A stretch of 36,952 bases of DNA from a virus. This document shows, in pieces, positions 1 to 36,952 of this stretch (position 1 is the stretch's first letter; every line of letters begins with the position of its first letter). The stretch spans positions 1 to 36,952 of the IMG/VR virus record IMGVR_UViG_3300005613_004208. One strand, written 5' to 3'. Position numbers and translations under genes: made by a program. Under the pieces are notes generated by a model. The model had not been told where the DNA came from, searched no databases, and worked only from the letters and a program-made list of their open reading frames with translations.

Positions 1-122
1 GTGTACCCATCCCCTCCGCCTGTCTCAAAACTCAGATCGACGGTCTCATAAGGATCAATATCATTTTCAAGGCAAAAGCTCTTCCATTCTTCCCAGGGTA
101 TCGAGTATGTTTTCCAGGTCAT
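1..122 (-). CDS. Partial hypothetical protein running off the left edge
   Basis: Forty codons are visible before the window ends. The ATG overlaps the stop codon of the upstream zinc-ribbon gene in an ATGA arrangement, so the two are translationally coupled. The protein starts MTWKTYSIPWEEWKSFC and continues with an acidic, aromatic-rich stretch, then a Gly-rich GGGDG. No family is recognised. It is the most downstream visible member of the leftward early operon. Confidence 0.6.
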   Translation of the reverse strand, partial: MTWKTYSIPWEEWKSFCLENDIDPYETVDLSFETGGGDGY

Positions 123-280
123 TTAATTAAATTTCCTTTTATATCGACCTTTCTCCCTCGATTATGGAGACAGCCACAGCGAGTACATTGATAAATTTTG
201 TCCTTTGGTCTGCCTCTTTTTTTGTACCGGACTCCCCCACATTCAGGACAATGATAATAGACAACTGAATACTGGCTCAT
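119..280 (-). CDS. Small zinc-ribbon protein (53 aa)
   Basis: A 53-residue ORF has a good SD (GAGGTGAG) just before its ATG. Two Cys pairs, CPECGG at residues 11-16 and CTRCGC at residues 32-37, are 17 residues apart, typical of a zinc ribbon. Between them is a basic stretch (KKRGRPKD) resembling an AT-hook core, so nucleic-acid binding is plausible. Its stop overlaps the next start (ATGA). The specific function is unknown. Confidence 0.7.
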   Translation of the reverse strand: MSQYSVVYYHCPECGGVRYKKRGRPKDKIYQCTRCGCLHNRGRKVDIKGNLIK

Positions 281-300
281 TCTCACCTCAGGTGATATGC

Positions 301-378
301 GGGAGGGAAGATTGACTCCCCTCCCACTAAAAAATAAAGGAGGGATAAAAGGGAGGGGAAGACTCTTTTGATCTTCCC
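301..378 (-). repeat. Two hairpins between the coiled-coil gene and the zinc-ribbon gene
   Basis: Reading leftward, the first inverted repeat pairs GGGAAGA with TCTTCCC (356-362 with 372-378, 9-nt loop). The second pairs GGGAGGGGA with TTCCCTCCC (301-325, 7-nt loop, one G-U). Neither is followed by a clean U tract, so they are more likely attenuating or mRNA-stabilising structures than full terminators. Confidence 0.4.
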
Positions 379-406
379 TTGACGCTTGGACCCCCTCATT
401 GTTCCC

Positions 407-1333
407 TTATAATCTTTGTTCCCGACTTCCATTTTGTGCCGCCTTTAAACTAAAAGACTTGTGACAAAATGGGCATTCAATCATACTGGCTTCGTAGGCT
501 GCTTTTTCAGCCTCAGCCTTTCGGGCTTTCTGTTTTTGTTCTTCGATTATCCTTTCCTGTCTTTGCTTTTCTTTATAGGCAGCCTTTTCCGCAGCCTCCC
601 TTTCTTTCTTTAGCTTCTCTTCAGAATCACGTCGTTCAGCTTCGGCCTTTGCTTTCTGTTCTGCTAATATATTGGCTTGCCTTTTTCGTTCTGCCAGGAT
701 CTTCCGTTCAGCTTCAGCCTTTTCTTCCTGGACTTTTTTCTCATAGGCAATCCGTTCGGCTTCTTCCTTCTTCCTCTCAGCCTCTGCCTTGGCTTTCTCA
801 GCCTCAACTTTTGCTCGTTCCCTAGCTAATTCCTTTTCCTTTTCTTCGGCCTCTTTCCTTAGTCGTTCATTTTCTTTCCTGATTCGTTCGCGCTCCTCAG
901 CCTCGGCTTTCTCTTTAGCAATTCGCTCTTCCTCTGCTTTTCTTTCGGCTTCGATTCTTTTTCTCTCGGCTTCCTCAGCTGCCTTGATTTCAACGAATTT
1001 CTCTTGTTTCCCCAGGTATTCTTCAATAGGAACAATCAAAGCTTTAAGAACATTGGCAATTCCATCAATTGCCTTACCTTCACGTAGAGCCTGCTCTTTG
1101 AGTTCTTTCCTTGTATTTTCGATGGCGATTCGTTTTTGACGGAGGAACAATCTCCCTGTTCTTGCCATTTTCATTTCAGCTACTTGGCTTTCATCGGTAA
1201 CGACAATCGTCTTAGCCTTTTTCTCCCAATCGGCAGCAAGCTGGAAATAACGACTGAAATTATCAAGCAATATCTGGGCCTTAGTTTTTTCAAGGCCACT
1301 TTCTTTGACAATTAGTGATAATTTATTTTCCAT
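407..1333 (-). CDS. Phage coiled-coil protein of the recombination module
   Basis: A 308-residue protein with three parts. Residues 1-110 are a globular helical start. Residues 115-280 are an almost continuous coiled coil built of AEAERKxxEE-type heptads. The C-terminus carries a CPFCHKSF knuckle that may bind zinc. Proteins of this shape (DUF1351-like) often sit beside phage exonuclease and annealing genes, and here the nuclease gene lies 12 bp upstream. A role in recombination or as a nuclease partner is inferred from position. The low-complexity coiled coil makes similarity searches unreliable. SD is AGGGAGGAAT before the ATG. Confidence 0.6.
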   Translation of the reverse strand: MENKLSLIVKESGLEKTKAQILLDNFSRYFQLAADWEKKAKTIVVTDESQVAEMKMARTGRLFLRQKRIAIENTRKELKEQALREGKAIDGIANVLKALIVPIEEYLGKQEKFVEIKAAEEAERKRIEAERKAEEERIAKEKAEAEERERIRKENERLRKEAEEKEKELARERAKVEAEKAKAEAERKKEEAERIAYEKKVQEEKAEAERKILAERKRQANILAEQKAKAEAERRDSEEKLKKEREAAEKAAYKEKQRQERIIEEQKQKARKAEAEKAAYEASMIECPFCHKSFSLKAAQNGSREQRL

Positions 1334-1345
1334 TTATTCCTCCCT

Positions 1346-2419
1346 TTATTTCCCCATCCTGGAGATCGTAGTTATAACCACTTCATTCTCACCGGTCCGG
1401 AATTTCTCTTTCTCTTCTTTCGGAATGTCATAGACTCCTCTCATATGCCGGCGAGTGTTGATTTCTATATCCTCAATGATTGCATCCATGCCTCGATATT
1501 TTCCCGGATTTTTCTTATCCCCTATCAATTCCTTGTGGATCTCTTTGAATTTATCGGCTGCCTCTTTCATCTCCAGATACATCTCAAGCATAAAGATATC
1601 CATCGGATCAACTTCACTCATTTTCGTTGTCTGGACAGGTGTGCAAATATGGTTAAAGTCACACATACCACAGACTGTGGCATCGAAAGGAATCGGCTCG
1701 GGATAAGTCCCGGCCTCAACATGGGCATTTACTTTCCTGACTCTGGCCTGATCGTGATCCCAGAGATTCTGATCGAATAGCATGGGGAGGATTCTCGGCC
1801 TCTTCCCAAATGTAGCCGTAATGAGAAGTCCCCCGGGATCATTTGAAAGTGCAAGATAGGTATTTAACTGACTCGGGATCTTGTTTATCCAGAATTTCGG
1901 GTGTCGTTTGAGGTCTGCTATCGTCTTTGTGGACGGCCAGTAATTAGGATTCATGGTTTTGATCTCAGCTTTTATTCCCTTTAGGTGTGAGAAGGGCTCA
2001 GGGAGCTTCCGATTTAAAGGAATAATACCATCGATCTTTCCAGATATTTTCAGGTCGCTATACTCTTCAACATCATCCGACCGGAATCTCTTCTGTGACT
2101 CTTCAACCTCATAGCCGATATCACCTAACCATTTCTTGACTTCCCATTCTATCCTAGAGCCCTCATCAACTCTCCAGCGTCCCTCGATATCAATCCCCTG
2201 CTTTTTTTCCCAATCAACCCTGCAATGGACTAAATGCTTGAGACAGGGATGGTGAATCTCGGAGGCCCAATTATATTGACTGTGATCATAGGATTGCCAA
2301 GGGGGGCGCGCTGCATCCAATTTTGTACTTATCTCAGCAGCAATATTAGACAATTCTGAAAAAAGGATATCCTCTGGAGTCGTAATTTGTGTTTCTTGCT
2401 GTGTATCAAGATGATTCAT
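1346..2419 (-). CDS. PD-(D/E)XK nuclease with 4Fe-4S cluster, RecB/Cas4-like
   Basis: A 357-residue nuclease. The catalytic core is visible: GKIDG (D130), AEIKT (E152 and K154) and the motif QLNTY (Q184, Y188), which matches RecB-type motif IV. One Cys at residue 59 (HHPC) and three C-terminal Cys (C250, C253, C259 in CGMCDFNHIC) match the split 4Fe-4S ligand set of Cas4 and AddB nucleases. It lies downstream of and overlaps (14 bp) a probable annealing-protein gene. This is the usual phage pairing in which the exonuclease makes 3-prime single-stranded tails for the annealase. No CRISPR array or cas gene is nearby, so an adaptation role is unlikely. Confidence 0.8.
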   Translation of the reverse strand: MNHLDTQQETQITTPEDILFSELSNIAAEISTKLDAARPPWQSYDHSQYNWASEIHHPCLKHLVHCRVDWEKKQGIDIEGRWRVDEGSRIEWEVKKWLGDIGYEVEESQKRFRSDDVEEYSDLKISGKIDGIIPLNRKLPEPFSHLKGIKAEIKTMNPNYWPSTKTIADLKRHPKFWINKIPSQLNTYLALSNDPGGLLITATFGKRPRILPMLFDQNLWDHDQARVRKVNAHVEAGTYPEPIPFDATVCGMCDFNHICTPVQTTKMSEVDPMDIFMLEMYLEMKEAADKFKEIHKELIGDKKNPGKYRGMDAIIEDIEINTRRHMRGVYDIPKEEKEKFRTGENEVVITTISRMGK

Positions 2420-3440
2420 TTTCTTCTCCCTGGCCTTCCTGTTTTAAACTGTAATCTTCTGGAGGCTCACTCATTTCGGCAGGAGTCTTCTCTTTTTTCG
2501 CTTTTTTCGTCCCTTTATCCTCTTTCTCAACTTCCTCAATAACTTTTTCCTCTTCTTCCAAGTCAACCCCATCTATGATTTCAGCCTTGACATCAATTGC
2601 CTCCCCTCCCTTTTCAGCCTGTGCCAGGATGTTATTGACTTGAGCATAACCAAACTCATGGCGATATCCATAGACGGTCACGGTCGCTTTTCGTCCTGCC
2701 TGGCTGTCCGTTGGATAGACTTTATCAATCCCGATAGCCGGATGATCCTTGAGAATATTACGTTCTACGATCGTCTGTGCAATGCGGTCTCCGAATTTCT
2801 GACGTTGAGTATGTTCATTCAAACAGTCGATGATTGCCGAGTCCTCATGGTTAATCCATAACCCGAGTGGTGAAATAGTCTCAAAAAACGCCCAACTCCC
2901 TTCCTTTTCCGGCTTCTCATTTTCTGTACCTATAACAGCGCAATCAGGATGCAGCTTTTTACCCGTGGGTTTACTTTTCTTTTCGTTTTTGTCCCACTTC
3001 CATTCTTCCTTCTTCATCTTTGCCTGTATAGATTCGATGAAGTAGGCATACAGGTTGTAAAAAAGGGTCTTGTCTATAACCGTAATATTACCGGCGGGAC
3101 TGTAACCGATTCCGATCTTGCGGATAGCAACCGTCTCGATCATCTTTGTCTTGGGGTTCCGTTCGATGTGGGGATTCAACCGTTCTCGCTCATCGATCAT
3201 CACTTTCTGTGGTGTAACGATATTCACGGATGCAACTTTGTTGAGGTGCTTATATCCTGGGTAAGAAATGGGGAAATCGTCACGCATTTTGAAGAAGTGT
3301 CCCATTTTTTCATAGAGTGTCATGTCTGCCTTGACGGGTTTCATGATCTCATTTTCATTGATACGGATAAAAAACGTACCAAAGTCAGCAGTCAAGGCAA
3401 CCTTTTTGCCGTTGCTAGTTTTCTGAATTTTGTCTTTCAT
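2406..3440 (-). CDS. Probable single-strand annealing protein (RecT-like role)
   Basis: A 344-residue protein with an alpha/beta core over residues 1-270 and a highly charged tail (about 275-344, EEEEK-rich then lysine-rich). I do not recognise a definite family motif. The call rests on context, length and architecture. It is immediately upstream of, and overlaps, a RecB-like exonuclease, with the coiled-coil partner gene after that. RecT-family and other phage annealases have this size and often an acidic C-terminal tail. A different ssDNA-binding or replication protein is possible. The start is preceded by GGGAGGAGG. Confidence 0.45.
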   Translation of the reverse strand: MKDKIQKTSNGKKVALTADFGTFFIRINENEIMKPVKADMTLYEKMGHFFKMRDDFPISYPGYKHLNKVASVNIVTPQKVMIDERERLNPHIERNPKTKMIETVAIRKIGIGYSPAGNITVIDKTLFYNLYAYFIESIQAKMKKEEWKWDKNEKKSKPTGKKLHPDCAVIGTENEKPEKEGSWAFFETISPLGLWINHEDSAIIDCLNEHTQRQKFGDRIAQTIVERNILKDHPAIGIDKVYPTDSQAGRKATVTVYGYRHEFGYAQVNNILAQAEKGGEAIDVKAEIIDGVDLEEEEKVIEEVEKEDKGTKKAKKEKTPAEMSEPPEDYSLKQEGQGEENESS

Positions 3441-3457
3441 TTTCCTCCTCCCTTATT

Positions 3458-3652
3458 TTATTTAATAGATCGCAAAAGACCTTCTGAATCATTGTAATAA
3501 CCGATATCCAGAGATCTTTTCTGTGGGGTACGTACAAGCGAATCCTTTACTAGAGTCCGTATGACATGACTCTTTGACACATCATCATTTTTTGCTCTTA
3601 TAGTGAGTAAATCATTTAGCCAACTTTCAAGAGAAATTGATATTATCTTCAT
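3458..3652 (-). CDS. Small ribbon-helix-helix-like protein
   Basis: A 64-residue protein. Its first 40 residues fit an RHH fold: a beta-strand (KIISISLE), a helix (SWLNDLLTIRAKND) and a second helix after VSKSHVIRTL. Such proteins are usually dimeric DNA-binding regulators. Its ATG overlaps the stop of the 67-aa gene (ATGA). The sequence after residue 45 is unassigned. Confidence 0.55.
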   Translation of the reverse strand: MKIISISLESWLNDLLTIRAKNDDVSKSHVIRTLVKDSLVRTPQKRSLDIGYYNDSEGLLRSIK

Positions 3653-3852
3653 TTATCCCCTCCCTTTATTGGAAAATTTTTTAGTTGGTTAGCGATACGC
3701 AAAAGAACACGAAGCCCCCCTGCGTAATAGCCCTTGCTATAATTTTCTTTGGCTGCTTCCTTGCCTAACTCATAAATCTCTTTTAGATCGTTACAGAATT
3801 TTATGAACCGCTTATAATTTTCATCAGAATATTTTTTTTCTGACATTAGCAT
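3649..3852 (-). CDS. Hypothetical small helical protein
   Basis: A 67-residue, mostly helical protein rich in Lys, Glu and Tyr, with no recognised family. The first ATG is chosen because it lies about 7 nt after the SD GGAGGGG embedded in the previous gene. A second ATG two codons on is possible. The C-terminus is GGDK, produced by the SD of the following gene being read in frame. Confidence 0.55.
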   Translation of the reverse strand: MLMSEKKYSDENYKRFIKFCNDLKEIYELGKEAAKENYSKGYYAGGLRVLLRIANQLKNFPIKGGDK

Positions 3853-4040
3853 TACTCATCCCCTCCAAACATGGCCTCATTTTCCATCCGTTCTTCAACA
3901 CCACAAATAAATGGAAATGGCACCATCCCTTTATCATGGATACATTTTGATTGTCCCGAAAAAGCACATTTTCCCCTACCGTTATAATATGGGCATTTTT
4001 GGACTAATTCTCCAAATTCGTTTTTCTCTGACTTACTCAT
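3852..4040 (-). CDS. Small Cys-rich protein
   Basis: A 62-residue protein with Cys at CPYY, GKCAF, SKCIHD and ICGV. The spacing suggests a bound metal (zinc or Fe-S) within residues 15-46. Function unknown. Its stop overlaps the next ATG (TAATG), and its last residues GGDE are encoded by the SD of the following gene. Confidence 0.55.
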
Positions 4041-4543
4041 TCGTCCCCTCCCTCTTGTTTTGATATCTCTCTAAATTCATCCCATTGAAATAATATTTCT
4101 TTCGCCCATTTCAAGACTCGTTTCTTCCTGGCTAAATCAATAAAGTATTCCCAACATTGATCTAATTGCCGCCCAACACGACAAGAAAAATCTAACTGTG
4201 CCTCTGTTTTAGCTTCTCTGTATAGTATTTCCGAGATGAAATTATGCGAAATACTTGGTGGTATTTTGACCCGAAGATCGGCATACCGAAGATCGGCAAA
4301 CAGAAGATTGGCACCCCAAAGATCGGCACCCCGAAGATTGGCACCCCAAAGATCGGCACCCCAAAGATCGGCAGCCTGAAGGTTGGCACTCCGAAGATTG
4401 GCATCTTGAAGGTTGGCACTCCGAAGATTAGCAGCCCAAAGATTAGTATTATTTTTCACTTTCAATTCAATCGCCTCTTTTATAGTTTTCTTTTTACTCC
4501 TAAAAATAACCTTACCGTTATATCTGTTTTTGACTTCAATCAT
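4037..4543 (-). CDS. Pentapeptide-repeat protein
   Basis: A 168-residue protein. Residues 33-92 hold twelve consecutive five-residue repeats of the A(N/D)LxX type, with the central Leu at every fifth position from 35 to 90. This predicts a right-handed quadrilateral beta-helix. The N-terminal 30 residues ([13 protein letters not shown]) are the usual cap of phage pentapeptide proteins. The C-terminal 75 residues are helical. Some pentapeptide proteins mimic DNA and bind gyrase, but that role is not shown here. The start overlaps the stop of the 37-aa membrane protein (ATGA), and the C-terminus is GGDE. Confidence 0.8.
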
Positions 4544-4653
4544 TCATCCCCTCCCTTTAAAAACTCTGTAAGTAAAATATAAAAGATCCATCCAACTAGT
4601 CCTGCCATAATGCCCAATATCCAAAATACATGGAAAGGTATTTCACCTAACAT
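4540..4653 (-). CDS. Single-pass membrane microprotein (37 aa)
   Basis: A 37-codon ORF starts at an ATG preceded by GGGAG at 7 nt. Residues 8-28 are strongly hydrophobic ([19 protein letters not shown]) and form one predicted transmembrane helix. The C-terminus is LKGGDE. It starts inside the end of the upstream 59-aa gene (11-bp overlap) and ends at the ATGA of the pentapeptide gene. Function unknown; membrane location is inferred from hydrophobicity alone. Confidence 0.6.
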
Positions 4654-4822
4654 TGATAATCTCCCTTTCAATCTGCCTCCGTCGTCTCATGTGCCACAAC
4701 GCATTAGCGACAAATTTGTCAAGCTCAATCTGCATCCTACCGTGCAGATCAATCCCATGAATTTTGCAGTATTCGGTAACATCTTTTATTGCATTGTCAG
4801 GTATGGTGATTTGGATTTTCAT
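4643..4822 (-). CDS. Small RHH-like protein (59 aa)
   Basis: A 59-codon ORF starting MKIQITIPDNAIKDVTEY. It has a short beta-strand, then two helices and an Arg-rich tail (HMRRRRQ), which fits a small ribbon-helix-helix DNA-binding protein. The SD is weak (AGAGAAT). It lies 12 bp downstream of the repressor gene and overlaps the membrane microprotein. Confidence 0.55.
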   Translation of the reverse strand: MKIQITIPDNAIKDVTEYCKIHGIDLHGRMQIELDKFVANALWHMRRRRQIEREIINVR

Positions 4823-4834
4823 TTGATTCTCTTT

Positions 4835-5107
4835 TTATTCTAGTCTTTGAATTCTCTCCCCAAGTGCTTTAAGTTCTTTTTTTAATTCAAGTTTTTCAGT
4901 TTCCCTATCTCCGATAAGCCCTAAATATCTGCCAACCTTAACTGCCAATTCATCAGATGGTTCAATTGTCTCCCTTTGCCAATAATATAAAGTCCTTTGA
5001 GAAATATTCAAATCTTTGGCAAGCCTGTATTTTGAGACATTTTTCTTTTTTAACATTTTTTTAAACTGAGAGCCTTTAAGACGTGCTTTTAAAATATCGA
5101 GGTTCAT
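4835..5107 (-). CDS. HTH repressor-like protein
   Basis: A 90-residue protein. A helix-turn-helix at about residues 24-60 reads SKYRLAKDLNISQRTLYYW followed by a Cro/XRE-like continuation. Residues 68-90 form a short coiled coil likely used for dimerisation. A good sigma70 promoter lies immediately upstream, with two near-palindromic 13-bp boxes over and beside its -10 element. Autoregulation is therefore likely. It heads the leftward early operon. Confidence 0.7.
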   Translation of the reverse strand: MNLDILKARLKGSQFKKMLKKKNVSKYRLAKDLNISQRTLYYWQRETIEPSDELAVKVGRYLGLIGDRETEKLELKKELKALGERIQRLE

Positions 5108-5151
5108 TGTATTGATTCTCCTTGTTTTTACCTGAGATAATAAGATGCTTA

Positions 5152-5164
5152 ATATGATTCATAT
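5152..5164. promoter_or_regulatory. Operator-like palindrome 1
   Basis: ATATGATTCATAT is a 13-bp palindrome with a single central base (arms ATATGA and TCATAT). It lies just downstream of the -10 box of the leftward promoter for the 90-aa HTH protein. A second, slightly imperfect copy is 24 bp away. It is a likely binding site for that HTH protein. Confidence 0.45.
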
Positions 5165-5170
5165 AATGAA

Positions 5171-5199
5171 ATGATATATGATTCAAATACAATTGTCAA
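5171..5199 (-). promoter_or_regulatory. Leftward sigma70 promoter of the repressor operon
   Basis: A perfect -35 TTGACA (5194-5199) is followed after 17 bp by -10 TATCAT (5171-5176). The transcript would start near 5164 and has about 57 nt of leader before the 90-aa HTH gene, whose SD is AAGGAGAAT. Confidence 0.7.
5176..5188. promoter_or_regulatory. Operator-like palindrome 2
   Basis: ATATGATTCAAAT repeats the 5152-5164 box with one arm mismatch. It sits in the spacer between the -35 and -10 elements, where bound protein would block RNA polymerase. Confidence 0.4.
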
Positions 5200-5212
5200 C
5201 CCCATTCTTCAT

Positions 5213-5458
5213 TTATTTAATACCCAATTCTTTTCTCGTATATTCAACGAATTTAGCCCGCTTGCCATAACCACCTTCAAAGCCTAATTTCTGGTAAATG
5301 TTCCTGAGATATGTCGGTACTGAACTTGTTTTGACATTTAATGATTCCGCAATATCCTCATTATCTAGACCTTCCGCAACGAGCTTCAACACTTTCAGTT
5401 CATTCATAGTGAGGCTTTCAATCCCTGTTATTGGCTTGTTCATTTTGACACCGGTCAT
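5213..5458 (-). CDS. LuxR-type HTH regulator (DNA-binding domain only)
   Basis: An 81-residue protein that is almost only a GerE/LuxR-type HTH. Residues 15-65 read LTMNELKVLKLVAEGL followed by NEDIAESLNVKTSSVPTYL and NIYQKLGF, the standard four-helix pattern. There is no receiver or ligand domain. The ATG overlaps the stop of the upstream 59-aa gene and has GAGG at the right distance. Likely a phage transcription regulator; its target is not visible. Confidence 0.75.
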   Translation of the reverse strand: MTGVKMNKPITGIESLTMNELKVLKLVAEGLDNEDIAESLNVKTSSVPTYLRNIYQKLGFEGGYGKRAKFVEYTRKELGIK

Positions 5459-5634
5459 TTGTCCTCAACCGTGTCTTTAATCTCTTTTTTAATTGAATTC
5501 ATAGCTTTTTTGATTTCTGGCAAATCCTTCTCAATCTCCGCCAAGATACCATCGATAGTAATCTCAACCTCCCCAATCTTAATGAATGATGAATCATATA
5601 CATTGAATGATATTTTGTAATTGACACTGCTCAT
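5455..5634 (-). CDS. Hypothetical small protein (59 aa)
   Basis: A 59-codon ORF coupled by ATGA overlaps to both neighbours. The first half has beta-strand character (VNYKISFNVYD, KIGEVEITIDG). The second half is a charged amphipathic helix (LAEIEKDLPEIKKAMNSI). No family is recognised. The double overlap and the amphipathic pattern make it likely to be translated. Confidence 0.55.
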   Translation of the reverse strand: MSSVNYKISFNVYDSSFIKIGEVEITIDGILAEIEKDLPEIKKAMNSIKKEIKDTVEDK

Positions 5635-5846
5635 TTACCCTCCTCATAAACTCTTATTTCCACAGAAAACCACATCTTCCTTCCACAATTCGGGCATTCT
5701 TTCGGATAGCCTGAATCTGAGTCCATACCTAATATAAATTCCCACCAGCCAAATTTTTTACCACATGCACATTTTTTAAGTTCCAGGCATTCATTATCAT
5801 TTAATCCAAATATAACTTTATCTGTAATATCAATAGGCTTGCTCAT
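5631..5846 (-). CDS. Small zinc-ribbon protein
   Basis: A 71-residue protein with CACGKKFGWWEF and CPNCGRKMWF, two CxC/CxxC knuckles about 23 residues apart, giving a zinc-ribbon fold. Its ATG overlaps the stop of the upstream HTH gene and its stop overlaps the next start. Function unknown. Confidence 0.6.
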   Translation of the reverse strand: MSKPIDITDKVIFGLNDNECLELKKCACGKKFGWWEFILGMDSDSGYPKECPNCGRKMWFSVEIRVYEEGK

Positions 5847-6034
5847 TTTTCTTCATGCCGACCGATGAATTCTCGGATAATCTTACGCATTACGGGCATG
5901 GGTCGCCTACCGCCTATCATCCAATTTCTGACCGATTGCTGTGTTACGCCAAGTTCCCGGGCGATATTCTCATAACTAATATCTTCACGTTCTTTGATGT
6001 CTCTCAGCTCTTGAATTAAATCAGTTGAGTTCAT
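5843..6034 (-). CDS. Cro/XRE-type HTH protein
   Basis: A 63-residue protein with an HTH at about residues 19-50 (SYENIARELGVTQQSVRNWM). The conserved wing-like GGRRPMP follows, as in many small XRE regulators. It is preceded by a strong SD (GGAGG) and a near-consensus leftward promoter. It faces the rightward early operon across a divergent control region, the position of a Cro- or CI-like switch protein. Confidence 0.75.
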   Translation of the reverse strand: MNSTDLIQELRDIKEREDISYENIARELGVTQQSVRNWMIGGRRPMPVMRKIIREFIGRHEEK

Positions 6035-6055
6035 TTTTTACCTCCAGTCAAAATC

Positions 6056-6084
6056 ATTATAACAAAAATTCAATAAAAATTCAA
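6056..6084 (-). promoter_or_regulatory. Leftward promoter of the 63-aa HTH gene
   Basis: A -35 TTGAAT (6079-6084), 17-bp spacer and perfect -10 TATAAT (6056-6061). The -35 and spacer lie in a tandem 12-bp repeat (AAAAATTCAATA repeated around 6064-6090), a possible operator. Confidence 0.7.
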
Positions 6085-6118
6085 TAAAAAATTATTTTAA
6101 TTTATTTATAAAAAACAC

Positions 6119-6148
6119 TTGACAAACGTTGTATAAAAGGTTTATATT
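6119..6148 (+). promoter_or_regulatory. Rightward early promoter
   Basis: A perfect -35 TTGACA (6119-6124), 18-bp spacer and -10 TATATT (6143-6148). Transcription would begin near 6155. This places an in-frame ATG at 6155 at the very 5-prime end and supports the SD-preceded ATG at 6191 as the true start of the first gene. Confidence 0.65.
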
Positions 6149-6190
6149 ATAAGTATGAAACACAATGAGAGAGAAAAAAAGGAGAGAGAA

Positions 6191-6364
6191 ATGAATGAAA
6201 TGACAATCGACGAAAAAAAAATCCAGCAGGCTATAACGTATCTCCGGCAACATCCCTATGATTGCCAGGCAGCTATAAGGCAGGCAGATCAAAACGGAGA
6301 TCATATCGATGCACGCCAATGGGAGACGGCCATTCAAAGAGAAAAAAAGGAGAGGGAAATATGA
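6191..6364 (+). CDS. Hypothetical small early protein (57 aa)
   Basis: The start is set at 6191, where GGAGAG lies 4-9 nt upstream. An in-frame ATG at 6155 has no SD and coincides with the predicted transcription start. The 57 residues (MNEMTIDEKKIQQAITYL...) form a charged helical protein of unknown function. The stop overlaps the next start (ATGA). The SD regions of this gene and the next are near copies (gaaaaaaaggagag). Confidence 0.55.
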   Translation: MNEMTIDEKKIQQAITYLRQHPYDCQAAIRQADQNGDHIDARQWETAIQREKKEREI

Positions 6365-6534
6365 GAAAAATTACGGTTGAGTATCTTTTAGGTGGATGGA
6401 ATCCTAGAATATGGAAGGGTGATTTGGAATCAGCAAAGCAAATTGCACTTGCTGAAATCCATGAGCATTGTGGGGGATCGTCCCCGGCATATGTTTTTAC
6501 AGAGAAAATTTTCAAGCATTTTGAATCAAAATAA
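6361..6534 (+). CDS. Hypothetical small early protein (57 aa)
   Basis: The start at 6361 follows the SD AGGAGAGG. A longer in-frame reading from 6262 would overlap the previous gene by about 100 bp and lacks an SD. The protein (MRKITVEYLLGGW...) has an alpha/beta pattern with a central helix LESAKQIALAEIHEH. No family recognised. Confidence 0.55.
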   Translation: MRKITVEYLLGGWNPRIWKGDLESAKQIALAEIHEHCGGSSPAYVFTEKIFKHFESK

Positions 6535-6546
6535 GGGAAGAAAGAA

Positions 6547-6777
6547 ATGTTAAGACGAAAATTATTAAAAACACAAGACGATCCATATAAACAGGTTGAT
6601 ATCATTGTTAATCTTGATCCCGGCAAATGTTCTTCCCAAGATGTAAAAACTTTACTTCTCATACGGAAAGGACGTCCATCGGATCGATTGGCTCATTTGG
6701 GAATGGAGGCAGATTGGTGGCTGAAGAATCATTTCGAGGTTTTGAGGAGGAGGTTTTTAGAGGAACAAAATAAATAA
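6547..6777 (+). CDS. Hypothetical early protein (76 aa)
   Basis: A 76-residue basic protein with a likely strand QVDIIVNLDPG and a C-terminal amphipathic helix. SD GGGAAGAAAG precedes the ATG. No recognised domain. Third gene of the rightward early operon. Confidence 0.5.
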   Translation: MLRRKLLKTQDDPYKQVDIIVNLDPGKCSSQDVKTLLLIRKGRPSDRLAHLGMEADWWLKNHFEVLRRRFLEEQNK

Positions 6778-6789
6778 GGGGGTAAGAAC

Positions 6790-7146
6790 ATGGATGAAAA
6801 AGAAAAAGAAGGATTGAGGAAACTCAACCGTAATATTAATCAAGTCGTTCAACAGGCATTTTCAAATCTGGTTGATAAGGGTGTAATTGATCCTGATGTA
6901 TTTACACCGCGCAAATTTGCTTTTCCGGATGGACTCAAATCCAAATATTGGAAACGATTTAAAAGGAAACCATCTTATAAAAAGTGGCTCTTTTGTTATT
7001 CATCTACTAAAAACAAAAATGGTAAATATGTCTCCTGGATTTACTGGCCTGTCAATGATGGCTGGAATGTTAAACGTGCCATAGAACACAAAAAGAAAAA
7101 GGATGCAATAAAACGAGCCTATAAACTTTATTCAGAATTTAAATAA
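6790..7146 (+). CDS. Hypothetical early protein (118 aa)
   Basis: A 118-residue, Lys- and aromatic-rich basic protein (calculated by eye), with a helical first third and a Trp-rich middle (KKWLFCYSS, SWIYWPVNDGW). Basic helices at the end suggest nucleic-acid contact, but no family is recognised. Preceded by GGGGGTAAG. Confidence 0.5.
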   Translation: MDEKEKEGLRKLNRNINQVVQQAFSNLVDKGVIDPDVFTPRKFAFPDGLKSKYWKRFKRKPSYKKWLFCYSSTKNKNGKYVSWIYWPVNDGWNVKRAIEHKKKKDAIKRAYKLYSEFK

Positions 7147-7162
7147 ATAGGAGGAGGTTTCT

Positions 7163-7354
7163 ATGACAGAATCAAAGGGATTCATGGGACATTATGGCTT
7201 AACATATGTCCTCAGTACTCCCAAGAATGAGGTAAAGGAAAGGGTTGCCGTGTTAGACGAAAAGCAAAAGCGGTTACTCAGGATTCAACAGAAAGTGAAG
7301 ATGAAAGGTCGTCGAGAGAAAGAAGATCGACGGAGGGAGCAGTATTACAAATGA
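7163..7354 (+). CDS. Hypothetical small basic protein (63 aa)
   Basis: A 63-residue protein; the last 30 residues are a very basic helix (KRLLRIQQKVKMKGRREKED). A strong SD (AGGAGG) lies 7 nt upstream. The stop overlaps the next ATG (ATGA). Function unknown. Confidence 0.5.
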   Translation: MTESKGFMGHYGLTYVLSTPKNEVKERVAVLDEKQKRLLRIQQKVKMKGRREKEDRRREQYYK

Positions 7355-7572
7355 ACATACAAAAGCAGATAACAATACCTATCAGAATCACTCTTGCTGA
7401 CCCCGACTTCATCCCGCGATGCCATTGTTCGGAGTGTCAGGGACAGGAGTTAGAGCCACTAGAGGAGCTTTGTGAAGCAGGCGCATTGGCTTATGAATGC
7501 ACATTTTGTGGTTGTGTCCGATATTTTGACTCAAGGACAGGGGAGGATATCACCACGCACATAAACGGATAA
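7351..7572 (+). CDS. Small zinc-ribbon protein
   Basis: A 73-residue protein with CHCSEC at residues 24-29 and CTFCGC at 50-55, a zinc-ribbon pair. It is the last gene of the rightward operon and ends 15 bp before a strong terminator. Function unknown. Confidence 0.6.
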   Translation: MNIQKQITIPIRITLADPDFIPRCHCSECQGQELEPLEELCEAGALAYECTFCGCVRYFDSRTGEDITTHING

Positions 7573-7587
7573 TCGCTCTAAGGAAAG

Positions 7588-7623
7588 AAGCCCTCGGTCT
7601 CACAAGATCGGGGGCTTTTTTTT
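7588..7623 (+). terminator. Rho-independent terminator ending the early rightward operon
   Basis: A 9-bp stem (AAGCCCTCG with CGGGGGCTT, one T-G pair) with a 12-nt loop is followed by eight T. It lies between converging operons. The opposite strand has a weaker T-rich tail after the same stem, so it may also end the late operon. Confidence 0.85.
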
Positions 7624-8008
7624 ATTGTTTCTCTATTTTAGGATCAAGCAATTCATATGCCTGGCCAACAATCAGCACGGTAAATCCTTTACCTATGAGC
7701 TTTTTGAGCAACGTGATCTCCTCTGAGGCAAGCTCAATGCTGTCCTTTGCTTTGAAAATATCGGTAGCCAGTGAGTACCGAGCCACCTTTTCCGTTGCAC
7801 TTAGGTTTTTTTCATCATCAAAATTTGCCTGGAGTGCTGCAAGGCACACTTCTCTCAAAGTCATATCTTCGGTTGCCGGAACCTGTGGAAGTGGAATATT
7901 ATGATTTTTTAGCTGTGCCTCAAGTGCTGCCACCCTTTGCTCTTGTGATGGCTGAGTCAGTGTTTTTCCCTTGATAGTCTTAAAGGCATGGTCGAGATTA
8001 ATTTTCAT
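7622..8008 (-). CDS. Conserved phage hypothetical protein at end of late operon
   Basis: A 128-residue protein. An N-terminal strand region (MKINLDHAFKTIKGKTL) is followed by a helical body with LREVCLAALQANF, then KVARYSLATDIFKA, then ITLLKKLIGKGFTVLIVGQA. This pattern recurs in small phage proteins near tail genes, but I cannot name the family. It is the last gene of the late operon, next to the fibre gene. Confidence 0.6.
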   Translation of the reverse strand: MKINLDHAFKTIKGKTLTQPSQEQRVAALEAQLKNHNIPLPQVPATEDMTLREVCLAALQANFDDEKNLSATEKVARYSLATDIFKAKDSIELASEEITLLKKLIGKGFTVLIVGQAYELLDPKIEKQ

Positions 8009-8043
8009 TCTGTCCTCCCCAAGGTTGCATTATAGCATAAATC

Positions 8044-9942
8044 TTATGATTCTAATAGGCTTAGTTTTTTCTCAATAGCATTGATTCTTTCTATTAGTAT
8101 TTCTTTCTCCTTATAAAGTTGACCTATCGCTCCGAGCTGTAAGGCAGTCATCCGTTTGTGACTCACAAGCCCTCCATCTTTTAATGGGGCGCCTAATATT
8201 CCGAGCTTAACAAATTCACCTTCATTGTGTCTGAGTGTTTTATCCAAACCTCCAGAAAGAAGTTGCGCTAAATCGTGACAGACTACGGCATCCTCATATT
8301 CATCATAATTCTGCAATGCTCCATCGTAATAGAAATCACCATCCTCATCAATTAGAGCTACCGTTTCGAGTCCGGCATTTCTTGAAATTCTCCATACAAA
8401 TATATTCGAATCAGCATCAAAATCAGTATAACCAGTCCCGCTTATTTTCCGGCTCCCTGCCACAAAAGTACCAATTGCAGAAGTGTCTTTTGTTGTATCA
8501 ACATTGGGTGCATGAGCAATTATCTGTATTCCAATGGTAGTTCCATCAGAAAGCCCATGCATTTCAAGTCCACCCGAATCACCATCATATTTTCTAACAA
8601 GCGCATAAGTATCAGTTTCAGTTATCGTAGTAACTCCATGTGCTACATCAGATGATTTGAATGCCAGGATTTCATCATCCGCCGCTCCCTGGTTTATCGT
8701 AAGCCCTACTGTCATATTGGCATTGGCCGTCTCGTTTATGAAGTGTCTTGCACCTGTCCCAAGTTGGAAAAGCTCCGCCTCTTTATCGAAAATAAACTTT
8801 GTTGTAGCTCCTGATAAAATTGCTAATAAATTTCCATCTGCATCAACTTCGGCTACTGATGTACCAGATTTTTGAAAAACCCTAATTTGTACCACCGCAC
8901 TGTCCCCAGTTGTCTTACCTGTTTCAGCCGTTGTCGCTATCCCTGTTATATCTACACCTATTAAGGTCTCGGTTAATCCAGCTATATACAATCCACCAGG
9001 ATCTCCTTCCCATTTTCTTATAAATCCATAAGTATCAGTTTCGGTTACATCTGTCACTCCGTGACCAACATCGCTCGATTTAAGGGCTATAATCTCATTG
9101 TCTGCCGCTCCCTGGTTTATCGTAAGCCCGATTGTCATTCCCGTATTTGCTATCTCATTTATAAATACAATATCCCCAAACCGTACTACTCCGGCATTTG
9201 TGTAGATAGCATAATTCAGGGTCTGGCCTGTATTCTGGTCGGCAATGTAAATTCCGTACTCATTCGTCACCTTGTTGCCAGCTACGGTTGGAGTTTGTAT
9301 ATATAATCCGTAGAAATTAGTTACTGTCGCAGCATCAGCAATAGTAGCTGATGTTAAAATTGAAGCCACTCCAGTTATTGTTCCTGTTGATCCAAGCTCA
9401 GTTATTATATTAGTTCCTATACCTCGTAATCCTATTGCATTTGTCCAATTCTGCGTATTTGTAGCATCTAGATAAGTTATTCCAGATAAACTCACTGCAT
9501 AACTTGTCATAGCTGCTGCTGTCTTTTTTACTTGCAGATATGAATAGATTCCTACCTTTATACTATTATCAGCATCAGTCATAAGTTCGCCGAAATTAAT
9601 CCCAATGTCGGCATCAACGGCAGCCCCGCCGAGTCCGAGGTGATCGAAGAGGGGGCTCACATCAGCGCTTCTCGTTGCCTGCAATATCTCCTCCCATGCC
9701 CCGCCTGCCCGATGCTGGAGTTTACTGCCTGCAACGATACTCTGAATCATACCATTCTGAGGATCCGTACAAGTTCCACCTATCCAGTGATTTTTGATTT
9801 TATTATACGTAGCAGAGGAAAAGAGATCATCGGGAGCGGCATCAGTACCGACATCAATCGTCAATTTTGTTGGGTCATAAGGGCTATCCCCCAGCCGTAT
9901 GCCATTTTGAAAAACAAGCTCTTCGAATGTTTTCTTATCCAT
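8044..9942 (-). CDS. Tail fibre / receptor-binding-type structural protein
   Basis: About 632 residues, almost entirely short beta-strands with Thr/Ala/Gly/Asn-rich turns, as in trimeric fibres. Two homologous modules occur at about residues 260-325 and 402-465, each with the motif TINQGAAD(N/D)EI then SSDV(G/A)HGVT. The C-terminal 80 residues (LVSHKRMTALQLGAIGQLY then EKKLSLLES) look like a helical tip or chaperone-like end resembling the last part of S74-type regions, but no cleavage motif is recognised. The ATG at 9942 is 6 nt after GAGGAG; a GTG lies one codon earlier. It may be the receptor-binding or side fibre. Confidence 0.7.
   Translation of the reverse strand: MDKKTFEELVFQNGIRLGDSPYDPTKLTIDVGTDAAPDDLFSSATYNKIKNHWIGGTCTDPQNGMIQSIVAGSKLQHRAGGAWEEILQATRSADVSPLFDHLGLGGAAVDADIGINFGELMTDADNSIKVGIYSYLQVKKTAAAMTSYAVSLSGITYLDATNTQNWTNAIGLRGIGTNIITELGSTGTITGVASILTSATIADAATVTNFYGLYIQTPTVAGNKVTNEYGIYIADQNTGQTLNYAIYTNAGVVRFGDIVFINEIANTGMTIGLTINQGAADNEIIALKSSDVGHGVTDVTETDTYGFIRKWEGDPGGLYIAGLTETLIGVDITGIATTAETGKTTGDSAVVQIRVFQKSGTSVAEVDADGNLLAILSGATTKFIFDKEAELFQLGTGARHFINETANANMTVGLTINQGAADDEILAFKSSDVAHGVTTITETDTYALVRKYDGDSGGLEMHGLSDGTTIGIQIIAHAPNVDTTKDTSAIGTFVAGSRKISGTGYTDFDADSNIFVWRISRNAGLETVALIDEDGDFYYDGALQNYDEYEDAVVCHDLAQLLSGGLDKTLRHNEGEFVKLGILGAPLKDGGLVSHKRMTALQLGAIGQLYKEKEILIERINAIEKKLSLLES
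8681..8706. repeat. 26-bp exact repeat, copy 1 (tail fibre module)
   Basis: The same 26 bases beginning GCCGCTCCCTGG occur at 9104-9129. Each encodes the conserved core of one fibre module, so this is an internal gene duplication with strong sequence retention. Confidence 0.75.
9104..9129. repeat. 26-bp exact repeat, copy 2 (tail fibre module)
   Basis: Partner of the copy at 8681-8706, 423 bp away (141 codons), in the same frame of the fibre gene. Confidence 0.75.
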
Positions 9943-9952
9943 CACCGTCTCC

Positions 9953-10330
9953 TCAATACAGTTTCCAGATTACGATCTGGAATTGATAATTATATTTATT
10001 TAATTCAAGATTCTGGTATTCAGCAGGTTTATTCGTTTCTTTCAGCATACCACCAGCATACTGCATTTCATTACCTTCGGTTGAGAATATCTTCAACAGT
10101 TCATTTTCACCCACGATTGCTTTCAACTCCTCTGTCCATGTTTTGAAGGTTTTCCGCTTGAGCCATTCCTGTTTTATGCCCTTGCGTTTTTTGACGAACA
10201 GCGTTATCTGTTTCATAGGTCTCTTTGTCTGTGGGTCTGGCACCACTTCCTCACGCATAGTGAAGAGATCACCGCTTTCAGTCTCGTCAAACTTTTTTAA
10301 TGCCCAGGTCATTAGCTCTATTTTTATCAT
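9953..10330 (-). CDS. Hypothetical tail-region protein (125 aa)
   Basis: The start MIKIELMTW is chosen because GGGGAGGA lies 7 nt upstream; an upstream TTG reading would place that SD inside the gene. The protein is basic, mixed alpha/beta, with KQITLFVKKRKG and a C-terminal strand YQFQIVIWKLY. No family is recognised. Its place between the hub-like protein and the fibre suggests a tail accessory role. Confidence 0.55.
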   Translation of the reverse strand: MIKIELMTWALKKFDETESGDLFTMREEVVPDPQTKRPMKQITLFVKKRKGIKQEWLKRKTFKTWTEELKAIVGENELLKIFSTEGNEMQYAGGMLKETNKPAEYQNLELNKYNYQFQIVIWKLY

Positions 10331-10344
10331 AATGAATCCTCCCC

Positions 10345-12048
10345 TCAATCGTATAATCGTTTTCCAGGCTCACCGTCGGAGAACTTTCCCGTAGCATCAT
10401 TGCAGAGATAGCAATAATCACGCTGTGCACCTACTGCCAATGGCCATGTAGCTGGCAATACTGTCTCATCACCCAAAAGACATGCTTGACCAATGAACGC
10501 TGAAACGTCCTCCAGTAACATTGTATTGACATATCTGTCAAGGTCATAATCTGTCGCTCGTATCTGGAAACGCTTATTAACATACCCATCTGCACTATCG
10601 CCCTGGAAATGACTGACCCCTACTACATCAGCAAGGTCCTCTGTGAATGTTTTTAGCGGGAACGGCAGATTTACAAATACAGGCGGATTTTTGAATCTCA
10701 TTATTTTACGTGCTGTAATATCGGTTGCCATCGCTGCATTGCGTATCCATCGGAATCCCTGAAATTCGCCCTCATAGATACCACCATGTTTCGTCTGGCT
10801 GTCAACATCATTTCTTGTCGAATAGTTATAATAATATGACTGTGAATAATTGAAATTGTATCCGTATTTCAGACGATTTAGTAGCTCCTCCACCATAGTT
10901 CTTGATTCAAATGGCTGGAGTATATTCAAAACATCGCTATATTCATTCGGTGCTGCAAAAAGCGCACTCAAATATTTGAAGACAATTTCACCATCTTTAT
11001 TTGCAAAGATATCAAGCTCTATCTCACTTCGCCAATCATCGAGGATAGTGCGCAAAGTCTTTTTCGCTTCCCAGAGTACTCCATCAAATCTATAGCTACG
11101 TGTTGCCTCTAGTGTTTGAGCTGCAGCAAGGGCCGCTGCGTTGAAACTTACCCATCCAACGAAATTTGTCAAGAAATTATGAATTGCATCTACCGGACCC
11201 CACGGCTGACCACCGTCAAGAAAAGAAATATCAGCACTTATTAGATCGGTTTCGGTCGGTCTATTCCCTGCCTCCCAATGTATTTCGGTATGAGTGAAAC
11301 CGTCAATTACTTGTGTAGAGATCTGGTAATCATTACCAACACCTGCGGTTTGTGCGACCCCATTTTTATATACCGTTGCAACAGTTATTGCACCCGTCTG
11401 CAATCCAACTAAATGCTGTTCGGAATCAACCGTATCGTCGATGAAAGGCAATCCAGTACCGGCACCCCCGGAGCCAAGAGATGGATGACCGTAGGCACCT
11501 TTAGCACTTAATCCAATTGAACTGATTTCACCATACGGGATGGGAATGATCCAGCCAGGAGCTGTTGAATGACAATTCGGATAATCAGTCAGTTCTACCC
11601 GTTTGCTTGGATAGAAATTATCGATATTCGGTAGATTCTGCTCACAAATCACTTTAAACCGCAGACCATCAAGCACCTCCCAGTCGTAGAGCTTTCCGGT
11701 AAAAAGCACAAGTGACTGAGTTGCAAGTGATTCGTTTACAAATGATACCCTAATCAAAACATCAACATTCTTTATGCCCTGCGTATCGATTAGAGTACGA
11801 AATTCATAATCCGCATCTGAAAAGACAACCTCAATTCTGGACATCTCAAATGATCGGCGTATATCGCCGACAGATTGATAAATCCTCGGCAATCCCAGAA
11901 CATTGCCTTTATATGGCGTGTCGTCTGTCGGTCTGACATATTCACAGGCATATTTTCTTAGATCCCCCTCACTCTCTGGATCAAATTGTATCTCGACAAG
12001 AGCCTCCGGGCTGTTTGCATATTTCTCCGATTCTGTTATCCAGCTCAT
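10345..12048 (-). CDS. Putative tail tip / baseplate hub protein
   Basis: A 567-residue protein. The first 150 residues are beta-rich (LRKYACEYVRPTDDTPYKG; VLFTGKLYDWEVLDGLRFKV), like the N-terminal hub domains of tail-tip proteins. The middle contains a helical ILDDWRSEIELDIFANKDGEI stretch and a later segment RKIMRFKNPPVFVNLPFPL, typical of hub proteins such as the phage Tal/gp27-type. It is downstream of the tape measure and a distal-tail-like gene, the normal position of a hub. The ATG overlaps the upstream stop (ATGA). The exact family is not certain. Confidence 0.6.
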   Translation of the reverse strand: MSWITESEKYANSPEALVEIQFDPESEGDLRKYACEYVRPTDDTPYKGNVLGLPRIYQSVGDIRRSFEMSRIEVVFSDADYEFRTLIDTQGIKNVDVLIRVSFVNESLATQSLVLFTGKLYDWEVLDGLRFKVICEQNLPNIDNFYPSKRVELTDYPNCHSTAPGWIIPIPYGEISSIGLSAKGAYGHPSLGSGGAGTGLPFIDDTVDSEQHLVGLQTGAITVATVYKNGVAQTAGVGNDYQISTQVIDGFTHTEIHWEAGNRPTETDLISADISFLDGGQPWGPVDAIHNFLTNFVGWVSFNAAALAAAQTLEATRSYRFDGVLWEAKKTLRTILDDWRSEIELDIFANKDGEIVFKYLSALFAAPNEYSDVLNILQPFESRTMVEELLNRLKYGYNFNYSQSYYYNYSTRNDVDSQTKHGGIYEGEFQGFRWIRNAAMATDITARKIMRFKNPPVFVNLPFPLKTFTEDLADVVGVSHFQGDSADGYVNKRFQIRATDYDLDRYVNTMLLEDVSAFIGQACLLGDETVLPATWPLAVGAQRDYCYLCNDATGKFSDGEPGKRLYD

Positions 12049-12863
12049 CCCAATTGTACCTTGCCGCGTGCTTCTTCTTTAAAATCCATTCGACAATTCT
12101 CAAGCAGTGCCCTCACACTCACTTCGCGCCAATTGATTCTATCCACATTCCGCATATAATAAAGTTCCGCAGTATCTGGATCTGGCAACAACACACATGG
12201 ATACATACCACCAGAGGTCGCATAGATAAAAGCCTTGATCTCTGTCAGCATTGTTGCAGGAGCGGCAATCACGGCACGCCAGTTGAGACCGATAGACTCA
12301 ACACCCTTTTGTTTTAGATGCGTCCATTCGACACCGTATTCCGTGACATTATGAATAACCTCAAAGGCATACCCTCTTTCAAGCCCTGGTTTAAAATTGA
12401 ATGAGAATTTCGTAATGTCAAGCCCGGCAACGATTTTACCCATTTCCCAGAATGCGCCCGTGTCCTTGTAAACACAGGCAGCCGGAAACTCCACCTCCCA
12501 ATAACGAGAAGCAGCACCCCAGGAATTACAGAGACGCCATGCATCAAGGTCTCTATATGTAATGACCTGTGACTCCGCAGAAGCCCAAGCCGCATTTGTC
12601 CGGTGAACATTCCAATTCCCACTTGAAATATTATGATTAAGAAAAAACCATGCACGCAGATTTTTTGCCCCCACAACAGCACCTAAATCTATCCGCACTC
12701 TCACTATTGCAGCCGGAGGATCGGAGGCACGTGCCGTATCGGCCATTGAGATATTTTGTAGTTTTGATGCTGGGTAATCAGCATCGGCTGTGACAACCGT
12801 AACAGTCGTCGTAGAGGGCGCTATAAGATCGTCCGTTAAAGGAAAATACCCAAATTTTGCCAT
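12045..12863 (-). CDS. Putative distal tail protein
   Basis: A 272-residue protein starting MAKFGYFPLTDD, with GGAGG 8 nt upstream; a longer reading would overlap the tape-measure gene. It is beta-rich. Residues 20-130 (SKLQNISMADTARAS; RVRIDLGAVVGAKNLRAW) resemble a galactose-binding/discoidin-like sandwich. It directly follows the tape measure, the usual place of the distal tail protein. Function inferred from place and fold impression. Confidence 0.55.
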   Translation of the reverse strand: MAKFGYFPLTDDLIAPSTTTVTVVTADADYPASKLQNISMADTARASDPPAAIVRVRIDLGAVVGAKNLRAWFFLNHNISSGNWNVHRTNAAWASAESQVITYRDLDAWRLCNSWGAASRYWEVEFPAACVYKDTGAFWEMGKIVAGLDITKFSFNFKPGLERGYAFEVIHNVTEYGVEWTHLKQKGVESIGLNWRAVIAAPATMLTEIKAFIYATSGGMYPCVLLPDPDTAELYYMRNVDRINWREVSVRALLENCRMDFKEEARGKVQLG

Positions 12864-12867
12864 CTTC

Positions 12868-15672
12868 TTAACGCCTCCTATATCTGGCCAAGTTTGCTTC
12901 CATACGTTCGGCATTACCTCCGAGATTCTGACGCACTATGTCCTCAATCATCCTTGCACCCTTATCTCTCAACCAGCGCTCCATATCTCTGCTATCACCT
13001 GCCGTGATATTGAACGCAAATGACATATCACCATGCCTCACTTGATTAGCTGGTGTTATTGTTGCATGTTCACCAGGATGTGTCATTATCATCGTCGGTT
13101 TGGTTATAGCCATATCAAGGCCTGACTGAGCACTTACGCCAGACATTTTTTTTAGTGATCCCGCAATTTTATCTAGCCATCTATTTGCTAGGTCTAGTTT
13201 TTTCGGTACTCCTTCTGTCTGAATAGCGGTCTGCTTTGTCCAGTTGCGGATATCATATATTGCACCTTCCATAGGTGGGAGAGCATTTGTGTTTAGCCAA
13301 ATATGCTTGAAATGCCATTTATCCGTTGTGTCAATCCCACCGCCTTTAGTCATTAATCCAGATACAAGGCCCGCGACGCCACCACCGATTACGCTTCCAA
13401 GCAATCCACCGCCGATTTGCGTTACTCCTGTGCCAACGCTTTTTGCAATGCTTTTAAAACCGCTCACAACATCTTTCGCTGCACCTCCAATCGTTTCAAC
13501 TAAGCCAGAAGTCCCAGTAAGAATCTTGCCAATAAATTTTGTGAGCCACATTTTTACTATGTCTTCTAAAACCGTACCAATTATACCTTTTGTTGTATTC
13601 CAGAATGATTCTTGTTTCTCTAGTTCATCTTTACGATGCTCTTCCATTGCTATTGCTTCGTCTTTTTTTAATTGATCTATTTCCCCCTGGTAATCTTCTT
13701 CGAGTTTGACCAGATCCGTTCTTAACGTCTCTTCCTTCACCTTTTGATCTGTCCGATATTTCTCTAAGTCCAGTTGGTGCTTAATTTCTAATTGATCTAA
13801 TAGCTTCATTTTCTCTTCTTCATCTTTTACGCTTGCCTCAATATGTTTCTTTTTTTGTTCATAATCTTTGTTGGCATTATCAATAATGCTCGTATAATAC
13901 CCCTCTTGATCTTCTAGTGAATCTTCTAGAAATTGTTTTTTCTTGTCATATCCTTCTGTTGCATTCATTATGGCATTTTGCCAATAACTATTATCAAATT
14001 CCTTCATCTGATATGTGAAAGCTTCGGCGATTCCCAATGTTTCAACGAACATATCTCCCCATTTTCTCGCCGTATCACTTAAAATGGTAGAAACTTCTGT
14101 CCAGATTGATTTTATTTCTCCTGTTTTTTGGACAATTGCCGTCCCAGTTTCTTCACTCGTCCTCTCCATGTCTTTAAGTTTTATGGGGACCTGATCTAAA
14201 ACATGCCCGAAATCTCTGGCCGGAGGAATAGCCTCTGCAAAAACTTCTGTTACTGCCGGTTTTAGGTTTTCCAGAACTTTTTGTGTGCTTACTGTTTTAA
14301 ATGCAAATTCTCCCATCGAGCTTGTGAGAATTCCTATATTTTGCGCTGCTGTTTCTGCAATCTCAACCGTATATTTTATCTTTTCATTGACCCCCCCCGT
14401 TCCTTCTTCAGCCCCTGGCAAAATATCAGCAAGCTCCTGCCATTTATCGCTCAAAAATTTCACTCCCCCACTCAATATTTTAGATGTCCCAGTAACAATC
14501 GACATTACACCCTGGGCTTTTCTCTGTTGTTCATTATAGGCTTGCAGGGCGATTTTGTTAGTATCAACACCATATGAGAGTTTATCCCAAGCAGCTCGAC
14601 CGCTCTGAAGTATTTTTTCAAGCCAGCCTACTTTTTTGCCGGTCAGATCTGATTCTTTTTGATATAAATCCATAGAGGTTTTAAAATCTTTTCCCGCCTG
14701 AATCGCTTTGGCGCCAAGGATAACAAGTGCTGCTGATACGAGTCCGATCGGGCCTGTAAGCGCTCCGAACATTTTTATGAGACCAGGGAGCATTACAGCC
14801 AAAGGTCCAAGTGCAAGCATGAGTGCACCTACTCCACCCGTGATTTTAACAATTGTCTCTGTAAGTTTCGGGTTTTCTTTTACCCAGGCGATCACTTTTT
14901 TCATGACTTCTGTAACTTTATCAACAAGTTTTGTAAGTACTGGAACGAGGGACTCAGACAATGTAAACCCCAATCCTTTGAATGATTCTTTTAATGCGGT
15001 CTGTGCATCTTTGAGTTTCGCTGCTTTCGCAGCCGCTTCTTTATCGAATATGATCCCTAACTCATGGGCCTCCCTTGAAAGCGCCTCCAATCCTTTTTCA
15101 CCTTCTGCGAATAATGGTAGTAATTTCGTACCGGCTCGTCCAAATATATCCTGAGCTGCCGCTGCTCTGATTGTCGGACTCTCAACCTCTGCAATCGCTT
15201 TTGCTATCGTAGAAAACTGCTCTTCAATGCCTAATTTTTCAATGTCCTCAACTTTAAGGCCCAGGCGATCAAAGGCTCTAACATAAGTTGCCATGCCATC
15301 ACCAGCATCTACAATAGTTTTAGACATGCGTTTGACGCCTTTCTCTACATCATCAAGGCTAGCACCAGATATATTAGCAGCATAGGCAAGTTCTGAAAGG
15401 GTTGTAGCGGCGAAGCCCGTACGTTTCGACATTTTGTCAATCCAGTCTCCCGTTTCTACATATTTTTTCACCATTGTGCCGAGTGTTCCAACTATTGCAG
15501 CACCAGCGATCGTCATCGCTTTTCCAGCTTTCTTGAATCCCGCAGACATCTTGTCAGACATGCCCGTCAGGCTTTTCGTGTCCTTTTTGGCTCCAGTAAC
15601 AGATTGAGTCCATTTAGTCTTATCGAGGACTAATGAACCAACTATTGCACCAGCTTGGAAACCACTAGCCAT
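12868..15672 (-). CDS. Tape measure protein
   Basis: A 934-residue protein that sets tail length. The N-terminal pattern is typical: GFKKAGKAMTIAGAAIVG then a conserved helical region (TGFAATTLSELAYAANISGA, DDVEKGVKRM). Hydrophobic segments are at about 50-70 and 275-325, a long coiled coil at about 575-690, and a Gly-rich segment near 755-780. The length predicts a tail of roughly 130-140 nm by the usual 0.15 nm per residue rule. It follows the tail chaperone and precedes the tail-tip genes. Confidence 0.9.
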   Translation of the reverse strand: MASGFQAGAIVGSLVLDKTKWTQSVTGAKKDTKSLTGMSDKMSAGFKKAGKAMTIAGAAIVGTLGTMVKKYVETGDWIDKMSKRTGFAATTLSELAYAANISGASLDDVEKGVKRMSKTIVDAGDGMATYVRAFDRLGLKVEDIEKLGIEEQFSTIAKAIAEVESPTIRAAAAQDIFGRAGTKLLPLFAEGEKGLEALSREAHELGIIFDKEAAAKAAKLKDAQTALKESFKGLGFTLSESLVPVLTKLVDKVTEVMKKVIAWVKENPKLTETIVKITGGVGALMLALGPLAVMLPGLIKMFGALTGPIGLVSAALVILGAKAIQAGKDFKTSMDLYQKESDLTGKKVGWLEKILQSGRAAWDKLSYGVDTNKIALQAYNEQQRKAQGVMSIVTGTSKILSGGVKFLSDKWQELADILPGAEEGTGGVNEKIKYTVEIAETAAQNIGILTSSMGEFAFKTVSTQKVLENLKPAVTEVFAEAIPPARDFGHVLDQVPIKLKDMERTSEETGTAIVQKTGEIKSIWTEVSTILSDTARKWGDMFVETLGIAEAFTYQMKEFDNSYWQNAIMNATEGYDKKKQFLEDSLEDQEGYYTSIIDNANKDYEQKKKHIEASVKDEEEKMKLLDQLEIKHQLDLEKYRTDQKVKEETLRTDLVKLEEDYQGEIDQLKKDEAIAMEEHRKDELEKQESFWNTTKGIIGTVLEDIVKMWLTKFIGKILTGTSGLVETIGGAAKDVVSGFKSIAKSVGTGVTQIGGGLLGSVIGGGVAGLVSGLMTKGGGIDTTDKWHFKHIWLNTNALPPMEGAIYDIRNWTKQTAIQTEGVPKKLDLANRWLDKIAGSLKKMSGVSAQSGLDMAITKPTMIMTHPGEHATITPANQVRHGDMSFAFNITAGDSRDMERWLRDKGARMIEDIVRQNLGGNAERMEANLARYRRR

Positions 15673-15673
15673 C

Positions 15674-16242
15674 TTAATTCTCCGTTTCCTCCAGTTCTTC
15701 TATCTGCCAAGTGAGTCGAGTTATCTCATCACTACAAGCATGGCCCGTATCCTGAGCAAGCCTAGATGCGCTAATAAGAATTAGCTTTCTCGTCAATAGT
15801 TTTATGTCGACTTTACGCTCAAGAAAAATCAGGTCACGTAAATCTAAATTGATAAGCTCTTGGATCGATGTGCCTGGGAGTTCGGGGGCGATTTTACCAA
15901 TCCTTTCTCTCCAGGCCTTGTGCCATTTTTTGATTCTCCCTGCTGTTCTTTCTCAATTTTCTCAGGCTTCAGCATTGCGTCGGTTAATAGGGTAAGTGCA
16001 TCAAAACTCATATCTCTGAGGTCAACTTTCTTTGCGATTTCCATTGGTACCCCGAATATAAGTTTTAATTGTTTTGCGATTGCCGTAATATCACCTTTTT
16101 TTGCTTTCTTGTCTAGCTTGTCGATCGTCTCAAACAGATCTGCTGTTATCATTCCACTTTTATACTCTACACCATCAACCTTGATTAAGAGCGGCTTGTA
16201 AAGACTTTTCTTTGTGCTTAATTCGAGTATTTTCTTGCTCAT
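15674..16242 (-). CDS. Tail assembly chaperone, -1 frameshift product (gpGT-like)
   Basis: A 189-residue fusion made when ribosomes slip -1 at the heptamer A AAA AAT (15925-15931), codons 105-106 of the upstream frame. The new frame reads WHKAWRERIGKIAPELPG and runs 83 codons to a TAA just 1 bp before the tape-measure ATG. The two-product chaperone directly upstream of a tape measure is conserved in long-tailed phages (lambda gpG/gpGT). A hairpin starts 8 nt after the slip site. The extension has no SD or start of its own, which supports frameshifting. Confidence 0.8.
15844..16242 (-). CDS. Tail assembly chaperone, short form (gpG-like)
   Basis: A 132-residue zero-frame product. It is helical, with MEIAKKVDLRDMSFDALTLL typical of tail chaperones, and the last 26 residues after the slip site are of low complexity. 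It binds and protects the tape measure during assembly in related phages. Its ATG overlaps the stop of the tube gene (TAATG). Confidence 0.8.
   Translation of the reverse strand: MSKKILELSTKKSLYKPLLIKVDGVEYKSGMITADLFETIDKLDKKAKKGDITAIAKQLKLIFGVPMEIAKKVDLRDMSFDALTLLTDAMLKPEKIEKEQQGESKNGTRPGEKGLVKSPPNSQAHRSKSLSI
15872..15931 (-). other. Programmed -1 ribosomal frameshift signal
   Basis: The slippery heptamer AAAAAAT (15925-15931) is followed, after an 8-nt spacer, by a stem GCCTGG (15911-15916) that pairs with CCAGGC (15872-15877). The stem is extended by GAG/CTC with one bulged C. Spacer length is in the range known to stimulate -1 slippage. Confidence 0.75.
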
Positions 16243-16772
16243 TACGGTGCCATTCCAACTTGATAGAGTTCACCTTCGTATCCACTTGTCATGTTCGGAA
16301 ATACTTTGAATTTGACCATATGCATGCGCTGACCCTCACGATCAAATCCGAGTTCGAATTCACGATACGGATGACATTTGTAAATCTGGATCCATTCCGT
16401 TTCATCGGTAGATGCGACATTATCGCACAGCGGTTTTAGTACGATATCCTGTGCATTTTCATACATAGAACATCCGGCTTTCACTTTGAATTTCGTTTGA
16501 TCCGCAGCAAAATTAACAACTCCGGCATTTGCGAGCAGCGTTTCAAGCTGGAGCATAGTACTTCGTGCCATCGGAATATCAAGTTCACAGACCGTACCCA
16601 TGAATACAGCATCGACAGGTGTATCACCCCATTCCTCTTCTTGCACATCACTCACACTGTCGGTCAGTCTCAATAACGAGGCTCCGAGTGTCGGATTTAA
16701 TATGAGGGGAGTTCCGTCATAATCCCAAATGACCTGTACTGGGCCTTTATCACGAAAAGGCAACTGTGGCAT
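16242..16772 (-). CDS. Major tail (tube) protein
   Basis: A 176-residue, beta-rich protein with GTVCELDIPMARSTMLQLETLL in the middle, a common feature of siphovirus tube proteins. It lies between the tail terminator and the tail chaperone, the canonical position. SD is AGGAGG, 6 nt before the ATG. The insertion of an opposing endonuclease gene upstream separates it from the rest of the operon by 700 bp. Confidence 0.75.
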   Translation of the reverse strand: MPQLPFRDKGPVQVIWDYDGTPLILNPTLGASLLRLTDSVSDVQEEEWGDTPVDAVFMGTVCELDIPMARSTMLQLETLLANAGVVNFAADQTKFKVKAGCSMYENAQDIVLKPLCDNVASTDETEWIQIYKCHPYREFELGFDREGQRMHMVKFKVFPNMTSGYEGELYQVGMAP

Positions 16773-16800
16773 ATTCGCCTCCTATTAAGAAATTTATTTT

Positions 16801-16819
16801 CAATAGTTTAGAACTATTG
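16801..16819. promoter_or_regulatory. Perfect inverted repeat overlapping the endonuclease promoter
   Basis: CAATAGTT and AACTATTG are perfect 8-bp arms around a 3-bp centre. The right arm overlaps the -35 of the plus-strand promoter, so a bound repressor would silence the endonuclease. On the minus-strand mRNA it would form a hairpin just upstream of the tube-protein SD. Confidence 0.5.
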
Positions 16820-16845
16820 CAAAAGAAATAAAAGCATGGTACAAT
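16817..16845 (+). promoter_or_regulatory. Promoter of the HNH endonuclease gene
   Basis: A -35 TTGCAA (16817-16822), 17-bp spacer and -10 TACAAT (16840-16845). The start site would be near 16852, only about 3 nt from the ATG at 16855, giving a leaderless or nearly leaderless mRNA. Confidence 0.65.
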
Positions 16846-16854
16846 ATTAGTATT

Positions 16855-17421
16855 ATGAAAAGAAAAACTTATGAAAGAACGCCTGAAATTAAAGAGAAAA
16901 TGAAGAAAGCTGCACTTGATTATTATGAAAGGGGTGGTATTGCACCCAATCAAGGATACAGGCTTTCTAAACAAACAAAGGAAAAAATTCGACAAGCACA
17001 CCTTTTGTACAATCAGAAACTTCGAGAAGAAGGAAAGCCCCATCCTCTTAAAGGCCGAATCGTACCGAAAGATCAACGACTTAAAATGAGCCTTGCTAAA
17101 AAAGGTCTTTATCGCGGCCCAAATCATCCTCGCTGGAAAGGTGGAAGAAAAAAGAGTGGTAATTACTTTATGATATGGTCTCCTTATCATCCATATAGAA
17201 ATCCAAACAATTATGTTCTTGAGCATCGACTTGTAATCGAGGAGCAGATCAAACGCTTTCTTAAACCTGATGAAATTTCTCATCATATAAACGGCATTCC
17301 AGATGACAATCGTCCTGAAAACCTCATGGCACTTAAAGGGCATTCGGTACATTCTCGTCTTCATGGTTCTAATCGTAAACCTCAACCTGATGAAATAATC
17401 TTTGATGGTCGCAATCTTTAG
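16855..17421 (+). CDS. Free-standing HNH homing endonuclease
   Basis: A 188-residue protein. The N-terminal NUMOD3-like DNA-binding segments (TPEIKEKMKKAALDYY, SKQTKEKIRQAHLLY, and GPNHPRWKGG) precede an HNH nuclease domain at about 120-170. Key residues are EHRLVIEE (E123, H124), HHING (H143, H144, N146) and DNRPENL (N152, N156). It is the only gene on the plus strand within the late region, and no intron boundary is evident. It should cut a tube-gene-proximal site in phages lacking it. There is no SD before the ATG. An internal ATG at codon 16 would remove part of the first DNA-binding segment. Confidence 0.85.
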   Translation: MKRKTYERTPEIKEKMKKAALDYYERGGIAPNQGYRLSKQTKEKIRQAHLLYNQKLREEGKPHPLKGRIVPKDQRLKMSLAKKGLYRGPNHPRWKGGRKKSGNYFMIWSPYHPYRNPNNYVLEHRLVIEEQIKRFLKPDEISHHINGIPDDNRPENLMALKGHSVHSRLHGSNRKPQPDEIIFDGRNL

Positions 17422-17485
17422 CTGCAAATTGACATCCCATCTCCCCCGAGATTATATATTAACTTATTTTAAGCAATCTTTACAA
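17422..17485. other. Short AT-rich gap after the endonuclease
   Basis: 64 bp without a gene. The only repeat seen is GCAATCTTTA at 17411-17420 and again at 17473-17482, flanking this gap. No convincing promoter or terminator is visible on either strand. Confidence 0.4.
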
Positions 17486-17938
17486 CTATGCGTTTCCTAC
17501 GGAGAATAAATAATTCGTTGAAAAAATAAATCTTCCACGCTCATCGGGATTCTCTATTGGCGCAGGTTTAGCAAAAGCATTAATGACCATCGCATCATAT
17601 GTATGTGAGCCAGCCCATCCAGCAATGACCGGGAGTGTCCAGCCTGCCGTACCGTGAAGCGAGTTGAAGATACACCATGCATCCTTATGCGCTTCTTCAT
17701 AATCCTCACCACGATTCCAGAACTGGAATGGTGCTTCTGCCCAATCTGGAAGATCTGGTACAAGTGCTCCCGGATCATGCTCAAGGATGACAGCACAGCG
17801 TATAGGCATATCCGTTCCATCAGGCCGCTTCTCAGGCAAATAGCCTGCGAAGAGATTTGTCCCGACTGCCCAAGTACAGGTTGCTCCGAATTTAGTTTCT
17901 ATGAACTGCGCTACGGCAAATATCATTGTATCGCTCAT
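17486..17938 (-). CDS. Tail terminator protein
   Basis: A 150-residue alpha/beta protein with MIFAVAQFIETKFG at the start and a middle segment GEDYEEAHKDAWCIFNSLHG. This matches the helix-strand pattern of siphovirus tail terminators (gpU-like) that cap the tube. Order head closure, gp10-like, terminator, tube is the standard siphovirus arrangement. The start overlaps the upstream stop (ATGA). Confidence 0.7.
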   Translation of the reverse strand: MSDTMIFAVAQFIETKFGATCTWAVGTNLFAGYLPEKRPDGTDMPIRCAVILEHDPGALVPDLPDWAEAPFQFWNRGEDYEEAHKDAWCIFNSLHGTAGWTLPVIAGWAGSHTYDAMVINAFAKPAPIENPDERGRFIFSTNYLFSVGNA

Positions 17939-18333
17939 TTCATTTTCCCTTTTATAAATGCCGCTACATTTCTCATATGCTCATTCTTGTGTTTTGAAAG
18001 TTTCGAGGATAAATATTTCGGCCCCGATCCAGTAAGTGTCCAGTTTGTGACATTCAAAGCCTCGTGTAGCTTAGCTGCATATGGCACATTGAATCCCACA
18101 TAGAGAGTAAGCGCATCTTTCTTGATTTCCACTTTTTTAACTCGCTGTGATCTGCAGAGATGACCTTCAAGATGTGGCGCCCTTGGTTTTTCTTCTATCG
18201 CATTTTTAATGACTTTTGCTCCCTCAAGGAACAGGCCGTCAGCGGCAGAATCCTTAAATCGCTTATCACCACGATCTAATCCAGCAAGGAATTTTGATGT
18301 GTCCAGATAGAATCCGGTCTCTTTTTTTGCCAT
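17935..18333 (-). CDS. HK97 gp10-like neck/tail-completion protein
   Basis: A 132-residue protein from the ATG MAKKETGFY; AGGA is close upstream and a longer TTG reading has no SD. The pattern GLFLEGAKVIKNAIEEKPRA followed by GFNVPYAAKLHEALN is characteristic of gp10-like proteins (PYAAxxHE motif). It acts at the head-tail interface in related phages. Confidence 0.75.
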   Translation of the reverse strand: MAKKETGFYLDTSKFLAGLDRGDKRFKDSAADGLFLEGAKVIKNAIEEKPRAPHLEGHLCRSQRVKKVEIKKDALTLYVGFNVPYAAKLHEALNVTNWTLTGSGPKYLSSKLSKHKNEHMRNVAAFIKGKMK

Positions 18334-18337
18334 TTTC

Positions 18338-18643
18338 CTATACCAAATATGCCTCAATATGATGAAGACCTACAGAATCCTGTGGCTTCAATACTTTTAT
18401 TATACCACGATCAATGCCTCCATAGCGGAAATATAGATGTGTCCCTACAGTTTCGCTCGGCTTGAAAAACACTTTTGCCGAGCTTATCCGCTCTTCTCCC
18501 TTCTCGTCGGTTATTTTTCGAAATCCCTCCATGATGCGACATGCAACACCGGCAGTCACATTCTCAGAGGTTTTCTTACCCCATTTATCCTTCACATACT
18601 CAACCAGTGAGCCTGTATTTATCAGCAAGCTGTCATAACTCAT
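18338..18643 (-). CDS. Head-closure (head-tail joining) protein
   Basis: A 101-residue beta-rich protein with [10 protein letters not shown] and a C-terminal HHIEAYLV. Size and position just before the gp10-like gene fit an SPP1 gp16/lambda FII-type closure protein. Its ATG is 11 bp inside the end of the oxidoreductase-acetyltransferase gene, so the structural operon resumes with no gap after the glycan cluster. Confidence 0.65.
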
Positions 18644-20075
18644 TGCTCACTCCATTTTTGTTTACCGTCTTTATTTCTTTTGCAGGCACACCAACAGCTA
18701 AAGTATAAGCTAAAACATCTTTCGTGACAACCGATCCAGCTCCAATAAAGGCATATTCCCCTATAGTAACTCCACACAAAATCGTAGCGTTTGCACCTAT
18801 CGTCGCGCCCCGTTTTATAAGTGTTTTCTTGAATTCATCTTTACGATTTATATGACTTCTAGGATTGATCACATTAGTAAAAACACATGAGGGACCGCAA
18901 AAGACATCATCCTCGAGCGTTACGCCATCATAAATAGAGACATTATTCTGTATTTTGACATTATTTCCTACTTTTACATCCGGTCCGATCATCACATTCT
19001 GGCCGATATTACAATTATCGCCGATTACAGAGCCTCTTAGGATGTGAGAGAAGTGCCAAATCTTTGTTTTTTTTCCTATTCTCACACCATCGTCTATAAA
19101 CGAGCTTTTATGCACGTAATAATCGGGACTTGATTCATGGCATCTGTCTAATATTTTCAGCACAGCCAAAGCCTGCTTTCCATCCGTTCTGGGCAAATTC
19201 CTTGTTTTTATGCATGTGATGAAATGCTGGCATTCTATTTTCAATGGTTCTAGATGTTTACCCAAAAGCTCAGGAGCAAGTTTATATTCAGCGGCTTTTT
19301 CTGCAACTGGATTCTTCCCTCTTTCCCATATAATTTTATGTGGATAGATACGTAATTTTTCAGCCGATCGATCATCAAAGACAGCCATTGCTTTAGTCCC
19401 TACGACAACAAGCCTTTGCTCTTTATACGGATGCAACCAACTTACAAATATATGAGCTTTAGTACCGCAGGGAAATTCCATGAAAGTTATAGTCATATCA
19501 CTGATGTTTTTGTTTATGAATGCACCCTCATGATAAGTCACCACACTTGGCTCCTCCCCAACCAGGCTGAGAATAACCGATATATCATGTGGAGCAAAAC
19601 TCTGAAAGACATTCTCTTCTGTTCGGAGTTTACCTAAATTCAGTCTATTCGAATAGATATAATTGATTTTGCCGAGCTCACCCTTGGAAATCATTGCCTG
19701 TAAAATATCTATCGCAGGATGATATAGAAGAAGATGCCCGACCATGAGAATCCGCCCTTTATTATTTGCATGCTCAACAAGCTCCTTGCCTTCCTCGTAA
19801 TTCATGGCCAGTGGTTTTTCGACAAATACATCCTTGTTGGCCGATAATGCTTTTTTTGTTAATTCATAATGTGTCATTACCGGTGTAGAAATAACAACGG
19901 CATCGACCTTTTTATTCTCTAATACCGCTTCATAGCTATCGAAAGATTTGTCATCTTTTTCAGAGTCAATATCATATGTACCATATAAAGTTTTCAAGTT
20001 TGATAAAACACGGATTAGATTCTGCCCCCAATATCCACAACCCACGACGACTATATTTGGTTTTTTATTACTCAT
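18633..20075 (-). CDS. Gfo/Idh/MocA oxidoreductase fused to hexapeptide acetyltransferase
   Basis: A 480-residue two-domain sugar enzyme. Residues 1-310 are a Gfo/Idh/MocA oxidoreductase: NAD-binding VVGCGYWG (10-17), catalytic EKP (86-88), and H119 in YHP and APHD (161-164). Residues 322-480 are a left-handed beta-helix acyltransferase, with hexapeptide repeats such as [17 protein letters not shown] and [12 protein letters not shown]-like turns. The pair matches the WlbA (UDP-GlcNAcA 3-dehydrogenase) and WlbB/WbpD (3-N-acetyltransferase) steps on one chain. The pathway needs an aminotransferase between them, which is not in the window. It is the last gene of the glycan cluster. Confidence 0.85.
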
Positions 20076-21133
20076 ACCACCCCGCGATTAACGATCTTGC
20101 CACTTTCGTCTACGATCAAAAATCCTCTATATGTATATTTACGCAATCCTTTTTTGAGTTTAGGGATCCTGAATTTTTTACCCAGCGCAAGATATACAGA
20201 CCAGAGGGGGAAATTCAACCCAACGCAAATCGGCAGAAACATCCCCGCACCAAGCCGGGGATTTATCTCTGTTACTTTTGGAGTGCCATCCTCTGCTAGC
20301 TTGATGCTCAAGTTTATTGCATAGCTGAGCCTTAATTCTTCTGCCATCTGTTTTCCAATGTCAAGAATTGCCGGATGCTCTGCAAACGTCACTCGATCTG
20401 CAGCACTTAATATTACTTCGCTCTCCTCTCTCAATCCGCCAGCTATGAATTTATGAGTCGTGGGATCCAACAATAAATCAACTTCCCATTCCTGTCCCGG
20501 CAGGTATTCCTGTAGAAGGAGATCATTGAATTCCCTGCCTCTAAATATCTGCTTTAGAATCTGGGCATTGACGATTATCGAATACGGTTTCTCATTTCTA
20601 TATTGTTCGTAGAGATCGATCCTCTCATTGACTATCTTCAGTCCAATACTCCCATGACTTACGAATGGCTTTATTACAACGTTCTTTTCTGGATGACCCA
20701 ATCTTTTCATTTTTCTCTGCAAATCTTTCCAATCCGTCACTACTTCAAAATCCGGGATAAATGGTTGTCTCTCAAATCTCCTAGACATTAAATATCTATC
20801 ATTAGCAATCCGCAAGCCTTCAGAATCAGAAACACAGACAGCACAGCCTTTTTTTTGAAACTCTTCCTTATGCCGAGATAGTGCATCCAGCTCAAATGTA
20901 GCTAATGGTAAAATGACATCAATCTTTTCCTTTACTACAATCTCTAACATCCTTTCAATATAATAACGAGATCGTCCAGGGGAAACAGGATAGAATTTAT
21001 CGACCAGATATCTCGCAGGGATATCCCGCTGCATGTCCGTTCCGACAATCCTGATGTGAGAATCTTCTTTTAATCCCCGAATCAACGAAGGACCGCCAGG
21101 ACAGCCGACTGCCGTCAAGAGTACGTTAATCAA
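20072..21133 (-). CDS. ATP-grasp ligase, carbamoyl-phosphate-synthase-like
   Basis: About 353 residues. The N-terminal Rossmann-like part begins [13 protein letters not shown]. The ATP-grasp fold shows [10 protein letters not shown] (K160-G169, numbering from an upstream ATG at 21148), the [12 protein letters not shown] strand, and EINPRLGAG (294-302) with the Mg-binding Glu and Asn. I prefer the TTG at 21133: AAGGAG is 6 nt upstream and the fold begins directly there. The ATG at 21148 would extend 5 residues. Such enzymes in sugar clusters join an acyl or amino-acid group to a sugar amine; the substrate here is unknown. It overlaps both neighbours. Confidence 0.8.
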
Positions 21134-22016
21134 GTCGGTCTCCTTCATGCAATTTCAGCCTATCAAAAGCCTCTTTATCTCGAACCCTCTTTATCACTAA
21201 CAGATTATAACCTGTAGTTATTTTAATATGTCCATCCTTATCGACTGCCGAGATTTTCCCAGGGCGGAAATGAGGCTTATTATCTATTTCTACACTTGTC
21301 TCTTCAATGATGATTCTCTGACCTTTATAAAAACAGAACGCACCGGGATAGGGATAAACTAAAGCTTTAACTAAATTATAAATATCAATAGCATTTAATC
21401 GCCAGTTGATCCGCCCATCAGCCGGGGATCGTGACGGATAATATCGTGCAAGCCTATGATCTTGTTTCCTAGCTGTTAATTCCCCCCTCAGTAATGACTC
21501 CCAGCATCGATCTAATAATTCTGTAGTTTTTTCAAACATTCTTTTTCTTACCATTCCTATGGTGTCGTCGGGATATAATGGATATTCAATTATATCGATA
21601 ATGTCTCCAGAATCCAGAGTCTCTTCCATATAATGCAGGGTGACACCACTTTTTTTGCATCCCTTTATTATCACCCAATTCAGCATATTAGCACCACGCC
21701 ATTCGGGTAAAAGCGCGCCGTGAATATTTATTATCCCTAAGCGCACAACCTCCCTGGGAATAAGTGCTTTATAAGAACAGCTTAAAAGCACACAATCTCC
21801 ATTCTCTTTGATCTTCTCCGCTAATTCTTGTGCTGTAAATTTGCGACTTTCAATGATATCGGAATCAGGACAAATGCTTTTTATTTCATTGATTTTCTCT
21901 CTATCTGAATTCGGGGGGACCATGATAACGGGAACCTCATATTTCTTTCTCAACAAATATTTCAACACATGAATTCCGAATGAATTATGGCCGAAAAATA
22001 TCACTTTCTTTTTCAT
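21126..22016 (-). CDS. Methionyl-tRNA formyltransferase-like sugar N-formyltransferase
   Basis: A 296-residue enzyme. Residues 1-200 are the formyltransferase fold, with the catalytic triad N97, H99 (NIHG) and D135 (LDSGDI) and the loop LLPEWRGAN. Residues 205-296 (YNLVKALVYPYPGAF; RVRDKEAFDRL) form the C-terminal domain common to ArnA-type and Fmt proteins. Within a glycan cluster the likely role is transfer of formyl from 10-formyl-THF to an amino sugar. A tRNA role is much less likely in a phage. It overlaps the methyltransferase gene (ATGA). Confidence 0.8.
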   Translation of the reverse strand: MKKKVIFFGHNSFGIHVLKYLLRKKYEVPVIMVPPNSDREKINEIKSICPDSDIIESRKFTAQELAEKIKENGDCVLLSCSYKALIPREVVRLGIINIHGALLPEWRGANMLNWVIIKGCKKSGVTLHYMEETLDSGDIIDIIEYPLYPDDTIGMVRKRMFEKTTELLDRCWESLLRGELTARKQDHRLARYYPSRSPADGRINWRLNAIDIYNLVKALVYPYPGAFCFYKGQRIIIEETSVEIDNKPHFRPGKISAVDKDGHIKITTGYNLLVIKRVRDKEAFDRLKLHEGDRLD

Positions 22017-22612
22017 TTCAACTGCTTATTATAGAGATAAACCGTAAAATCATTCTTTTTATAATCACTCCTCAATATATGTCTATCGGTAAGGGGCTCA
22101 ATGATCCTCAAGATATCTTGATATTTCACATAATGAGCTGCGGGATTTCTGTTTTCTTCTCTGAATCTCAGGAAATTCACCGCCATACCAATTCTGGATA
22201 TTTTAAAGCATCTCTCTATTATAGCCTGAGTTCGATCGTCCCAATCTGCACACTCAAAATTGAAGAGTCCGGAGGCAATAACAAAATCAAACGCCTTATC
22301 TGCAAGAGTGCTTTCTTTTATATCTATACATGAGATGTTTAATTCTGGAGATTGCCTATTAACCTGCTTGACAATCCCAGGGTTAATATCGATGCCGACA
22401 TACTCTCCGAAAATTATCCTGCATTCTTTACAGAAATTGTAAAATTCCCCTAGTCCGCATCCAACATCTAAGATGCTCTTATTATTCAGGTCACCGATTT
22501 CAGAAAGAATACTAAACCTCAACCGCTGCACCTCTTTATCCCCCCAGCATTTATACGTAGATCCCTCGTTGTAATATCTGTCCATATGTTCGATCACTAT
22601 TTTATCATCCAT
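22013..22612 (-). CDS. SAM-dependent methyltransferase
   Basis: A 199-residue class I methyltransferase. Motif I is ILDVGCGLGEF (46-56), motif II includes YVGIDINPG, and FDFVIASGLFNF is the motif IV region. The acceptor is unknown; the cluster suggests a sugar. It overlaps the deacetylase by 16 bp and the formyltransferase by 4 bp. Confidence 0.8.
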   Translation of the reverse strand: MDDKIVIEHMDRYYNEGSTYKCWGDKEVQRLRFSILSEIGDLNNKSILDVGCGLGEFYNFCKECRIIFGEYVGIDINPGIVKQVNRQSPELNISCIDIKESTLADKAFDFVIASGLFNFECADWDDRTQAIIERCFKISRIGMAVNFLRFREENRNPAAHYVKYQDILRIIEPLTDRHILRSDYKKNDFTVYLYNKQLK

Positions 22613-23241
22613 CGTATTATATTGAATGCCTCGGCATATTCCGTCGTAATTTGGCTGCCCCTGACTTTTGCAAGTGCCTTGATATGGCTCGACTCAACTG
22701 GAATTCTTCCGAGTCGCTTTAATCTGAGCGCCTGCGATTTGTAACACTTCAAAGCATCCAGTTTTTTTTCAATATGCCTTTCTTTGAGCGAAATGAACGC
22801 CGTCGATTCAAAAGCGATGTTATTCCAGATTATCTCATAGCCTAGAATCGATGTATATTTGAATGCTCGGAAACCCTCTGCCGCAATAACGGAATGATCC
22901 TGATGTGTATCGTATTTCGAGGGAATGAAAACTAAATCAGGTTGAATTAGATCATTGAGAGTCACTAGATCTTCAAGTATCTCTTGTCTGAATTGCGTGA
23001 ATTTTCTGACAGGATATTTATAGATGAATAGATTTTTTGGGTCAATGCCAAGCACTTTCGATGCAGCCCGCGATTCATTCAGCAGTATATCTCTAGACAA
23101 TCCCTCCGGTACGGATTCTTCTGCAATCGAAAACGCTGTAATATAAACATCGTTACCCTTTTCGACATATCGGGCGATACTGCCACCGCAGCCCATTTCG
23201 GCATCATCGGTATGGGCGGATATGAAAAGGATTTTATTCAC
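22597..23241 (-). CDS. PIG-L family N-acetylglucosaminyl deacetylase
   Basis: A 214-residue PIG-L/LmbE protein. The zinc site is visible: AHTDDAE (H10, D12, D13; the family usually has HPDD) and THQDH (H113, D115, H116). The family removes acetyl groups from GlcNAc-type residues, creating a free amine. This would supply substrate for the neighbouring formyltransferase or the ATP-grasp enzyme. The start is a GTG that overlaps the upstream stop (TAGTG). Confidence 0.85.
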   Translation of the reverse strand: MNKILFISAHTDDAEMGCGGSIARYVEKGNDVYITAFSIAEESVPEGLSRDILLNESRAASKVLGIDPKNLFIYKYPVRKFTQFRQEILEDLVTLNDLIQPDLVFIPSKYDTHQDHSVIAAEGFRAFKYTSILGYEIIWNNIAFESTAFISLKERHIEKKLDALKCYKSQALRLKRLGRIPVESSHIKALAKVRGSQITTEYAEAFNIIRWMIK

Positions 23242-24176
23242 TATAATATCTCTAAAATTTCCCCAATCCTCTTGACTCGATTCTCAACACTGTGGTTTTC
23301 TCTTACAAATTTCATCCCTTCATAGCGAATATTTCTGTATGCCTCTGGATTATCAAGGCATTGGTTTATCTTATCGAATACGTTATCTCTATTTACAGAG
23401 ACATAATTTTTACCTGCTACAAATCCCGCCTCTCTGACATCAGCGGAATCCTCGGCCAGCAGAAGTGAGCCCGCTGCTGCTATTTCGTAATATTTTGCTA
23501 ACGGTGCACGTGACTTGGCAAGTCCTACAACAGAGCAGAGGTATTTATTTAGAACTCGTGCATAAGCATCGCCCATAACACCCTCTATTATTTTTGATGA
23601 TTCTCCACGTGGGGTCCCCCATCTTGGATGTCTCATAATATCGATTGACCGTGCTTTATTATCATCCATTAAAACCGTGCTTGCAATAATATGCCTGAGA
23701 TAATACCATTTTGATGTATTGCCACAAAGCAGGCACCGTAATAAGGGATGGTCATTAAACTCTAGTCCCACATATCGCTCATGAGGAGCAAAAAAGGTAG
23801 GGGAAACCTCTGCCTTATTTAGAAATTCTGGCCATTTTTTTCTGAATCCATCTCCTGCGCCACAGCTCAATAAATAATCGGCTCGCTTGAATGCTGGAAT
23901 CGCAAGATTATCGGTACGAGATAATGCGTGCAAACCATCGAGATAAAGGATTACCTTTACATTAGCTGGAAGGTCGGTTGATTCTTTAATCAAATCCTTG
24001 CCATGAACCCCTGCCTGTATTAGATATAGATCGGCGGCAATGCCTTTTAGCGAATCGGCGAAGATAAAATCAAATCCAAACTCATCGCAAAGTCGATTGA
24101 ACAGAACGGAAAAAGAGTCTGTATAGACTGTCCGTATCTGATGATACTTCATAGGCAAAACGATAACCTTTCTCAC
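23241..24176 (-). CDS. Glycosyltransferase, CgeB/GT4-like
   Basis: 311 residues from a GTG at 24176, which overlaps the previous stop (GTGA) and has GGAGG 8 nt upstream; a longer ATG reading would overlap the neighbour by 67 bp. The C-terminal half has the GT-B signature of CgeB-type enzymes: YYEIAAAGSLLLAEDSADVR (E in EIAAAG), then the standard repeated RYEGMKFVRENHS. The N-terminal half is Rossmann-like. Donor and acceptor are unknown. Confidence 0.75.
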   Translation of the reverse strand: MRKVIVLPMKYHQIRTVYTDSFSVLFNRLCDEFGFDFIFADSLKGIAADLYLIQAGVHGKDLIKESTDLPANVKVILYLDGLHALSRTDNLAIPAFKRADYLLSCGAGDGFRKKWPEFLNKAEVSPTFFAPHERYVGLEFNDHPLLRCLLCGNTSKWYYLRHIIASTVLMDDNKARSIDIMRHPRWGTPRGESSKIIEGVMGDAYARVLNKYLCSVVGLAKSRAPLAKYYEIAAAGSLLLAEDSADVREAGFVAGKNYVSVNRDNVFDKINQCLDNPEAYRNIRYEGMKFVRENHSVENRVKRIGEILEIL

Positions 24177-24694
24177 AATGGCCGCCTCCAAACTGTTACC
24201 ATCGCTTTTTCCGGCATTATAAAATCTTGTACCTTCCATCCGGCTTCTTTAAAATAGGGCTTAGCATAAGAATATTCCCAACGCTGTGCATCGTCTAAGA
24301 CAATGTATCCTCCCTGTTTTATATGCGGAGCTATACGTATGAGACTCAGGACTCGACCACGGCCATCAATGAAAGCAAGATCGAATGGCCCCTTGATTTT
24401 TGTCGGCCCCTGTGTCGGGTATGTGGGATCAAACCTGAGATCTACGTTTTTTAATTCCTTCTCTGCAAGGATGTGATAGACGAGATGATACCAGTCTCGA
24501 TTAGTCTCGAATGAGATGATACTTTTAACACGTTCTGCAAACCATACGGTAGAACTACCTGCTCCTGTTTCCAGCATTACTGTCTCCGGAGTAATGATTT
24601 TTTCAACAAATTTAAATGCTGTCATATTAATATGTGGGCGTCCATCAGTACTCATATATTTAGGCATTAGATTTTTAGGATCTTTTACCGACAT
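24173..24694 (-). CDS. Methyltransferase (class I, Methyltransf_24-like)
   Basis: A 173-residue protein from MSVKDPKN; GGAGG lies 7 nt upstream and this start overlaps the SDR gene end by 10 bp. Motif I is LETGAGSSTVWFAE, followed by ISFETN, and FDLAFIDGRG then GGYIVLDDAQR form the later motifs. This pattern is typical of the Methyltransf_24 group often found in capsule and LPS clusters. Acceptor unknown. Confidence 0.7.
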   Translation of the reverse strand: MSVKDPKNLMPKYMSTDGRPHINMTAFKFVEKIITPETVMLETGAGSSTVWFAERVKSIISFETNRDWYHLVYHILAEKELKNVDLRFDPTYPTQGPTKIKGPFDLAFIDGRGRVLSLIRIAPHIKQGGYIVLDDAQRWEYSYAKPYFKEAGWKVQDFIMPEKAMVTVWRRPL

Positions 24695-25602
24695 TCGTAA
24701 ACCTCCTTCATCCAATCGATTGTTTTTGGTATCCCCTCTTCCAGCGGCATTGTCGGATTGTGGCCAAGTTCTCCTCTGGCTTTTTTGATATCAGCTCGTT
24801 TATCCAAGACATTATGTTTGTCCTCCGATTGATAGTTAATTAATCCGTGATCCTTTCCTAGATAATCCAAGACGATAGCATTCGCTTCTTCTACACTACG
24901 AAATGCTTGACCTCCGATATTATATACTTCTCCAGGTGAAAATCTTTCGCATACAGTCGCTATTGTAGGCGTAGCATCGTCAATATACATAAATGTCCTG
25001 TGATAACCTAAATAAACTTGATATGGAATATCAAAAAGTGCTCTGTAACAGAATAGACAAATAACACTTCGATAGTTATGATAATATTCTCCAGGTCCAT
25101 AGGTATTAAAAAGCCGCAACCGTACACATTTATTTTTATATCGTTTCTCAAAATTCATTATTTGTATTTCATTGACCCATTTCGTAACAGCATAATCATT
25201 TTTTTGGATAATAGGCACCTGGAGTGGGAGATCTTCGGAGAGAAGAGATTCGTTGTCACCGCCATAGATTTCAGACGAGCTTGTGAATATCAATTTGAAT
25301 CCCTTTCGCTTCTGCCATTCAAGGATATTTCTCATACCGATTACATTCGTCTGCCACAAATTCTCGTAATATTCCTCACCATTAATCCGACCAAACTCTG
25401 CTGCTAGATGATAAACAACATCATAATCAGTCGCCTCGAATACACGCTCTAATTGCCTATATTTTGACACATCTGCTCTTATGTAATTCAGATCTCTATG
25501 ATGTGAGAGATCACACTGCCAGACTTCATGTCCTCTTTTTGATAACTCCTCTACAAGGGGAGTCCCGATCGTACCCTTGCTGCCTGTCACTAAGATTTTC
25601 AT
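24685..25602 (-). CDS. NAD-dependent nucleotide-sugar epimerase/dehydratase (SDR)
   Basis: A 305-residue extended SDR. NAD binding is TGSKGTIG (6-13). The catalytic set is Ser in FTSSSEIYGG (108-110), Y137 and K141 in DYAVTKW. NTYGPG (166-171) and the later FMYIDDA are typical of UDP-sugar epimerases and dehydratases. It acts on a nucleotide sugar, but which one cannot be read from sequence. ATGA overlap with the sulfotransferase gene. Confidence 0.85.
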   Translation of the reverse strand: MKILVTGSKGTIGTPLVEELSKRGHEVWQCDLSHHRDLNYIRADVSKYRQLERVFEATDYDVVYHLAAEFGRINGEEYYENLWQTNVIGMRNILEWQKRKGFKLIFTSSSEIYGGDNESLLSEDLPLQVPIIQKNDYAVTKWVNEIQIMNFEKRYKNKCVRLRLFNTYGPGEYYHNYRSVICLFCYRALFDIPYQVYLGYHRTFMYIDDATPTIATVCERFSPGEVYNIGGQAFRSVEEANAIVLDYLGKDHGLINYQSEDKHNVLDKRADIKKARGELGHNPTMPLEEGIPKTIDWMKEVYECR

Positions 25603-26318
25603 TCCATATCCTTCCAGTGCTCGGTTATTAGCGATGATGACAATAATTTCGCCAGCCGTTTATTATGTGATTTGTAATGTAGCCGCAGCCATCTCCGTAC
25701 CTCTTTACTTACCATCGGGGAGCCATATTTAGCTTTACGCCATGCGAGGGGGTCGTAATAAGTTTTTTCGAATATTGTTTTATGTGCAACCTCATGACTG
25801 ATGCCGGCACGCATTGCAACAAGCCTGGTGAGTGGAATCGGCTTATCAAAAAAATCCTCACTTGCAATTATGAGGAACCGATCTCGCTCAAAGAATTCAA
25901 ACCACCGTTCTAGATGCTTGGCATAATAGCCTTGTTTGACACAATGATGACTGCTGTCGATAAGTACTTCGGGATCGCTGCCGAATTTATCCTGATTCCA
26001 CCAATAATGGCTGACACAACGGGTGACTGGCTCTCGTAACAATACTACTAAATTAATATCAGGCAAGAGATCCTTAACTCGACTCGGTACATCTGGGCTT
26101 GCTAGATAGAATGGCGTTGCTTCAAATATCACCGCGTCTTTCGGAGCTTGCTTAAATTGTTCCCCATACCATGCGACACCCTTTTCAAAATGCTGATTAA
26201 AATAATGCAGTTCCTTTATCGGCTGCCCCCAAAGTCCTGGGATTTGACAAAGCATATGGAAAAGTGTACTGGTGCCTCCACGTGGAGTGCCGATTATCAG
26301 GAATTCAGGCAGTTTCAT
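25599..26318 (-). CDS. Carbohydrate sulfotransferase, heparan-sulfate-type
   Basis: A 239-residue PAPS-dependent sulfotransferase. The 5-prime phosphosulfate loop is IIGTPRGGTSTL (8-19). KELHYF (35-40) gives the KE pair found in heparan-sulfate sulfotransferases. FEATPFYL follows, then the 3-prime phosphate motif REPVTRCVSHY (R95, S103). This order is that of NDST/HS3ST-like enzymes. The product would be a sulfated glycan. PAPS must come from the host, since no PAPS synthase is in the window. Confidence 0.85.
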   Translation of the reverse strand: MKLPEFLIIGTPRGGTSTLFHMLCQIPGLWGQPIKELHYFNQHFEKGVAWYGEQFKQAPKDAVIFEATPFYLASPDVPSRVKDLLPDINLVVLLREPVTRCVSHYWWNQDKFGSDPEVLIDSSHHCVKQGYYAKHLERWFEFFERDRFLIIASEDFFDKPIPLTRLVAMRAGISHEVAHKTIFEKTYYDPLAWRKAKYGSPMVSKEVRRWLRLHYKSHNKRLAKLLSSSLITEHWKDME

Positions 26319-26692
26319 CAGAAGCCAATCTCCCCGGAAACGATCTTATTTTCAATTGTCTGCATTTCCTTTTTAAGCACTCGGCGGCAATCACCCCAAG
26401 TCATAATATTGGCTTTCTTTTTGCCAAATATCTGTGCTGCAAATAATCGGAATTTACCCTCTTCGATCTGATTGCATTTGAGGCAATAATAAACCGGCAG
26501 CTCTAGCCCACGATCTAGCATCTTGTTTACCTGCTCCCAGTTATGCCAATCACTACGACACATTGTCATAGCTCGCTCAAATGGTAGCTTGAAAATTGGA
26601 TGTCTCAATGGCACGCCGGTAACTATCATACCCTCTGGCACTGTGGATAAATCAAGATTTTTATTCCATGCTATTTTACTGAATTTTTCCAT
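26318..26692 (-). CDS. Small ParB-like protein in the glycan operon
   Basis: A 124-residue protein. The middle (HNWEQVNKMLDRGLELPVYY) and IEEGKFRLFAAQIFGKKKAN resemble the ParB/Srx core, in which a helix is followed by xxGxxRxxAAxxxG. Several members of that fold bind or hydrolyse nucleotides (CTP, ATP). Catalysis or regulation of a sugar step is possible but not shown. Overlaps both neighbours. Confidence 0.5.
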   Translation of the reverse strand: MEKFSKIAWNKNLDLSTVPEGMIVTGVPLRHPIFKLPFERAMTMCRSDWHNWEQVNKMLDRGLELPVYYCLKCNQIEEGKFRLFAAQIFGKKKANIMTWGDCRRVLKKEMQTIENKIVSGEIGF

Positions 26693-27507
26693 AACTCCTC
26701 CTCATTTAAAAGACATGCATTAATCCATGTCCATATACACTCTGGTGTGCAAGAATATAGAAACATTTTTTTAGCGGCCGCTCCAATAAATTTACACTCG
26801 GCACGATGCTTGCGACACCATTCAATTTTCTCTATTAAATCCGAATAATCATCAGCACACTCCACATAATGCAGCCCCGGCATCGGCTCTCTCCAATGAG
26901 GTAATCTTAGGTCTAAACGAGGTGATATCGTACAGGCGCCGAATGCCCAATATTGAAATTGTCCACGATCAAGCATATCATTACGCGCACCAGGAACGCA
27001 TACACTCACAAGACAGTTGTTGATTTTATTCCAAAACTCCTGTTTACTGGTTATTGTTTTGTCAAAATTCTCACCATACTCCTCTTCAAGCATTGACTGC
27101 ACCTTCTCACGCCGCTCTTTAGCACCTGCTCCAGGGGTTTGATTATTGAGTACCATATTGCTTTCCACTGTATATGTTATCTCCTGTTGAAGATGTTCAT
27201 ATTCATCCCAATCGTAAAAACTTATCGGTGTCAATGGGTATAAATGCGGTGTCTTGACATGTGTATATTTTGAATAATGGAATTTAAAAACAATGTCATA
27301 CTCATCTATATTTTCCGGTAGCCATGTATGATCGCCATAATCGATAAGTATTCGCTTGCCATCAGCCTGTGCCTCTAAATAATCATGTTCAAAATCTTTA
27401 TACTCTACTGTTATACCGACGGCCTTGGCCAGGTTAATAAAAAACAGATAATGTAAATCATAATATTTTTGTCCATGATTTTTTGGCACTACTATGCTTT
27501 TTATCAT
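26671..27507 (-). CDS. Putative glycosyltransferase (GT-B C-terminal type)
   Basis: A 278-residue protein. The C-terminal half (QFQYWAFGACTISPRLDLRL, GLHYVECADDYSDLIEKI) matches the donor-binding region of CgeB- or CAP10-like glycosyltransferases, where an aromatic-rich helix precedes xGACxxSP and an acidic loop. The N-terminal half is Rossmann-like with DYGDHTWLPENIDEYD. No family can be fixed. ATGA overlap with the GT2 gene. Confidence 0.5.
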   Translation of the reverse strand: MIKSIVVPKNHGQKYYDLHYLFFINLAKAVGITVEYKDFEHDYLEAQADGKRILIDYGDHTWLPENIDEYDIVFKFHYSKYTHVKTPHLYPLTPISFYDWDEYEHLQQEITYTVESNMVLNNQTPGAGAKERREKVQSMLEEEYGENFDKTITSKQEFWNKINNCLVSVCVPGARNDMLDRGQFQYWAFGACTISPRLDLRLPHWREPMPGLHYVECADDYSDLIEKIEWCRKHRAECKFIGAAAKKMFLYSCTPECIWTWINACLLNEEELWKNSVK

Positions 27508-28169
27508 TTATCCGCCCATCTTCCTTCTGTAACTAGATCGAATGTCGTACCCCAAATCAGGCCTTTGGTTCTACGTTGTGACATTATCCCCCTATCACGG
27601 AGTTTGGTTTTTTGTACTAATGCATTTGTTTTATCTCTTTTATGATGGTGCAAGAGCGTTGACGATTCGACGTAAAAAAATTTGTTGTTTACTCTTGCAT
27701 ACCGCCCGATCTCAAAATCACAGCTAAAATGTATGAAATCTGGACAGAATGTATGCCTGCGGGGAAAGTGGTTAATGAATTTCCGACCCATCAGTCCGAT
27801 AGCCCCCTGCACGGCTGTTGGCTTCTGTTTCATGCCGATGAGTCCGTCACCGTCTGGAAAATGCACATCCATTGCTTTCACAAGCTCATCTATCATTGTG
27901 GGGGGAAATTCCAGATCATCTACTGCATATAAAACAGCATCACCCTGCGCATATTGTAATCCACGATTAATTGAATACGGCCAATCTCGACGCGTACTGT
28001 TATAAATAATAGCTACTGGCCATTGAGTTACAAGGGGCAATAATTTTGGATCATTGTCAATAACAACAAAGATAGTCAGGTCTTTGTGCGTATTATTCAA
28101 TAAGCTCTTAACGTTTTTCTCCAATGCAGCAGGTCGCCCGATTGTAGGGATAATCACATCAACATGCAT
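27504..28169 (-). CDS. Family 2-like glycosyltransferase, copy B
   Basis: A 221-residue GT-A protein. The nucleotide-binding start is VDVIIPTIGRPAAL, followed by TIFVVIDND, and the metal site is VDDLEF (83-88). It is a clear paralogue of the next gene upstream: the same RRDW at 60-63, DDLEF and FIxHFPRR-type features occur at the same positions. The start overlaps the upstream stop (TAATG). Confidence 0.75.
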   Translation of the reverse strand: MHVDVIIPTIGRPAALEKNVKSLLNNTHKDLTIFVVIDNDPKLLPLVTQWPVAIIYNSTRRDWPYSINRGLQYAQGDAVLYAVDDLEFPPTMIDELVKAMDVHFPDGDGLIGMKQKPTAVQGAIGLMGRKFINHFPRRHTFCPDFIHFSCDFEIGRYARVNNKFFYVESSTLLHHHKRDKTNALVQKTKLRDRGIMSQRRTKGLIWGTTFDLVTEGRWADK

Positions 28170-28822
28170 TATGACTCCTTTCGCAGTAATTTAAAGTCCC
28201 GGCCCCATAATAATCCCGCCTCTCTGCGTATGTCAATATAATGAAAATCCTGAATCTCCATCGGTTTTGCCGTACGATAGGTAGTGTCTTGTAACCGGTG
28301 GTGCTTGACCCGTGCTTCATCACAGATATGGAGTCGATTGATACTATGCGCAAATCGCCCCAGTTCAGAGTCACTTCCATAATGCACATAATCCGGACAG
28401 AAAACAGCTCGATCGGGAAATCGTTCAATGAACCGATGTCCTAATAACCCAAATGCTGTACTACAGCCGACGACACTTTGTTTTATTGCTATGAGTCCAT
28501 CTGTATTAGGCATCTTTTCCTCTAATCGATTAACGGCAATCTCAATACAGCGTGGATCGAACTCAAGGTCATCACTTGCATAAATAACAGCCCCCTCTCG
28601 TTTATATCGCAAGGCACGATTCATACTCCAAACCCAATCTCGACGCTCCTCATTAAATAGCACCTCAGCCGATAGACTCTTAGCTAATTGCAATAATTCT
28701 TGATTGCCATCAACGATAATTAATACCGATACATCTTTGTACGTATTGGAATGGATGGATTCTACGGTTTTTTGTAATAATGACCAGCGGTCAAGCGTTG
28801 GGATTACAACCGTTACGTGCAT
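28169..28822 (-). CDS. Family 2-like glycosyltransferase, copy A
   Basis: 217 residues from the ATG at 28822, which overlaps the previous stop (TAATG) and has GAGG upstream. GT-A features are VTVVIPTLDR at the start and SDDLEF at 83-88. It shares position-by-position motifs with copy B (RRDW at 60-63, YASDDLEF against YAVDDLEF, FIERFPDRAVFCPDYVHY against FINHFPRRHTFCPDFIHF). A tandem duplication followed by divergence, probably with different acceptors. Confidence 0.75.
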   Translation of the reverse strand: MHVTVVIPTLDRWSLLQKTVESIHSNTYKDVSVLIIVDGNQELLQLAKSLSAEVLFNEERRDWVWSMNRALRYKREGAVIYASDDLEFDPRCIEIAVNRLEEKMPNTDGLIAIKQSVVGCSTAFGLLGHRFIERFPDRAVFCPDYVHYGSDSELGRFAHSINRLHICDEARVKHHRLQDTTYRTAKPMEIQDFHYIDIRREAGLLWGRDFKLLRKES

Positions 28823-29694
28823 TAAATTACCTCGTGATATACTTTTGTATACTTCTTCACACATTCAATGGGATGCCATTCTTGCAATACCCACAACCTA
28901 GACATTTCACCTATCCTCTCTATCGTCTTCGGATTATCAATTAGCCATAATAATTGTTGCTCTAATGTCTTTAGATTTGCGTATGCGAATGGTTCTTTAC
29001 GTATTTTATTTAAAATGACACAGCCGAAACAGGCTCCCTCGAGTGATGTACGATGCCAGTTACCAGTAACTACATCATCAATTATGATATGACTCCGAGC
29101 CTTCATCTTCAAATTCTGCTCATATGGCATCCCCTCTATCCAGACAATTTCTACATCACGTTTCGATGCCACGGAATCAAGGATATGCCTGACTTCATGA
29201 TAGCCCTTGCTGTTCACCATACTTGTCGGGAAGCGAGTTGTTGGTGCAAATGCGATAGAGATTTTCGTATTCTTTTTTACCGGATAATATTCATCTGGAT
29301 CAATCATATTCGGAAGCGACGGCAGACTGTATTCTTTCTCTTGTAGTGGCTGGCTAATCGTGTAGCATTTATCGGCAAATTTCATCAATTGCTGCCAATT
29401 CCCCAGCCTAGGCAGTGAATGAAATTGTGCTATCGTAGGAGGCTTCTTATTCATCCCTACCAAAGATGGAGTCAAATAATTGTGTATATGCCAGATATCG
29501 GCCCCTTTTAAACGGTCCATAGCGATTCCAGTACTTGAAAAATAAAGCAAATCATGCGGGAATACTCGTCCATCACGATATTTAATTGTCTCATTTATGA
29601 GCGTAATATCGTGGGCTGTATATTTCTGTAATGCCTTGAAAAGCTCCCACGGAGCACCAGCTAGAGCTGTTTTACTGTAGATTACGATTTTGAT
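28822..29694 (-). CDS. GT4-like glycosyltransferase without a normal start codon
   Basis: The coding frame runs back to an AUC at 29694 with no ATG, GTG or TTG before residue 48 (ATG at 29550). The extra N-terminus (KIVIYSKTALAGAPWELFKA) is a typical GT-B first strand and helix, so it is almost surely coding. GGAGGG lies 5-6 nt before the AUC. In the wrong frame an ATG is followed by AAATC; adding one A would give ATG AAA ATC. Either AUC is used, or a base is missing (mutation or assembly error). The remainder (ADIWHIHNYL, SLEGACFGCVIL) is GT4-like. About 290 residues. Confidence 0.7.
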   Translation of the reverse strand: MKIVIYSKTALAGAPWELFKALQKYTAHDITLINETIKYRDGRVFPHDLLYFSSTGIAMDRLKGADIWHIHNYLTPSLVGMNKKPPTIAQFHSLPRLGNWQQLMKFADKCYTISQPLQEKEYSLPSLPNMIDPDEYYPVKKNTKISIAFAPTTRFPTSMVNSKGYHEVRHILDSVASKRDVEIVWIEGMPYEQNLKMKARSHIIIDDVVTGNWHRTSLEGACFGCVILNKIRKEPFAYANLKTLEQQLLWLIDNPKTIERIGEMSRLWVLQEWHPIECVKKYTKVYHEVI

Positions 29695-30029
29695 TTCATC
29701 CCTCCAATCGTCTCTCGTTCTATGTCTGGATCTTCAAGGAAAACTTGATAAATCTCTATACAGACCGTATCCTCAAGTGCTTCGAATTTGTGAAAAAATC
29801 CTGGGGAGACGGCAGTGCATTGCCCTGGTCTGATCACAGTTATATCTTCATCATTTCCATGCCAGATTGTTATTTTTAACAATCCAGAGATTACATAAAA
29901 AAGATTATATTTATGTTTGTGAGAATGTTTAGAACAATATCCACCTTTTTTTATATCCAAGTGATGGGCTGATACTAATGCGTTTCTAAAAAATTCTGTC
30001 GTTTCTCCCCAAATTTTACCGGCTCTCAA
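29682..30029 (-). CDS. Cupin-fold protein
   Basis: A 115-residue cupin. Motif 1 is GGYCSKHSHKHKYNLFYVISG-like, with H35, H37 and H39; the usual Glu is not at its expected place. Motif 2 is PGQCTAVSPGFFHKF with a conserved His at about residue 80. Small cupins in sugar clusters act as epimerases or ketoisomerases, but the altered motif makes activity uncertain. It overlaps the DUF115 gene (ATGA) and its tail overlaps the GT4 frame. Confidence 0.7.
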   Translation of the reverse strand: MRAGKIWGETTEFFRNALVSAHHLDIKKGGYCSKHSHKHKYNLFYVISGLLKITIWHGNDEDITVIRPGQCTAVSPGFFHKFEALEDTVCIEIYQVFLEDPDIERETIGGMKSKS

Positions 30030-30739
30030 TGTAATACCCTCTCAGGTGACATTTTCTCAAAGCACTCAAGTGCTGAGTCCGGATTCAAATTCACGACCCG
30101 GAATTCGGTCGGAGCCAATATCTTGGCAGCAATTTCGAAGCGTGACGCCCATTTCTCTGCATCCTTTCTTTTCTGTCCCATTACATGCCCCTCGTGCCAG
30201 TGGCTTCTGCCGTTTTCATGCTTACAGTCGAATCCGAGCAGATAGATAGGATTGGCCCCTAAGCATACAGCTAGATTAAGAGCCGCATAACCGGAGTTAT
30301 CTCCGTGACAGATGCCCTCTTGCATTGATGATAATGAAAAGTTTCTCAATCCGTAGAAATAGCTAGTTGCAACATGAACGATGAAGAAGCCCTTGGGAAG
30401 ACCTATCGTATATGTGCAGAGCCAAACTTTATAGGCTTTTGAGGCCATAAATTTCGCCTTTGTCTCTGCCCCATCTTTGACTAGTGTATATTTGTCATTC
30501 ATCACCCAGTTCAAAAATCGTGTATCCATCGAGAAGATTATAGTCGGTTCAAATCGCTCAAAAGCTCGATTGACACCAATCGTCCTATAGCCTTTCAACA
30601 TTGTCCAGTCAAAGCCCTTGAGACTAGGCCCTCCTCCGACGATAAAACATGGCTTATTTTTCCATGCTCCATCCGGCAACACCTCCCATAGCCAGCGATT
30701 TCGAAACCGCTCGGATGCAAAAAGAGTTGGTTTCTTCAC
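30026..30739 (-). CDS. DUF115 / Maf-like glycosyltransferase-related protein
   Basis: A 237-residue protein with CFIVGGGPSLKGFD near residue 31, NRAFERFEP and FSMDTR, then DNSGYAALNLAVCLGANPI with YLLGFD. This is the DUF115 signature shared with motility-associated Maf transferases and sialyltransferase-like phage proteins. Maf proteins transfer nine-carbon sugars to flagellin; here the target could be a virion protein. It is the first gene of the glycan cluster and its ATG overlaps the adaptor stop (ATGA). Confidence 0.7.
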   Translation of the reverse strand: MKKPTLFASERFRNRWLWEVLPDGAWKNKPCFIVGGGPSLKGFDWTMLKGYRTIGVNRAFERFEPTIIFSMDTRFLNWVMNDKYTLVKDGAETKAKFMASKAYKVWLCTYTIGLPKGFFIVHVATSYFYGLRNFSLSSMQEGICHGDNSGYAALNLAVCLGANPIYLLGFDCKHENGRSHWHEGHVMGQKRKDAEKWASRFEIAAKILAPTEFRVVNLNPDSALECFEKMSPERVLH

Positions 30740-31380
30740 GATGCTAGAATTACCGGCTTCCTCTGCTTCAGATAGTGGCGCAGAATTTTGTCAACCGATG
30801 GGATTCCGGTATAAATACCATCTTTTGCATATCCGGCAGCACCTAGTTTATAGCTGTAATCACCAATTTTCTCACTCACATATCCACCCTTTGTCTCGAT
30901 CGTCCCATCATTTACCGCATCTGTAAGCCAGATGATTGCCTGTTTGATCGGTTCTGGCACCTCCTCACCATAGGTGCCGACGATTCGGATGTTATTATAG
31001 CCACGTGGGAAAAGTCCTAAATTAGCACTTTCACCAGACCGATAGGCAAGCTCTGACCAGTAGCCAGCAGCAGCAACGGCAGTCGCGGAGGCACAGAGGT
31101 CGATATAGATAGAATTCTCATCATAAGCATACCAGCTCGTATCAAGCTCGATGCCACAAATATAGACATTTGTAACGGTCACAATATCGGCTCTCAGGGG
31201 AAGCGTCAAGCGATTTTTGCCATTCCCATTGATCTCTATATCGAATGCCTTGACATAGAAATGTCGACCCAGGATCTTTTCAATTAATTGTTCGGCAAAA
31301 GCTATTGCCGCAATTTTATCGGCATCCGTTGTGCCGGACGGCCATGAGGTTACATTTTCAGGGTTTATGTAATTTCCGAT
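30736..31380 (-). CDS. Head-tail adaptor (connector) with AUC in the start position
   Basis: 214 residues when read from the AUC at 31378-31380. The frame is open back to a TGA. No ATG, GTG or TTG precedes an internal TTG at 31209, which would drop the first 57 residues. These residues (NYINPENVTSWPSGTTDADK, then AAIAFAEQLIEKILGRHFYV) are the conserved start of gp6-like adaptors, so they are coding. A perfect AGGAGG sits 6 nt before the AUC. The later part (KQAIIWLTDAVNDG; SVDKILRHY) fits the helical connector. Overlaps the DUF115 gene at its end. Confidence 0.7.
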   Translation of the reverse strand: MGNYINPENVTSWPSGTTDADKIAAIAFAEQLIEKILGRHFYVKAFDIEINGNGKNRLTLPLRADIVTVTNVYICGIELDTSWYAYDENSIYIDLCASATAVAAAGYWSELAYRSGESANLGLFPRGYNNIRIVGTYGEEVPEPIKQAIIWLTDAVNDGTIETKGGYVSEKIGDYSYKLGAAGYAKDGIYTGIPSVDKILRHYLKQRKPVILAS

Positions 31381-31399
31381 AACACACCTCCTTCATGCG

Positions 31400-31479
31400 C
31401 ATAATAAAAAAGGGGAGTCAGACAAGCCCCGGGGGAGGTTCCTTTCGTTAATAGAAAGATAAGCTGTCTTGACTCCCCC
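31400..31479 (-). terminator. Rho-independent terminator inside the late operon
   Basis: On the minus strand a long stem (GGGGAGTCA with TGACTCCCC, then a bulge and GACA with TGTC; 31412-31424 with 31465-31478) is followed by six T. The loop holds a second CTTTC/GAAAG hairpin. It lies between the LamG-like gene and the adaptor, so it should lower expression of connector, glycan and tail genes relative to capsid genes. Confidence 0.8.
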
Positions 31480-31513
31480 TGATTTCGCATCTTTTGTTAT
31501 CTCTTAGGTGTGC

Positions 31514-32269
31514 TTATTCGATCACCCTTTTCTGTGCACATTTGATATAGTCAACCCATAAGTGTTTTGCAGCGGCTTCATCATTTCTTAATCCAAAACC
31601 GATGTGCATTTCTACATCATCAGGGATATTTGTAGTCCAGCTTCCGGTAGCAAGACAATATTCATCGCTATCACGGAATACGAACCAATGTACCGTCCCG
31701 GCACCATCGTAATGAAATCCAAGTCTTATCCAGGTCAAATCTCCCAGATCCTCTGTCGTATCTACCGAGGTGGCCGTTCCATTTTTTGCCGTAGCAAAGA
31801 GAATGTCATCATCAGCATCCTCAATATAGAACACCATGTAGTCATCGGGATTTGTGAACCATACGCCGCCAGTTACAAGGCCAAACCAGAATGAGGCTGC
31901 GTCTGGGTCATCGATCTTGAATCGTATTTCTGCATAGAGTGGATAATTGTCAACAAGTTTCCAGCATTCACAGCCGTAAACGAGCTGATCCATATCACCG
32001 CTGGCACTATCGTTTGTGACTAGAAGCACTCCGTTGACCATATCGGTACATGCCTCTGTCGCATCACCTTGTCCTGCTTCGGTCGTAGTTATTGTCCAGC
32101 AATCACTGTCGAAGCAACAGAAGTCTTCTTCAAATCTGTGTGCGCCGATGATGTCGAACATCCTCCACCAGTCCCACTTATCGTGATTTATGTGGTAATT
32201 CAGAAATTCAACATCTCTGATAAATAGCTCTTTTTGATGATCGTTTATGTCAGCATGTGGAAATTCCAT
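31514..32269 (-). CDS. LamG/concanavalin-like protein, possible capsid decoration
   Basis: A 251-residue protein. Residues 1-50 are helical; residues 50-251 form a jelly-roll-like beta sandwich (WTITTTEAG at the start, EIRFKIDDPDAASFWFGLVT in the middle, WIRLGFHYDGAGTVHWFVFR later). It is Cys-rich (CCFDSDC, GCECW, others), so disulfides or a metal are possible. It is two genes downstream of the capsid gene and before a terminator, so it should be made at high level. A decoration protein or glycan-binding lectin is inferred. SD GGAGG. Confidence 0.6.
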   Translation of the reverse strand: MEFPHADINDHQKELFIRDVEFLNYHINHDKWDWWRMFDIIGAHRFEEDFCCFDSDCWTITTTEAGQGDATEACTDMVNGVLLVTNDSASGDMDQLVYGCECWKLVDNYPLYAEIRFKIDDPDAASFWFGLVTGGVWFTNPDDYMVFYIEDADDDILFATAKNGTATSVDTTEDLGDLTWIRLGFHYDGAGTVHWFVFRDSDEYCLATGSWTTNIPDDVEMHIGFGLRNDEAAAKHLWVDYIKCAQKRVIE

Positions 32270-32573
32270 CTTTTTCCTCCAATCTTTTGATTAGCAAGGA
32301 CTTCTTCATCGTGAAGTTGCCCTTTATCCCTACCTGTGCGGCCATCTTCCTCAAAGCGTTTATGCCGAAGTGTGAATAATCGATTCGAGGCTTAGCAACC
32401 ACCTTCTCTGAAACCACTACATCGACATATGGCCATTTTGAGAGTTCGTCTAATGCCTGACGATTTTTAATATCATCATGAATTCGATTACACTCGAGAT
32501 AGATATTACCCATACAGGTCGGAAAATATTGTGATCTTCCGTAATTTATTACTGTCGCTTTGAGTCCTGGCAT
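32250..32573 (-). CDS. Small head-region protein with Rho_N/SAP-like C-terminus
   Basis: A 107-residue protein. The C-terminal 35 residues (INALRKMAAQVGIKGNFTMK then LIKRLEE) match the Rho N-terminal/SAP-like fold often seen on small phage proteins next to capsid genes. The N-terminal part is beta-rich. Possibly binds packaged DNA; function not established. It is 1 bp downstream of the capsid gene. Confidence 0.6.
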   Translation of the reverse strand: MPGLKATVINYGRSQYFPTCMGNIYLECNRIHDDIKNRQALDELSKWPYVDVVVSEKVVAKPRIDYSHFGINALRKMAAQVGIKGNFTMKKSLLIKRLEEKDGISTC

Positions 32574-32574
32574 T

Positions 32575-33711
32575 TTAGCATCTATGTGTCAAGCATCTCA
32601 GGAATACGATCGCATTTACGTTTTCGATTGCATAATCCATGCGGATGGTGTAGAAGAAATAGGTTGCATCATCAGGCGGCACCCTCCAAGTCTCTACAGT
32701 GATTTTGCGCTGAAGTCCTATAATGAGATTGCCTTTCCGTGTGAGCAGTACATCTGTGTAGTTTCCACTATCAACTAATCCGTAGGTACCGTCGGCATCT
32801 TGACCAAGGGTTGTTGGCATGAGCGGCACATCGATAATAGGTACTTTTCCATACTGGGGAGGAACTTTGCCTGAGAAGATGTCGTCTCCAAGAGTTGTAG
32901 GCCTGGCACTGAGTGCTTCTAGATAATCCTGTGTCACTAGGTCGCTATTGAGAAAGACAAAGTTACCGAGTCCACCTGTTTTGTATTTTGATGGCATATT
33001 CTTGATCATCTGATGATACTTGAATTCCCAATTGTACGGTGCATTTGTATCCTGTTCGGCAATACTGCCAGCAAATTTGAAATCGGCATCCGCGTCTTCT
33101 GCCTCATCATCACAGCTCGCTCCACTCTCACAGAGACATGCATCCTTGATGTCGGCAGCCCCACAGACCTCATTGTAATAATCCTCTCCGTCCGCACTGT
33201 GATTGATCTGGTAACGCCAACCATCGAATTTACTGCGCAGATTATCAGCTGCAAAGCTATTTAGACCATGTGTGTCTGCCATGTATGCTACATCTTCAAG
33301 CTGGTTTGCAATCTTTGCTGTCACTAGTTTTATGAGATGAGCCTTGAATGTTGCCTCATTCTCTACGTGTTTAATGTCCTCGATGTCATCATCGAAGATC
33401 GGGAATGCACCTCTTGCCTTCTCCGTGCTCAGGCGGATGCGGTTCTGTGTCCACTGCTTTTTGTATTTCGACTCATTGAAGGCTTCGGCAGGATATAAGA
33501 AGTCTTCGTCACCAAAACCAATGTGTCGGATATACTTCTGTGGCTGACCCATGCGCTCGATTCTGGCATAGTTTTTCATCACCGATTCATCAATGAGGCA
33601 GTCGAGGAATTTATCAGCTTCTTGCGGTGGCAGTTCTATTTCCGGCATCGAAATCAGATTGTAGTCTTTATTGACTTTGAACCTACTAAGCAGGTCTTTT
33701 GATGTTTTCAT
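32575..33711 (-). CDS. Major capsid protein (HK97-like)
   Basis: A 378-residue protein. An N-terminal helical arm, then YPAEAFNESKYKKQW and IRLSTEKARGAFPIFDDDIE, followed by a long helix (FKAHLIKLVTAKIANQLEDV) and C-terminal beta region (GNLIIGLQRKITVETW). These match HK97-fold capsids of E-loop, spine helix and A domain type. A Cys-rich acidic insertion at 183-200 (C183, C192, C194, C200) is unusual. It follows the protease and scaffold genes, as expected. Confidence 0.8.
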   Translation of the reverse strand: MKTSKDLLSRFKVNKDYNLISMPEIELPPQEADKFLDCLIDESVMKNYARIERMGQPQKYIRHIGFGDEDFLYPAEAFNESKYKKQWTQNRIRLSTEKARGAFPIFDDDIEDIKHVENEATFKAHLIKLVTAKIANQLEDVAYMADTHGLNSFAADNLRSKFDGWRYQINHSADGEDYYNEVCGAADIKDACLCESGASCDDEAEDADADFKFAGSIAEQDTNAPYNWEFKYHQMIKNMPSKYKTGGLGNFVFLNSDLVTQDYLEALSARPTTLGDDIFSGKVPPQYGKVPIIDVPLMPTTLGQDADGTYGLVDSGNYTDVLLTRKGNLIIGLQRKITVETWRVPPDDATYFFYTIRMDYAIENVNAIVFLRCLTHRC

Positions 33712-33733
33712 TTCGCTTCTCCTGTTATTTCGT

Positions 33734-34495
33734 TTATCCGAAAAATTGAATCGACGGAAAATCGTCCTCTACTTTATCATCCTTTTTCACATCATCTTTG
33801 TCCTGGTCTTTGAGTTTCTGCGTTTTCCCTTTCTCCTTCAGCAATGGTAGAATCGGTTCAAGCAGCTCTTCCATCGTATCTTTGATGAGTTTTTTGGTAT
33901 CCTCTTCACTTTTCTCATCTGTCTCTTTTTTGACTCTCTCGGCCTCTTCTTTCTCCATTCGAGTTAGCTTATCCAGCTTATCGAGTGTTTCATTCGATAA
34001 TTTTTCTTCTTCATCCTCTTTCTTTTTCTTCTTCTCTGTTTTTGATTCCAACATCTTTGCACATATATCTCGGATCCGTTCAATCTGCGCTCTCGTCGCC
34101 TTAGACAGCGATGCGCCAACTTTCTCGATATTTTCGATGAGATATTTTGAGTAATCCTCTTCCGTCAATTCGGTTTTTTCTACAACTCGGCCACAACTTG
34201 CCTGTTTAAGCAGTGTAAGCTGAGCTTTTAGAAATTCCGGAGGAAAAGAATCACTGTAAACTGCGATGGCATTCATAGCGCCGGTAATTGCCTCGACCTC
34301 TTCATCGGACAACTTCTTGGCCTTTGCAATGTCTTCCTCAGCCAACCCTTCTTCCCCGAACAAACCCTTTAGTAATTCTAGGAACTTCTCCATTTTCTTC
34401 TCCTTCTTGATATAGAATTTTTTACGGTTTGCTCCAGATTCGACAACAGAGATTTCCTCTATGTCGATGTCTTTCAGCTTTCTTGGTTTTTTCAT
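33734..34495 (-). CDS. Scaffold-like protein
   Basis: A 253-residue, very charged helical protein (KKKKEDEEEK; EEAERVKKE) typical of scaffolds. The first 25 residues (DIDIEEISVVESGANRKKFY) resemble the peptide at the end of XkdF-type proteases (ISxVxxGANxKxF), suggesting that an ancestral protease-scaffold polypeptide was split. It lies between the protease and the capsid gene. Confidence 0.7.
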   Translation of the reverse strand: MKKPRKLKDIDIEEISVVESGANRKKFYIKKEKKMEKFLELLKGLFGEEGLAEEDIAKAKKLSDEEVEAITGAMNAIAVYSDSFPPEFLKAQLTLLKQASCGRVVEKTELTEEDYSKYLIENIEKVGASLSKATRAQIERIRDICAKMLESKTEKKKKKEDEEEKLSNETLDKLDKLTRMEKEEAERVKKETDEKSEEDTKKLIKDTMEELLEPILPLLKEKGKTQKLKDQDKDDVKKDDKVEDDFPSIQFFG

Positions 34496-34534
34496 TCAGC
34501 TATTCCTCGAAACTGAATTTATTGTTTTGGAATC

Positions 34535-34620
34535 CCCCCTAGCCCAGGGTTGGCATTCTCAAGACCCGCGAAGCATTTGCGAGCCTTGAACGCTAGGCGT
34601 CAGCATGGAAACATCTGACC
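34535..34620 (-). ncRNA. Structured leader RNA upstream of scaffold and capsid genes
   Basis: On the minus-strand transcript three helices form in order. A hairpin GTCAGATG / CATGCTGAC (34599-34619, one bulge) comes first. An outer 6-bp helix CCTAGC/GCTAGG (34592-34597 with 34538-34543) follows. Within it is a 10-bp helix CAAGGCTCGC/GCGGGTCTTG (34579-34588 with 34560-34569) with two G-U pairs. Those two G-U pairs would be A-C or C-A mismatches on the plus strand, which indicates a minus-strand RNA. No known riboswitch or ribozyme core is recognised. It lies within a predicted leader of about 160 nt. Confidence 0.45.
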
Positions 34621-34663
34621 ACTATCTCCAAGCTCTCAAATCTTACGATCTGCTTTCTATTTC

Positions 34664-34693
34664 AGAATAAAATGAAATATCGTTCAATGTCAA
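34664..34693 (-). promoter_or_regulatory. Putative late promoter upstream of the scaffold gene
   Basis: A perfect -35 TTGACA (34688-34693) overlaps the stop codon of the protease gene. The -10 is weaker (TATTCT at 34664-34669, 18-bp spacer; TTTATT at 16 bp is an alternative). It would make a leader of about 160 nt that holds the structured element. Confidence 0.45.
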
Positions 34694-36249
34694 GAATTAT
34701 TTTCACTTGCTGCCGATCCCCCCATTGAAAAACCATTGATCTTACCTTTCTCAATATCATCCCACACAGCCTTATCCGTCACTTTCAACATCAACCACCA
34801 GGCACCTTTTTTGACCGTCTGGCCGCCACGCTGTATATCATGCTCTGGCTGAAAACATTCCATTATCGGGAAGGTGTGAGTCGCCCCTTTGTGTCCGATC
34901 TTGATGCGCTTGGAGTTCTTTGCATATTTCTCCATAAAATCATACATTGCCTTCTGTATTTCCTCAGCATCAGCATAATCGCCCTGCGTATCCACCGCAT
35001 CCGGCTCATAGACAATCCCACCTACGATCTGCTTCCTTTTATTCTGTTTATAGAATTTAAAAAACCAATCGGATTTTATCACGCCTTTCTGACGTAATTT
35101 GGCACGCTCTTCTTTCCACGCCTTTTCATCATCCCATTCATTTTTATTATACCAGCTTTTTGGCATATTGCATACATTGCCAACTGGTTGTTCATCGCCA
35201 CATGTCAGACAGCGTGGGTGTCCATTTGGATGCGTATATTTAGCTGCTCTAAATTGATGTGGTTTTTCAGCTTCCGGTCGTTTGGCATTCTCTTTTATTC
35301 GCGCCGTTTCTTCATCACATTCCTTTCGTTGGGCTGGTGAAAGACCCTTGGTTACATCAATGGCGGCCGATTTCTGTCCCGGCCCTGGACGTTCTTTTCT
35401 CCGCATCTTCCCCCCACATTTCGGGCATTCAAGATCTTTACAATGCTCCTCTGTCTCTATCGTATGGCCACATTCCAAACACTCACAATTAAACACCTCT
35501 TTCTTTGCCGGTTTCTTAAACGCCTGTTCTGCGATCCATTTCTTTGCCTCCGCCATTGTCCATTTGTTTTTATCGAAAAGATACGTCCTGATACGCTTTT
35601 CTTTGCCACAATAAAGAGCTTTAATTCCTTTTTCCGTTGATATGTCAATCGTTGCCGTTATTTCACACACAGAACCAATCGGGATACGGACATATTGCTC
35701 CGTCACTTCCGGTTTTGATATTTCGATACGTCGCAAAGACTCTTTCGGTCTCAATACTAGGTCATAGAGAGGGATTTCTGTTTTTCTCAGCGAATCCGGG
35801 TCGGGATCGAAATTAACTTCTTTGCATATCTCACCACTGAGTACATCCTTCAATATTGACTCTATCAGATCATCATCAGCATCCTTTACCATTACATTAA
35901 CACTCTCGGCATCAACAGGGCTATCAACAAATGGCCCACTTATCGTTACACAGTCTTTGATGACAACCTTCTCACCAAGACTCTTGATATCTAGCCCAAA
36001 CATCGCCTTACGGAATACTGATTGATCCAATGCCGTCCCTCGTGACACTTTCAAACCACGACCATGAAGCTCTTTTAGTAGTAGTCGATATCTTTCGAGC
36101 AGGCCAGACCGTGTGATTGTGTCTGCTTTTTGTGTGGCTTTATTTTCAAAGTTCTTGCCATAGAACTGCATGAAACGCAACCGTAGTTCATAGAGTTTCT
36201 CTTTCGGAACCTTGGTAAGCGCCTCTGCCGTTATATCTTCTATCCTCAT
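34690..36249 (-). CDS. XkdF-type prohead protease with zinc-ribbon insert
   Basis: A 519-residue protein. Residues about 396-512 are an XkdF-like domain (QIVGGIVYEPDAVDTQGDY; later WWLMLKV and GFSMGG), a predicted capsid-assembly protease. Before it come two Cys clusters: CLECGH with CPKCGG (C257-C278) and CLTCGDEQ to C360, plus a KWTMAEAKKWI motif found next to such proteases. Residues 1-230 are an unassigned domain. It precedes the scaffold and capsid genes. Confidence 0.75.
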   Translation of the reverse strand: MRIEDITAEALTKVPKEKLYELRLRFMQFYGKNFENKATQKADTITRSGLLERYRLLLKELHGRGLKVSRGTALDQSVFRKAMFGLDIKSLGEKVVIKDCVTISGPFVDSPVDAESVNVMVKDADDDLIESILKDVLSGEICKEVNFDPDPDSLRKTEIPLYDLVLRPKESLRRIEISKPEVTEQYVRIPIGSVCEITATIDISTEKGIKALYCGKEKRIRTYLFDKNKWTMAEAKKWIAEQAFKKPAKKEVFNCECLECGHTIETEEHCKDLECPKCGGKMRRKERPGPGQKSAAIDVTKGLSPAQRKECDEETARIKENAKRPEAEKPHQFRAAKYTHPNGHPRCLTCGDEQPVGNVCNMPKSWYNKNEWDDEKAWKEERAKLRQKGVIKSDWFFKFYKQNKRKQIVGGIVYEPDAVDTQGDYADAEEIQKAMYDFMEKYAKNSKRIKIGHKGATHTFPIMECFQPEHDIQRGGQTVKKGAWWLMLKVTDKAVWDDIEKGKINGFSMGGSAASENNS

Positions 36250-36274
36250 GGCCTACTCCTCTGCGGATAGAGTC

Positions 36275-36469
36275 TCAACATCCGCATCCTCTTTTTTTTA
36301 CTACCCGCCGTGCCGTGCGAGGATCTATCTTCTTGTATCCCTCCCTAGCCCCACAGCTTACACATTTGAGCATTGTCGCCCATCCTTTGTGATATAACTT
36401 CGGGCAAGCAGGCACTATAATCATTCCACTCCTGCACCTCTCGCAAGCCTTTTCACCGACATCAACCAT
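36275..36469 (-). CDS. Small zinc-ribbon protein with possible C-terminal frame change
   Basis: A 64-residue protein with CERCRSG (residues 9-15) and CVSCGA (residues 36-41), a zinc ribbon. The last residues come after a run of eight A (36292-36299). Reading one base later there gives an acidic tail EDADVETLSAEE ending in GAGGAGTAG, which would serve as the SD of the protease gene 6 nt away. The printed frame ends RGCGC. Real frameshift and homopolymer error are both possible. Confidence 0.55.
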   Translation of the reverse strand: MVDVGEKACERCRSGMIIVPACPKLYHKGWATMLKCVSCGAREGYKKIDPRTARRVVKKRGCGC

Positions 36470-36717
36470 CAGTATGTATATGTTGCTCTGTCATCCCAAA
36501 CGAAGTTGAACTTAGAGCTTGCGTTCGCCCATCGGATATAGAGAATTCTCGCTGTTGCGCCGTCATAAAATATCCGCTTAATCCTCCACACCCCCTTGCC
36601 TGTCTGTAGCTGACGTTTTGGGAGTGTCTCACCGATGTACTGTTGTCGATTATTCCCATCATAAGATATCTGAGTTGCATATGTATCAGCACTCACGTCA
36701 TAATATGGATGTGCCAT
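36469..36717 (-). CDS. Conserved small phage head-module protein
   Basis: An 82-residue beta-rich protein. The pattern YIGETLPKRQLQTGKGVWRI followed by KRIFYDGATARILYI and ASSKFNFVWDDRATYTY matches a small phage protein often found near capsid genes (WRIKKIxYDG and FNxVWDDRA). Function unknown; possibly a head fibre or decoration part. Confidence 0.6.
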   Translation of the reverse strand: MAHPYYDVSADTYATQISYDGNNRQQYIGETLPKRQLQTGKGVWRIKRIFYDGATARILYIRWANASSKFNFVWDDRATYTY

Positions 36718-36730
36718 CGTTGCCTCCTAT

Positions 36731-36952
36731 TTATTGTCTTAATCTTTTCTCTTCTTCAAGCACTCTCATTATCAATAATGCTTGATGGAATATCGCATTC
36801 GTTTGGTTTTCGTATGCCCCGATGTCAGGAGCATGACGGATTTTTAAGCCCAGATAATCCTCTGTCAGACTCACATCCGTCCCTGCATTGACACAGGGTG
36901 AATGAGGATTGAGAGTGAAGTTGCCGTTGCCAGGGTCGGTCATGAGGGGATC
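36731..36952 (-). CDS. C-terminal end of a parallel beta-helix protein (partial)
   Basis: The frame runs through the right edge of the window. The sequence DPLMTDPGNGNFTLNPHSP followed by CVNAGTDVSL and APDIGAYE is the ending of right-handed beta-helix proteins with DPxFxDxxxGDFxLxxGSPxIDAGT repeats. The last 25 residues form a helix. Full length and role cannot be seen; it could be a spike or fibre. Confidence 0.6.
   Translation of the reverse strand, partial: DPLMTDPGNGNFTLNPHSPCVNAGTDVSLTEDYLGLKIRHAPDIGAYENQTNAIFHQALLIMRVLEEEKRLRQ

Follow-up and report, generated by a model that had tools for sequence, protein, structure and literature searches.

The closest described system to the locus studied here is Agrobacterium phage Milano, in which a jellyroll-like minor capsid protein (gp10) is reported to be disulfide-bonded to the major capsid protein (MCP, gp9), with linking proteins (gp16 and gp128) and disulfides at the C-terminus of the MCP (PMC10491603). 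Treatment with DTT is described as removing the extra resistance of Milano to sonication and heat, and phage 7-7-1 (PMC12796354) is named in the same source as closely related to Milano (PMC10491603). Judged by titles and the opening parts of abstracts, no published system was found closer than Milano, and a full-text literature search for LamG-type phage capsid decoration found no paper on this subject. Recognising capsid decoration proteins from their sequence is difficult. When two genes gain and lose one cysteine each in concert, a physical contact between their products on the virion is predicted without any structure.

Here, we describe a LamG-like protein encoded two genes downstream of a capsid gene in a group of uncultured tailed phages, represented by viral DNA from IMG/VR, record IMGVR_UViG_3300005613_004208, positions 1 to 36,952; the whole stretch of 36,952 bases is referred to as the window. 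With a probability of about 0.6, we interpret the LamG-like protein as a capsid decoration protein on the exterior of the head, held by an N-terminal docking arm and, in some relatives, by a lock between C154 of the capsid protein and C108 of the LamG-like protein. If this is correct, it would be a second example of capsid decoration held by disulfides, on an MCP that is not detectably related to that of Milano, and it would point to a head role for a LamG family of which none of the 44 members matched a PHROG at E 0.001 or better.

Head genes and the predicted jelly roll

The head genes are located on the minus strand and begin with an XkdF-type prohead protease (34690..36249; PF14550, E 1e-26). 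This is followed by a protein rich in Lys and Glu (33734..34495), the N-terminus of which matches phrog_3017 (E 6e-7) and which is a probable scaffold, as judged from its position and composition. The major capsid protein of 378 residues (32575..33711) matches phrog_1623 over residues 24-371 (E 5.4e-43), a family of virion structural proteins that named phages annotate as major capsid protein or XkdG, and the tblastn matches of the window capsid carry the same annotations. Next in order are a 107-residue protein (32250..32573), in which a Rho_N-like C-terminus is weakly indicated at a score below the cut-off (PF07498, E 0.09), the LamG-like protein of 251 residues (31514..32269) and a head-tail adaptor (30736..31209; phrog_442, E 7.4e-9), the open frame of which continues upstream to 31392. 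A sugar cluster with several enzyme genes recognised by Pfam models (20072..30739) comes thereafter, and the tape measure and other tail genes lie beyond it.

Scanning viral and genome contigs yielded 87 non-redundant capsids, including that of the window, and six more were added later. Rows sharing an identical C-terminal stretch of 230 residues were merged and LamG frames of fewer than 230 residues were excluded from the LamG set, while two loci, one with the capsid spread over two frames (L021) and one with a broken frame (L067), were excluded from the trees. A quick tree of the 87 capsids contains two groups, one of 62 capsids of the window's type (hereafter the clade) and one of 25 (the sister group). 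A LamG gene was identified after the capsid gene in 56 of the 62 clade loci, and five of the other six contigs stop within 431 bases; a homolog of the 107-residue protein is present in 59 of the 62. The 25 sister loci, in the extent fetched, yielded no LamG; in eight of them the sequence stops within 1,700 bases of the capsid gene. One relative sits in a Desulfobacterales assembly. In a wider hunt through genomes from the order to which genome G001 belongs, a single match was obtained among 389, namely G001 itself.

The model of the LamG-like protein has a pLDDT of 75.7 overall and at least 80 over the block of residues 81-240, and residues 45-251 are predicted to form a concanavalin-A-like jelly roll. 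Among the matches listed by VIA-align were lichenases, ERGIC-53 and legume lectins (Z 14.5-16.8) as well as SO2946 (2a5z, Z 15.2), and among those listed by Foldseek the TM-scores to solved chains were modest, 0.41-0.53 by query length. Sequence searches gave no convincing solved relative of this protein, which scored below the gathering cut-off for SO2946-like_C (PF22237, E 4.6e-5; 23.9 bits, cut-off 27). GH16 glucanases are recognised by the catalytic motif E-x-D-x-(x)-E. This motif is present in none of the 54 non-redundant LamG proteins, and a catalytic GH16 role was rejected on this ground. The N-terminal residues 1-48 (32126..32269) are modelled with low confidence, pLDDT being below 50 over residues 1-38 and 41-49, and include P4, D19, N24, H26, K31 and R45, each at least 90% identical in 54 relatives. 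This conserved N-terminal stretch of about 48 residues probably serves as the docking arm.

Covariation of capsid residue 154 and LamG residue 108

The proposed location of the LamG-like protein in the virion rests on its covariation with the capsid protein. Among 49 paired loci, including the window, capsid C154 and LamG C108 are both present in 10 and both absent in 38, and the LamG cysteine occurs alone in one, L063, where the capsid has D154; three more capsids with C154 (L058, L105 and L146) had no separate LamG row for scoring. On a capsid tree built without the trait columns, six of seven independent contrasts agree and none opposes, and the outcome on the LamG tree is the same. The sign test gives p 0.031, and a Pagel-type test of dependent versus independent evolution, with four extra parameters, gives a likelihood ratio of 35.3, with values of 4.2 to 13.3 for the five other capsid-LamG pairs that were fitted and of 18.0 for a single pair of capsid and adaptor.

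Because the C154/C108 pair was noticed among many cysteine pairs, it is a scan and a simulation rather than the sign test that carry the weight. The pair ranks first of 141,680 combinations of capsid and LamG residue features (any amino acid, at least five changes), with a phi of 0.94, the next value being 0.82; when features with at least three changes are admitted it keeps the top rank, now among 432,963, and three others reach a phi of at least 0.9. When independent evolution was simulated on the tree, the observed phi was reached in 42 of 200,000 runs, and at least 10 co-occurrences with at most one discordant locus in 1 of 200,000. A rescan of the viral contigs with deeper alignments produced only two new distinct LamG proteins, and there is thus no independent replication set for this pair.

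The natural reading of the covarying residues is an inter-protein disulfide, which, if formed, implies contact between the LamG-like protein and the capsid protein. In the window itself, residue 154 of the capsid protein is Ala (33250..33252) and residue 108 of the LamG-like protein is Asn (31946..31948), so that an inter-protein cysteine pair of the Milano type is absent and docking is presumably non-covalent. In the arrangement that we envisage, the concanavalin-A-like jelly roll would be placed outside the head in contact with the capsid protein, its loop at about residues 99-110 lying beside capsid residue 154, and in some relatives the C154-C108 disulfide would lock this contact. Once displayed, the jelly roll would bind glycans weakly.

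The first-pass annotation had proposed a lectin-like decoration of the head, fastened by cysteines in an insertion of the capsid protein. The decoration itself gains from the C154/C108 covariation and from the other modules found at the same position in relatives, and the lectin-like protein probably sits on the capsid surface, but the bridge through the insertion cysteines is not supported. In the nearest relative of the window (L002), LamG residues before about 169 have been lost, and only those from about 169 to 251 remain, as a fusion with the 107-residue protein. The LamG-like protein may therefore be dispensable, or the L002 record may be chimeric, and this deletion slightly weakens the decoration reading.

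Other readings of the cysteines, the slot and the sugar genes

The capsid protein of the window contains seven cysteines (38, 183, 192, 194, 200, 373 and 378) and the LamG-like protein eight (51, 52, 57, 74, 100, 102, 205 and 244). As the first-pass annotation had noted, four of those in the capsid protein (C183, C192, C194 and C200; 33112..33165) fall within 18 residues in an acidic insertion, with 10 acidic and two basic residues among the 34 at positions 183-216. Such a cluster is unusual for seven cysteines: at least four within 18 residues were reached in 890 of 100,000 shuffles. The annotation was also right about the Cys-rich LamG-like protein two genes downstream, in which 8 of 251 residues are Cys (3.2%), compared with 1.49% (148 of 9,936) over 34 window proteins; its tightest cluster, three in seven residues, is weaker than that of the capsid protein, 6,940 of 100,000 shuffles reaching the same. 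Six proteins of the sugar cluster likewise contain 2.0-3.5% Cys, and Cys composition alone is thus not special to the virion. Mean Cys content of the capsid protein is 1.67% in the clade (61 rows) versus 1.05% in the sister group (18 rows). A virion-wide enrichment was considered and rejected, as the means are alike for the 107-residue protein (1.00 in 56 clade rows, 1.09 in 14 sister rows) and for the adaptor (1.69 in 38 clade rows, 1.71 in six sister rows).

We consider it likely that the cysteines of the capsid protein act within the shell, as disulfides or as a metal site formed by C192, C373, H376 and C378 that would stabilise it, with no role in docking the LamG-like protein, an interpretation that is compatible with the decoration reading. 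C192 and the C-terminal residues C373, H376 and C378, the latter being the last residue (32578..32595), occur together in 60 of the 62 clade capsids, the remaining two being the broken frames (L021 and L067), and the three cysteines are found in 0 of the 25 sister capsids. These residues mark one capsid clade, and they probably stabilise the shell. Likewise, C38 (33598..33600) and C183 are both present in 18 and both absent in 66 of the 84 scorable capsids (three gapped rows set aside), with no discordant case. Most likely, C38 would go with C183, C192, C373 and C378 with H376, and C194 with C200, as disulfides or a metal site within the shell. The C-terminal cysteines of the Milano MCP are reported in disulfides too, C186-C456 within the chain and C302-C455 between MCPs (PMC10491603), although that MCP is not detectably related to ours.

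Against the internal role stands the fact that a single clade offers few independent changes. C192 changed twice on the tree, and C38 and C183 only twice each, which makes the latter pair weak as an independent test. Furthermore, L222, which has no LamG, lacks all three cysteines and apparently belongs inside the clade, the ancestor of all C192 rows on a quick tree including one extra tip that, judging by its nearest neighbors, is L222. The lack of conservation in homologs that the first-pass annotation named as counting against its own proposal is seen in part: across the 87 capsids, C183 occurs in 18 and C192 in 61, and C194 and C200 are both present in 30 and both absent in 57. An AlphaFold model of the capsid protein from 17 sequences reached a pLDDT of 43.6 and a pTM of 0.39, so that no cysteine could be placed, and sequence searches gave no convincing solved relative of this protein.

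Two of the insertion cysteines, C194 and C200, may additionally contact the head-tail adaptor. Their association with adaptor C39 has a phi of 0.84 (ranks 3 and 4 of 193,192), and two of three contrasts agree in 178 of 200 pairings. Such a contact is plausible but thin, and would be a weaker second case than C154/C108; its plausibility comes from the reported bond between the neck protein gp14 of Milano and its MCP. In the LamG-like protein, C51, C74, C100 and C102 form a near-perfect co-occurring tetrad, whereas the pairing of C52 with C57 is perfect (31964..32119 for all six). These would most simply represent disulfides or a metal site within the LamG-like protein.

A broader and more tentative proposal, which we place somewhat short of even odds, is that the position after the capsid gene serves as an exchangeable display slot into which unrelated adhesin-like modules are swapped. 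The concanavalin-A-like occupant of one clade would have been disulfide-locked to an HK97-type shell, with several independent gains and losses of the lock, as a co-evolving head adhesin. A motif search gave 19 slot proteins from the 25 sister loci, with an N-terminus mostly like LDRDMFQPLGRLLQEAF.xG, to which L122 and L131 are loose fits. Those with enough C-terminus, 18 in number, fall into six blastp groups; fibre-type Pfam models were matched by two of eight, both under the cut-off, and PHROG tail families by two of nine. A profile of the motif with L122 left out also finds L121, L130 and L142, as well as loci added later, L225 and L226 among them. The capsids of L225 and L230 are 0.14 changes per column apart and their slot proteins differ, that of L230 being LamG. 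A docking arm common to the sister slot proteins and the LamG-like proteins is not supported, the match between the sister motif and the LamG N-termini being no better than to shuffled sequence.

Only a 423-base gene separates the capsid gene from an HK97-gp10-like gene in the named relative Methanobacterium virus Drs3, and on this one clear example the slot may be accessory; in the named relatives SIO-2 and Rhizobium phage L338C, short genes follow the capsid gene and precede one of 624 or 639 bases. In L111, the insertion cysteines are kept and the 107-residue protein is directly followed by the adaptor, with no LamG in the slot or elsewhere in the 5.5-kb record, whereas two of the six later loci, L230 and L231, have LamG and capsids without any of these cysteines. 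Capsid cysteines and LamG thus separate in both directions.

We also considered whether a lectin-like head protein and the sugar cluster jointly give glycan-coated capsids, as the first-pass annotation had suggested, and we find this unlikely. The cluster is real and lies inside the structural gene order. Its first genes are those for an MptE-like protein, whose best PHROG is 4603 (labelled alpha-2,3-sialyltransferase), and for a cupin, and the rest encodes several glycosyltransferases, a sulfotransferase, an epimerase, a PIG-L deacetylase, a methyltransferase, a formyltransferase and an ATP-grasp protein. All 41 clade loci that extend more than 2,200 bases past the capsid gene carry the MptE-like gene, compared with none of the 25 sister loci, 13 of these extending for at least 4.6 kb. 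Judged by PF01973, the gene is present in 13 of the 14 clade records and in none of 10 others; the exception in the clade, L069, was recovered when the window protein served as query.

However, with the same query the MptE-like gene was found in L222, which is without LamG, and was absent from L230 and L232, which have LamG; it is also present in L111, where LamG is absent. These records may be fragments. The MptE-like gene is a trait of the clade, but it occurs without LamG and LamG occurs without it, and no link leads from the enzymes to a substrate on the capsid, which argues against a coat. GT2 genes were identified in 11 of 14 clade records and four of 10 others, the latter comprising both records that combine LamG with a sister-type capsid (L230 and L232) and two of the eight without LamG. 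GT2 leans towards LamG, on small numbers, and the two former records slightly raise the standing of the glycan coat. The existence of glycan-coated capsids nevertheless remains a matter of speculation.

A slightly poorer prospect is that the LamG-like protein belongs to the tail or to adsorption and merely neighbors the capsid gene. Its fold is known in tail-type phage proteins, and the viral structure matches include proteins named as tail repeat and tropism determinant, but the covariation of the LamG-like protein with the capsid protein and the placement of its gene between those for the capsid and the head-tail adaptor both point to the head. By far the least credible is the direct bridge of the first-pass annotation, in which the insertion cysteines would bind those of the LamG-like protein through disulfides or metal: both proteins are Cys-rich and C52/C57 occur only with C194/C200 (13 both, 0 with C52/C57 alone, n=49; likelihood ratio 13.3), but nine of the 49 loci have C194/C200 without C52/C57, this association agrees in one of three contrasts and ranks 533rd in the scan, few contrasts agree for C194/C200 versus C51 or C52 and for C38 versus C51, so that C194/C200 fails to track the LamG cysteines, and each set occurs without the other (L111 on one side, L230 and L231 on the other).

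Comparison with known systems

The closest named sequence family to the LamG-like domain is that of SO2946 from Shewanella oneidensis (PDB 2a5z, PF22237), which is also a fold match. The window protein falls below the Pfam cut-off, whereas 24 of the 44 relatives reach E 0.001 or better with this family, and the PDB title of 2a5z describes a protein of unknown function. T5 pb10 and T4 Hoc resemble the protein proposed here in that they are described as proteins displayed on the capsid surface, although Hoc consists of Ig-type domains and the LamG-like protein is concanavalin-A-like. We know of no covalent lock for either pb10 or Hoc. Glycosylation of capsids has been reported in mycobacteriophages.

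The likeness to Milano is greater. There, the gene for the minor capsid protein is reported directly after that for the MCP and its product decorates the shell, joined to the MCP by disulfides, and the neck protein gp14 is bonded to the MCP as well (PMC10491603). The two systems also differ in several respects. The MCPs are not detectably related, with an hhalign probability of 0.1 in a comparison of our capsid alignment with gp9 alone, and their folds may still agree. The covarying pair is confined to some of the relatives studied here (10 of 49 paired loci) and is missing from the window, and the decoration candidate is a concanavalin-A-like protein of about 250 residues, whereas Milano gp10 is encoded by 414 bases. 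Finally, the bonds are visible in the Milano maps, whereas those proposed here are predicted from covariation. Agrobacterium phage Milano is the solved precedent for a disulfide-linked decoration of the capsid, and by analogy the mechanism that we propose for the LamG-like protein would work alike.

The insertion site in the capsid

Among the 25 of 87 capsids without the signature cysteines of the clade (C192, C373 and C378), which make up the sister group, 11 (from L124, L133-L135 and L137-L143) have ~50 extra residues, of the type EPTWPT..GGTVVDGTVTW, inserted at the same site as the cysteine-containing insertion (C183-C200) in the window, corresponding to residues ~190-210 of the window capsid. 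A Pfam search for L137 and L143 gave no match. Because the two insertions occupy one site, the sequences suggest that residues ~190-210 form a surface loop. C194 and C200 (window 33112-33132) covary with C39 of the head-tail adaptor (window 31093-31095), and this pattern of substitutions makes a link between the neck and the capsid via these cysteines possible.

Gene content downstream of the capsid

The LamG-like protein (251 aa, window 31514-32269, minus strand) is separated from the capsid by a gene for a 107-aa protein. In two related loci (L023:3829-5780 and L114:1712-3636), it follows the capsid at once, and the 107-aa protein was not found between them. In the nearest relative of the window, L002 (89% capsid identity), a single frame at 1906-2460 joins the 107-aa protein to LamG residues ~169 to 251, such that the initial two thirds of LamG are missing; this loss is either a deletion or an assembly chimera. 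In L222, an ORF that by eye resembles a homing endonuclease is located in the slot after the capsid, at ~400-1040 bases past it.

The protease and the sugar cluster

The XkdF-type protease is 519 aa in the window (34690-36249) versus more than 1,100 aa in L003 (710-4033) and L005 (511-3858), where the portions shared with the window version are widely separated. By eye, the protease of L146 appears to contain methylase-like sequence.

The 11-kb sugar cluster (window 20072-30739) contains formyl-, sulfo- and methyltransferases and an ATP-grasp gene, and is flanked by head genes on one side and tail genes on the other. L222, the capsid of which has no signature cysteines, retains the MptE-like, cupin and glycosyltransferase-like genes.

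Follow-up and report, generated by a model that had tools for sequence, protein, structure and literature searches.

Attenuators of the trp type comprise four RNA segments that pair either as 1:2 together with 3:4 or, alternatively, as 2:3. Among phages, the lambda pR'–tR' leader is a promoter-proximal RNA with a terminator soon after its start, and HK022 put is a promoter-proximal RNA that folds into an antiterminator; we know of no strand-exchange chain in either. The scaffold protein of P22 is reported to lower its own synthesis through feedback control that is post-transcriptional. In Bacillus subtilis, the rplJL (L10(L12)4) leader is subject to autogenous transcription attenuation through overlapping anti-antiterminator, antiterminator, and terminator helices (PMC4538822), and the yxjA purine riboswitch is described as operating by cotranscriptional strand exchange (PMC9756952).

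The window, by which we mean the whole stretch of DNA that was analyzed, is a 36,952-bp IMG/VR virus record with its late genes on the minus strand. A noncoding gap of 194 bp (34496–34689, minus strand) is bounded by open reading frames at 34690–36249 and 33734–34495, both on the minus strand. A structured leader RNA of unknown class had been predicted here, before the scaffold and capsid genes, and covariation among relatives, a promoter of its own, and the lack of an Rfam match are all in agreement with that prediction. The features of the locus are as follows.

34690–36249, minus strand: 519-aa protein with an XkdF-type head maturation protease domain (PF14550, domain match) at its C-terminal end
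34664–34693, minus strand: putative sigma-70 type promoter, TTGACA at 34693–34688, 18-nt spacer, TATTCT at 34669–34664
34637–34652, minus strand: 5' hairpin 0:1, CAGAUC-GUAA-GAUUUG, whose 3' arm coincides with the beginning of segment 1
34524–34642, minus strand: extent of the conserved leader RNA by covariance models R1 and R2
34627–34642, minus strand: segment 1 (GAUUUGAGAGCUUGGA), the 5' strand of helix 1:2
34575–34593, minus strand: segment 2 (GCGUUCAAGGCUCGCAAAU), which pairs with segment 1 (with one bulged G) or with segment 3
34552–34567, minus strand: segment 3 (GGGUCUUGAGAAUGCC), which pairs with segment 2 or segment 4
34524–34539, minus strand: segment 4 (GGGGGGAUUCCAAAAC)
34553–34593, minus strand: hairpin 2:3, containing G-U pairs; the terminator stem in relatives with a T-tract, here without one
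34530–34558, minus strand: hairpin 3:4, the bulged hairpin of the original prediction
34494–34518, minus strand: hairpin around the scaffold ribosome-binding site (AUUCAG...CUGAAU), z -2.5
33734–34495, minus strand: scaffold-like gene, the first after the leader
32575–33711, minus strand: major capsid protein gene (PHROG 1623)

Pairing among the four segments can give helices 1:2, 2:3, and 3:4. Since segment 2 pairs with either 1 or 3, and segment 3 with either 2 or 4, two mutually exclusive states result; helices 1:2 and 3:4 are able to coexist, and 2:3 excludes both. The leader shares these alternatives with trp-type attenuators. In contrast to those, its T-tract, when present, follows 2:3 rather than 3:4, and it has no leader peptide with regulatory codons; no conserved small open reading frame or leader peptide was found in 16 leaders, so the locus does not conform to the ribosome-controlled, trp-type design. 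The overlapping helices 0:1, 1:2, and 2:3, located downstream of a promoter and before genes of structural assembly, are reminiscent of rplJL. Unlike rplJL, the phage leader precedes head genes, carries an extra segment 4 past the terminator, and has no conserved leader peptide; no ligand was found for it, and the window copy lacks a T-tract. The likeness to yxjA lies in helices that would be swapped successively during RNA synthesis. The phage leaders differ in that no conserved aptamer was found in them; conservation is confined to the pairing segments, and the loop within 1:2 varies in length and sequence between lineages. Lambda pR'–tR' and HK022 put resemble the leader in their general description as promoter-proximal phage leader RNAs. 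The likeness to P22 is that of scaffold synthesis under feedback, which for the phage leader concerns a candidate signal only; no sequence relation to P22 was shown, and the P22 mechanism differs in its post-transcriptional mode.

The promoter matches the consensus at 10 of 12 positions, and its TTGACA overlaps the TGA stop codon of the protease gene, as had been noticed in the original prediction. Nearly all leader-bearing relatives carry a promoter at the same place (TTGACA or close to it, a 17–19-nt spacer, and a TATTTT- or TATATT-like -10 element). Judged by sequence, the leader therefore lies directly downstream of a promoter, as an attenuator does. The untranslated gap had also been called conspicuous; it is real, but it is not unique, as the late region contains others, of 171 and 304 bp. 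In the 304-bp one, about 200 nt form an open frame without a standard start codon, which is likely coding. In that gap (31210–31513, minus strand), the roughly 200 nt share the reading frame of the adaptor gene and resemble the adaptor N-terminus in relatives, and the adaptor gene therefore seems to have a nonstandard start or to be changed.

The capsid protein of the window is 24–27% identical to annotated major capsid proteins of Streptomyces phages, and the scaffold has a basic, conserved N-terminus (RKLKDIDI...ANRKKF). The first residues of the scaffold (EISVVESGANRKKF; 34382–34495, minus strand) match the N-terminus of the protease family phrog_3017, which suggests, from the sequence, a rearranged protease–scaffold gene. 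The scaffold could actually begin at an internal ATG at 34393, which is in frame and preceded by AAGGAG. The protease protein of relative L003 (L003:1734–5036) has 1100 aa, with a PF01068 domain (ATP-dependent DNA ligase) and a PF12706 domain (metallo-beta-lactamase fold) fused ahead of the XkdF protease; that of L004 has 1111 aa, and the 519-aa version in the window shows the protease domain only. Elsewhere in the window, an HNH endonuclease gene (16855–17421, plus strand) sits opposite to the late genes inside a 713-bp late-gene gap. A long block between the tail and head genes (18633–30029, minus strand) holds genes resembling sugar-nucleotide, formyl-, and glycosyl-transferases, of which one member was searched and found to be a GFO_IDH_MocA plus hexapeptide protein, the others being judged from their translations. 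A pentapeptide-repeat-like protein, assigned from its translation, is encoded at 4037–4543 (minus strand).

The comparison set comprised about 80 related phage contigs. In a sequence-only alignment of seven leaders (A4), which was not fitted to the structure, 9 of 10 pairs of helix 1:2 had changed on both sides. The covariance model built from it (R1) was run over both strands of 588 kb and found 24 leaders, each directly before the scaffold gene; 17 of them had been held out, with E values from 3e-14 to 8e-3 (the weakest being L048). The held-out leader L052 reached E 0.10 with R1 and 4e-4 with the refined model R2. Away from the leader position, R1 gave no convincing match in the same 588 kb (best E 0.045, both strands). 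In the alignment of 24 sequences, which was fitted to the structure and is biased towards it, both-sided changes were present in all 10 pairs of helix 1:2 (93.8% of cells paired) and in 8 of 11 pairs of helix 3:4 (77.9%), and sliding the partners by one column lowered pairing of the whole structure from 85.5% to 56–64%. A bulged purine in segment 2, mostly G, is a fixed feature; its exclusion from pairing raised the paired cells from 150 to 185–186 of 200. Compensatory changes, on whose presence in relatives the original prediction had been made to depend, are thus clearly there, and the covariance-model search proposed alongside it recovered its held-out leaders all at the same place.

Searches for a known family were negative. 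Neither the window nor eight relatives matched Rfam 15 at the gathering threshold, and permissive Rfam searches returned only noise far below it. Family models of self-cleaving ribozymes, tRNA, and tmRNA gave no match, and a literature search restricted to open-licence papers found no description of the leader RNA. Sequence comparison provides good support for a real, conserved RNA family, apparently one not previously described.

The single-sequence fold signal is only modest (minimum free energy on the minus strand -58.4 kcal/mol, z -2.4, with 3 of 200 shuffles as good; z -1.9 on the plus strand), and the proof of the RNA is therefore comparative. A homology-free test for double complementarity within single sequences did not place the window above shuffles and was significant for relatives L004, L008, L042, and L074. 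The z score of only -2.4 is the one point in favor of a chance fold left over after a protease–scaffold gene split. Covariation in the relatives refutes this explanation, the held-out model matches and the fixed position oppose it as well, and it was rejected as having next to no chance of being correct. A bulged hairpin and a nested two-helix element had been proposed for the window, and both hairpins were located (34530–34558 and 34553–34593). As a single static fold, however, that description is incomplete: conservation applies to a group of helices that compete with one another, and helix 1:2, which has the strongest covariation, is missing from the minimum-energy fold of the window. Further upstream, a hairpin like 0:1 was seen by eye, with no statistical count, in about 10 relatives, and by the same inspection it competes for segment 1 in several leaders, including that of the window.

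Conservation also extends to the competing helix 2:3. In the model alignment, whose fitting did not involve this helix, 86.3% of its cells are paired versus 49–50% when it is slid by one, and its changes are mostly one-sided, to G-U. Among 20 leaders aligned by hand, 29 cells had changed on both sides versus 12 expected, a count reached in 0 of 2000 shuffles. Conserved, mutually exclusive helices of the antiterminator and terminator kind are therefore a property of the family. Among the 2:3 cells of relatives, G-U outnumbers A-C by 71 to 5 in the hand alignment and by 76 to 15 in the model alignment. Because a G-U pair becomes an A-C mismatch on the other strand, this excess indicates that selection acts on the minus-strand RNA, and it upholds the earlier remark that the G-U pairs of the inner helix are valid only on that strand.

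Based on these data, we consider an attenuator-like switch, working by transcription attenuation or pausing on the scaffold–capsid mRNA, to be the most likely model, with an inferred probability of about one half. A second-ranked and more doubtful alternative is that the leader acts on the finished mRNA, through 5' stability, processing, or scaffold translation, with 1:2 plus 3:4 as its working fold. These two helices do show the best covariation, relatives L003, L021, and L052 are predicted to remain in that fold, and several lineages have a hairpin at the scaffold ribosome-binding site; against this stand the 2:3 complementarity kept across diverged leaders with its strand-specific G-U changes, and the T-tracts added exactly after 2:3 in several lineages. 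Hairpins at the ribosome-binding site, differing in sequence, occur in the L003 and L042 clades and in L045, and are absent in others. Processing of the leader, which had been raised in the original prediction, found no support in this analysis.

A run of T follows the 2:3 stem in L046, L053, and L110, where it was called terminator-like and corresponds to the run of U expected after the terminator stem of an attenuator. In L008, L045, L063, and L074, the same arrangement was identified by eye, as their loops exceed the limit of the scanner. The predicted intrinsic terminator in these relatives lies about 100 nt downstream of the promoter, and in the capsid tree the T-tract leaders are scattered rather than forming a single group. 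The window copy has no run of T after 2:3; it is therefore not itself an intrinsic terminator, and it is named attenuator-like rather than counted as an intrinsic attenuator. The spacing of about 100 nt between promoter and terminator-like stem in the T-tract lineages would also fit a small RNA gene, whose product of about 100 nt acts in trans (for example, on the virion or on other mRNAs) and for which the scaffold mRNA is a by-product or read-through. This reading is unlikely, given that segment 4, past the terminator, is conserved too, that most model-positive leaders have no terminator, and that the element is never found away from the scaffold gene.

The genomic distribution was traced through the capsid gene, with 13 relatives from a capsid protein search and 80 loci from a capsid profile. 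In the capsid tree, 34 sequences including the window form one supported clade, all of which carry the promoter and leader as far as they were read. A sister group of 14 mostly has only 6–49 nt between protease and scaffold genes; its members with leaders are L062, L063, L064, L066, L074, and L078. Four of these (L062, L064, L066, and L074) show no obvious resemblance in sequence to the window leader and possess the same chain of helices, including segment 4. For L006, L007, L012, L031, L033, L034, L039, L040, L050, L051, and L056, the promoter is present and the leader model gave no match. A search of 2.9 million viral contigs with the 2:3 core pattern returned 25 stretches; the new model-positive copies among them (L103, L110, L115, and L118) all lie before scaffold and capsid genes. 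When 24 whole records were searched, 14 had one strong match each, and no convincing further copies were found in the same phages, the extra matches being weak or at chance level. Where the protease is followed by inserted genes, the promoter and the leader remain with the scaffold. Extra open reading frames or sequence have been gained at the protease–leader junction in L004, L007, L042, L043, L047, L049, L052, L110, and L118. No DNA similarity to cultured phages was detected. In two cultured phages that encode a distantly related capsid protein, a single annotated protease gene precedes the capsid gene by 31–36 bp; neither phage has a separate scaffold gene, and the interval is too short for a leader. 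No capsid relative was found among 84,980 cellular genomes.

Pairing probabilities of the growing RNA were computed for 19 leaders, on thermodynamic grounds only, with neither kinetics nor proteins. In these calculations, helix 1:2 is present once segment 2 has been made in 18 of the 19 (the exception being L045), and 2:3 is present after segment 3 in 16; L003, L021, and L052 keep 1:2 plus 3:4 throughout and never form 2:3. After segment 4, the predictions diverge: L074 and L064 return to 1:2 plus 3:4, as does L048 until the last bases; L004, L042, L047, L037, L049, and L062 show mixed folds; and the window, L011, and T-tract leaders such as L046, L053, and L110 stay mostly in 2:3.

In the attenuator-like model, the gap would encode the 5' leader of its own scaffold–capsid transcript. 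As the RNA grows, 1:2 would form first, segment 3 would then capture segment 2, and in some leaders segment 4 would recapture segment 3, with this competition setting the amount of scaffold and capsid mRNA. Helix 2:3 would serve as a terminator or pause stem and, combined with a T-tract, would halt transcription about 100 nt from the start; 1:2 would be the antiterminator and the optional 0:1 an anti-antiterminator. Helix 3:4 may fix the read-through form, and segment 4 could dismantle the terminator stem behind the polymerase. In T-tract leaders, 3:4 cannot prevent termination, because segment 4 is not yet transcribed when the polymerase reaches the terminator. Where lineages have no T-tract, as is the case for the window, the competition would act by pausing, at another stop, or on the mRNA itself. 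More tentatively, a factor that biases the leader towards one of the pairings, for instance free scaffold protein or an antiterminator from the phage, might turn the leader into a switch. Free scaffold protein is a reasonable candidate for this signal, since the scaffold gene is the first downstream.

Closely related is autogenous control, in which scaffold protein (or capsid protein) in free form would reduce its own synthesis by binding either to the leader or to the hairpin at the ribosome-binding site. The leader does lie directly before the scaffold gene, whose product has the basic N-terminus noted above, but no conserved loop sequence marks a protein site, and we regard this account, itself a version of the attenuator-like explanation with a named signal, as improbable. 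Binding of a virion protein to the leader, another suggestion of the original prediction, is possible, and its proposal that the leader tunes capsid and scaffold expression is likely right. The fullest form of the switch model is unlikely as a whole. In it, a dedicated strand-exchange switch in the nascent leader would sense the state of head assembly through scaffold or capsid protein in free form and meter capsid and scaffold transcription accordingly; a large clade of uncultured tailed phages would have inherited this switch, and the sister group would have rebuilt it from unrelated sequence.

More generally, phages have to match a single protease gene to capsid and scaffold subunits needed by the hundreds, and little is known about RNA-based control of head genes. 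Control of capsid production by RNA refolding is conceivable because the leader segments pair in two mutually exclusive ways. The family combines strong covariation, a fixed position, and an unusual design of competing helices, and it would offer a compact natural attenuator whose versions with and without a T-tract occur together in one clade. It makes testable whether refolding of the nascent RNA sets capsid supply, and capsid production in these phages may be controlled in this way.
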